From Weissella muntiaci (GTDB taxonomy: Bacteria > Bacillota > Bacilli > Lactobacillales > Lactobacillaceae): a DNA stretch of 44,742 bases. The translations under genes were made by a program, and so were the position numbers. Shown piece by piece: positions 1-44,742 of the stretch. The DNA lies in the NCBI RefSeq assembly GCF_008107635.1, contig NZ_SDGZ01000022.1, positions 1 to 44,742 of the forward strand. The letters are read 5' to 3'. A model generated the notes under the pieces. It was not told the origin of the DNA and did not search any database. It saw nothing but the letters and a program-made list of their open reading frames with translations. Every line of letters starts with the position of its first letter. Position 1 is the first letter of the stretch.

Positions 1-2
1 CA

Positions 3-566
3 ACGTCAGAATCAGAATCAGAATCAGAGTCAGAATCTAATTCTGAGTCAAACACGACAAGCGTGAGTCCTTCTGAATCAGAATCAGAATCAGAAAGTGC
101 GTCAATATCTGAATCGGAGAGCACATCAGAGTCAGAATCAACTTCTGAGTCAAACACGACGAGCGTGAGTCCTTCCGAATCAGCATCAGAATCAGAAAGT
201 GCGTCAACATCTGAATCTACAGACCAGACAGAGGGTGGTACATCAAACGTAGCATCTGCGACGGCCTCAAACGGCAGTGGTGAATCAACTGAGACACCGC
301 TTGTGTATCATACGTCATCAAATCAATCTATAAGTAGCAACTTAGGTGCTACTGAAGAATCAGGAACATCAGAAAGTGAACAAGTAAATAATGCTGAAAC
401 TGCAAAGATTGAGAACGGAAAAGAGAATAGCAAGAATGATAAGACAACTAAGAAGGGCGAATTTGACACTGAAGAGAAGGATGTGACACATTCAAGCTTT
501 GCGGGAGTTGAATTAGTATTAATTGCAATGTATGCAATTCTACGCAAGAAGAGGCGTGAAGAATAA
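3..566 (+). CDS. Ser-Glu-Ser repeat surface protein, 3' end only
   Basis: The reading frame is already open at the left edge (codons from base 3), so only the last 187 residues are present. The first ~75 residues are Ser-Glu/Ser-Thr dipeptide repeats, with one 102-bp unit seen twice (the TCTGAGTCAAACACGAC blocks at 42 and 144). A Ser/Thr/Asn-rich linker, a Lys/Glu-rich stretch and a tail follow. The tail has SSFAGVEL, about ten hydrophobic residues, then RKKRREE. This resembles a wall-anchor tail (hydrophobic segment plus basic end) but has no LPxTG motif. The last ~90 residues match the C-terminus of the complete protein at 2434-5841, so the two are tandem paralogues. It is likely a secreted, probably glycosylated adhesin. 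The signal peptide and binding head lie outside the window. Confidence 0.85.
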
Positions 567-583
567 GACATTCGGGCAAAGGA

Positions 584-610
584 GAACGATGGTCCAAAAG
601 GCCATCGTTC
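584..610 (+). terminator. Stem-loop after the first SES-repeat gene
   Basis: A 9-bp perfect stem (GAACGATGG/CCATCGTTC) with a 9-nt loop begins 17 bp after the stop codon. No T-run follows, so it may act as a 3' stabilising hairpin or a weak terminator. An equivalent hairpin follows the paralogous gene (5857-5883), and both are followed by ATACATA. Confidence 0.5.
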
Positions 611-761
611 ATACATACAAGTGAACATCTAAAGCGAATTCACCGATGATGATCATAATAGGCTTGGTAAGAGATTATTTAGATATGAATATTGTGAAGG
701 TCGATGATGGATGTTTTAGGAAATACGGACATACTCTTTAAGTCCAAAAACAATATGAAAT

Positions 762-807
762 AAAATACGCCACTGAAATTATTTGAATAATTTCAGTGGC
801 GTATTTT
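762..807. terminator. Bidirectional rho-independent terminator
   Basis: A 19-bp perfect inverted repeat has arms at 762-780 and 789-807 and an 8-nt loop. It carries A-tracts on the 5' side and T-tracts on the 3' side, so it can work in both directions. It lies between the convergent SES-repeat gene (+) and the MarR-type gene (-). Confidence 0.9.
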
Positions 808-883
808 ATTATGATTGACTTGATAACTGCAGCTATCTAAGGAGGCAGTTTCAAGTCAATTCTATATCGTTACTTGAGTTTCT

Positions 884-1312
884 TTAGCTGATTGATTTGA
901 TTAATTTGTTCATTAGAACCGTTAATGTCGCCCATTCGTCATCTGAAAGGTCACTACTTTCCGTTAATACATCTGGGAGTTTAGACATCAATTTCCGCGT
1001 TTCAACACCTTTTTGAGTTAAAGTAATATCTACAATTCGTTCGTCTGAAACGCGTCGGACACGTTGAATTAACTCAGCAGCTTCCATGCGCTTTAGCAAT
1101 GGTGTTAAGGTGCCACTACCAAGATCGAGATAAACGCCGATCTCGTTCACCGTTAAATGTTGTTTTTCAAAAAGAATTATAAGCACCAAGTACTGAGGAT
1201 AGGTCAGATTGTGCTCTTTAAGTAATGGTTGATATAGACGCTGAATTGAACGTGAAGCTACATACGTCGAAAAACAGACATGATCATCAAGTGATCGCAT
1301 TGAATCGTTCAT
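884..1312 (-). CDS. ohrR: OhrR-like MarR-family peroxide-sensing repressor
   Basis: A 142-aa winged-helix MarR protein. I start it at the ATG at 1312 because GGGAGG lies 7 nt upstream; the longer frame to 1360 has no such site. The N-terminus reads LDDHVCFSTY. Cys13, Tyr27 and Tyr38 fall where the reactive Cys15 and its Tyr29/Tyr40 partners lie in Bacillus OhrR (established for that family). The recognition-helix segment SGTLTPLLKRMEAAELI and the wing RRVSDERIVDITLT are typical of the OhrR branch. Family members repress an organic-hydroperoxide reductase gene (ohr). No ohr gene is next to it here, so the target is elsewhere or different. It reads convergently to the SES adhesin gene and shares its terminator. 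Confidence 0.85.
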   Translation of the reverse strand: MNDSMRSLDDHVCFSTYVASRSIQRLYQPLLKEHNLTYPQYLVLIILFEKQHLTVNEIGVYLDLGSGTLTPLLKRMEAAELIQRVRRVSDERIVDITLTQKGVETRKLMSKLPDVLTESSDLSDDEWATLTVLMNKLIKSIS

Positions 1313-2433
1313 GAAAGACCTCCCAAAAGGGTTACTAAGGTTAATTTGTAAATCGATCACGATACTATTGATTTATTATCTAATCGTTGACGTGATTTAC
1401 TTGATTGTAAAGCATTTTTACCGTTTAGGTCAATATGAGGATACCAATTGTGAAACCTAAGATTATTTTGAAATTGATTTATCAGAACTAAAAAGATGTA
1501 TCAGTAGGTGTATAGATATTTATTGGAGGGTGGTTTGTTGAATTATATTCATTGATAGGTCTGCTGATCTTTCAACGTAATTCAAAAAAATAATAAGTTA
1601 TAATACTGATATTGATAATATTTTTGTATATAAGAATAAAGTAGAATTAAAGTCGAATGAATTGTGAATCAATTGTGAATTTGGTTACGAAAATTGAATT
1701 ATTTTGTTAACATTAATTATGTTAGGAAGTCATATATGGAACGTTTATGAATTGTAAGACTAAACGGTGTTCTTATATTATTTGCCCTAGAATTAATGAT
1801 ATTTAGATTTTTGAGTAGGGAAACTTTATAAATCTTTGTTCATTTACTGAATTAAAGCAGTATCAGTTTTAATCCGGTTTTGAGATCCTCTTAGAAAAGA
1901 ATTAAGAAATATTCATATTGAATATTGTAGAACGGAGTAGTTTTTCTGCTTGTATGATTGCGCGGAGAGAGAGGTATTGAATGTACGTAAAATAATTAAT
2001 GAATAGTTTACCTACCAATATGTTCATGTTGATAATCAGCAAATTACCTGTTAAGAGTAAGACCTTAAATGATTGAAGAGTGGGGCCACTTTGAAAAGAG
2101 TATTATCATTTGTGGGCGGTAAAAAGGACTTGAAGCATAACATGAGATCGGAATGTGAATTGAATTCAATAATTATATTTACAGATGTTTTAAAACGAGT
2201 GGTAATGAGAGCCGGATAAATCGTTAGTTCGTTTACTGATACTTACCAAATGAAGAATCAAAGATATCAAGTTGATGAATTAAACTAGTTATTTTGTGAG
2301 AATCACCCAATTAAAGAAAGCCTGAGTAGATTAATTTTTCGTCGAAGTAGAAAACTTCTTTCTAATTTCGGCGAAAAAAATTTACATGCCACCGATCGAA
2401 CGGTCGTTAAAGTGATTGAAAGGACTATCGAAA
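1313..2433. other. Long AT-rich intergenic region upstream of the lectin-SES adhesin
   Basis: About 1.1 kb with no supportable ORF on either strand. It contains a small inverted repeat, TTTAC-6-GTAAA (1396-1411), upstream of the OhrR-like gene. It also has an 11-bp tandem repeat of AATTGTGAATC at 1660-1680, with a third AATTGTGAA near 1446. Just before the adhesin gene there is a leader hairpin (2338-2375) and an ACCGATCGAACGGT palindrome-like site (2391-2404). It probably holds the promoter and control region of the adhesin gene, but I could not assign a clear -35/-10 pair. Confidence 0.5.
2338..2375 (+). promoter_or_regulatory. Leader hairpin upstream of lectin-SES adhesin gene
   Basis: TTCGTCGAA (2338-2346) pairs with TTCGGCGAA (2367-2375) with one G-U pair, and an inner AGAA/TTCT helix. 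It ends about 58 nt before the start codon, inside the likely 5' leader. It could be an attenuator or an mRNA-stability element. It is followed by A-rich rather than T-rich sequence, so it is not a classical terminator on this strand. Confidence 0.35.
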
Positions 2434-5400
2434 ATGAAATTCAAAAAATTACTATCAAACATGGATAACAAATATAAACTTCGCAAAAAAATGTACAAGT
2501 CAGGTAAGACATGGTTAGTCGCCGGAATGATATTTATGGGTGGTGTCGGTGCAATCGGGGTTGGCTCAGTAATTGCAGATAATATCCAACAGACAAGTGC
2601 GGCTAAATCAGACGATATTTCAGGACTATCTGCATTTGAGAAACAGAAGTATCAATTAGTCGGTGGTGAAACTGTTAATTTGGCATCGGATACGGCAGTT
2701 GTTTCAAGCGGTAACGAAGCAGGAAGTTGGTTTAATGCTAACGGTGATGCCACTGCTGTTGGTGATGGTGAATATTCCTTGATTGGGAGTGGCAAAAATC
2801 TTTCTGGACAAGCAATCTTTGATGGTCATCTCGATATGTCGGAAAGTTGGGAAATTTCAGGTAGTTTTGATTTTGCTGATGTATGGGGATCGGGATATAA
2901 CGGATGGGAGATTGGTGATGGTGCTGGTCTAGTTATATCTGGAGCATCTCCAGCTGAATTGGCAAAGGGTGGATCGGGAAGTTCATTTGGTATTGGTGGG
3001 GTTGGTGATTCGATTGTCGCAGCTATTGATACTCACGTAAATTCTAAGAAGGAAACAGCAACTGCCGCTAATGGCGTTAAATATACGGTACCTGCTGATG
3101 GTAGTTTAAAAGCTGGTAACAACAATCCTGGAACGCTGGCACGAGCAAGCACTCTTAATAGTACTCAAGTTCTTGACGCTGGTAAATCAGCAAGTGGCGA
3201 TAGTATATATAGTCGTGGTGGTAATCCGACGAATAATTCTTCTGGACAATCTGTTGTCAAGTTTATGTCTACAGATTCATCTGGATCGACGGTATCAAAT
3301 AATATTGGATTAAAAGCTTACGCACCATCAACTGGAAAAGATTCTTATACATCAGGTACTGGTGAGCGATATGAGGCCAGTTGGACACCTAACGGAACAG
3401 TCACTTCTGATGGACATTTGCAAGGAACATTGAGTGTAACTTACTATGGACACTCAAACTATGCTGATGGGTTCACTATTTCAACAATTTACAATGCGCC
3501 TGCGAGTGCGTCTGTTGGAATGACCGCATCAAGTGGGGACAGTACCGGTGCAGTTACCGGAAAGATTTCCAAAATGTCTGGTACTTTGAAGAAAACGGAT
3601 GTTCACGTGACTTACGAGGGATTACCTGACTCTAAGAAACTAGCAGAATCAACTGTTACTGCCAACGTTGGTCAAACTCTTGAGGCCACAGAAACTGGTG
3701 AGGGAGACTTAGATGTTGAGTTAGAGACACCTAAGATTCCTGGTTATCACGTTGAAAAAGTTACTGGATTAAAGGACAATGAAGTTTCGTCAAGTGAAGA
3801 TGGAAATAATATGGTTGTTCAATACGTTGCTAATGGTCAAAGTGCCCAATTATCGGCAACTGGTGATTACAATGGTAAATATCCAATCGGTGATGAAATT
3901 GAAGAAGTGACAGGTGTATCTGATGGAGATATTGCGTTTGCAACAACTGATGATGATTTAACAATTGCGGGCTTTACTTATACGGTCGAAGGACCAGATG
4001 GTGAAGTGTATGACACCTTAGCGGATGCAGTTGCGGCTAATCCAACATTTGATTCAAATTCATTTGATGCGGAGGAATCTGAAGATCCTATTCCACAGAA
4101 CTTTACGGTAAATTACGTTGCTAATATTCAAAAGGCAATTGTGAACTATGAGGAAGAAGATACTGGTAAGATTGTTGATACTGTAGCAATTAGTGGAAAA
4201 TCATTGTCAAATATTTCAGATGTGTTTACGGCAGATGGTGAGACATATACGATTGTCACCGATGGAACTTTGTACATGAAGTTTAATCAGGACGATGAGA
4301 CTGATCAAGAATTTACCGTCATTGTGGAACCAGATACGACATCAGAATCAGAAAGTGTGTCAATATCAGAATCGGAGAGCGCATCTGAGTCAGAAGCGTC
4401 AGAATCAGAAAGCGCCTCAACATCCGAATCGACAAGTACATCGGAGAGTACATCAACATCGGAATCAGTAAGTACATCAGAATCGGAAAGTGCATCTGAG
4501 TCAGAAGCATCAGAATCAGAAAGCACCTCAACATCCGAATCAACAAGTACATCAGAGAGTACATCAACGTCGGAGTCAGTAAGTACATCAGAATCGTTGA
4601 GTGCGTCTGAATCAGAAGCCTCAGAGTCAGAAAGTGCCTCAACATCCGAATCAACAAGTACATCAGAGAGTACATCAACATCGGAGTCAGTAAGTACATC
4701 AGAATCGGAGAGTGCATCTGAGTCAGAAGCCTCAGAGTCAGAAAGCGCCTCAACATCCGAATCAACAAGTACATCAGAGAGTACATCAACGTCGGAGTCG
4801 GTAAGTACATCCGAATCGGAGAGTGCATCTGAGTCAGAAGCGTCAGAATCAGAAAGCGCCTCAACATCCGAATCAACAAGTACATCAGAGAGTACATCAA
4901 CATCGGAGTCAGTAAGTACATCAGAATCGGAAAGTGCATCTGAGTCAGAAGCATCAGAATCAGAAAGCGCCTCAACATCCGAATCAACAAGTACATCAGA
5001 GAGTACATCAACGTCGGAGTCAGTAAGTACATCGGAATCAGAGAGTGCATCTGAGTCAGAAGCGTCAGAATCAGAAAGCGCCTCAACATCCGAATCGACA
5101 AGCACATCAGAGAGTACATCGACATCAGAGTCAGAAAGTGCATCAACATCAGAGTCAATTAGCACATCAATATCAGAAAGCACTTCAAATTCTGAATCAA
5201 ACACAACAAGTACAAGTGCCTCAGAATCAGAGAGTGCATCTATTTCTGAATCGATATCTACTTCGAGCTCAGAAAGTACATCGACCTCAGAGTCAGAGAG
5301 TACTTCAATATCGGAAAGCACATCAAACTCGGATTCAAATACAACAAGTTTGAGTCCGTCTGAATCGGAGAGTACGTCGACATCAATGTCTGAGTCAGAA

Positions 5401-5841
5401 AGTACATCAACGTCCGAATCATTGTCAATATCAGAAAGTACGTCAATATCGGAAGCAAACTCGAGCTCAGAATCAAATACTGCAAGTACAAGTTCTTCAG
5501 ATGCTGAGACTACGGGGAATATAGCTTCGGAGACGGCTTCAAATAGTGGAAATGGATCAGCAGCTGGGACACCACTTGTCTATCGTACATCTGCTAATCA
5601 GGGTGCAAGTACGAGTTCTGTTGAAACTGTTGCAGATTCTTCTCCAGTGACATCAACGGAGGATTCGAGTGATAATTCTGAAACTACAGCGGATAAGAAA
5701 GATACAACAAATAAAAATCAGACCACTAAGAAGAGTGAATCTAAGGCAGATGATAAGAAAGCCAAGCATTCAAGCTTTGCGGGAGTTGAGTTAATATTGT
5801 TTGTATTGTATACAATTTTGCGTAGAAGAAGAGATGAATAA
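2434..5841 (+). CDS. KxYKxGKxW-signal lectin-like SES-repeat adhesin
   Basis: 1135 aa. I start at ATG 2434 because AAAGGA lies about 9 nt upstream; a TTG at 2416 would add six residues. The signal peptide carries the KMYKSGKTW motif (residues 19-27) followed by a hydrophobic core. Residues ~75-390 resemble an L-type lectin-like adhesin domain: [10 protein letters not shown], then [16 protein letters not shown], and near its end [14 protein letters not shown]. Two MucBP-like beta modules follow (~390-465 and ~560-630). Residues ~635-1025 are Ser-Glu/Ser-Thr repeats with seven 37-aa units. The tail is SSFAGVEL, a short hydrophobic stretch and RRRRDE, with no LPxTG. It is likely exported, bound to the cell surface and O-glycosylated (inference), with the head binding a glycan. 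The glycosyltransferase at 6431 is its likely partner. Confidence 0.9.
4381..5157 (+). repeat. Seven tandem 111-bp repeats in the adhesin gene
   Basis: The block starting GC(A/G)TCTGA recurs at 4381, 4492, 4603, 4714, 4825, 4936 and 5047, exactly 111 bp (37 codons) apart. Each unit encodes Ser alternating with Glu, Thr, Ala or Val. Copies are near-identical, with mostly third-base differences; copy 3 has Leu in place of Glu and the last copy diverges at its end. Such arrays change length by slippage or recombination. Confidence 0.95.
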
Positions 5842-5856
5842 AGTATTAAGCAAATC

Positions 5857-5883
5857 GAGCAATGACATAATTTGTCATTGCTC
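5857..5883 (+). terminator. Stem-loop after lectin-SES adhesin gene
   Basis: An 11-bp perfect stem (GAGCAATGACA/TGTCATTGCTC) with a 5-nt loop begins 15 bp after the stop codon. No T-run follows. It matches the placement of the hairpin at 584-610 after the paralogous gene. Confidence 0.55.
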
Positions 5884-6026
5884 ATACATATAATTGATGA
5901 AGTACTGTTTTTGAAGAAAGTTTTACTGAGTAAGTTAAAAAAGCGGGACTGAAAATGAGAAAGCAAGCAGATATCTCAAAAGTCGCAAATTTATTTAGAT
6001 AGCCGGTTTTTGGTGATTCTTTTGGG

Positions 6027-6415
6027 CTTGAAATCTAAAAAGCATTTAGTATTATAACGACCGGTAATCCTGCCTCTAAATTATATATTTATGGTTATAT
6101 TTCGGATCAAAATCTTAATAAGAGATTATAAGAGCAGATAAAGGAGTTAAACCTTGCAGATAATATAACCTTTAAGGAGTATACTCTGTCTAAGGATGAA
6201 ATCTATCAGGATGCACAATTGTTAATTATGACGGGTCGCAATGAAGGATGGGTACATTGTAGATTTCGGTGATTAAGAGAAGTTAGCTAAAAAAGTTAGG
6301 AATTATTATCCGATGATAATAAACGGATAAGCTTCTCTCGATATGGAATGAATGCAATCATTCGATCTTAATGCAAACAAGCTCCGCTGGGGGAGAATTG
6401 CTAGAAAAATTGTAA
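6027..6415 (+). pseudogene. Decayed GT4 (GtfA-like) glycosyltransferase, C-terminal remnant
   Basis: Translating through stops recovers a glycosyltransferase. LE-stop-KAFSII leads into KLYIYGYISDQNLNKRL, a TAA at 6129-6131, then LNLADNITFKEYTLSKDE and LLIMTGRNEGW up to 6251. This is the GT4 nucleotide-sugar half ending at the EGF/EGW motif. The frame then jumps to GYIVDFGD, a stop, and EKLAKKVR, shifting again to LLSDDNKRISFSRYG, and closes with LLEKL and TAA at 6413-6415. About 60 residues after EGW are missing, so it has an internal deletion, frameshifts and stops. Its end lies 15 bp before the next glycosyltransferase gene. It was probably once the first member of a GT4 pair like 31355/32891. 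Confidence 0.8.
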
Positions 6416-6430
6416 AAAATAGGTGGGGAA

Positions 6431-8899
6431 ATGCATTACTTTTTGACGAATAAATTTGAGTATAACTTGTCTGGGATTGAACATGCCCAATTATATCGGT
6501 GGCGTATGTTTACTGACCTAAAGGTAGAATCCAAAATAATTACCTTTGATTTTACTCCGGAACTCGATCGATTTCTATTTAGACACGGCATCGGCCGATC
6601 GTTATCTTTGAATATGTTTGATTGCTGGCAGAATGTTTTACAATCGGCTATCCAAGAGAATGAGTTTGAAAATGATTTTCCAAATTTGAGACTTCGTTTT
6701 GAATATTACGGACCTAGAACAACGCCTAATTATTTGCTAAGTAAGAATAAGATAAAGCTAGTTCAATATTTTGATGATAATCAACAACTTATGACCGAGG
6801 ATCACTGGGATATTCGTGGGTTTCGTTCACTAAGGCTTGATTTCTCGGATGGTAACATAATTAAACGAAGCTGGTATGATCTCGATGGGAACGTTGTATT
6901 AACTGAGATCAATGGGCAATTGACGATTACCGAACATAATCCACAATTTGCAAGTACTGGTAATAATACTTTTACAAGCTGGCAACAACTGAAAGTTGCA
7001 TGGTTAGACTTCTTGGTAAGTCGTGATAACGATGCAGTATTGTATATTGATCGAGCTGAATATGTTACACCGATCGTACTTGCCATGGAAAATAAGGCTG
7101 TGCCGGTATATATTATTTTGCATAGTGCACATACTAAAGATCGCAATGATCCAATGGGTGCCCCCTTTAATGAGATTCGTCAATTAGAGATAGATCGTAA
7201 AGAACGATGGTCTGCATACATTGCATCAACGCCACAACAAGCTAAAGACTTCGAAGTAAGAAGTGGCATAAAGACTTACACGATTCCTGTAAGTCAGGTT
7301 TCACAAACGGCGATTCCACTAGCACAAAAACCAAAATCAATTCGAAATTTGGTGTATACTTCCCGAATATCTCGAGAAAAGCGTATTGAAGATGCCATTT
7401 ATGCAGTGGAAAAGTTAGTAAAGAAATATCCAGATATAAAATTACGCATTTATGGCTATGTGACTGATGGTGAATACAATAAAGAACTTTACACGATGAT
7501 TAAAAGATTGCAACTTGAGGAAAACGTTTATTTACTTCCATACCAAGTTGATCGAACGGATATTTTTTCCCAGGCGGATATTTTTATTCTTACAAGTGAA
7601 TATGAAGGCTTCAATATGTCGATGTTGGAGGCGGCCGCTTATGGCGTTCCAACGGTTGCGTATGACGTGAAATACGGTCCAGCACATTTGAATGAACAGC
7701 TAAAGACTGGCGCTTTGGTTGAATCGGGAAACATTGATGCCTTGGCTAAGCAAATAAATGCATTGATTGAAGATGATGAAGGCTATAAAATTCAGCAAAG
7801 TCAGAGTCAAGCACAAGCAATTAAACAATTTGGAAGTAAAGTTGTTGGTCAAAAATGGCAAAATTTTCTTGAGAAAGAAGCATTAATTAGAGAATCTAGA
7901 CGGTGGGTCTATGATTTTGATTTTTCATCGAATCATAATGCATTGGCACCTGCCAATTTGGCGATTGGACAATATGCACAAGATGAAGGTTTCAGTCCGC
8001 TCTCATATCCTGAGGTAATTAATATGGATCGAGATAGTAAGCTAGAGAATATTAATATGGGCGACATTGTTCTAACTGGTTACCCAAGTTTTTATAAAAC
8101 AATGCCTACGGTCTTACAATATGATTTGGATTTGGCTCGGAAAATTAAGCAAATGGGTGCAAAGCTGATCATGTTGGTGGAAGATAGTCTTAGTCTTCGT
8201 GAATTAACAAATTTTGTGGAAAATGAATTAGCGACTTTGAATGTCGCAGACATTTTAATGGTTTTGACTGAGCAAATGAAAGGTGAGCTTATATCATTAG
8301 GTATTAAAACACCAATTTTAGTGCAAAGCCCTTATCCTCTACCAAAGGGGAATATAAGCGCAAGTAGTAATTATAGTGGTATTAGAACAAAAGAGATTTT
8401 ATATTCTGGGAACTTGACGAAAGCTCCCTTTCTGGAAAGCATTGCGGTAGAGGTCGATGTTTTTGGTCCACGTATTAGTGAAAAAATGAGACAGAATTAT
8501 AAAATAAGGTACCATGGGAGTGTACCATTCTCTCAATTGATGGCAAAGCTACGTGATTTTAGAGGCTTTGGTTTGGTTTGGGATGGTGGGGATGTTCCGA
8601 TTAAGACAGATACGGGTCGCTACACTAGGTATAATTTTCCATATAAAGCGAGCCAATATCTGGCACTTGAGATGCCTTTGATTGCATGGTCAGGGTCTGC
8701 TATTAGTGGATTTATTCTGGAGCATAATTGTGGAATATTAATCAATAACATGTCTGAATTGAAAAACCGGATGGAACAGTTATCACAACAAGAAATATCA
8801 AATATGGCTATGAACGCAAAAAGATTGTCAAAGATGGTAACAGAAGGAACCAGTTTCAAGAGTGATCTAAATCGAGCCATAAGCTGGGTACAGGACTGA
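6431..8899 (+). CDS. GtfA-like GT4 fused to Gtf3-like glycosyltransferase
   Basis: 822 aa, cytoplasmic, no signal peptide. Residues 1-~485 are a GtfA/TarM-like GT-B retaining transferase: NLSGIEHAQLYR near the N-terminus (compare NSGIEHAQLKR in 32891), SRISREKR in the donor site, and the EX7E motif in EYEGFNMSMLEAAAYG (E392, E400). Residues ~490-822 resemble Gtf3, which adds the second sugar to streptococcal serine-rich adhesins: ILYSGNLTKAPFL, GFGLVWDGGD (~712), RYNFPYKASQYLAL (~733), and PLIAWSGSAISGFI. In streptococci these activities are separate proteins, so one polypeptide may prime and then extend the glycan. It follows the SES adhesins and a decayed GT4, with AGGTGGGG just before the ATG. 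Likely acceptors are the Ser-Glu repeat proteins upstream (inference). Confidence 0.88.
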   Translation: MHYFLTNKFEYNLSGIEHAQLYRWRMFTDLKVESKIITFDFTPELDRFLFRHGIGRSLSLNMFDCWQNVLQSAIQENEFENDFPNLRLRFEYYGPRTTPNYLLSKNKIKLVQYFDDNQQLMTEDHWDIRGFRSLRLDFSDGNIIKRSWYDLDGNVVLTEINGQLTITEHNPQFASTGNNTFTSWQQLKVAWLDFLVSRDNDAVLYIDRAEYVTPIVLAMENKAVPVYIILHSAHTKDRNDPMGAPFNEIRQLEIDRKERWSAYIASTPQQAKDFEVRSGIKTYTIPVSQVSQTAIPLAQKPKSIRNLVYTSRISREKRIEDAIYAVEKLVKKYPDIKLRIYGYVTDGEYNKELYTMIKRLQLEENVYLLPYQVDRTDIFSQADIFILTSEYEGFNMSMLEAAAYGVPTVAYDVKYGPAHLNEQLKTGALVESGNIDALAKQINALIEDDEGYKIQQSQSQAQAIKQFGSKVVGQKWQNFLEKEALIRESRRWVYDFDFSSNHNALAPANLAIGQYAQDEGFSPLSYPEVINMDRDSKLENINMGDIVLTGYPSFYKTMPTVLQYDLDLARKIKQMGAKLIMLVEDSLSLRELTNFVENELATLNVADILMVLTEQMKGELISLGIKTPILVQSPYPLPKGNISASSNYSGIRTKEILYSGNLTKAPFLESIAVEVDVFGPRISEKMRQNYKIRYHGSVPFSQLMAKLRDFRGFGLVWDGGDVPIKTDTGRYTRYNFPYKASQYLALEMPLIAWSGSAISGFILEHNCGILINNMSELKNRMEQLSQQEISNMAMNAKRLSKMVTEGTSFKSDLNRAISWVQD

Positions 8900-8940
8900 T
8901 GGCTGGAACTTTATATAAATAGAATATCGTAAAAATAGCT

Positions 8941-8967
8941 AGCACATCTTGATGGATGTGCTTTTTG
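8941..8967 (+). terminator. Rho-independent terminator after the fusion glycosyltransferase
   Basis: The stem AGCACATC/GATGTGCT (8941-8948, 8955-8962) has a 6-nt loop and is followed by TTTTGATT. It lies about 42 bp after the stop codon. Confidence 0.75.
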
Positions 8968-9049
8968 ATTATCATCAAAAATACAATTTATGGAGCTAAT
9001 CTGCTTGAGTTAGCTTTATCAGTTAAGAAGCGAACACCAAGCTAATTAT

Positions 9050-9078
9050 TTGTAGGTAAGATGTCAATCTAATAAAAT
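9050..9078 (+). promoter_or_regulatory. Sigma-70-type promoter for the SDR gene
   Basis: TTGTAG (9050-9055), a 17-bp spacer and TAAAAT (9073-9078). It lies 54 bp before the ATG and is followed by a cre-like box. Confidence 0.65.
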
Positions 9079-9084
9079 GAGCTT

Positions 9085-9098
9085 TGTAAACGGTTACT
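9085..9098 (+). promoter_or_regulatory. cre-like CcpA site downstream of the SDR promoter
   Basis: TGTAAACGGTTACT matches the catabolite-responsive consensus TGWNANCGNTNWCA at all but the last base. It sits just past the -10 box, at or after the expected transcription start, where CcpA binding normally represses. This predicts glucose repression of the SDR gene (inference). Confidence 0.6.
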
Positions 9099-9131
9099 TT
9101 AAAAAATGTTTTATAGAGGGGGCTCAAAGTG

Positions 9132-10022
9132 ATGAAGACTAAGTTACAAGATCCACGCAAATACTACTCAACGAAAGAATTTATAGAACAGGAGCAAAAG
9201 GCACCTGCACTACAGAAGAACATGACTCCTCAACCTGATTGTGGAGAGGAAACATATGTAGGGAATGGCGAGCTAGAAAATCGAAGTGTTCTGATAACCG
9301 GTGGGGATTCTGGCATTGGACGAGCTGTTGCAATTGCCTGTGCACGTGAGGGTGCCAATGTAGCGATTCAATTTTTACCTGGAGAAGAGCCAGATGCAAT
9401 TGAGGTTAGAGAGTTGATTGAAAAAGCGGGTAGAAAGGCTGTTTTGCTACCATATGATTTAAAAGATGAAATGCAAGCACATGCAATGGTGGATATGGCT
9501 GTGAAAGGCTTGGGTAGCCTAGATACATTAATATTAAACGCAGCCCAACAAAAGGCCACAGAAAATATACAAGATTTAAGTTTAGCTCAGATTCACGATA
9601 CTTTTGCGGTTAATTTTTTCTCGATGATCGAGGCGGTTAAAGCAGCTGAGAAGTATTTGCCTGCTGGTGCATCAATTATTACAACTACTTCTGTGCAAAG
9701 CTTTAATCCGACTGCGTATTTGATTGATTATGCCGCAACTAAGGCGGCGATTACTAACTTTACGATTAATTTATCTCAGATTATGATTGATAAAGGAATT
9801 CGAGTAAATGGTGTTGCTCCTGGTCCGATTTGGACGCCCCTTCAGTTGGACCACGGACAGCCAGCAGGGAAAATCTCAAAATTTGGGCAGTCATCAATTA
9901 TAGGGCGTGCAGGACAACCGGCAGAATTAGCTAGTGTTTATGTGTTCTTAGCTTCAAATAATGCTAGTTATGTTACAGGGCAAATATATGGTGTAACAGG
10001 TGGCGAAGCGATCAATCCTTGA
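9132..10022 (+). CDS. SDR-family oxidoreductase (YghA / general-stress type)
   Basis: 296 aa from ATG 9132; a GTG at 9129 would add one residue. A GAGGGGG site lies about 9 nt upstream. It is a Rossmann-fold short-chain dehydrogenase with a ~50-aa N-terminal extension containing PRKYY and MTPQPDCGEE, typical of the YghA/GSP39 group. The cofactor motif TGGDSGIG begins at residue 56. ILNAAQQ replaces the usual NNAG. The catalytic triad is Ser187, Tyr200 and Lys204 (DYAATK), with APGPIWTPL after it. It uses NAD(P)(H); the substrate is unknown but is probably an aldehyde or polyol. It is monocistronic, with its own promoter and cre-like box. Confidence 0.9.
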   Translation: MKTKLQDPRKYYSTKEFIEQEQKAPALQKNMTPQPDCGEETYVGNGELENRSVLITGGDSGIGRAVAIACAREGANVAIQFLPGEEPDAIEVRELIEKAGRKAVLLPYDLKDEMQAHAMVDMAVKGLGSLDTLILNAAQQKATENIQDLSLAQIHDTFAVNFFSMIEAVKAAEKYLPAGASIITTTSVQSFNPTAYLIDYAATKAAITNFTINLSQIMIDKGIRVNGVAPGPIWTPLQLDHGQPAGKISKFGQSSIIGRAGQPAELASVYVFLASNNASYVTGQIYGVTGGEAINP

Positions 10023-10091
10023 CGATTAGATCTTGTATGAGTTCTGGTAAAGCATGAGCTTGATCTATTCATTAGACAGATGATAGGGTAA

Positions 10092-10120
10092 TTGACTTTT
10101 ACTTACTTTTATTCTATAAT
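10092..10120 (+). promoter_or_regulatory. Near-consensus sigma-70 promoter
   Basis: TTGACT (10092-10097), a 17-bp spacer, and a perfect TATAAT (10115-10120). It predicts strong transcription starting near 10127, about 27 nt before the ATG of the 53-aa protein. Confidence 0.85.
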
Positions 10121-10153
10121 CAGATAGCTAAAGTGAAACGGGGTAAGAACGTG

Positions 10154-10315
10154 ATGAAAAAATTTGAACGTGCAATTAAGAACCCAGGTAACGAAGCAAT
10201 TCTTACTAAATGGTATGAGGAGAACGGCTACACAGTATCAAATATGATCCGCAAGACTGGTGCTAAGAATGGTACAACGCTTGAAGAACATTATTTGCTT
10301 GTTTCTGCTGGTTAA
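10154..10315 (+). CDS. Small basic protein of unknown function, 53 aa
   Basis: MKKFERAIKNPG at the start and TTLEEHYLLVSAG at the end; soluble and Lys-rich, with no membrane segment or metal motif. I do not recognise the family. GTG 10151 is an alternative start, and GTG 10133 is unlikely because it precedes the GGGG ribosome site at 10139-10142. The gene is neatly bounded by a near-perfect promoter and a strong terminator, so it is probably a real, highly expressed monocistronic gene despite its size. Confidence 0.7.
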   Translation: MKKFERAIKNPGNEAILTKWYEENGYTVSNMIRKTGAKNGTTLEEHYLLVSAG

Positions 10316-10333
10316 TAAATATTGAATGGATTT

Positions 10334-10367
10334 AAAAGGCGTTGGGGTGATTTAACGCCTTTTTTTG
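10334..10367 (+). terminator. Rho-independent terminator
   Basis: The stem AAAAGGCGTT/AACGCCTTTT (10334-10343, 10354-10363) has a 10-nt loop and is followed by T's. It ends the 53-aa gene. Confidence 0.92.
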
Positions 10368-10381
10368 TGGAGTTGAGGTTG

Positions 10382-10570
10382 TGTTCTTTCAAAAAGCGTT
10401 TGATTGGCTTGGTCTTTGATACTCCAAAATTGAAGGTTATTGAAATGTTGTTTGTAGAATATATTATTGGTCAGCCTGCTCTATCGGTTTAATATCACGT
10501 TGCTTTATCTGAACAATTAAGGCATTTGGGAAACTTAATCGGTAGCTCAGAAAAAGAGTTTGACGAATAG
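10382..10570 (+). pseudogene. Possible decayed reductase fragment
   Basis: One frame reads RLIGLVFDTPKL, KVIEMLFVEYIIGQPALSV, a TAA at 10490-10492, then YHVALSEQLRHLGNLIGSS and a TAG at 10568. The coding-like stretch crossing a single stop, and the GQPA...LxEQLRHLGNLIG pattern, vaguely recall the C-terminal half of NADPH-dependent FMN-reductase-type flavoproteins. There is no start or ribosome site. The family guess is weak; the in-frame decay is the stronger point. Confidence 0.35.
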
Positions 10571-10595
10571 GTTATTCTTGATAGAAATATCGAAT

Positions 10596-10624
10596 TTGGA
10601 TCGTAGTTTAACTCATGGTATGAG
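10596..10624 (+). promoter_or_regulatory. Weak promoter with palindrome over the -10 box (DUF2316 gene)
   Basis: TTGGAT (10596-10601), a 17-bp spacer and TATGAG (10619-10624). The -10 box overlaps a perfect inverted repeat CTCAT-GGT-ATGAG (10612-10624), a plausible operator. It lies about 38 bp before the ATG. Confidence 0.4.
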
Positions 10625-10661
10625 ATCATAAAGGTTCTTTAAATAGGAGAAGAGGTTAACA

Positions 10662-10964
10662 ATGTCTTTGAATTCAGTTCAACGAGAAAATACAAAAATG
10701 GAATTTGCTCAAAATATCAGATTGGCAGGTATAGAAAAGGTTCAGATTGCTAGTGAGCTAGGTATTAGTATGGTCAAACTTGATCGAATCCTAAAACTTG
10801 ACCAAAGTTCGCTGAATGATCCGTGGATTTTACGGAATTATTTGATAAATAAAATTCAGGAGGTTGGTGAAGAACCGGTTCCTTTTACCGCTCTAGTGGG
10901 GGACTGGCATGATTACTGGTTTCTGGATTCAGATATAATTGATCAAGGTAAAATAACACGGTGA
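10662..10964 (+). CDS. DUF2316 family protein
   Basis: 100 aa with AGGAGA upstream. It begins MSLNSVQRENTKMEF, has a helix-turn-helix-like stretch (EKVQIASELGISMVKLDRIL), then DPWILRNYLINKI and EPVPFTALVGDWHDYWFLD. This order and length match DUF2316, a small family common in lactic acid bacteria with no established function. The HTH-like part suggests DNA binding, but this is inference. It is monocistronic and convergent with the Mga-like gene. Confidence 0.85.
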   Translation: MSLNSVQRENTKMEFAQNIRLAGIEKVQIASELGISMVKLDRILKLDQSSLNDPWILRNYLINKIQEVGEEPVPFTALVGDWHDYWFLDSDIIDQGKITR

Positions 10965-11014
10965 GGTTTTTGATAGATAGGAATTTTATCATTAAAATAA
11001 AATATGAACCGAAG

Positions 11015-11057
11015 AAAAAAACTTCTGAAATTTTTAAACATTTCGGAAGTTTTTTTG
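11015..11057. terminator. Bidirectional terminator
   Basis: A-rich arm 11015-11030 pairs with T-rich arm 11041-11056 (core ACTTCTGAAA/TTTCGGAAGT with one G-U pair), loop 10 nt, with a T-run on the + side and an A-run on the other. It serves the DUF2316 gene (+) and the Mga-like gene (-). Confidence 0.88.
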
Positions 11058-11078
11058 TTCTTAAAAATATGGCTTGAG

Positions 11079-12593
11079 TTATTCGTGTAGTGCACGTTTG
11101 GCCTTTAGTATTTCACGGCATTTATTATAGATTTGTTGATGATCGCTATCAGTCATATGAACATGCGTATATATTCGCTGTGCGGTAGCACTGCCCGTGT
11201 CGTTGACAGCCAGATTGACATTGATAATTAGGTCGCAGGACGATGTAACCAGTTTCTTTTGTTGTCTGATGTTGAAAGAGCGGCCCAATAATTCTTCTAA
11301 TTCATGCCAAATTTGGACTTCAATATAGATCGGGAAATCGGTTTCCAGATATATAGATATAAGCGGTTCAAAGGTATTGATTGGTAGTACTAGCGCCAAG
11401 GAATTTGAATAGCGGAAAGCTAAGGTACTCCGTTGAAGTGGGGTTAGTGAACTATCTTGCTCTAATAAGGTGCTAATCGTTGGTATTAAGGCTGGAGCGA
11501 AACGACGTTTGTATTCGTTGATGTTCACACTAGATACAATGAATGTCAAATGTGGAAACAAATCGACAGAAATACGTGAGCTAATCACTGTTGATAGGAA
11601 CAGAGTATTTCTAATTAATTCGTTGTTTGAAGATTGCTCTTGAACGGCATTCACAAAAAGATTGATGCCACCAAAAACTTGAGCATTTGCTGATCGAATT
11701 GAGTCATACATGGCAAAGATTGAATTATCGAATAGATAAAAGTCGGATAATGATAGCAACCACATGAACATGAAAGTAATGTCATTACCACCAGGCCTAA
11801 TCACGTTCCTTAACGCCTGTTCAAAGTGGATATAGATATCAGGAAAAGTATCATTGATAATAGCCATGGAATATTCTGGAATCTCACCATCTGCAATTGC
11901 TTTCATACCATTTGATCGAGAAATATTTACGGCGAGCATATACATTAGTTTAGCGCGTTTGCCATCGTTAATGCTTACCCCAAGATAATTGATAAGCGTA
12001 TCAATTATTACTCGGACACTGCTCTTTGATACGTTAGTGAAAGGCCAAGTTGTTCCACGATAGACGCGCCATAGGAATCCTGTGATTATATATCTTATTT
12101 CGCCTTCATTACCATCAATTGTGAGCATACCTTGTTTACTTCGTAAATGAATACCATAAGAGACAAAGTAAGCGTTTAACTTGTTGATCATTTTGAAAAA
12201 ATATGTGCTACTGATGTAATTCTCAGAAACAAAGGTTTCGATTTCAACAATGTCTTGGTTGACAATGCTGAGACTGAGTCTTACCACGCTAGATTTGCTA
12301 AGTAAATGCAAAATCATTTTTTGTGCATCAAAACTATCTCCATTGAAGAAGTGTTGATTTCTGACTGTCGAGATTCCATTGACAGCCATATTTGACTCAG
12401 TTAAATAATCATTAATATTATTTATATGTTTTACCACCGTCCGTTTATCAATTGATAACAGATTGCTAATACCAGCAGTGCTAATACCATTCTTTTCAGA
12501 TTGTATCATATCAACAATTGCTACCTGGGTAATAATATCTTTGTTAAAAAGGTTTTCCATTCGTGCATCAAAAACTGTATTGAAAAAGTCCAT
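11079..12593 (-). CDS. Mga/RofA-like transcriptional regulator (copy 1)
   Basis: 504 aa from the ATG at 12593 (MDFFNTVFDARME), with GGGGGG about 9 nt upstream. The longer frame to 12758 has no ribosome site. The N-terminus has an HTH segment (GISTAGISNLLSIDKRTVVKHINNIN) of the HTH_Mga type. Long PRD-like helical regions follow, with a C-terminal EIIB-like part (YLETDFPIYIEVQIWHELE ... YTHVHMTDSD). Mga-class proteins activate surface-adhesin genes in streptococci and can respond to sugar-phosphotransferase state. It is a full-length paralogue of 40321-41844. The pair flanks the island of surface proteins, which I infer to be their targets. Confidence 0.85.
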   Translation of the reverse strand: MDFFNTVFDARMENLFNKDIITQVAIVDMIQSEKNGISTAGISNLLSIDKRTVVKHINNINDYLTESNMAVNGISTVRNQHFFNGDSFDAQKMILHLLSKSSVVRLSLSIVNQDIVEIETFVSENYISSTYFFKMINKLNAYFVSYGIHLRSKQGMLTIDGNEGEIRYIITGFLWRVYRGTTWPFTNVSKSSVRVIIDTLINYLGVSINDGKRAKLMYMLAVNISRSNGMKAIADGEIPEYSMAIINDTFPDIYIHFEQALRNVIRPGGNDITFMFMWLLSLSDFYLFDNSIFAMYDSIRSANAQVFGGINLFVNAVQEQSSNNELIRNTLFLSTVISSRISVDLFPHLTFIVSSVNINEYKRRFAPALIPTISTLLEQDSSLTPLQRSTLAFRYSNSLALVLPINTFEPLISIYLETDFPIYIEVQIWHELEELLGRSFNIRQQKKLVTSSCDLIINVNLAVNDTGSATAQRIYTHVHMTDSDHQQIYNKCREILKAKRALHE

Positions 12594-13351
12594 ATTCTCG
12601 TACCCCCCTTGATTATTAATTAATAGTAATTTATTTTTAAAAACTATTTGACCCATAAAATGCTTAAATCTTAAGCAAAAATTGGGAAGATGAAAATTTG
12701 ATGATATTTCTCCATATGTAATGTGTATTACTTGAATATGATATATAAAGATCTTCACTAGGGCATTGAATTTTTAATAGACTTGGAAAAGAAGTATTAG
12801 AATTTGATATAAATCAATTTTTAAATAAATATGGTTGTGCTTTAGTTATTGAGCGTTACGACTAAGGTGTTAGAAATACCCATGAAAAGTTATTTGAATG
12901 AATCGTCAGACTATGGCGGCATTAATAATGTGAAGGAGTCAATTGTATGGTGATTGTGCTACCAATATATGCTTAGGACGAAATGAATTCTTGAATATGA
13001 TGAGATGGATGCTAGTTGATCTTTTTTACAGAATAAAAGCCACACTTGTTGTGGAGTCGGCTTTGTTAAATAAGGAATGTATAATCAGGTGCTATGAGAA
13101 ATATTTGATGATTTTTTGAATTCTGTGTAACCCTAAATAATTAATGGTGAAGGAAGTTTAGATTCAGCTCTGATAGCTGAAAATGTTATTTTCTTGAAGA
13201 AATCTAAAAATTTTATTGGTTAACAAAATTGTATTCTACTTGCCGAAGAATTAGACTCTAGGTGTGAGAATTTAGGCTTGGATTTAGATCTGAATTGTTT
13301 TTTCTTATGAAAGCAGGTTAACTTATTAGTCAATTTTGAAGGAGAGAGAAT
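12594..13351. other. Intergenic region between Mga-like and NADH oxidase genes
   Basis: About 760 bp, AT-rich, with no supportable ORF. It holds the divergent promoters of the two flanking genes, not resolved by eye. An imperfect hairpin with AAAGCC/GGCTTT arms lies at 13036-13064. Confidence 0.5.
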
Positions 13352-14722
13352 ATGAAAATTGCAATTATAGGTGCATCGCATGGTGGACACGAGGCAGCGC
13401 TGGAACTGCTAACACAATATGATGATGTGGATCTCACAATTTATGAAGCAAGTGATTTTATTTCATTCATGTCTTGTGGAATGCAACTTTATCTGATGAA
13501 TAAGGTAAAAGATGATACTATTGTCAGAAATTTTAAGGCGGAAGATATCGAAAAACTAGGTGGCAGAGTATTATCGAATAGCGCGGTGAATAATATTGAT
13601 GCAGATCATCATCAGCTGACATTTGCTGATTCTGCCGGTGAGAATCATCAAGACGGCTATGACAAATTGATTCTCAGTGTTGGCGTTTCACCCGCTAGGT
13701 TAAATATTCAGGGTTGTAACCTTGATAACATTTTTCTAATGCGAGGGCATGATTGGGCGCTTTCACTTAAGGATAAGATTAATGATCCTTTAGTGAAGGA
13801 TGTGGTTGTGGTAGGTGCAGGTTATATCGGTATCGAAGCGGTTGAGGCATTTGTGAAAGCCGGCAAAAATGTTACAGTTTTGGATCTGTTGCCTCGGGTG
13901 CTGGGATCCTATCTTGATGCTGATATGACTAACTTGCTTACAAAGGAGTTGATTGATAACGGTGTCCATGTGGCAGTCGGCGAACAGCTGGAAGAATATA
14001 TTTCAAAGGACGGTAAAGAAGTTAGTGCGGTCAGAACTGATCAGGGAAATTATCAGGCAGACCTAGTAATTGAGGGGATTGGCGTTAAACCCAATACCGA
14101 ATGGTTGAAAGATATTGTTGCATTGGACGATCGTGGTTGGATTAAGACAGATGAGTACCTTCGGACTAATCAAAAGGACATTTTTGCGATTGGTGATGCA
14201 ATTTTGCCGTACAGTATTCCAGCAAACAAGCCACTGCCAATCGCATTAGCGACAACAGCGCGACGCGAAGCACAGTATGTTGTTCAGACCATGTTCAACG
14301 ACATCATCCGACCATTTAAAGGTGTCGTGGGTACTTCGGCACTGCAAGTATTCGATTATTCTTTTGCAACTGCTGGACTTAATGAGACAACCGCCAGGCG
14401 AGCGGGAATTGAGATAGCGTCAGTAAGTTACAATGATACACGACGGCCAGCATTTGTTTCAAGAGCAACAGGAAATGGTGATATTTTCGTACGGCTTGCA
14501 TTTGCTCCAATGACTCACGTAATTTTGGGTGGTGCTATCATGGCGAAGAATTTTGATATAACACCACATGGCAATACTTTGGCACTTGCGATTGCCCAAA
14601 GATTAACGATTGAAGATCTAGCGGAAGCTGATTTCTTCTTCCAACCGGGATTTGATCGGCAATGGAGCGCGCTGAATTTGGCGGCACAGAAAGCACTTAG
14701 TTTCGGAACTTTTACAAAATAA
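13352..14722 (+). CDS. nox: NADH oxidase (FAD/NAD-disulfide oxidoreductase family)
   Basis: 456 aa; GGAGAG lies just upstream of the ATG. The FAD-binding start is GASHGGHEAALEL (residue 7), with His10 and the redox Cys42 in SFMSCGMQLYL, the single-cysteine site of NADH oxidases and peroxidases. The NAD site is GAGYIGIEAVEAF (~150-165), then IFAIGDA for FAD, and a C-terminal dimerisation domain. Family members reduce O2 to water (Nox) or H2O2 (Npx) with NADH, regenerating NAD+ in lactic acid bacteria. Sequence alone does not separate Nox from Npx or CoA-disulfide reductase securely. It is monocistronic. Confidence 0.88.
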   Translation: MKIAIIGASHGGHEAALELLTQYDDVDLTIYEASDFISFMSCGMQLYLMNKVKDDTIVRNFKAEDIEKLGGRVLSNSAVNNIDADHHQLTFADSAGENHQDGYDKLILSVGVSPARLNIQGCNLDNIFLMRGHDWALSLKDKINDPLVKDVVVVGAGYIGIEAVEAFVKAGKNVTVLDLLPRVLGSYLDADMTNLLTKELIDNGVHVAVGEQLEEYISKDGKEVSAVRTDQGNYQADLVIEGIGVKPNTEWLKDIVALDDRGWIKTDEYLRTNQKDIFAIGDAILPYSIPANKPLPIALATTARREAQYVVQTMFNDIIRPFKGVVGTSALQVFDYSFATAGLNETTARRAGIEIASVSYNDTRRPAFVSRATGNGDIFVRLAFAPMTHVILGGAIMAKNFDITPHGNTLALAIAQRLTIEDLAEADFFFQPGFDRQWSALNLAAQKALSFGTFTK

Positions 14723-14756
14723 ATTGAATATAGAGCAGTTATTAATTTTATTAAAT

Positions 14757-14798
14757 GGAAGCAAGGACGTTGAATGACGGGCCTATTGCTTCCTTTTT
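14757..14798 (+). terminator. Rho-independent terminator after NADH oxidase
   Basis: The stem GGAAGCAA/TTGCTTCC (14757-14764, 14786-14793) has a 21-nt loop and is followed by TTTTT. Confidence 0.75.
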
Positions 14799-15236
14799 GT
14801 TTTGGTTCACCAAATTATGACGATTTGTGCGCACTAGTGACAACGATAAAACTGTTTCGAGTAGATGAACTCTTGAAATCGCCTGTTTACCTAATTGATA
14901 CTTCCATTCTGCGATGTAAATTGTGAAGGTAATTTGAAAATGATATATTTGCATTAGGATACGCCTGTACAGCTATGAATAATTCTTAGTTGATTGAGTT
15001 CGGATTTACCGCAAAAGACTTACACTGATTAATTTATGCCTTCCCCTCCATTTCAACTGCAATTAAAGGCAATTGTAATGATTGGAGTCGAGTGAATATT
15101 GGTTGGCGCCATTGAGGTATGATCCAGATGCGGTAACGATTTTAACTTACAGAATAATTATTATGAAACGTGAAAGACTCCGGAAATTATCAGATTCCCG
15201 GAGCCTTTTTAAGTTGAAAGAAGCTAATAGGAGTAA
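14799..15236. other. Intergenic region with an orphan terminator
   Basis: About 440 bp without a supportable gene. A clear terminator at 15178-15210 has no gene before it. Just upstream, a short open stretch (YDPDAVTILTYR) runs into that hairpin, which suggests the 3' stub of a lost gene. This is weak. Confidence 0.35.
15178..15210 (+). terminator. Orphan rho-independent terminator
   Basis: The stem CTCCGG/CCGGAG (15178-15183, 15198-15203) is followed by CCTTTTT. No intact gene lies upstream within 450 bp. Confidence 0.65.
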
Positions 15237-15655
15237 ATGTTGACATTAACTGTATCAGAAGGATATCTATTTTTGTTTGAATTTATTACAAAAATAAAGT
15301 ATTTATTTAATAAATTGTCAGCTCTTAGCTATGACAAATCGTTCAGGGATGGTTATAGAACCGAATTAAAGAGGAGGTTGTACACTACGACTTTTAATTC
15401 TTATATGTTATATGGAAATTGCTTGAGAGGTCAATTTGAATAGCAAAGAATGAATATCTAGATATATTGGGTGTTCGAAAGTTGGCAAGCTAGAAAAGGA
15501 AGATTATTCAAGAAATGGTCGAATATCCCATGCTGGAGAAGAACAAAGATAAGGTAATAGCATTATTGGAGCTCATGGTAGTCGGTTGTTTCTTCTCAAA
15601 TGAACTGAATGACTTCAATCTCACGTTATTGGCAAATGTATTTTTTTCCAGTTAA
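15237..15655 (+). pseudogene. Degenerate ORF pair, unknown
   Basis: A 68-aa ORF (15237-15443) starts with ATG right after AGGAG. It overlaps a second frame (15443-15655) that reads NEYLDILGVRKLAS, a TAG, then IIQEMVEYPMLEKNKDKV and FFSNELNDFNLTLLANVF. The second frame looks coding-like across the stop, so this may be one gene broken by a frameshift and a nonsense change. I do not recognise the family. It could also be chance ORFs in AT-rich DNA. Confidence 0.3.
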
Positions 15656-15727
15656 TGTTACTACGGTAAGTATGGATCATTGACTAATATTGGAATCAAT
15701 TAGTTAATGTCGGATATCAGTACGAGC

Positions 15728-15783
15728 TAGGTATACCTAACTAAAAGTTGACCATTGATCAAATAGGAGTAATGGTAACTTTT
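15728..15783. promoter_or_regulatory. 12-bp palindrome followed by a bulged hairpin
   Basis: TAGGTATACCTA (15728-15739) is a perfect 12-bp palindrome. Four bases later AAAAGTT-G-ACCATT (15743-15756) pairs with AATGGTAACTTTT (15771-15783), a 13-bp stem with one bulge and an AGGAGT in the loop. It lies about 250 bp before the SseB-like gene. Terminator, operator or riboregulator are all possible. Confidence 0.35.
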
Positions 15784-16036
15784 AGCCTATCTGCCGTAAA
15801 AAAATTATAACTGTTATATTTTGAATCAATAAAGGATTCAGATGAAATGACAATGAAGGATGATACGTTTCCGTAAACGACTGCCTTACCATAATATAAA
15901 TTGACTTTTTTAAGTTAGGTCGGTACTATAAATTACTAAGTAAACTGAGGGTTTGAGTCGATACGAGGGGAGTAACTCGTGAGATATGGTTTGGGGCTCT
16001 GATATTGGTTTAGAAAATGGGGTAGGGTAAAGTTAT

Positions 16037-16849
16037 ATGGATCCTGAAAATTGGGAGAATGAAGCTGTATTGGCAGCCTTAGCAGCGTACCAAGAGGATG
16101 AAAATGCTGAGAATGAGCAAGAGTTATTCGACATGATACAACGGGCTATTTTTATAGCGCCTGTACAGATTTCGAATATGCAGAAGGAAATATTAGAAAA
16201 TAAGATGGAGCTTACATCAGATTTGCTTCCCAATTTAATAACGTTTGAAACCAAAGATGGAAATAAAGTTTTTCCAATCTTCACTGATATCAACGCAATG
16301 AAGGAACGTGGGTTTGATAATGAAGATGTTGTTTATAGTTGGCCGATAACCATTTTTGAATACGGGTTGATCTTATTACTGTCTAGTAATGTGGAAGGGC
16401 TGGTACTAAACCCATTTTCTGACGGCTTTGTTTTGACTAAGGATGAATTATTAACGATGCTTCAGCATTTAAACGGTAGTATTGCACGAACTACTGAAAG
16501 AACCGCGATTCAAGGAGCTGAGAACTCACAACTAGTGTTGGAAGATATTAAGGCGAATAAGTTACCGATCTCGCTCTTTATTAATCTGATTGCAATCGCT
16601 GATGATAAGCGCGGCTTGGTTCAAACTGTGTATATTGTGTGGTTAACCAATAAGACTACAGGAGTCTCCAACTATTTAGTGGTGCTAGATGGGACGGATG
16701 ATGAAAAACTTGAAGCGTCTTATAATGAGTTTGCACTTGTCTTTGAACGTTATGCTGACATTCTACAAACGACTGTTGACATTGTGACTCTACAAAAATC
16801 CGGATTAGACATGTCAAGTTTCACACCACAATATACGTTTTACGTCTAA
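16037..16849 (+). CDS. SseB-family protein
   Basis: 270 aa. The N-terminal half matches the SseB module: ENEAVLAALAAYQEDENAENEQELFD, then KVFPIFTDINAMKERG and EGLVLNPFSDGFVLTKDELL. The C-terminal half (LPISLFINLIAIADDKRG ... SYNEFALVFERYADILQTT) fits the SseB C-terminal part. SseB was named for serine sensitivity in E. coli, and its biochemical role is unsettled. It is cytoplasmic with no signal or membrane segment. The ribosome site is weak (AGGGTAA at moderate spacing). It is monocistronic. Confidence 0.75.
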   Translation: MDPENWENEAVLAALAAYQEDENAENEQELFDMIQRAIFIAPVQISNMQKEILENKMELTSDLLPNLITFETKDGNKVFPIFTDINAMKERGFDNEDVVYSWPITIFEYGLILLLSSNVEGLVLNPFSDGFVLTKDELLTMLQHLNGSIARTTERTAIQGAENSQLVLEDIKANKLPISLFINLIAIADDKRGLVQTVYIVWLTNKTTGVSNYLVVLDGTDDEKLEASYNEFALVFERYADILQTTVDIVTLQKSGLDMSSFTPQYTFYV

Positions 16850-17064
16850 GATATTGAAGTAGCCGTTAAAATAAATATTCCCTATTATTGGGCGGTCAGC
16901 TATTGGTATCAAATCGATAATTGATCGTCTATTTTTAGTGATATTTGTTGGCCTTTGTGTAACTGATTCAGTATGTGTGAATACACAAGATTAGCTCTGT
17001 CTGAACGAGAGATATATAGCCAGCTCAATTCTAAATAGAAAATTATTAAAGTGAGATTCTCGAT

Positions 17065-17107
17065 AACTGCAATATCTAAGGGCAACCTTGGAAATTGCAG
17101 TTTTTTT
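17065..17107 (+). terminator. Rho-independent terminator
   Basis: The outer stem AACTGCAAT/ATTGCAGTT (17065-17073, 17094-17102) has an inner AAGG/CCTT helix and is followed by a T7 run. It lies about 215 bp after the SseB-like gene. Confidence 0.85.
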
Positions 17108-17634
17108 GGCTTTCAAGGCTATGTTCTAAATTGGCTAGAGCTTTTTGAACAGTAGGTTCGTGGTTTTCTAAAGATTTTGATCTCAAATAGATTGATAATA
17201 GCTTTTATTGATTTAGATCTTTAAATTTGAATATGGAATTATATTTATTCTGTCGAGCATTGAAAAACACGTAGATTAAACTAACCTTAAGCATAATGGG
17301 AATGTTTGTGACTTTTTTATATCCTTTTTAGGTCCTTAAACGATCTAAGAGAAATATATTCATGATATTAAAAAGTTATTTCCTTTCGATGTTTGTATGG
17401 ATTTGTATTTCGAATATTTTGGTTAGGAAATTTGTGCACAAAATAAATATATTATTTGCGAGATACAAAAGAGATGCCTAAAAATTTCTAATTATGTACT
17501 AATTAGATACAAAACAATACATTGAATTCCGAAATTGGTTGTATTAAATTTTCTTATGTAGATGTTGAATGTAATCTACTGGTATAGAACTTATTTTTTG
17601 TGCTTAAAGAATTAATTTAAGAGGGAATTCGGGA
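17108..17634. other. Long leader region of the Ala/Ser-rich surface protein
   Basis: About 530 bp, very AT-rich, no ORF. It includes a perfect inverted repeat CTAATTA-TGTAC-TAATTAG (17488-17506). It also has a 10-bp direct repeat AGATACAAAA at 17461 and about 17505, one copy on each side of that palindrome. This is a candidate regulator-binding region, and AAGAGGG forms the ribosome site before the ATG. Confidence 0.45.
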
Positions 17635-20600
17635 ATGCAAAATTATAACGGTAAAGAGAAAGACGTTGAAATTAAACGTACAAATTTCAAAAGTTATAAA
17701 GCTGGTAAACGCTGGCTTTATACCTCAAGCATTATTGCGGCGATTGTTGGAGGCGTTTCACTAACGCAGACGACTGCTTCGGCGGATGTCAAAGCTGACA
17801 GTACAACCAATACTGAGCAAGCAACAGAAACCGAGGCAGGTAGCATTAGTTCTAAAGTTGCGGCCTCTGAAGTATCTGTTGGTTCTACTGTTGCCAGCTC
17901 GGATGAAGCAAACGTACAGAATGCTAGTTCAGAAGTTGCAACAGCACAAGTGCAATCAGCAACCAGCTCGGAGGATACGGTCAGTTCAAATGTGGCGATC
18001 ACATCAGCTGATACAAATACGGTACAAGAATCAACCGATTCAATGACGACTAATGTAGTTGATACGGTTAATGCACCAGAATCTGTGGCTACTTCAGAGA
18101 CGGGATCATCAGAGACTTTGGCCGCAATTGCGGATTCGACTTCACAAAACTGGCCTGATGTTCTCGGTGATGGCAACGTTAATATGAATGCTGTTAACGT
18201 TACTATTAAGACCGGTGATACGTCATTGAATGAACTGGGAACAGATGGATTTATGGTTGCCGGGAGTGGTACTCCTGGGGCTGCAACCTTCGTACCTGCT
18301 CCTGGTCTTTCGATCGTTCTTGCTACAAAGAGTAACGACATTGACTACACTAAGCCATATACAGGAACTCAGCTCACAGGACCTGTATGGTTTGTGAACG
18401 CTGGTAGTGATAAAACGTTGCCAAACAACATGATTGTTGACGGTCACGGAGCTGGGGTACCCATTTGGAATGGTACTCAATATAATAAGCCAGGAACTTA
18501 TGCGGTTGAGTATCAGATTACTGGAAATCAACCAAGTATTGCAGGCAGTATTGATGCCTTTATCCCAGGATACTTTTTGATTACTGTGACAGATGATACT
18601 GAAGCAACTTCTTCAGAAGCAAGCTCAGCAAGTAGTGCTGCTAGCTCAGCGAATGTAGTTGCTAATTCGGCCAGCACCGTTGCTAACTCAGCAAGTAGCA
18701 TTGCAAGTTCAGCAAGCAGTACTGCTAGTTCAGCAAACGTAGTTGCTAGCTCAGCAGCTAATGCCTATCCATCAAACAGTGCTTTGCAAAGTATCGCTTC
18801 GAATGCATCAAGCGCTAACAGTGTTGCTGGTAGTTATGCTAAGGATGCTAGTTCAGATGCTTCTGCCGCAAGTAGCCATGCGACAACGGTAAGCTCAGCA
18901 AATGTTGAGGCGTCAAAGGCTGCCTCGATGGCCAACAGTGCTATTGAGGTTGGAAACCCAGACGCAGCTAAATCGTATGCCGATCAGGCGTCAAATGCGG
19001 CCACAAAAGCCAATTCAGAGGCCACTTTGACTAGCTCAGCTGCTAGCCAGGCAATGAGTGAAGCTCTGCAAGCAAGCTCAGCTGCACAAATTGCTGTTTC
19101 AAACGGGAACATTGCTGAATCTATTGCTTCAAGTGCCACTAATGAGAGTAGTAATAATTCTCAGGCCAGTTCAGAAGCTAGTTCAGCAAGTAGTGTTGCA
19201 AGTTCAGCGAGTGTAGTTGCTAACTCAGCAAGTACCGTAGCTAATTCAGCAAGCAGTATTGCTAGTTCAGCAAGTAGTACGGCTAGTTCAGCAAACGTAA
19301 TTGCTAGCTCAGCGGCCAGCGCATATCCATCAAACAGTGCTTTGCAAAGCATTGCTTCAAATGCGTCAAGTGCTAACAGTGTTGCTGGTAGTTATGCTAA
19401 GGATGCTAGTTCAGATGCCTCTGCAGCAAGTGATCATGCAACAATGGTAAGCTCAGCGAATATTGAGGCGTCAAAGGCCGCCTCAATGGCTAATAGTGCT
19501 ATTGCAGCTGGAGATCCGGTCGCAGCTAAATCATATGCCGATCAGGCGTCAAGTGCTGCCACAAAGGCCAGTTCAGAGGCTACTTTGACTAGCTCGGCTG
19601 CTAGTCAGGCAATGAGTGAAGCATTGCAAGCAAGCTCAGCTGCACAAATTGCTGTTTCGAATGGGAGTGTGGCTGGATCAATAGCCTCAAGCACTGCCAA
19701 TGAGAGTAACAGTTCACATGCTAGTTCAGAAGCAAGTTCGGCAAGTAGTGTCGCAAGCTCAGCGAATGTGACTGCCAACTCGGCAAGCACTGTGGCTAAT
19801 TCAGCAAGCAGCATTGCAAGTTCGGCAAGTAGTACAGCCAGCTCAGCCAATTCAGTTGCAAGCTCAGCAGCCAACGCATATCCAGCAAATAGTGCAATTC
19901 AAAGTGCTGCAAGTGCCGCTGCAAGTGCTAATACTGTTACATCAAGCTTTGCTAATGATGCAAGTTCACATGCGACAATGGCTAGTTCATATGCTTCAAA
20001 TGTAAGTTCAGCTAACATTGAAGCATCAGCAAACGCTTCAATGGCTAATAGTGCTAATTCTGCTGGAAATCCGGATGCTGCTAAGTCATATGCCGATAAG
20101 GCATCAAGTGCTGCTTCAGTTGCTAGCTCTGGTGCAGTCTTGACAAGTTCAGCTGCCAGTCAAGCAATGAGTGAAGCACTTAAGGCTAGTTCGGCTGCTG
20201 CAATTGCTAGTTCATTCGCTAATATTGCTTCAAGTGGTGCTTCAAGTTTGGCAAATGATCATAGCTATGCCAGTCAAGCAAGTTCAAGTGCCTCAACTGC
20301 TAGTTCAGCCGCAAGTGAAGCAGGTGTACAGGCAAGTAGCCATTCTAATAACAGCTCTCTATCAAGCTTAGCATCGAATGCCTCAAGTGCTGCTTCGATC
20401 GCATCATCAGCCGCTTCAGTTGCATCATCGGCAACGAGCACGGGTGATACTTCGACAGCTTCAAGCGCAGCATCAACAGCTTCAAGCGCAGCTAGTGAAG
20501 CCGTTAAGGACAATAGTGCGGCTAGTTCGATTGCTTCAAGCTTGGACAGCGCAACCAGTTCAGCCAGTTCATCCGAAGCTAACTCAGCCAGCAGCGTTGC

Positions 20601-23600
20601 TAGCTCGGCTAATGTTGTGGCCAGTTCAGCTAGTGCTGTGGCCAACTCAGCTAGCAGCATTGCTAGCTCAGCTAGCTCAGTTGCTAGTTCAGCCAACTCT
20701 GTCGCTAGCTCAGCAGCTAGCGCTTATCCAGCAAACAGTGCTATTAAGAGCGCCGCAAGTAATGTGGCCAGTGCTAATAACATCACATCAAGCTACGCCA
20801 AGGATGCTAGTTCGCATGCTTCAATGGCAAGTTCATACGCTAACGTTGTAAGTTCTGCTAACAGTGAAGCATCAGCAAATGCTTCAATGGCGAATAGTGC
20901 CAATGCGGCTGGTGAACCTGATGTTGCTAAGTCGTATGCTGATAAGGCATCAAGTGCTGCCGTGGTTGCTAGTTCTGAGGCCACATTAACAAGTTCAGCT
21001 GCTAGTCAAGCAATGAGTGAAGCAATTCAGGCTAGCTCAGCCGCATCGATTGCTAGTTCCTTTGCTTATATTGCCTCGAGTGGCGCTTCAAGTTTGGCAA
21101 ATGATCATAGTAGTGCTAGCCAAGCTAGTTCAAGTGCTTCGACTGCTAGCTCAGCGGCTAGCGAAGCTAGTTCACAAGCAAGCAATTATTCTGATAATAG
21201 CTCACTTTCAAGTTTGGCATCAAACGCTTCGAGTGCTGCTTCCGTAGCTTCAAGTGCAGCTTCTGTAGCATCATCAGCAATGAGTACAGGTGATACTTCA
21301 ACAGCTTCAAGTGCAGCTTCAACGGCTTCAAGTGCTGCGAGTGATGCAGTGAAAGATAACAGCGCCGCAAGTTCAATTGCTTCAAGTATCGCTAGTTCAG
21401 CGAGTTCAACATCAAGCTCACAGGCCAGCTCAGCAAGCAGCGTTGCTAATTCAGCAAATGTCGTAGCTAGTTCAGCCAGTGTTGTTGCTAATTCAGCAAG
21501 TAGCATTGCCAGCTCAGCAAGTAGTGTTGCCAGCTCAGCAAACTCGATGGCTAGCTCAGCGGCTAATGCTTACCCTTCAAACAGTGCTATTAAGAGTGCG
21601 GCTTCAACAGCATCAAGTGCTAACAGTATGGCATCAAGCTATGCAAAGGACGCCAGCTCGCATGCTTCAATGGCCAGTTCAATGGCAACGACTGTGAGTT
21701 CAGCTAACAATGAAGCTTCGATGAATGCTTCATTGGCTAATAGTGCTAATGCTTCTGGTAATCATGATGCAGCAAAGTCGTACGCTGATAAAGCTTCGAG
21801 TGCTGCATCAATTGCTAGCTCAGTTGCAACTATGACGAGTTCAGCCGCTAGCCAAGCAATGAGTGAAGCAATCCAGGCCAGCTCAGCTGCGTCAATTACT
21901 AATTCGTTTGCCAACATTGCCTCAAGTGTTGCCTCAAGTTTGGCAAATGATCATAGTTATGCCAGCCAAGCAAGCTCAAATGCTTCAGTTGCCAGTTCAG
22001 CCGCTAGTGGAGTTGGATCACAGTCAAGCAAATATCCTGACAATGACTCACTTTCAAGCTTGTCATCGAATGCCTCAAGCGCTGCATCAGTTGCATCGTC
22101 AGCCGCATCGGTTGCTAGCTCAGCAACGAACACTGGGGATACGTCAGCTGCTAGTTCAGCCGCATCGGTTGCTAGTTCAGCTGCCAGTGAGGCTGTTAAG
22201 GACAGTAAGGCTGCTAGTTCAATTGCGTCTGAGGTTGCCAATTCAGCAAGCTCAAATGGGTCGGTAGCTAGCTCGGCAAGTAGTGTGGCAAGTTCATCAA
22301 ATGTGAAAGCATCATCAGCAAACGTTGTAGGAAATGAGGCCAGTTCACTAGCTAGTTCAGCTAGTTCAACTGCGTCATCAGCAAACAGCGTTGCTAGTTC
22401 AGTTGCTAATAACTACCCATCTAATTCGGCTGTACAAAGCGCTGCAAGCAATGCTTCTAGTGCCAACAGCATTGCTGCAAGTTATGCTAGTTCAGCTAGT
22501 TTGCATGCATCAATGGTCGATTCACTTGCTAGTCAAGTTAGCTCAGCTAATACTGACGCGGCTAAGAATGCTTCATTAGCAAATAGTGCCAATGCGACTG
22601 GTAATTCAGATGCAGCTAAGTCATATGCTGATAAGGCCGCCAGTGCGGCAGTAATCGCTAGTTCTGATGCTACATTGGCTAGTTCGGCAGCTAATCAAGC
22701 AATGAGTGAGGCACAAAAGGCTAGTTCAGCCGCCAAAGATGCTGTGGATAATGCCAACTTAGCTTCGAGCTTAGCTGATAGGGACAATGGTTATGCTAGT
22801 GCAGCAAGCTCAAGTGCTTCTGTTGCTAGTTCAGCCGCACACGAAACAGGATCATATGCAAGCAATTACCCTGATAATAGTGCGCTATCAAGCTTAACAT
22901 CAGACGCTTCAAAGATGGCATCAACTGCCAGCTCAGCTGCTGTAGTGGCATCATCAGCTGCGAAGTCTGGCGATACATCTAAGGCGTCATCAGCTGCATC
23001 AACTGCTAGCTCAGCCGCTAGTCAAGCGGTTAAGGACAATAGTGCTGCTGGTTCGATTGCGTCAAGTATTGCTGAATCAAATGCAAATCATGACTATGGT
23101 AAGGATGCAAGTTCAAGTGCTTCATTGGCCAGCTCAGCTGCCAGTCATGCTGGTTCGATCGCTAGTCACGCCTCATCAAATAGTCAAATTTCTAGCCTAG
23201 TGTCGGATGCTTCAAGTGCTGCTTCAGTTGCCAGTTCAGCCGCCAATGAGGCATCAAAGGCTACTAGCAATGGTGATACTTCTAAGGCTTCAAGTGCTGC
23301 TTCAGCTGCCAGTTCAGCCGCCAGTCAAGCAGTTAAGGATGACAGCTTAGCTAGTTCAATTGCCTCTAGTCTTGCCAGCTCAGCATCAAGTAATGGTAGC
23401 GGATCTTCAAACTCAAACTCTTCGAATAGCAGTTCGAATAATGGTTCAGGTTCTTCAGTAAACAACGGATCAAATAGTAACGGCTCGAACGGTAATAATG
23501 TTGATCCAAACGGCAATTATACTGGCTCAAATGGCTTGAATACAACAAATGGCGGTAGTGCAGGCAACAGCACTGGAGTTAATAAAACAAATGGCTCAGG

Positions 23601-23772
23601 TGTGACAACAAGTGCTGTTACAGCCGCCAACCAGAACGGTATTAAAAAGTCAGAAGCGGGGGTTCTTCCGGAAACAGGATTCGAGGATTCACCAGAAGCT
23701 CTCGTTGGTGGGCTAGCTTTGCTTGGCGGATTGGCCTTGCTCGGTGGAGCTCGTCGACGGAAGCATTTTTAA
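17635..23772 (+). CDS. Giant Ala/Ser-rich LPETG surface protein with KxYKxGKxW signal
   Basis: 2045 aa. The signal has KSYKAGKRW at residues 19-27, then a hydrophobic core ending near ASA. A Ser/Thr/Val-rich segment (~50-165) leads to a non-repeat domain (~170-322, with NKPGTYAVEYQIT, Ig-like in style). Residues ~322-1919 are Ala/Ser-rich repeats, followed by a Gly/Ser/Asn-rich wall-spanning part. The anchor is LPETG at 2011-2015, then a hydrophobic segment and RRRKHF, so sortase A should attach it to peptidoglycan. The Ala-Ser chemistry resembles the glycosylated AST domain of L. plantarum Acm2 rather than streptococcal Ser-rich repeats. It is first in an operon with 23807 and 26685. The GT4 pair at 31355-34498 are likely modifiers (inference). 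Confidence 0.93.
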   Translation: MQNYNGKEKDVEIKRTNFKSYKAGKRWLYTSSIIAAIVGGVSLTQTTASADVKADSTTNTEQATETEAGSISSKVAASEVSVGSTVASSDEANVQNASSEVATAQVQSATSSEDTVSSNVAITSADTNTVQESTDSMTTNVVDTVNAPESVATSETGSSETLAAIADSTSQNWPDVLGDGNVNMNAVNVTIKTGDTSLNELGTDGFMVAGSGTPGAATFVPAPGLSIVLATKSNDIDYTKPYTGTQLTGPVWFVNAGSDKTLPNNMIVDGHGAGVPIWNGTQYNKPGTYAVEYQITGNQPSIAGSIDAFIPGYFLITVTDDTEATSSEASSASSAASSANVVANSASTVANSASSIASSASSTASSANVVASSAANAYPSNSALQSIASNASSANSVAGSYAKDASSDASAASSHATTVSSANVEASKAASMANSAIEVGNPDAAKSYADQASNAATKANSEATLTSSAASQAMSEALQASSAAQIAVSNGNIAESIASSATNESSNNSQASSEASSASSVASSASVVANSASTVANSASSIASSASSTASSANVIASSAASAYPSNSALQSIASNASSANSVAGSYAKDASSDASAASDHATMVSSANIEASKAASMANSAIAAGDPVAAKSYADQASSAATKASSEATLTSSAASQAMSEALQASSAAQIAVSNGSVAGSIASSTANESNSSHASSEASSASSVASSANVTANSASTVANSASSIASSASSTASSANSVASSAANAYPANSAIQSAASAAASANTVTSSFANDASSHATMASSYASNVSSANIEASANASMANSANSAGNPDAAKSYADKASSAASVASSGAVLTSSAASQAMSEALKASSAAAIASSFANIASSGASSLANDHSYASQASSSASTASSAASEAGVQASSHSNNSSLSSLASNASSAASIASSAASVASSATSTGDTSTASSAASTASSAASEAVKDNSAASSIASSLDSATSSASSSEANSASSVASSANVVASSASAVANSASSIASSASSVASSANSVASSAASAYPANSAIKSAASNVASANNITSSYAKDASSHASMASSYANVVSSANSEASANASMANSANAAGEPDVAKSYADKASSAAVVASSEATLTSSAASQAMSEAIQASSAASIASSFAYIASSGASSLANDHSSASQASSSASTASSAASEASSQASNYSDNSSLSSLASNASSAASVASSAASVASSAMSTGDTSTASSAASTASSAASDAVKDNSAASSIASSIASSASSTSSSQASSASSVANSANVVASSASVVANSASSIASSASSVASSANSMASSAANAYPSNSAIKSAASTASSANSMASSYAKDASSHASMASSMATTVSSANNEASMNASLANSANASGNHDAAKSYADKASSAASIASSVATMTSSAASQAMSEAIQASSAASITNSFANIASSVASSLANDHSYASQASSNASVASSAASGVGSQSSKYPDNDSLSSLSSNASSAASVASSAASVASSATNTGDTSAASSAASVASSAASEAVKDSKAASSIASEVANSASSNGSVASSASSVASSSNVKASSANVVGNEASSLASSASSTASSANSVASSVANNYPSNSAVQSAASNASSANSIAASYASSASLHASMVDSLASQVSSANTDAAKNASLANSANATGNSDAAKSYADKAASAAVIASSDATLASSAANQAMSEAQKASSAAKDAVDNANLASSLADRDNGYASAASSSASVASSAAHETGSYASNYPDNSALSSLTSDASKMASTASSAAVVASSAAKSGDTSKASSAASTASSAASQAVKDNSAAGSIASSIAESNANHDYGKDASSSASLASSAASHAGSIASHASSNSQISSLVSDASSAASVASSAANEASKATSNGDTSKASSAASAASSAASQAVKDDSLASSIASSLASSASSNGSGSSNSNSSNSSSNNGSGSSVNNGSNSNGSNGNNVDPNGNYTGSNGLNTTNGGSAGNSTGVNKTNGSGVTTSAVTAANQNGIKKSEAGVLPETGFEDSPEALVGGLALLGGLALLGGARRRKHF
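18601..23390 (+). repeat. Six long Ala/Ser-rich repeats (two period lengths)
   Basis: The marker ATGAGTGA(A/G)GC recurs at 19054, 19612, 20167, 21013, 21859 and 22702. Spacings are 558, 555, 846, 846 and 843 bp, that is about 186 aa for the early units and 282 aa for the later ones. Later units carry an extra ~96-aa block (with SLANDH and GDTSTASSAAST). Units share SSANVVANSAS, YPSNSALQS, AKSYADKASSAA and SSAASQAMSEA. Confidence 0.9.
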
Positions 23773-23806
23773 GAGAATTGGTTATTAGGTAAAGGAAGTA
23801 TTGATT

Positions 23807-26647
23807 ATGGGTAATTATAAGAATCGCGTAAGCGCGCTCTTTGAGAAAACACAAGTTGAAAAGAAAAATACAAATTTCCGTTCATGGAAGAAGGGTAAGA
23901 GCTGGTTGTTCGCATCAGCTTTAGTTGCCTCGGTCATTGGTGGTGGTGCCACAATGATTGGTGGAGCTTCGGATGCCAGTGCGGATACAGTAACGCCAAG
24001 TACAAGTGAGACAACACAAGCTGATACAGATAGCACATCGGCCGTTACGAGTGAAGTTGCGGTTGGATCAACTGTTGCGACTAGTAGTGCTGCAATGTCA
24101 ATTAGTACGTCCGAGTCAGCAATGACTAGTGAGATTAGTTCTGCTTCAAGCGAGAGTACAAGCATTGCTTCAGGGGCTAAGAGTGTTGCTAATGAAAGTT
24201 CAACTGCAACCAGCGTAGCCGCAACATCAGTTCAGGCACAGCCAGTAACGTCATCATCTGTTGAAGCTCCAACAGCTCCTGTGGGTACTGAAGCGAGATT
24301 TAACACCGCCGCGGCTACTAGTCAAATGACGACAACGCCAGCTTTGATCACGAAAGACGTTACGGTTAATAAAGGGCAAGCCTTCCGACAAGCAGCCGGT
24401 TTCGTGGAAGCCACAGACAGTACTGGAAAGACCGTGGACAAATCAGCTATCTCAATTACGGGAGTAGTTAATTCGAATATTGCAGGAACTTACTTTGTTT
24501 TGTACAGCTTCGTGGACGTAAACGGGGCGACGGTAACTGGTAAGACGCAGGTTAATGTACGTGATACAACTAGCCCTGTAGTAACGACCTCTGATGTTGC
24601 CAATCAAACTACAACAAGTTCGCTAGCCGTTAATGGTGGAGCAGGGATGACTTTGTCATCAAATGCCGCGAACGCCTTGCAAAGTTCAGCGGTTCAATCA
24701 CTTAGCTCGCAAGTAGCTACAGCTATTTCAAATGGAGATATGAGTTTGGCGTCATCAGCAATGAATTCATTTGCAAATACTGATGCTGGTAAGTCATTTG
24801 CATCAAATGCTGTTGATATGATTAATTCAGCAGCTTCATCAATGAACTCATTGGGTTCGTTGATGGCTGACTCGCAAGTTCAAGATTTCAAAAATCAGCT
24901 ATCAGCGGCAGTTACATCATCTGACACAGCATTAGCTAAATCATTAATTGCATCATTTGCAGCTACTTCTCAAGGATCAATCTTGATGTCAATGGCTTCG
25001 AATATGCCAACTACAATCTCCAACGCAACAATTTCGTCTATCATGTCAGTTGCGTCAAGCATGGCAACGACAAGCGGGTCTGCATCTACAAATGACGCAA
25101 CAAGTGTTGCTAACGCATTCATAGCAACTTCTGAGGGACAAACTCTAATCTCGAATGCTAATTCTGCCGCTATCCTTGCTTCGAATGCTAGTTCCGCAGC
25201 AGTTTCAGAATTTGCTCAAACTTCTGAGGGACGAGCAATGATGTCGGCTTTGGATTCCTATGCCTCAAACGCTCAATATAAGGAATTTAATGAGGCAATG
25301 TCGGAGGCGGTTGCAGAATCGAATGCTAGTCTTGCATCTTCGTTAGCAAATTCATTCTTTGCAACGTCGCTTGGGGCACAATTTGGGGACGATATGAAGT
25401 CTTATGAGGCAACGGATGCTTATAAATCAATGATGGCAAGTATTTCATCTTCTGAGGATGCACTTGGAAATTCCATTAAAGAGTCAATGACACTGGCAGG
25501 GCTGTCACTTAATCCATCTGATTTGTTGAGTGGAGCCTCCAAGTTATTCTCTGGTCTAAATCCATTAAGCGGAGCCAACAAATTACTATCTAATTTTAAT
25601 CCAATGGATGTTTTAAAGAATATTACAGGAACAATTTGGAATGTAGTTAGTGGCGTAGTCCAAACGATTAATCCAATTCGAATATTACCAGATTGGTCAG
25701 GGTCAAGTTTCGGTGAATTTGCAGAATCTTGGCTTGGTGGTGTTCTTGGTGCAACGTTCTATGGCACGGCCGGCTCAGCACTTGCTGGATTTGGTGCTAA
25801 TGCAATTGCAGTTATCCCAGTAGGATTAACTAGTACGTTAATGGGGTTAATTCCAATTCTAGGCTGGGCAGGTGGACTTCATCCTTGGGTAGCTATGGGA
25901 TGGATCGGTGGAATCTCTGCATGGTTCGGTGGAACTATCTCATCAGGTATGGGTGCTTATTATGGCTCAACTATGGGCAAAGGTCTCTCAAAAGATGGAC
26001 ATGTGGATAATATTGTTAGCGGTACTGCTATTGGTGCAACTCTGGGTGCAATTGCAGGCACGACAATTAATGATTGGTTAGTAGGGTATGTTGGTGCCCA
26101 TGTTCTAATGATGATTCCAACCGTTATTACGACTATTGTAGGAACAATAGGTACAATTACTGGGGTGATTGCACCATTTACAACGGCGATTGCATCTATT
26201 GTTACGCCATTGCTCGTTACAGCGGGAACTTTTATTGGCGCACCAATTGGCGCGGCAATCGGTGGAGCAATCGGTGGAGCAATCGGTGCTCTAACTAAGG
26301 CTATGGGAATTAGTTTAACCCTCCCAGATGCCAGTCAACTCGTTAAAGATATTGCAGCCCTACCGGGGATTTCTGATTTGTTGTCAACTATTAAGGAAGT
26401 TACTGCAAAGGCGGGTACTGTTGTTACCAAGGCAGTTACTGTTGCCAAGGGTGGTGTATTCAATCTGAAGAGTGGATTTGATAAGGCCACGGATAGTAAT
26501 GGTAAAGATGTCGCTGCTTCATTGATCACTGCAACTGGATCGGTCAATACAAAGGTCCCAGGTGTTTATATTGTGGATTACAGTTATCCAGATAGTGGCA
26601 CGAATACGATTACACATGGCTATGCTCAAGTAACTGTTACGGCCTAA
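23807..26647 (+). CDS. Secreted protein with KxYKxGKxW-like signal and Gly-rich hydrophobic core
   Basis: 946 aa from ATG 23807 (AAAGGAAG 8 nt upstream; a TTG at 23801 would add two residues). The signal variant is RSWKKGKSW (25-33). Residues ~35-175 are Ser/Thr/Ala-rich. An Ig-like module follows (~178-253, VTVNKGQAFRQ ... IAGTYFVLYSF). Next is a helical Ser/Ala region (~280-560), then ~640-834 hydrophobic and Gly-rich with several membrane-length segments and a glycine-zipper-like run (GAPIGAAIGGAIGGAIGA). A second Ig-like module ends the protein (~873-946). There is no LPxTG. The function is unknown; the core recalls pore-forming or membrane-inserting proteins, but that is inference. It lies 34 bp downstream of the LPETG gene, in the same operon. 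Confidence 0.85.
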   Translation: MGNYKNRVSALFEKTQVEKKNTNFRSWKKGKSWLFASALVASVIGGGATMIGGASDASADTVTPSTSETTQADTDSTSAVTSEVAVGSTVATSSAAMSISTSESAMTSEISSASSESTSIASGAKSVANESSTATSVAATSVQAQPVTSSSVEAPTAPVGTEARFNTAAATSQMTTTPALITKDVTVNKGQAFRQAAGFVEATDSTGKTVDKSAISITGVVNSNIAGTYFVLYSFVDVNGATVTGKTQVNVRDTTSPVVTTSDVANQTTTSSLAVNGGAGMTLSSNAANALQSSAVQSLSSQVATAISNGDMSLASSAMNSFANTDAGKSFASNAVDMINSAASSMNSLGSLMADSQVQDFKNQLSAAVTSSDTALAKSLIASFAATSQGSILMSMASNMPTTISNATISSIMSVASSMATTSGSASTNDATSVANAFIATSEGQTLISNANSAAILASNASSAAVSEFAQTSEGRAMMSALDSYASNAQYKEFNEAMSEAVAESNASLASSLANSFFATSLGAQFGDDMKSYEATDAYKSMMASISSSEDALGNSIKESMTLAGLSLNPSDLLSGASKLFSGLNPLSGANKLLSNFNPMDVLKNITGTIWNVVSGVVQTINPIRILPDWSGSSFGEFAESWLGGVLGATFYGTAGSALAGFGANAIAVIPVGLTSTLMGLIPILGWAGGLHPWVAMGWIGGISAWFGGTISSGMGAYYGSTMGKGLSKDGHVDNIVSGTAIGATLGAIAGTTINDWLVGYVGAHVLMMIPTVITTIVGTIGTITGVIAPFTTAIASIVTPLLVTAGTFIGAPIGAAIGGAIGGAIGALTKAMGISLTLPDASQLVKDIAALPGISDLLSTIKEVTAKAGTVVTKAVTVAKGGVFNLKSGFDKATDSNGKDVAASLITATGSVNTKVPGVYIVDYSYPDSGTNTITHGYAQVTVTA

Positions 26648-26684
26648 ATCGTCCAATTTTGAAGCAAATTTAAGTGAGGAAATT

Positions 26685-26924
26685 ATGTTTGGTGAAATTA
26701 AATTAAAATCGTTAGAAATAAAAAAAGGAACAGCTTTTCGACTGATATCGCTCCTTGAATCTGCAATTGATTCGCAGGGGCAAACAGTCGATGCTGCTCA
26801 AATTTCATCGGTTGGTAATGTACCTGTTAATGTTCCAGGAGATTATCCAATGATGTTTTACTTTATTGATCCTCATTCAAAGATGCGAGTTGAAGGAATG
26901 ACCGTTATTAAAATAACTGAATAG
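26685..26924 (+). CDS. Stand-alone Ig-like domain protein, no signal peptide
   Basis: 79 aa, with GTGAGGA upstream and 37 bp from the previous stop. The whole protein is one Ig-like module: LEIKKGTAFRLISLLE, AIDSQGQTVDAAQISSVGN, VPGDYPMMFYFIDP. It aligns in order with the modules in 23807 (VTVAKGGVFNLKSGF ... VPGVYIVDYSY) and 27090 (VTVQRGNAWRPITNF ... IPGVYYVMYKF). It has no signal peptide, so it should stay in the cytoplasm. It may bind or cap its secreted relatives before export, protect against the hydrophobic core, or be a split-off C-terminal module. It is last in the operon. Confidence 0.75.
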   Translation: MFGEIKLKSLEIKKGTAFRLISLLESAIDSQGQTVDAAQISSVGNVPVNVPGDYPMMFYFIDPHSKMRVEGMTVIKITE

Positions 26925-26952
26925 TACGTTATATCACCAAGATTGTACTTTG

Positions 26953-26993
26953 AGGGTAGTTGGTTTCTTAACGGGAGGCCAACTACCCTTTTT
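26953..26993 (+). terminator. Strong terminator ending the 17635-26924 operon
   Basis: An 11-bp stem AGGGTAGTTGG/CCAACTACCCT (26953-26963, 26979-26989) with a 15-nt loop, then T's. Confidence 0.92.
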
Positions 26994-27089
26994 ACAAACT
27001 TAATCATAGATGGGTTATGTTAAAGAATTATGGGCTAAATTTGAAGAAATTTAGAATAATTCTGAATAATATATAGGGGTAGGGAAGGC

Positions 27090-29594
27090 ATGAAAAATAG
27101 TTTGGTTAAATCGAAAGAAGATTATAAGCATGTAAATTTCCGCCGATGGAAATCGGGAAAGAAATGGTTGTATAGTTCGAGTGTGATTGCGTTTATCGCA
27201 GGAGCTGGAATGACAATGGCGGATACGAACCTTGTCGCTCATGCGGACGACGAAAACTCTAATCAAATCCAGTCAGATATTGGTAGCTCGGCACAGACAG
27301 TGGCGCCTACACGAATGATGGTTAACGTTCAGAGCGAAACGAGTACCGTGGCTTCAAATAGTATTGAGCCGGACAAAAGTACGCCCCAAAGTGATGCTGT
27401 GGTGGCATCAGCTGGGGCTATGGTAGATAACGTAGCTGAAGAAAATTCGAGCAGCGCCGCAGAGGTCGATTCAGCGACTGCGGTAGCTAGCAGTGTTACG
27501 GGAAGCACTGTTAGTGTCGCAACAGAAAATTCAAATAACGTACAGAATGTGGATGTCAGTAGTGTTGTCCCAAATAGCGATATGGGCGCCACGTTATCTA
27601 GCGTGGCAATAGCATCCGCAGATGACATAACATTAAATATCTCTTCAAGTAGTGATGCATTAAGCTCTGCACCAACTTTTGACGTGCATAGTACGGCTGA
27701 TAGTAGTGACACTAGCCTAAGTCCAGAAGATTCAGCGATGTTGGAACAATTGGCCGAGCGGCTTAGAACAGACTCAATCTCGCTGGATAGTATGTCTTTG
27801 AGCGCTTTACCTACATCTTTGGCTAGTATTGATTTAAATAGTATGGCAAACTCGCTGGGATCATTGTACAACATGAGTTTTGGCAGCGCCATGGCCCAGT
27901 TGGTAGGTACTTTTGGCATTAAAAATCTTACCAGTGCACTTTCAACAATCATGAATAAGGCGGGTTCATTAGTGCCCGAAATTAACACGATTGCGCCAGT
28001 CGTAAATGGGATTTTAGGTGCAATTTCGGCCGCTCAAAATATGGGTAGCGCAATTGGAATAGATTCAAATAAGATGATTGCGGATATCATTAACAATGGT
28101 GTTAATCTACTAGGGAAAACCTTACTTAGAATTACAGAACCAATTGTTAAGCAGATTCCGTTGATTGGTAGCAACATATCAAGTGTCATTACACCAATAT
28201 TGTCTGATCTATCCAATATTAGCCCCGCTTCAATTGTTAAGACTTTGGCGACGGGTGTAGGTTTGGGCGGATTGCTTGATAAAGTCACTCAAATCACTCA
28301 GACGGTAACGCCAGTTGTAATTAATGGCTTGCAAAAAGCCATCAATGCCGCGACTGGCATAATTAATAAGATCAAGCCAATCGTGACGGGAATTGCTGAT
28401 AAAGTTTCTGGGCCACTATTGACGACGATTAAGAATCTTGCGAATGGAATTTTAGCGCCAATCAAGAATGTAATTAACAATGTGATTGGAAAGCTTACCG
28501 GTAAAAATGATTCTAGCTCTAGTGCTGGATCGATGTCATCAAGTGCTAGTTCCGTAGCATCAAACGCCTCTTCAAATGCTAGCTCCACAACATCAAGTGC
28601 GACAACAAATGTTTCTGCTCAATTGGTGACGCGAGATGTGACTGTGCAGAGAGGAAACGCTTGGCGACCAATCACCAACTTTGTTAATGCCAATGATTCT
28701 ACTGGTAAATCGATTTCGGCAAGTGAAATTTCAATTACAGGTACGGTCAACTTGTCGATTCCTGGAGTTTACTATGTGATGTACAAGTTTAATGATTTAA
28801 CCACAAAGCGTGTAATTCAACAGGTTGCATCAGTGACTGTTTCGAGTAGCAACCTATCAAGCTCAAACGCCAACTCGAAAACCCTAGCAGCAATTTCGCG
28901 GGTTACCAGTTCAATTGCTGCTTTGCCAAATTCGAGCAGTAATTTGGCAAGTAAATTCAAGGCAACCTCAAATTACCCAGGGTCAGATACGGTTTATCTA
29001 GCGGCCGAGGAAAATTTCACACCTGATATTGAAAAGATTAATGGATACTTTTTAGAGTATGTAAATGAGTTGCGGGCGAATAATAATCTACCGTCATTGA
29101 CTTATTCGGCAGACGAACAGTTATTTGCTCAGCAGCGGGCGCAAGAAATTGTCAATAACTTTAGCCACAGTGGATCAAATGGCTCAACAGAAAATATTGG
29201 TACCACTCAGGGAATTATAAGCAAACTCCAATCAAATCAAGAAATTGCTTACTATATGGTAATGAACTGGTATGACGAATCAGATAACCTGGAGGGACTA
29301 GGAGTGGGACATTATGGTCATCGTGCCAATCTATTGTTTGGAGGTCAAAAAATGGGCATAGGCTTGGTGCTGGTAAAATCGCCTGGCGCAAGATTTGATG
29401 AATATCATGCCTTTGAAGCTCCACAATATACAGATGAAATAATCTATAAAAAGGCAGATGCAATGGCTAAAAGTATTGTTGATCCAAAGACGGTTCCTCT
29501 AGCTAATAAAACTTTTGTTTATGTTAAGTCACCTGAGTTTGCGGCTCTCAATAAACAATTGCAACAATATACGGCTCAGTTAAAAGAGGCATAG
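27090..29594 (+). CDS. Secreted CAP-domain protein with KxYKxGKxW-like signal
   Basis: 834 aa. The signal variant RRWKSGKKW (18-26) is followed by a hydrophobic core ending near AHADD. Residues ~40-240 are Ser/Ala/Val/Thr-rich. Residues ~250-473 form a long amphipathic helical region rich in Ile/Leu/Val/Asn. Then comes a short Ser/Ala linker and an Ig-like module (~509-585). A C-terminal CAP (SCP/PR-1) domain follows at ~641-780: YVNELRANNNLPSLTYS, FSHSGSNGSTENIG, MVMNWYDES, GHYGHRANLL. There is no LPxTG. CAP proteins of lactobacilli are secreted and cell-surface associated; their activity is poorly defined. It heads the operon that also holds the small membrane peptide, the coiled-coil protein and the GT4 pair. 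Confidence 0.88.
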   Translation: MKNSLVKSKEDYKHVNFRRWKSGKKWLYSSSVIAFIAGAGMTMADTNLVAHADDENSNQIQSDIGSSAQTVAPTRMMVNVQSETSTVASNSIEPDKSTPQSDAVVASAGAMVDNVAEENSSSAAEVDSATAVASSVTGSTVSVATENSNNVQNVDVSSVVPNSDMGATLSSVAIASADDITLNISSSSDALSSAPTFDVHSTADSSDTSLSPEDSAMLEQLAERLRTDSISLDSMSLSALPTSLASIDLNSMANSLGSLYNMSFGSAMAQLVGTFGIKNLTSALSTIMNKAGSLVPEINTIAPVVNGILGAISAAQNMGSAIGIDSNKMIADIINNGVNLLGKTLLRITEPIVKQIPLIGSNISSVITPILSDLSNISPASIVKTLATGVGLGGLLDKVTQITQTVTPVVINGLQKAINAATGIINKIKPIVTGIADKVSGPLLTTIKNLANGILAPIKNVINNVIGKLTGKNDSSSSAGSMSSSASSVASNASSNASSTTSSATTNVSAQLVTRDVTVQRGNAWRPITNFVNANDSTGKSISASEISITGTVNLSIPGVYYVMYKFNDLTTKRVIQQVASVTVSSSNLSSSNANSKTLAAISRVTSSIAALPNSSSNLASKFKATSNYPGSDTVYLAAEENFTPDIEKINGYFLEYVNELRANNNLPSLTYSADEQLFAQQRAQEIVNNFSHSGSNGSTENIGTTQGIISKLQSNQEIAYYMVMNWYDESDNLEGLGVGHYGHRANLLFGGQKMGIGLVLVKSPGARFDEYHAFEAPQYTDEIIYKKADAMAKSIVDPKTVPLANKTFVYVKSPEFAALNKQLQQYTAQLKEA

Positions 29595-29629
29595 TCGGCA
29601 AATTTATAAGTGAGACGGGGGAGATTTAG

Positions 29630-29752
29630 ATGCAAAGAAATAAGAAACGAGTTTCAGGATTACAGATTATTATCAAAATTTTCGTGGTGTTGATGTTGTT
29701 GCTTTCCTTATCGGGAATCTTGATTACGCTAATTCAAGTAATTGCAAAATAA
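29630..29752 (+). CDS. 40-aa single-pass membrane peptide
   Basis: ATG 29630, with GGGGGAG 6-7 nt upstream. The first eight residues are basic (MQRNKKRV); then a single long hydrophobic segment (about residues 12-38) ends IQVIAK. It sits 35 bp after the CAP-protein gene and 61 bp before the coiled-coil gene. Ribosome site, spacing and composition all support a real gene. It resembles in size and topology the small SecE/SecG-like subunits (Asp4/Asp5) of some accessory Sec systems, but I see no sequence match. The function is unknown. Confidence 0.7.
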   Translation: MQRNKKRVSGLQIIIKIFVVLMLLLSLSGILITLIQVIAK

Positions 29753-29762
29753 GTAAGGCAAT

Positions 29763-29777
29763 CTTATTTGAAATAAG
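29763..29777. promoter_or_regulatory. 15-bp palindrome before the coiled-coil gene
   Basis: CTTATTT-G-AAATAAG is a perfect inverted repeat. It lies 36 bp upstream of the GTG start and 10 bp after the small membrane gene. It could be an operator or part of an internal promoter; no clear -10/-35 is visible. Confidence 0.3.
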
Positions 29778-29813
29778 TTACTGATATTATTTTTGATTAT
29801 ATAGGGGGCTATA

Positions 29814-31352
29814 GTGGCAACTACTCAAAGGAAAAAATATGATGAATTTCTCGATCTATCAAACGAGATAGTGACGGATGTATTTGATGTTAGTGAAAGA
29901 GAGAAACAGATGAGCCGTGAAGGACAAGATGGTCGACTAAATGGTATTGATATTGCTGAAATAGAGAATATTTTAAGTGCAGGTACGAGCAATTTTAGCC
30001 TTAGACGTGAGCAAGACAGCACCGAGGTAACTGAAGATGATATAACCGAATCTACGGACAAAGTTGAGGAGGAGCATGATGATTCGAATCGTGTTGTTAC
30101 TCATGATGATGAGGAAAGTACCACGGATGAATCGGAAACGGTGACCAAGTTTGAGGAAACGGAGTCAACTGTAGTGAAGGAGAAGGATAACCTTGCGCCA
30201 ATGAAGGCAGCGAGTCAAGAATTTATTAGCGAGTCACCAAAAACTGCAGAGTCAATGTCTGAAGGAAGTGCAAACCAGATTGACTTAGACCAAAGCTTAT
30301 CTGAACTAGAGGCCGTTGCCGATAATATTGATGAGACGGTTCCTGATCAAATGCCAATTCTAGACACGACAAAAAATGACCATCAAGTCGAGTTAGCGGG
30401 CTCTGACGGAAATGAAAATAGTACTTCAATTAACGTGCTGTTAGCAGAACAATTAAATCGAGTTGTGACGCAGAATAATTTGATGATCGCTCAGGTTGAT
30501 CAATTACAGAAGTACAACGATGAGTTATACCGCAAGAATAATAAATGGCAAGAATATCGTAACGAGGCCACGGTATACATTCATAATACTAATGAAAAAT
30601 ATGAACAGATAATTAAGGATCTGAAGAATAGTCATGCACAGGAACTCGATACAATTGAAAATGAGTGGGCAAAGCAATTCGAAGATAAATCAACCGAAGT
30701 TGAAAAACGATATATGGATTTCGAGCAGAAAACGAAAAGCATCACTGATGCAGGACGTAAAGAGCGTATTTCACTCGAGGCACGGATTAAAACACTGCAG
30801 GACAACGAAGCTCAACTTCGACAAAAGTATGATGACGAGAAAATTAATCGACAGCACTTGGAAACTAGACTTCGAAATGCGGAACAAGAAATTGCCAATT
30901 TCGACGAAGAGCATGGTCGAATTGAAGAAACTAGCAATAAAAATCTTGTTAAGGTACAACAACAAACCGAACAAGTTGATTTATTAAATGAACGGATTCG
31001 TACCTTGATTGAACAAAATAAAGCTTGGGAGCATCAGGTTGATGAGCTAAAGCAAAAGTCAATTGATGATTTTAAAAATACACGTAATCAAATGGATCAG
31101 ATTATCGCTGATTTGACTGACAAAAACGCGGCTTTAGATGCGCAGAAGCAAACGTTAGAAAATAAATATGCAGCCGTCCTTCAAAGGACGCGTAGCTTGG
31201 AATATACCACAAGAAACTTGCAGGAACAAAATAACGATCTTATCAAGAGAGTTAAGCAAAATGATGACCAAGATTTGAAGTTGGATGCCGATGGGGTACC
31301 CGACTTTAATAATGATTTCCCCTTTTCGACGCAAGACAGGAGTGACAAGTAA
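29814..31352 (+). CDS. Cytoplasmic acidic/coiled-coil protein, unknown
   Basis: 512 aa from GTG 29814 (GGGGG six bases upstream; no ATG fits). It has no signal peptide or membrane segment. Residues 1-~55 form a compact N-terminal part (KKYDEFLDLSNEIVTDVFDV, IDIAEIENILSAG). Residues ~65-205 are strongly acidic and low complexity. Residues ~210-490 form a long coiled coil with heptad-like Leu/Ile/Val spacing (LLAEQLNRVVTQNNLMIAQ, YAAVLQRTRSLEYTTRNLQ). It sits between the membrane peptide and the GT4 pair, with only 2 bp to the first GT4 gene, so co-expression is near certain. I do not recognise a family. A scaffold, chaperone or export adaptor for the surface proteins is possible (inference). 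Confidence 0.85.
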   Translation: MATTQRKKYDEFLDLSNEIVTDVFDVSEREKQMSREGQDGRLNGIDIAEIENILSAGTSNFSLRREQDSTEVTEDDITESTDKVEEEHDDSNRVVTHDDEESTTDESETVTKFEETESTVVKEKDNLAPMKAASQEFISESPKTAESMSEGSANQIDLDQSLSELEAVADNIDETVPDQMPILDTTKNDHQVELAGSDGNENSTSINVLLAEQLNRVVTQNNLMIAQVDQLQKYNDELYRKNNKWQEYRNEATVYIHNTNEKYEQIIKDLKNSHAQELDTIENEWAKQFEDKSTEVEKRYMDFEQKTKSITDAGRKERISLEARIKTLQDNEAQLRQKYDDEKINRQHLETRLRNAEQEIANFDEEHGRIEETSNKNLVKVQQQTEQVDLLNERIRTLIEQNKAWEHQVDELKQKSIDDFKNTRNQMDQIIADLTDKNAALDAQKQTLENKYAAVLQRTRSLEYTTRNLQEQNNDLIKRVKQNDDQDLKLDADGVPDFNNDFPFSTQDRSDK

Positions 31353-31354
31353 GT

Positions 31355-32881
31355 ATGAATTATTTTGTGAACGAAAATATTTTTACGATGAACTCTGGGA
31401 CGGAGTTTTCGGCGATTCGCCGACTAAAAATGTTCTTGGATAATCAAATTGAAGCTAAAATTATTACACGTAATTATAATTCACAGCTGGAAGGTGACCT
31501 TTTAAATGCAGATGTGAGCCCGGAATACGTCTTAAATATGTATGATTATTTTCAAGATGTTGTAAATGTGCCAAGCAAAGATGTAAATGTGCGTTATACG
31601 GAGATCATCGATAAGAATATGTATCATATTGAGGGTGTTGATGCAAATGAAACACTTATCAAACATGCGGGGAAAACGATTGCCAAAGTACATATCGCTC
31701 CGGGGACGATTGGGATGATTGGCTCAATGGATTTTCTTAATGATATGAATGAGCTTGTGACTCAAGATATTTGGGATCGACGTGGGTTTAAGTCATCGAC
31801 AAATTACTTCCATCCTGACGGCACATTGGGCGCGCAAGTTTTCTTTGACCGGAATGGAAGAGTAAAGATTGAAGTGACCCATATGAATGTTGGTGATACG
31901 TTACAACCAACAATGTATAAATTATTAGACTACAAGGGACAAAACTACCGTTTTAATACAGAGAATCAACTATTTACTTTCTTTATGAACGAGTTGGCTG
32001 CTGAAAAGCCAAGTGTCTTTATCAACGATCGGCCTTCGTTAGTCAGTGCCGTTGTAGCAGTTTCAAATGCCCAAGGTAAGTGGCAAGCGCTACACAATGC
32101 ACATGCTGAAAATAATCGTCAGGCGGGCGGTGCACCAGGAGTAGTAAGCTACTTGGATGAACTGTTTACCAAATATAATCAAGACTTTGATGGTTTGATT
32201 GTGGCAACTAAACAGCAGCGAGATGAGATTATGAAGTTTCATAACTTTAAGCAAGTAGTTGTCTTGCCCGATACATTTGTGGAAAATGTTAGGCTACCTG
32301 CTGTTAGCAAGCGGAATAAAAACAAAATTGTCTATGTAGGGCGACTGTCATATGATAAGAAGCCAGCCGATGTCTTAGAGATTTTACGACAAGTTCATCA
32401 AAAGAATCCAGCTGTTGAAGTTGACTTCTATGGATACGCGACACCATCAACGGTGCAAGAAGATATGAACAAACTTGTTGAGAAGTATGATTTAAAAGAT
32501 ACAGTACATTTTAAGGGTTATCAAAAGGCAGATGAATTAGATCAAGCACTACGTGAGGCGGCCTTATTAATTAGTACTTCTGAAAGTGAAGGTTTCGGGA
32601 TGTCGATACTTGATGCAATGAGTTATGGGCTTCCCGTAGTAGCTTACGACGTGAAATACGGACCGAGTGTACTAGTTGAAAATATGGTTAACGGTCGTCT
32701 TGTACCGTACGGTAGCATCCAAACAGCTGCGAACGCGGTTTTGGAGATTCTTGATGACGAAGAAAAATGGACCCGTTTCTCGAAGTCGTCTAAAGAGCGT
32801 GCCAAAGAGTATTACGAAAAGTCAGTTTGGTCAAAGTGGAAAGAGACGCAACGTAAAGTCAACACTTTATTTATAGATTAG
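31355..32881 (+). CDS. GT4 glycosyltransferase, GtfA-like, first of a pair
   Basis: 508 aa, soluble. It has the GtfA/TarM-type N-terminus (MNSGTEFSAIRRLKMF) with a beta-rich insertion, then a GT-B donor half: IVYVGRLSYDKKPADVLE, VDFYGYATPS, and SESEGFGMSILDAMSYGLPVV. The usual EX7E motif reads E412...D420 here, so the second acid is Asp rather than Glu. Neighbours 6431 and 32891 keep Glu at this point. Retaining GT4 enzymes use this region to bind the nucleotide sugar, so activity may be altered. It starts 2 bp after the coiled-coil gene and is followed 9 bp later by 32891. Paired GT4 proteins of this type (GtfA/GtfB of L. plantarum) are both needed to put GlcNAc on Acm2 (established there). 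Confidence 0.85.
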   Translation: MNYFVNENIFTMNSGTEFSAIRRLKMFLDNQIEAKIITRNYNSQLEGDLLNADVSPEYVLNMYDYFQDVVNVPSKDVNVRYTEIIDKNMYHIEGVDANETLIKHAGKTIAKVHIAPGTIGMIGSMDFLNDMNELVTQDIWDRRGFKSSTNYFHPDGTLGAQVFFDRNGRVKIEVTHMNVGDTLQPTMYKLLDYKGQNYRFNTENQLFTFFMNELAAEKPSVFINDRPSLVSAVVAVSNAQGKWQALHNAHAENNRQAGGAPGVVSYLDELFTKYNQDFDGLIVATKQQRDEIMKFHNFKQVVVLPDTFVENVRLPAVSKRNKNKIVYVGRLSYDKKPADVLEILRQVHQKNPAVEVDFYGYATPSTVQEDMNKLVEKYDLKDTVHFKGYQKADELDQALREAALLISTSESEGFGMSILDAMSYGLPVVAYDVKYGPSVLVENMVNGRLVPYGSIQTAANAVLEILDDEEKWTRFSKSSKERAKEYYEKSVWSKWKETQRKVNTLFID

Positions 32882-32890
32882 GTAGGATGT

Positions 32891-34498
32891 ATGATATTTT
32901 TTATTAATTCAACGTTTAATCGCAAAAATTCTGGTATTGAACATGCGCAATTAAAGCGTGCAAAGTTATTTCGCGATCATGATGAGCCATTTAAATTAGT
33001 CTTTCGAGAATGGAATCCATCATTACATCGTTTCTTAGATGAAGTGGGAGTGCGAGTAGACGAGACTCTAGCAATGTTCGATTATTTCCAGAAGACAGAG
33101 GATGTGGAGGAAACGATTGTTACAGTTGGTAATCTAGATTTTGGTGTCAAAGACGCGGTCTATACTAAAGAAGCTGGTCAAGATTTTTATGCTGTGACTA
33201 GTGGCAATCAGCTGCTGGCACGCGTCAGATATTTTACTGATGATCCAGATGAACGTGTTAGCGCCGTCGAATATTTTGATGGGTTTAATAATCTCTATCG
33301 AGTAGACTTCTATGATTACCGTGGATTTATTAGCTTAGCACAGTGGTATACTCCGGATAACAAGATTGGTACGGAAGTCTGGTATGATCTTGCTGGAAGA
33401 CCAGTCCTTGAAACGTTTAACAAGTATGATGGCGTTCAAAACTATACTAAGGCAGGTTGGCGGTTAACAGAAACAGATGGGAAGGTATATGTGTTCTCAA
33501 ACATTGATGAACTGACCTTACATTTCTATAATCGATTGAACGAACAGTATTGGCAAGATGATAGTGCAAATATATTCATCATGGATCGAACCCATCTGGC
33601 CGATTGGGCATTGCTTGAATTAGACCGGCCCGCTTATAGTGTGCTACATCTGCATAATTCACACGCCGGAGACGCACAAGATCCAATGCATTCTGTAATG
33701 AACAATTTCTATGAATACTCACTAACAAATGCAAATAGTTACGATGCGATTATCTCGGCAACGAAGAAACAGACGCATGATGTACGTATGCGCTTTAAGC
33801 CAACGGCCAAGTTATTTACAATTCCCGTTGGAGTTGTGCCAGATGCCGATTTTGTGACAAAGCAAATTCCCATGAGCCAACGAAAAAAGCATAGTATCTT
33901 GGTAACGGCGCGAATTGCGCCAGAGAAGCGAATTGATCATATTATTCGTGCCATGGGAATCGCCAAGCAACAAGTGCCAGATATCTCAATTGATGTATAT
34001 GGCTATATTGATCATCGTGATAACGATGCGGCCATTAAAGCGATTAATGCTGTGATTGAGGAGTATGATCTAAACGATGCAGTCTCAATTAATGAATATG
34101 CTAATGACGTTGCAAGCATTCAAAATGGCAGTCAGATTTATGGACTTGCATCCGTGATGGAAGGGTTCAATCTTTCGATGATGGAAGCGATTAGCCATGG
34201 AATGGTCGGAATAACCTATGATGTTAATTATGGTCCAAATGAGTTAATTGTTGATGGCGAAAATGGGTATGTTGTTCCTTACGAGGGAATCGATGCGATG
34301 GCAGATAAGTTAGTGGAATTATTTACTGATGAAGCTGAGTTGCAAACAATGTCAACACGTTCATATGAACTAGCTGAACGATATTCAGAAGAGAATGTTT
34401 GGAAGGCTTGGAAGAAATTACTAAATGATGCCAAGAAGAAGAATATTGAATTTGTACCAAGAATTACAAACGGTTTGGGAAATCTAATGAAAAAATAA
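32891..34498 (+). CDS. GT4 glycosyltransferase, GtfA-like, second of a pair
   Basis: 535 aa, soluble. N-terminus RKNSGIEHAQLKRAKLF, matching 6431's NLSGIEHAQLYR. Donor half: ARIAPEKRIDHIIRA, IDVYGYIDHRD, and MEGFNLSMMEAISHGMVG with an intact EX7E (E424, E432). It is therefore the more clearly catalytic partner of the pair, probably transferring a sugar from a nucleotide donor to Ser/Thr of the surface proteins, with 31355 as co-subunit (inference). GGTAGGA precedes the ATG. It is the last gene of the operon; a strong terminator begins 73 bp later. Confidence 0.87.
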   Translation: MIFFINSTFNRKNSGIEHAQLKRAKLFRDHDEPFKLVFREWNPSLHRFLDEVGVRVDETLAMFDYFQKTEDVEETIVTVGNLDFGVKDAVYTKEAGQDFYAVTSGNQLLARVRYFTDDPDERVSAVEYFDGFNNLYRVDFYDYRGFISLAQWYTPDNKIGTEVWYDLAGRPVLETFNKYDGVQNYTKAGWRLTETDGKVYVFSNIDELTLHFYNRLNEQYWQDDSANIFIMDRTHLADWALLELDRPAYSVLHLHNSHAGDAQDPMHSVMNNFYEYSLTNANSYDAIISATKKQTHDVRMRFKPTAKLFTIPVGVVPDADFVTKQIPMSQRKKHSILVTARIAPEKRIDHIIRAMGIAKQQVPDISIDVYGYIDHRDNDAAIKAINAVIEEYDLNDAVSINEYANDVASIQNGSQIYGLASVMEGFNLSMMEAISHGMVGITYDVNYGPNELIVDGENGYVVPYEGIDAMADKLVELFTDEAELQTMSTRSYELAERYSEENVWKAWKKLLNDAKKKNIEFVPRITNGLGNLMKK

Positions 34499-34571
34499 TT
34501 TGGATTTGTAGTGCTTTTGTTATTAAAGGTTAGTTTCAAGACTGGCTATATCAAATATCTGAATAAGATGT

Positions 34572-34617
34572 ACCTCAAGATCTGTAGTAAATACTACTTA
34601 TTTTGAGGTCTTTTTTT
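34572..34617 (+). terminator. Terminator ending the 27090-34498 operon
   Basis: The outer stem ACCTCAA/TTGAGGT (34572-34578, 34603-34609) with an inner GTAGTA/TACTAC hairpin is followed by CTTTTTTT. Confidence 0.9.
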
Positions 34618-35059
34618 GGATTTATATCTATGTGTCACCATGACGTCTCCATCAAATAAGTCTATTATTTGCGACCAGGAGGCCGAACATTCCAAGTTAG
34701 TATATATATTAATGAAATGGTCCTTAAATGATTTTGCTATTCTTGGAACGCATTTTCGATTGGTTGATATATCAAAATGGAATGGAATTATAGGTACAAA
34801 TTGTAAATATTGGCTTTAAATGTCAATAATTGAGTAATTATTAAGCATAATATGATAAAGAAATGTTTTTTTTGTGGGTTATCATATAAATGTATGTTAA
34901 TCACCAAGCAGCTCAATATTAAGGATTCAAGAGCTGGTGATCTTGAAGGGGGTTCATACGATGAATGAAGTTTTGATTATAAGGGGACAATTTAATCATA
35001 AAATGATTTGAACTTTGTAATCATTAACTTAAAATCTTTGGGGTTTAGGAGAATTGGTT
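34618..35059. other. Leader region of the LPDTG mucin-binding-type protein
   Basis: 440 bp with no gene longer than a leader peptide. It holds a bulged hairpin (34900-34941, ATCACCA/AGCTC arms with GAGCTGGTGAT) followed directly by GAAGGGGG and a 16-codon ORF (34961-35011). This arrangement suggests control of the adhesin gene. The GGAGAA ribosome site of the main gene is at 35048-35053. Confidence 0.4.
34961..35011 (+). CDS. Possible 16-aa leader peptide
   Basis: MNEVLIIRGQFNHKMI, with a strong GAAGGGGG site 8 nt upstream, right after a hairpin and 48 bp before the adhesin start. The ribosome site is better than that of many neighbouring genes, which argues for translation. There is no run of codons pointing to a specific attenuation signal. 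Confidence 0.35.
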   Translation: MNEVLIIRGQFNHKMI

Positions 35060-38000
35060 ATGACAAAGGAAAAATATGATCGGGCAATGGCTCATGAGTC
35101 GAGAGAAATTGCAAAACGGTTTAAGATGTACAAAAGCGGTAAACAGTGGTTGTTTGCTGCGTCAATGTTTCTAGCAATTGCTGGTGGTGGAGCACTAAGT
35201 GCACATGCTGACACTGTTTCAGCTGATGCAGAGAGCCAGCCAGAAGATGTTGCTGTTAATTCAAATGCGCCCACAAATGGGAATAGTTTAGTGCTTTCGA
35301 AGAATGATGAAAGTGTAAATTCTAATACAGCAAGTTCAAGCAACAATTCCGAAGCAGTTGCACAAAGTACCTCATCAAGTAGTAACATTGCATCAAGCGT
35401 TAACTCAAATGATAGCTCCGCTAAGCCAACGGAGGCTAATAGTACCGAAGCAAATAATTTAGCAACAATTAGCACTTCGAGCACAGAAACTGGTTCAGTT
35501 AATGTTAAATATCAAACGGCTGATGGTACTGATATAATTCCCTCAACTACTGTATCTGGAACTGTCGGCGACCGGTATTCAACCAATCCAGCTATAATAA
35601 AGAACTATCATTTGGTATCATCACCGTCAAACAAAAATGGAACATTTACTAGTACTAATGCTGATGTGATATACATTTATACACCTGATACTCAGTATGC
35701 ATACGTTAGTTATGTTGACGACAATACGGATGTTGAATTGAACAACGTAATGTTAAGTGGTGTTGGAGGTACAACCAGCAGTTACCTAACAAATGAGGAA
35801 ATTGAAAAGTGGAGGACACAAGGATATGAAGTTGTTTCACAAGATTATCCTAGTGGCGGTGTTACATTTGACATCAATGATGCTGTAAATCAATTATTCA
35901 CTGTACACTTTAAACACGCTTTGAAGACAGTGACACCTGATCAACCAGGGACGCCCGGAACGCCAATTGATCCAAGTAATCCGACTGGACCAAAGTGGCC
36001 AGATGGGTCTGATAAAAATTCACTGGATAAACTGATTAATGAGACTGTGAAGTACGTTTATGCGGATGGGTCAAAGTCACCAAGTTATGCGACCGATTCT
36101 ATTGAGTTCACTCGAACAGCAACAATTGATGAAGTAACTAGCGAGATAACTTATGCTGATTGGATGGCCAAGAATAACGATACTTCTTTTGACAAGAAGG
36201 TAACGCCAGTTGTTGATGGGTATTATGCCGATAAGGCGCAAGTTAACCAAATTGACGGTCTAACTGCAGACAGTAAGGACGTTAATGAGACTGTTACCTA
36301 TAACAAACTTGGTAGTCTTGTACCAACACCAAGTGATCCAAATGATCCAAGTTGGCCAAAGACCCCAAGTGTAACTTATCCAAACGATCCTACGGATCCT
36401 ACACAACCTGGCAAGGTTACTGTTCCTGATGTACCAGGATATACACCACAAGATGGTAACGGTAATCCATTGAAGCCAGGTGATACAATCACCCCAGCAA
36501 ACCCTGGAACTGATACACCAATCAAGTATGTAGCCAATGATGAAAATGCAACAGTTACATTTATTGATGATACAACTGGTAAGACGTTGACGGATGGTAC
36601 GAAGAACCTAACTGGTAAGTTCGGTACGACGGATAGTTATACAACGGCGGGGGATATTACGAACTATGAGAAGCAAGGCTATGAGTTGGTTTCTGATGGT
36701 TATCCAGCTGGTGGTGTTGTTTATAATCAAGATGGAACTGTCCAAAGCTTTGAAGTACATTTGAAGCACGCAACTAAGACAGTTACACCTGAGCAACCCG
36801 GAACTCCGGGAACACCAATTGATCCAAGTAATCCAACCGGTCCTAAGTGGCCAAATGGTTCAGACAAGGATTCATTAGACAAAAAAGTTAATGAAACCGT
36901 AAACTACGTTTACGCTGACGGTTCAAAGACGCCTACGTCTGTTAATGATTCTGTTGAGTTTACGCGGACGGCTACGGTTGATGAAGTTACCGGTGCAGTA
37001 ACTTATACTGATTGGTCAGCCAAGGATAACGATACTTCCTTTGATAAGAAGGTAACACCAGTTGTTGACGGGTATTATGCCGATAAGGCGCAAGTTAACC
37101 AAATTGACGGTCTAACTGCAGATAGTAAGGACGTTAATGAGATTATTACCTATAACAAGCTTGGTAGTCTTGTGCCAACACCAAGTGATCCAAATGATCC
37201 AAGTTGGCCAAAGATCCCAAGTGTAACTTATCCAAATGATCCTATGGATCCTACGCAACCTGGTAAGGTTACAGTTCCCAATGTACCAGGATATACACCA
37301 CAAGATGGTAACGGTAATCCGTTGAAGCCGGGTGATACAATCACTCCAGCAAACCCTGGAACTAATACACCCATCAAGTATGTAGTTAATGATGAGAATG
37401 CTACGGTTAAATTTATTGATGATACAACTGGTAAGACGTTGACAGACGGTACGAAGAACTTAGCTGGTAAGTTTGGTACGACGGATAGTTATACAACGGC
37501 GGGGGATATTGCGAACTACGAAAAGCAAGGCTATGAGTTGGTTTCTGATGGCTATCCAGCTGGTGGTGTTGTCTACAATCAAGATGGAACTGTCCAAAGT
37601 TTTGAAGTACATTTGAAGCACGCAACTAAGACAGTTACACCTGATCAGCCAGGAACTCCAGGAACGCCAATTGATCCAAGTAATCCAACTGGTCCTAAGT
37701 GGCCAGTTGGAACAGATAAAAAATCTGTTGATATTATCATTACTGAGACTGTTACCTATGAATTTGAAGATGGTACAACAGCATCTAATACTGTTGTTGA
37801 TCAAGTAGAGTACACTCGTACAGCTATAGTAGATGAAGTAACTGGTGAAGTTACGTATACTGATTGGGTAGCTAAGGATGGCGACACCACTTTTGATGCG
37901 AAGATTTCACCAATAATCAATGGATATATTGCTGATCATGCATCAATTGACGCAGTAAGTGGCATTACTATTGATAGTAAGGATCTGGCATATAAGGTAA

Positions 38001-38260
38001 TCTACAGTAAAGTTAGTGTACCAAACAATCCTGGCACACCAACTGATAACGGAACCGACAATAATGTTGTGAATCAAAATAACAACACAGGTGATAGTCA
38101 TAAAGTAGTTAATACATTGTTAGATACTGCTACTAATAAGGGCGCAAGTGTATTACCTGATACAGGTATGCAAAGTGCTTCTGAGCTATCAGTCATTGGT
38201 GCGTTGATTTCAAGCTTAGGTATCTTTGGATATTATCTATCAGGAAAAAAGCATAAGTAA
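35060..38260 (+). CDS. Mucin-binding-type LPDTG adhesin with KxYKxGKxW signal
   Basis: 1066 aa from ATG 35060 (AGGAGA 7-8 nt upstream; a TTG at 35054 would add two). The signal has KMYKSGKQW (22-30) and ends near AHADT. A Ser/Asn-rich linker (~40-145) leads to a MucBP-like module (~148-215, VNVKYQTADGTDI ... YIYTP). Mub-type repeats follow: 284 aa each, two full and one partial, with ATVTFIDDTTGKTLTDG, GYELVSDGYPAGGV, PGTPGTPIDPSNPTGP and WPDGSDK. The anchor is LPDTG at 1032-1036, then a hydrophobic segment and KKHK. It should be wall-linked by sortase A and bind mucin or host glycans, by analogy with Mub proteins. It is followed 16 bp later by an antitoxin-like gene. Confidence 0.93.
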   Translation: MTKEKYDRAMAHESREIAKRFKMYKSGKQWLFAASMFLAIAGGGALSAHADTVSADAESQPEDVAVNSNAPTNGNSLVLSKNDESVNSNTASSSNNSEAVAQSTSSSSNIASSVNSNDSSAKPTEANSTEANNLATISTSSTETGSVNVKYQTADGTDIIPSTTVSGTVGDRYSTNPAIIKNYHLVSSPSNKNGTFTSTNADVIYIYTPDTQYAYVSYVDDNTDVELNNVMLSGVGGTTSSYLTNEEIEKWRTQGYEVVSQDYPSGGVTFDINDAVNQLFTVHFKHALKTVTPDQPGTPGTPIDPSNPTGPKWPDGSDKNSLDKLINETVKYVYADGSKSPSYATDSIEFTRTATIDEVTSEITYADWMAKNNDTSFDKKVTPVVDGYYADKAQVNQIDGLTADSKDVNETVTYNKLGSLVPTPSDPNDPSWPKTPSVTYPNDPTDPTQPGKVTVPDVPGYTPQDGNGNPLKPGDTITPANPGTDTPIKYVANDENATVTFIDDTTGKTLTDGTKNLTGKFGTTDSYTTAGDITNYEKQGYELVSDGYPAGGVVYNQDGTVQSFEVHLKHATKTVTPEQPGTPGTPIDPSNPTGPKWPNGSDKDSLDKKVNETVNYVYADGSKTPTSVNDSVEFTRTATVDEVTGAVTYTDWSAKDNDTSFDKKVTPVVDGYYADKAQVNQIDGLTADSKDVNEIITYNKLGSLVPTPSDPNDPSWPKIPSVTYPNDPMDPTQPGKVTVPNVPGYTPQDGNGNPLKPGDTITPANPGTNTPIKYVVNDENATVKFIDDTTGKTLTDGTKNLAGKFGTTDSYTTAGDIANYEKQGYELVSDGYPAGGVVYNQDGTVQSFEVHLKHATKTVTPDQPGTPGTPIDPSNPTGPKWPVGTDKKSVDIIITETVTYEFEDGTTASNTVVDQVEYTRTAIVDEVTGEVTYTDWVAKDGDTTFDAKISPIINGYIADHASIDAVSGITIDSKDLAYKVIYSKVSVPNNPGTPTDNGTDNNVVNQNNNTGDSHKVVNTLLDTATNKGASVLPDTGMQSASELSVIGALISSLGIFGYYLSGKKHK
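35698..38010 (+). repeat. 852-bp Mub-type repeats
   Basis: The marker ACACCTGA(T/G)CA occurs at 35933, 36785 and 37637, exactly 852 bp (284 codons) apart. Units 2 and 3 are nearly identical over hundreds of bases; unit 1 has diverged at its 5' end and unit 3 is cut short before the anchor. Confidence 0.92.
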
Positions 38261-38276
38261 GAATTAGGGTGATTTT

Positions 38277-38438
38277 ATGAAGGATGTCTTAGTACAAATT
38301 CGTATTGATAAAGATATTAAGACTAAAACTGATGAAATATTTAGTCGAAGTGGCATATCTACTCAGAATGCAATTAAAGTGTTTCTATACTTAGTTGCTA
38401 AAAATAATAAAAGTCCATTTAGCGATCTTTTTAGATAG
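38277..38438 (+). CDS. RelB/DinJ-like antitoxin, orphan and short
   Basis: 53 aa starting MKDVLVQIRIDKDIKTKTDEI, then GISTQNAIKVFLYLVAKNN and SPFSDLFR. This is the ribbon-helix-helix pattern of RelB/DinJ antitoxins (VxxRxDxxLKxxAxxIFxxLGLSxxxAIxxFL, then PF). The usual length is 80-100 aa; this one ends soon after the RHH dimer, so the toxin-binding tail is missing. No YafQ/RelE-like toxin follows, and a terminator starts 14 bp later. It sits 16 bp after the LPDTG gene and is probably co-transcribed. It may be a remnant, or an RHH repressor now acting on the adhesin operon (inference). Confidence 0.75.
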   Translation: MKDVLVQIRIDKDIKTKTDEIFSRSGISTQNAIKVFLYLVAKNNKSPFSDLFR

Positions 38439-38451
38439 GTAAAAGTAAAAG

Positions 38452-38476
38452 CTCCTCATAGATTTGAGGAGTTTTT
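38452..38476 (+). terminator. Terminator after the antitoxin-like gene
   Basis: The stem CTCCTCA/TGAGGAG (38452-38458, 38465-38471) with a 6-nt loop, then T5; the A-run before it extends the pairing. Confidence 0.9.
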
Positions 38477-39216
38477 ATGTGCAACAAAATAAATTGGATG
38501 AGAGAATTCTAAATTATGATTTTGGATGTTTAGATAAGTGCCCATGGTGAGTCAAAATGGGGATGTGTAGGAGCACACAAATATATGAAGATGGCAAACA
38601 GTACATTTAATGAATCTTCTAATGAGCTCAATGAAAGAAAGTTAGGTAACTCAATTATTTTAAAATTATGACAATATAGATCACTTTTAAAGTGATATAG
38701 GTTTGGTGAAGATTCGCATTGGGACATGAGTTTCATGTATCAGCGGCGAACCTTTTTAAATAGGTACACGAGAACAAGACACCTAGAGGTGAAAAGCAGC
38801 GTGAATCTAAAAATATTTAAAAATGTAAGATATATGAGCATTTTTAGGCAGTGTATCTCGTCTGTCAAAATGATATACTTTATATGTTTTAAAGGTTCGT
38901 GATTCAATGATCCCCAAAATTTCATTAATCAACTTATCAAGGATATAAGTTACCTAAAAAACAAATATCAGTGGTCGGTCCCTATATTTTGGCCAAGATA
39001 AAGTATTAGTCATTAATACTTATTCTAACTGATAGTGATTCATAACAAAGCACCTAGCGTTCGCTAGATGTATTCCTATTTAATTTTTCTAACTCACTGA
39101 ATTAGAGTGAACAACATGCATATCTGTCTGATTTGCTAGTTCATACTGAGCGAGAAAAAGTTTGCTACTGGCCCCTTTTTTGAGAGACTGAGGTAAATGG
39201 GGTCAGTAGTATTCAC
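38477..39216. other. 740-bp region without genes before tRNA-Ser
   Basis: No convincing ORF. It contains a hairpin CACCTAGCG-TT-CGCTAGATG near 39052-39071. Immediately before the tRNA there is a strong stem TACTGGCCCC/GGGGTCAGTA (39166-39175, 39199-39208). A 28-codon ORF near 38585 has only a poorly spaced AGGAG and is not called. Confidence 0.5.
39166..39208 (+). promoter_or_regulatory. Hairpin immediately upstream of tRNA-Ser
   Basis: A 10-bp stem with one G-U pair; T6 follows the first arm inside the loop. It ends 8 bp before the tRNA. It could be a processing signal or the terminator of an unseen transcript. Confidence 0.4.
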
Positions 39217-39305
39217 GGAGATATACTCAAGTTGGCTGAAGAGGCGCCCCTGCTAAGGGTGTAGGTCGGGAAATCGGCGCGAGGGTTCGAATCCCTCTAT
39301 CTCCT
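39217..39305 (+). tRNA. trnS: tRNA-Ser (GCU anticodon)
   Basis: The acceptor stem GGAGATA/TATCTCC closes a cloverleaf with a D-arm, anticodon loop CTGCTAA (anticodon GCT at 39252-39254), a long class II variable arm (about 39260-39281) and the T-arm GAGGGTTCGAATCCCTC. CCA is not encoded. It reads AGC/AGU codons. tRNA-Ser genes are frequent integration sites, but I see no second copy of its 3' end in the window. Confidence 0.95.
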
Positions 39306-39384
39306 TATTTTTAGGTATCTAATATCTGTTAGTTGCCTTGTATTTTACTCAATGGATTATGCTGGTTGTGTGTGGAGGTTGGTT

Positions 39385-40035
39385 ATGAATTTTGTGAAGG
39401 TTAAGAAGGAGAACGTTTTTATCGTTTTGCTTTTTTTATGGATATTGTTTCCGATATTCATTGAGTTCAATATCTTAAACCTTCCTAGCAGAAGTGGGGG
39501 ATGGCTTGGATTTTGGGCACAACATCTCGGCGTTATATCGGCTGGAATTGTGAGTTACCTAGTTATTTCCTACCAAGAGAAAAAGGATCAGAGACAGCTT
39601 GATAAAGACCTGAAGAGAAGGCATCAGGAATTTATATTTGAAGTCAAATACGAAATGATTAACTCTTTCAAGAAAGTTTGCCAGGAGAATTATATTGAAC
39701 TTTCGAAATTAGTAAGTCGGGTCAAACGTAATATGGATGACAAAAATAATTTTTTATCTGAATATAATAAACTCGAGACAGAAATCATAAATTTTAAAAA
39801 TGATTTATATGTTTGGACTAATAAGGAAATAACCTATGCCAAGGAACTCGGTACGAATCCAGAGGTTCTTGATAGGTACATGGATATTCAAAAGCAACTG
39901 CAGAGCAAATCATTTGAAATGAATAATTCAAAAATTGAATTTATTGATAACTCTCAAGGATTCAATGATTTATTGTTAAATATACTTGGTGACTTGAGTG
40001 AGATTCAAGCATGTATGGAAATAACGTCTGCTTAA
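39385..40035 (+). CDS. Two-TM membrane protein with cytoplasmic coiled coil
   Basis: 216 aa from ATG 39385, chosen because GGAGG lies 6 nt upstream; the frame to 39352 adds 11 residues without a site. Hydrophobic segments lie at ~9-31 (VFIVLLFLWILFPIFIEF) and ~43-65 (GVISAGIVSYLVISY), then a charged helical region to the end (KKDQRQLDKDLKRRHQEF, IDNSQGFNDLLLNILGD). The family is not recognised. Small two-TM/coiled-coil proteins of this kind occur in mobile islands and sometimes act in phage defence, but nothing here proves it. It lies 79 bp after the tRNA, alone, ending inside its own terminator. Confidence 0.75.
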   Translation: MNFVKVKKENVFIVLLFLWILFPIFIEFNILNLPSRSGGWLGFWAQHLGVISAGIVSYLVISYQEKKDQRQLDKDLKRRHQEFIFEVKYEMINSFKKVCQENYIELSKLVSRVKRNMDDKNNFLSEYNKLETEIINFKNDLYVWTNKEITYAKELGTNPEVLDRYMDIQKQLQSKSFEMNNSKIEFIDNSQGFNDLLLNILGDLSEIQACMEITSA

Positions 40036-40054
40036 GTTCAGACGTTTTTTTTTG
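40023..40054 (+). terminator. Terminator overlapping the end of the two-TM gene
   Basis: AACGTCTG/CAGACGTT (40023-40030, 40039-40046), loop 8 nt containing the stop codon, then a T-run to 40052. Confidence 0.9.
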
Positions 40055-40284
40055 TGAAAGATGAATGTAACTAAGTTGCGCATAATGAAAAAAAGCATAA
40101 TAGATGAGATAAGATGGGAAAGTTGGTTTAATTCTTGGAGTACACATCATTATCAATCTTTTTTAAACAGCTGGTTTTATTGAAATTAATAATTCAATTA
40201 TTTTAAATACTATTAACTAGCCAATTTTGAACATCGTATAATGAGGCATCTAGCATAGGTTATCCTAAAACTTGGTCAAAAAGA

Positions 40285-40310
40285 CCACAAGCAATAATGA
40301 ATACTTGTGG
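40285..40310. terminator. Terminator of the second Mga-like gene
   Basis: CCACAAG/CTTGTGG (40285-40291, 40304-40310) with a 12-nt loop. On the minus strand it is followed by TCTTTTTG, suiting the Mga-like gene ending at 40321. Confidence 0.75.
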
Positions 40311-40320
40311 CTTTTGATTT

Positions 40321-41844
40321 CTATATAATTTGTTGAGATTTTTTTCTAATCAATATTTTTCTACATTGTTCAAGAATTTGATTTTTTTCGCCATCACTCA
40401 TATGAACATGAGTATAAATCCTTGGTATGCCTTCACTATCACTTGAATTAGCAGATAAATTGAAATTGATTGCCAGATCACATTCGGGTAATTTAGGAGA
40501 TTCTCGAATGGCGATATTATAAGTTGTGCTTAAAAGTGCATAGAGTTCTTTCTTGATTTGGACATCAATGTATATTGGAAAGTCAGTTTCTATATAAATG
40601 TTAATCTTTGGCTCAAATATGTTGATGGGAAGTACAAGAGCAAATGCATTCGAATATTTGAATGCTAAAGTATGTTTTTGAATATTATCCAATGTTGAAT
40701 CAGTTTCGAGAAATCGTTGAATGACAGGAATCAGGGACGGTGCAAATCTGTCCTTATATTCGTAGATATTTACACTTGAAATAATAAATGTCAACTGCGG
40801 GAATAAATCAGCTGCTATACGTGAACTAATAATAGTTGATAAAAAAAGCTTCTCTTTGTATAAATTAAGATCATTTTTTATTTTTTGAACTGCATCAATA
40901 AAACTATCAATTCCTTTAACAATATCTGGCTCTACATGAGTGAGAGCTTCGTAGAAGGAAAATACTAAATTATTCGATAAATATAATTCAGGTAAAGACG
41001 CTAACCAAATAAATATAAAGATTAAATCGTTGTTCTGCTCGTCCATGAGCGGTGTCATTAATTTTTTAAACTGAGTATATTGTTTATTCAGTAATGAATT
41101 GATCAATTTGTTCGAATAGTTTGGAAGTTCTTTGTTAGAAATTGTCGAGCCATTTCTATGTCGTAGGATATTAACCGCTAAAATGTACATTAATTCATCG
41201 CGTTTTGCGTTATTAATATTTATTCCCAATGATTCGATTAATTTATTGGTAACAGCCTTAACCTCATTTTGCGTAATTGACACAAATGGCCAAGTAACAC
41301 CTCTGTAAATTCGCCAAAGGAATCCTGTAAGGATATACCTAATTTCTCTCTCATTCCCAATAACTGTTAAAATACCACGCTTATTTATTATATGTATTCC
41401 TAAAGGTGTCAAATAGTCATTTAATTTTTGTAACATTCTGTAAAAAGCTGCGCTACTTATAAATCTTTCCGCCATAAATTGCTCAGTAGATACTGATTTC
41501 TGATTGACTATACGAATGCAAAGATTTGCTAAGGTCGACTGACCAATTAATTGCATAATAATCCTTTGTGCATCAAGACTACTACCTTCAAAGAAAAATT
41601 TTTTCTCGACTTTTATTATTTTAGGAATCGGAATAGAACTTGAAATTGTGTCAATTATAGAGTTTATCTTATCTACATTATTTAGAACTGATCGTCTTTC
41701 AATTAGAAGCAAATCACCTAATTCTGAACTGCTTACTCCATCACTTGCAGATTGAATTGTATCAATCGTTGCTACTTGATTAATTAATTCTTTACTAAAG
41801 AGCTTTTCAACTCTCGAGTTGAAAACTGTATTAAAGTACTCCAT
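40321..41844 (-). CDS. Mga/RofA-like transcriptional regulator (copy 2)
   Basis: 507 aa from ATG 41844, with AGGAG 6-7 nt upstream. It is collinear with 11079-12593: MEYFNTVFNSRVEKLF against MDFFNTVFDARMENLF, the HTH stretch GVSSSELGDLLLIERRSVL, FLWRIYRGVTWPF, and the C-terminal EIIB-like part (IYIETDFPIYIDVQI, RIYTHVHMSDGE). It is probably an activator of nearby surface-protein genes, as Mga is in streptococci. The next gene, divergent across a 380-bp gap, is a truncated KxYKxGKxW gene. That gap contains a palindromic site (42064-42077). Confidence 0.85.
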   Translation of the reverse strand: MEYFNTVFNSRVEKLFSKELINQVATIDTIQSASDGVSSSELGDLLLIERRSVLNNVDKINSIIDTISSSIPIPKIIKVEKKFFFEGSSLDAQRIIMQLIGQSTLANLCIRIVNQKSVSTEQFMAERFISSAAFYRMLQKLNDYLTPLGIHIINKRGILTVIGNEREIRYILTGFLWRIYRGVTWPFVSITQNEVKAVTNKLIESLGININNAKRDELMYILAVNILRHRNGSTISNKELPNYSNKLINSLLNKQYTQFKKLMTPLMDEQNNDLIFIFIWLASLPELYLSNNLVFSFYEALTHVEPDIVKGIDSFIDAVQKIKNDLNLYKEKLFLSTIISSRIAADLFPQLTFIISSVNIYEYKDRFAPSLIPVIQRFLETDSTLDNIQKHTLAFKYSNAFALVLPINIFEPKINIYIETDFPIYIDVQIKKELYALLSTTYNIAIRESPKLPECDLAINFNLSANSSDSEGIPRIYTHVHMSDGEKNQILEQCRKILIRKKSQQII

Positions 41845-42223
41845 AAATTTCTCCTACATAAAGTGTAACGTAAGTAAAGTCCATATTAAAAACGCCTATG
41901 AGTAATAATAAAGTCGGATTCATTAAACAACTAATTCAGAAATAAAAGTAAATTTTATTCTACCGTTGCATAATTTATCGATGGCTTAAACCTAAATGTA
42001 ACAAGTTTCTGAAAAAATCTCAATAAGTGCTTAATTATTAGACAATATGTGAAAATGTAATTCACCGACTGGTCAGTTAAAATATAATTATGTTTTTATT
42101 TTGCTATTAAAAGGATTTAGTTGCTAGAGTGATGGCTGAAAGAAGCGTTGGCATTCTGTTTCCGGCCATTACATATTCTAGAATTTATCTTAATTAATAC
42201 ATTCAGATATTATGCGGAGGACA
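41845..42223. other. Divergent control region with operator-like palindrome
   Basis: 380 bp between the Mga-like gene and the truncated KxYKxGKxW gene. ACCGACTGGTCAGT (42064-42077) is an imperfect palindrome, followed by TAAAA. A related site, ACCGATCGAACGGTCGTTAAAG-like, precedes the lectin-SES adhesin (2391 on). A hairpin with ATGGC/GGCCAT arms lies near 42133-42171. Confidence 0.4.
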
Positions 42224-42418
42224 ATGAACTTATTTGGATTTAAAAGAAATGATAATGTGAAAAACACTAATTTTAAAATGTATATGAGTGGAAAAAATTG
42301 GGTTTTTGCTTTGGTATTTTTAGTTTCCATTGGAATTGCAAAGAATCAAGACATTAGCATTCCAGATCAAAGGGCAAATATTAATTCTGAATGGAGCGTA
42401 TATGCTAGTGAGGCGTAA
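42224..42418 (+). pseudogene. Truncated KxYKxGKxW surface-protein gene
   Basis: It begins MNLFGFKRNDNVKNTNFK, with the motif variant KMYMSGKNW (18-26; Met replaces Lys at the fourth position), a hydrophobic core and a VYASEA cleavage-like site. It then stops at TAA within a few bases of the IS3-like element. Only a signal peptide of 64 residues is left. GGAGG lies 3 nt before the ATG. It is a close relative of the gene at 43798 (MNLFKNKNVKNSHFK). The element probably inserted just after the signal-peptide codons and the rest was lost. Confidence 0.75.
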
Positions 42419-43440
42419 AGTACTGGACCATTGTCAATAGAGTAGACAACTTTTAGATTGTTATTGAGTGTAGAATTCTAATTCTTTTTGATTTGGAGAC
42501 ATAAATTTGTTCGCGGAATGTGGCCTGCGTGTGTTGTAGAAGCCTTCTATATAATTAAATGCAGCTTTTCTAACTTCAGAGATATCATGAAATTTTCTGC
42601 GATTATATTCTTCTTTCTTTGTGTATTTAAAGAAAGACTCAGTGATTGCGTTATCCCATGGATACCCAATTTTTGAAAATGAATGATTAATTTGATTAGG
42701 ATACAGAAACTGGCGCACGGCGTGCGACGTATACTGAGAACCACGATCTGTATGAAGAATAAGATTTGAAGATGTTTTTCGTTTTCTTAAAGCATTGGAA
42801 ATTAACTCCACAATAAATTGACTGGTCATTCTTGGACTGATCTTCCAGCTGATTATTTTCCGAGAAAATGCATCAATAATAATATCTAGATACACATTTA
42901 CGGTTATGGTTCTTATGAATGTCATATCACTAGTCCACTTGCGATTGGGTTGTTCAGTAAAAAACTGTTGATCTAGGATATTTGGTAGTTGTTGATTCTC
43001 AAATTTTTTTCGATATCTAAATTTGGGTTTTACAGCACTCATTCGAGGAAGGTTCACAGATTTTATGAGTCTATAGATGCGACCGGAAGAAATGGCGTAG
43101 CCATGTTCACTGTTTAAATATGAGTTATTTTAGTAGAGTCAATACGAAAATCTACTTGATAATAAATATCAAAAATAATTTTTCTTATTTTCTGATTCTC
43201 AAGAATTCTAGGAGCGACCTTGCCATTAAGATACTTATAATAGCTGCTTCGATTAATATTTAAAACACGACATAGTTTAGTGATTGAATGTCCAAAGCGT
43301 AAAAATCGGGAGGAAAAATATTTAGAGATGTCTTATCTTTTGTAATGTGTATGGCTTGATTTTGATATTTAAAAATATTCATTGAACACATTTTAGTGAT
43401 TTGGAGGCAGAAACGCTAGTTTTTAGTACAGTTCGAATTT
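42419..43440 (-). mobile_element. Decayed IS3-family element
   Basis: The boundaries are approximate. GTACTGGACCATTG near 42420 and, on the opposite strand, TGTACTAAAAACT near 43425-43437 share a GTACT end and may be degenerate terminal repeats. The span of about 1 kb is short for IS3 elements (usually 1.2-1.5 kb). Only the second transposase frame is recognisable, so the orfA part is missing or eroded. Confidence 0.65.
42461..43382 (-). pseudogene. IS3-type transposase (orfB), frameshifted
   Basis: The intact downstream part (43057 to 42461) holds the DDE domain: WTSDMTFI (first Asp), HTDRGSQYTS (second Asp), and DNAITESFFKYTKKEE (Glu), ending FYNTRRPHS. Upstream, another frame encodes FGHSITKLCRVLNINRSSY and the stretch up to DSTKIT. 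It rejoins the DDE frame (YLNSEHGYAISSGRIYRL) only by a one-base shift near 43119-43124. A second shift near 43310 separates a possible start (ATG at 43382, MNIFKYQNQAIHITKDK). The transposase is therefore inactive unless supplied in trans. Confidence 0.8.
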
Positions 43441-43797
43441 TATTGTGGGTTTGTCTTTGGTGAAACTACTAGCGGAATTTATCCGACAAGGTAAGGATAG
43501 TTTTTGAAAAGATGATACTAGTTGAAGTATGAATTCGCAGAAGTATTTAGAATGCTGTATCGCTTTATTGTAAGTCGATTATACCAGTTAGTATGTGTTT
43601 AATTTAGAATGAATCTTCGAATTTAATAAGAGAGATTTTAGGCAAATTTTTGGCTAGAAAAATATGGTTATACTTTCAGAAGCCGGCTTTATTCGACGGA
43701 GAAAGCATAAATTAACATTGTGAGAAATATCATAAGGGGGCTTGCTTGGGAAGCAAGTTTATATATTTAATCGGGTGTTATTTAAGGGGATGTATAG
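43441..43797. other. Leader region of the 3'-most KxYKxGKxW gene
   Basis: About 360 bp with no ORF. Near its end CTTGCTT-GGG-AAGCAAG (43741-43757) forms a tight 7-bp hairpin followed by TTTATATATTT, ending 40 nt before the start codon. This resembles a leader terminator or attenuator. AAGGGGA is the ribosome site. Confidence 0.45.
43741..43765 (+). promoter_or_regulatory. Attenuator-like hairpin in the leader
   Basis: A 7-bp perfect stem with a 3-nt loop followed by a U-rich tract, placed between the probable promoter and the start of the 43798 gene. Confidence 0.4.
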
Positions 43798-44742
43798 ATG
43801 AATTTATTTAAAAACAAAAATGTGAAGAACAGTCACTTCAAAATGTATAAAGTTGGAAAGTTTTGGGTCTTTTCATCAATGGTTTTGATTGCTTTGGGAG
43901 GGGCTAGCATTGCTGATAATTTGAATCTAGGCGGTGTTCATGCACAAACTTTGATACAAAGTATAACTCTCGGGAATCAGACAACAACATATGCCACTAT
44001 TGATGGAGTTAAATTGCACGATGATATTGTTGTACAAAATGTACTTGGGGCAACTCAGTCACAATTAGGCGATCCAATAAAGTTTCCAGGATATGTTTTG
44101 AACGCGGGAGAAAGCACATATACATCATTTTCGGCGACTTACAAGTTTAAAGAGTATTTAACATTTGTTAATGGGATGGCTGATGCGCTGGGACACCCCA
44201 GAGTTGCATCGGCATATGATCTGATTGAGTTATTTCGGAGTCTTGGAAGTATTCCGAATGATACGTATGCTGAAAATAGTATTACTTTAAATTATGTTTA
44301 TGAAAAAAAACTTGACCAAATAGACTTACAAACGCATGATGTCACAATTCGTATTGGTGATCCACTTAATGTGAGTTCTTTTATTACATCGATTAAGACA
44401 TCAGATGGAACTGACGGTTCAATTGCAGATGTTGTCAATAATCTTAAAGATATCAATACATCTGTACCAGGTAAATATAATGTGACACTCACTTATTTGG
44501 ATCCAGATTCACTTAGTTCAGTAAAAAAGGTTTCTCAATTAACAATTCTGCCGAAAGATAACGTCGGCTCAGATAATTCTGGAGACAATAATACTGGAAA
44601 CAGTAATGTAGGTTCAGATAATTCAGGAAACAACAATACTGGAAACAGTAATGTAGGTTCTGACAATTCCGGCGATCACAATACTGGAAACAGTAATGTG
44701 GGTTCTGACAATTCAGGAAGTAACAATACTGGAAACAGTAAT
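43798..44742 (+). CDS. KxYKxGKxW-signal surface protein, 5' part (runs off window)
   Basis: 315 codons remain open to the right edge. ATG 43798, with AAGGGGA 6-7 nt upstream. The signal has KMYKVGKFW (15-23), a hydrophobic core and a cleavage-like VHAQT. Residues ~55-175 are a non-repeat region with NYVYEKK at its end. Residues ~180-250 are an Ig-like module (THDVTIRIGDPLNVSSFI ... SVPGKYNVTLTYLD). Four 15-aa repeats of the type VGSDNSGNNNTGNSN follow and continue off the window. It is a likely surface protein with an Asn/Gly/Ser-rich stalk; the anchor is not seen. It lies downstream of a leader hairpin and a dead IS element. Confidence 0.85.
   Translation, partial: MNLFKNKNVKNSHFKMYKVGKFWVFSSMVLIALGGASIADNLNLGGVHAQTLIQSITLGNQTTTYATIDGVKLHDDIVVQNVLGATQSQLGDPIKFPGYVLNAGESTYTSFSATYKFKEYLTFVNGMADALGHPRVASAYDLIELFRSLGSIPNDTYAENSITLNYVYEKKLDQIDLQTHDVTIRIGDPLNVSSFITSIKTSDGTDGSIADVVNNLKDINTSVPGKYNVTLTYLDPDSLSSVKKVSQLTILPKDNVGSDNSGDNNTGNSNVGSDNSGNNNTGNSNVGSDNSGDHNTGNSNVGSDNSGSNNTGNSN
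44563..44742 (+). repeat. Four 45-bp tandem repeats at the window edge
   Basis: Exactly four units of 45 bp (15 codons) fill 44563-44742 and appear to continue beyond it. They encode V-G-S-D-N-S-G followed by two variable residues and N-T-G-N-S-N. Copies differ mainly at those variable codons and at third bases. Confidence 0.92.

Follow-up and report, generated by a model that had tools for sequence, protein, structure and literature searches.

The gene cluster at positions 17635 to 34498 of the analysed stretch of a Weissella muntiaci contig (44,742 nt, here called the window) is, as judged by sequence comparison, a relative of the L. rhamnosus cluster spcB-spcC-spcD-spcA with its two GtfA-family glycosyltransferase (GT) genes, found here in a Weissella-type genome. 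Its real novelty is an undescribed internal protein, an acidic coiled-coil protein of 512 aa (CC), which several species encode in the equivalent place; the rest of the cluster is of a known kind. The cluster probably makes a surface fibre, predicted to be sugar-coated, together with an attached partner protein. We favour, with a probability of roughly 0.6, an spc-type cassette in which an Ala/Ser-rich fibre protein would be glycosylated in the cytosol, with CC as an accessory protein or scaffold.

Five genes on the forward strand form a run with gaps of 35, 61, 2, and 9 bp and a terminator at the end, as described in the original prediction. They code for a secreted SpcA-like protein (27090..29594, 834 aa) with a Big_3 domain (PF07523) and a CAP (PR-1/SCP) domain (PF00188), a 40-aa DUF4044-like peptide with a single membrane span (29630..29752), CC (29814..31352, GTG start codon), and the GT4 proteins GtfX (31355..32881, 508 aa, a GtfB-like partner) and GtfY (32891..34498, 535 aa, GtfA-like). 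The unit ends in a terminator-like hairpin with a T run at about 34568..34618 on the forward strand (RNA folding: -18.2 kcal/mol, z -3.74; none of 200 shuffles folded as well). Three upstream genes, all on the same strand (17635..23772, 23801..26647, and 26685..26924), are part of the same cluster. A second forward-strand hairpin with a T run, at about 26952..26995 between the spcD-like and the spcA-like gene, is stronger than the one at the 3' end (RNA folding: -30 kcal/mol, z -5.50; none of 200 shuffles folded as well) and sets the five-gene run apart from 26685. Neither the membership of the upstream genes in the cluster nor this hairpin is part of the original prediction. A simple terminator scan returned 4 terminator-like sites, as against 5.6 in shuffles, and missed the hairpin near 34570; a promoter scan returned 27 promoter-like sites (27.3 in shuffles) and supported no promoter. 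An integrase-core transposase gene is also present in the window.

The gene at 17635 codes for an SpcB-like docking/fibre protein of 2045 aa (29% Ser, 25% Ala) with a KxYKxGKxW signal, an A region, long Ser-Ala repeats, and an LPxTG anchor (PF19258, PF00746, and TIGR04319, the latter with 9 stretches). The expectation of an Ala/Ser-rich acceptor adjoining the GT4 pair is thus borne out by a KxYKxGKxW surface protein. The match to the 3390-aa SpcB of comparison genome G098 (31% identity over 331 aa, E 8e-8) spans the published SpcA-binding A region plus some low-complexity sequence. The SpcA-binding region appears to be conserved in the docking protein, and binding is predicted. The 23801 product, an SpcC-like surface protein with PF07523 in two stretches and a KxYKxGKxW-type signal (TIGR03715 above cut-off), shows 36% identity over 940 aa to its G098 counterpart. 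The SpcD-like 26685 product (79 aa, one Big_3-like domain, without signal sequence) has no Pfam hit of its own; it is 32% identical across all 79 residues to the product of the G098 gene in the equivalent place, and a profile of these two proteins matches their Big_3-bearing neighbours, Pfam alone being blind to Big_3 there. For the SpcA-like protein, Pfam detected the CAP domain (E 4.4e-9) and one Big_3 domain but no second Big_3; its KxYKxGKxW signal, at 17.3 bits, is below the Pfam cut-off of 23.6. It shares 52% identity with G098 SpcA in the C-terminal part of the latter.

In L. rhamnosus, spcB-spcC-spcD-spcA is followed by two GtfA-family GTs (PMC3584209, text available in part), so the cluster is not the undescribed system that had been proposed. 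The order of docking protein, protein with two Big-3 stretches, small cytosolic Big-3 protein, SpcA, and GTs is shared, and the docking protein of L. rhamnosus is likewise Ala/Ser-rich with KxYKxGKxW and LPxTG. The L. rhamnosus SpcA has two Big-3 domains plus PR-1/SCP, whereas a single Big_3 domain was detected in the 834-aa window protein, and no hairpin was found between spcB and spcA of HN001, in contrast to the one between the spcD- and spcA-like genes of the window (available portion of PMC3584209). The window cluster also differs by its additional 40-aa DUF4044-like peptide, and this peptide is the sole exception to a gene-for-gene match between 17635-34498 and G098. Because the sizes of SpcB and SpcA from G098 (3390 aa and 571-572 aa) agree with those printed for Lc 705 (3390 aa and 503+68; PMC3584209, in part), G098 is very probably L. 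rhamnosus. Binding of SpcA to SpcB has been shown for that species (same source). G098 has the coiled-coil gene, of which no mention was found in the available text of PMC3584209. The LGG locus tags are LGG_01589 for spcA and LGG_01587 and LGG_01586 for the GTs, with LGG_01588 between them. From tag numbering and G098, we infer that LGG_01588 is the coiled-coil gene; the tag was found in no paper of the open-access literature searched.

Both the 31355 and the 32891 product have GT4 domains (PF00534) and match NF047880 over nearly their full length with 237 and 254 bits, below the cut-off of 800, which places the pair within the SdgA/SdgB family though not as SdgA itself. GtfY also matches TIGR02918 (200 bits) and PDB entries 7ec7/7ec1 and 5e9t. 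GtfX matches 7ec1 (E 7.5e-46), which we take to be SdgB. Catalysis in GT4 proteins is tied to the motif E-x7-E, which GtfY keeps; in GtfX the second motif residue is changed from E to D. Of 69 GtfY sequences, 68 retain the motif (the other has a gap); of 69 GtfX sequences, 12 have lost the second residue and 8 the first. GtfY would be the catalytic protein and GtfX an acceptor-binding, degenerating partner. By sequence, the pair belongs to the GtfA/GtfB (SdgA/SdgB-like) kind, and the proposed likeness to the L. plantarum pair holds, the latter having been likened to this kind in print, in text available in part. In L. plantarum GtfA/GtfB (Gtf1/Gtf2) and staphylococcal SdgA/SdgB, too, two GT4 proteins stand in tandem, their N-terminal domain is extended, and one of them keeps the catalytic motif. 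The window pair differs from them by being encoded within the substrate operon and by its order, X then Y; the reverse order is found at 67 of 80 related loci.

CC matches no family above cut-off in the domain models, those for Asp included, and has no match in plasmids. No description of it was found in the open-access papers searched. It carries the peptide PxFxxDFP near its C-terminus and no transmembrane segment was found, the coiled-coil and transmembrane calls being those of crude purpose-written scripts. Clear homologues number five, including CC itself. Like CC, those from G209 and G098 are encoded directly upstream of GtfX; the distance between the two genes is 2, 26, and 48 bp in the three genera. 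The other two, both Weissella-type paralogues (contig C13 of the window's genome; W. oryzae), have no GT genes nearby. The suggested neighbourhood with GT4 pairs thus extends to two further genera and fails for two of the five homologues. CC occurs in 4 of 397 genomes of the family, and the two outside the window's genus both have it beside a pair in XY order. Within the genus of G098 (30 genomes), it was found in G098 itself, with one weak match besides (E 3e-4); a search of seven further named genomes, run without a positive control, did not find it. A coiled coil before GtfX is lacking at 7 of 13 loci of the XY clade and is therefore not essential to the GT pair.

Such a patchy distribution, together with the low sequence conservation among CC members and the transposase gene of the window, is what one would expect if CC were a passenger that evolves fast within a mobile surface-protein region and takes no part in glycosylation or display. 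We nevertheless regard this as improbable, since the same slot, 2-48 bp from GtfX, is occupied in three genera despite the large sequence distance, and since two other clusters (G288 and G327) seem to encode a weaker relative in that slot, behind the spcA-like gene. A 24-residue block that it has in common with CC of G098 weakly suggests that it is related. A genome search with the five CC sequences missed G288 and G327 at E 0.001; the G288 relative reached E 1.1e-6 in a small ORF set alone, that of G327 fell short of 1e-5, and the window CC compared with the G288 protein alone gave E 0.76. Neither cluster has an XY pair or an intact spcA-like gene, and the PxFxxDFP motif is missing as well.

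A coiled-coil protein of an unrelated family (about 1,050-1,110 aa) is encoded between a surface protein and GtfX in Lactococcus nasutitermitis and at the second XY locus of the window's genome (contig C7), and W. oryzae has a broken copy at the same place. Homology between the CC family and the 1,112-aa coiled coil was rejected by profile comparison (0.6%). Order-wide, the 1,112-aa family gave matches in 9 genomes besides the window's own among 395 (best E 9.5e-10), and in an ORF scan matches down to 2e-22, for which the composition-bias terms amounted to about 120-180 bits; we tentatively take the order-wide matches as chance coiled-coil matches. One tentative reading of this recurrence is that CC is a dedicated cytosolic scaffold or chaperone for an Asp-independent O-glycosylation of giant Ala/Ser-rich fibres, with docking via PxFxxDFP, and that unrelated coiled coils have taken on this job at least twice, in both cases encoded directly before GtfX. 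CC might instead be a DivIVA-like polar or septal scaffold which fixes the site of fibre making or anchoring and leaves glycosylation untouched. Its length, acidity, and short conserved peptide near the C-terminus would suit such a role, the occurrence, in two genomes, of paralogues at a distance from GT genes fits a general scaffold, and the start M-[AG]-[MI]-F-x-[KR]-K of three of the five members could touch the membrane. The recurrent position before GtfX, where an unrelated coiled coil is found as well, speaks for a link with the GT pair or with its acceptor, and we consider the DivIVA-like role rather unlikely, if less so than a passenger. A coiled coil/GtfB-like fusion in G327 (L219:6278-8506), suggested by eye, was rejected by profile comparison (0.4% probability), as was a second candidate (0.2%). 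A profile comparison that reached 99.9% is not independent, one sequence being common to both alignments.

The original prediction suggested for CC and the 40-aa peptide a membrane-associated glycosylation or export complex distinct from SecA2/Asp. The peptide does lie within the gene run (gaps of 35 and 61 bp), no SecA2, SecY2, or Asp gene was found with domain models among the cluster proteins or the window genes examined, and L. rhamnosus has the cluster and is reported with a single secA (PMC3584209, in part). SecA2/SecY2/Asp1-3 loci, too, have KxYKxGKxW substrates, a GtfA/GtfB-type priming pair, and cytosolic accessory proteins, and the window cluster differs from them by the lack of SecA2, SecY2, and Asp genes alongside. 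A complete SecA2, SecY2, and Asp1-3 locus is, however, present on contig C32 of the window's genome, which leaves an export complex distinct from SecA2/Asp unsupported. The peptide itself resembles the small membrane proteins of family DUF4044 (PF13253), which we take to be the Pfam family of MacP (the text of the MacP paper is without the term "DUF"), in its basic N-terminus and single membrane span (E 0.0033; 17.3 bits, below the curated cut-off of 21.8). It had been thought, like CC, to match nothing known; for CC this stands, but the peptide has a 40-aa paralogue on contig C5 (score 114; maximum of 58 in 2000 shuffles), also below the Pfam cut-off. Because of this paralogue, further DUF4044-like relatives in the genus, and its absence from the spcA-to-coiled-coil gaps of three other clusters (G098, G288, and G327), the peptide is probably a captured paralogue that is not needed, rather than a component of the system. 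The membrane complex is thus the least credible of the explanations, and we give it very little weight.

Under the favoured spc-type cassette, GtfX and GtfY would act in the cytosol, priming Ser residues of the SpcB-like fibre with a first sugar that is probably GlcNAc, and the SpcA-like protein may be glycosylated too, in its Ser-rich part. The precursors would exit by a Sec route via the KxYKxGKxW signal, possibly through the SecA2/Asp proteins encoded elsewhere in the genome. LPxTG would then anchor the fibre, and the SpcA-like protein, once secreted, would use Big_3 to dock on the fibre's N-terminal A region. CC would act as a cytosolic accessory, most likely a scaffold or holder at which the GT pair and/or the translocase would meet the long, still unfolded precursor, with PxFxxDFP as a candidate docking site.

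For the modification and export of the giant Ala/Ser-rich SpcB, the 2012 paper offers proposals only (PMC3584209, available text), and a 2018 review describes the DUF1975-type GT pair of L. rhamnosus GG as untried on the known glycoproteins Msp1 and SpaCBA (PMC5796085, in part). The question of SpcB modification now gains a concrete candidate in a probiotic species that is experimentally tractable: the gene that separates spcA from the GT pair. Parts of the spc cluster are variable in L. paracasei (PMC9145642, in part), and the present comparison extends its known range beyond Lacticaseibacillus, to a genome of the Weissella type.

The genes 27090, 29630, 29814, 31355, and 32891 are all located on the forward strand, with intergenic gaps of 35, 61, 2, and 9 bp, and are closed by a terminator-like hairpin (z −3.74), which confirms the arrangement given in the original prediction. 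A stronger terminator-like hairpin (z −5.50) is found ahead of this five-gene unit, and the three upstream genes 17635, 23801, and 26685 belong with it. In cluster order, the genes code for an Ala/Ser-rich KxYKxGKxW-LPxTG protein (17635, SpcB-like), a protein with two Big_3 stretches (23801, SpcC-like), a signal-less Big_3-like protein of 79 aa (26685-26924, SpcD-like), a Big_3+CAP protein (27090, SpcA-like), a 40-aa peptide (29630), a coiled-coil protein (29814), and the glycosyltransferases GtfX (31355) and GtfY (32891). Directly 3′ of the cluster, a MucBP_2/Muc_B2 repeat protein with a KxYKxGKxW signal and an LPxTG-type anchor is encoded (35054-38260). The genome comprises 2.29 Mb on 35 contigs, and its genus includes Weissella.

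The same prediction considered this the best candidate in the stretch for an undescribed system, which does not hold: the gene order is that of spcB-spcC-spcD-spcA from L. rhamnosus, with two glycosyltransferases of the GtfA family after it in strains GG and Lc 705 (Gagic et al., 2012, PMC3584209). The cluster is of a known kind, here in a new genus. In comparison genome G098, the cluster genes occur in identical order, the 40-aa peptide excepted. The SpcC-like proteins match at 36% over 940 aa, the SpcD-like proteins at 32% over 79 aa, the C-terminal CAP parts of the SpcA-like proteins at 52%, GtfX at 49%, and GtfY at 66%; the coiled coil is also present. The G098 lengths for SpcB (3390 aa) and SpcA (571-572 aa) agree with those printed (Lc 705 SpcB, 3390 aa; SpcA, 503+68; PMC3584209), and G098 is thus very probably L. 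rhamnosus. Binding of SpcA to the N-terminal A region of SpcB has been reported from phage display (PMC3584209), and this region is conserved in the SpcB-like protein of the window (31% over 331 aa with E 8e-8, counting some low-complexity stretches).

The cluster has been called unique to L. rhamnosus in a report which also notes that L. zeae has a C-terminus resembling that of SpcA and that L. parafarraginis has a distant relative of SpcB (PMC3584209); several cluster genes are listed as variable for L. paracasei in a later survey (PMC9145642). Beyond G098, we found spc-type clusters in the genome under study and in G288 and G327, two genus-mates of G098 with an interrupted or split spcA-like gene. 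G098, G288, and G327 each have an SpcD-like gene of 79-81 aa, related to 26685, in the corresponding position; the signal-less product would be a surface domain kept in the cytosol. Lentilactobacillus parafarraginis (L127) has a partial spc-type cluster adjoining a pair in the order GtfY-GtfX (YX). In the other 14 of the 16 neighbourhoods of CAP-domain relatives examined, the CAP gene has no SpcD- or glycosyltransferase-pair relatives nearby. The stretches examined in G327 (L219) and G288 (L220) carry their spc-type clusters without a pair in the order GtfX-GtfY (XY); these neighbourhoods instead code for a 487-aa protein with an SdgA-like N-terminal half (E 4e-10) and for orphan proteins without family matches.

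GtfX and GtfY match the SdgA/SdgB and GtfA models over nearly the full length, below the cut-offs of these models. Their best PDB matches are 7ec1, 7ec3, and 7ec7 (entry title: group 1 glycosyl transferase), which we take to be SdgB. In a 69-locus alignment, the E-x7-E motif is intact in 68 GtfY sequences, with a gap in the remaining one, whereas the second residue is no longer conserved in 12 of the 69 GtfX sequences (including that of the window) and the first in 8. This fits GtfY being the putative catalytic GtfA-type enzyme and GtfX a degenerating GtfB-type partner. Among 80 relatives retained from 120 in named genomes, the pair order is YX in 67 and XY in 7, with 6 other or partial. The 69-locus tree unites twelve XY loci in a single clade (support 1.0): the window, contig C7 of the same genome, G209, two from G098, and seven from named Streptococcaceae. 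Within this clade, the window pair is closest to a locus of Lactococcus nasutitermitis (support 0.98). W. oryzae, outside the tree, has a cut GtfX which is 60% like that of the window; counting it gives 13 loci for the XY clade. GtfX-type matches occur three times in the genome (on the window contig C15, on C7, and on C6), each with a GtfY partner. The window also contains another unit of surface protein and glycosyltransferase, with a second KxYKxGKxW protein (2434-5841) and, after it, a GT4 protein of 818 aa that has distant similarity to GtfX/GtfY (6443-8899).

A coiled coil precedes GtfX at six XY-clade loci, three with the 29814 family and three with an unrelated family (about 1,050-1,110 aa). 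That one slot is occupied by two unrelated coiled coils is the most interesting fact of the locus. The unrelated family occurs on contig C7 (L044:5622-12097, L148:671-12838), where a surface protein of 4055 aa that begins with a KxYKxGKxW-like sequence is followed by a 1112-aa coiled coil without a Pfam match, GtfX, and GtfY; at the corresponding position in Lactococcus nasutitermitis (L121:6805-9945); and, broken, in W. oryzae.

The 29814 protein has 116 acidic and 65 basic residues, no detected transmembrane segment, and no family match above cut-off. Searched across 397 family genomes, a profile built from it and two paralogues retrieved homologues in four: ours, with two, W. oryzae, with one paralogue, and G098 and G209. 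The last 25 residues of each of the five clear members include PxFxxDFP, a motif exclusive to this family when ORFs of 60 aa or longer at the loci examined are compared. The predicted association with glycosyltransferase pairs stands for the window, G098, and G209, where the gene lies 2, 48, and 26 bp before GtfX (the G209 contig ends just past the coiled-coil gene, with the remainder of that cluster outside). It fails for the two paralogues, which sit away from glycosyltransferase genes; together with the presence of a coiled coil at only 6 of 13 XY-clade loci, this argues against a general role. In G288 and G327, the product of the gene after the spcA-like gene has a 24-residue block in common with the G098 coiled coil (15/24, E 1e-8). 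This points only weakly to kinship, as these proteins lack PxFxxDFP, were missed by the genome search with the five-sequence family alignment, and are not matched by the window protein alone (E 0.76). In the literature searched, the coiled-coil member, which is recurrent in these clusters, is not described.

The 40-aa peptide, proposed as a system component, is better taken as a probable captured paralogue. Its alignment with a 40-aa gene product on contig C5 scores 114 (2000 layout-keeping shuffles: mean 34, maximum 58), and it weakly resembles DUF4044 (E 0.0033, below cut-off). All 28 genus genomes give DUF4044-like matches at E<=1, a loose threshold which also fired in 10 of 14 controls; above cut-off, the count is 14 of 28 (one control). 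Between the spcA and coiled-coil genes of G098, G288, and G327, no similar peptide is found.

A complex distinct from SecA2/Asp systems had also been suggested. This is not supported, the genome having complete, consecutive SecA2, SecY2, and Asp1-3 on contig C32 (L146:3-10514), adjoining two sugar transferases and a KxYKxGKxW protein truncated where the contig ends; Asp1-3 score above the equivalog cut-offs, SecA2 and SecY2 below. The SpcB-like precursor may therefore use this accessory Sec system. For L. rhamnosus, only one SecA is reported (PMC3584209). The analysis itself shows gene content, order, domains, and motifs, and SpcA-SpcB binding is published; beyond these, we infer that a long Ala/Ser-rich precursor would be made and primed with sugar by GtfXY in the cytosol, a step modelled on a related L. 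plantarum pair with reported cytosolic priming glycosylation (PMC5796085). The coiled coil would hold or deliver the precursor, which would be exported and anchored as a fibre via LPxTG, and the CAP protein would then dock.

Two Mga helix-turn-helix domain proteins, encoded on the reverse strand on either side of the surface-protein region (11079-12593 and 40321-41844), may control it. An integrase-core (rve) transposase gene (42461-43042) adjoins an ORF of 64 aa (42224-42418) that carries a KxYKxGKxW signal, and the region around it may be mobile.
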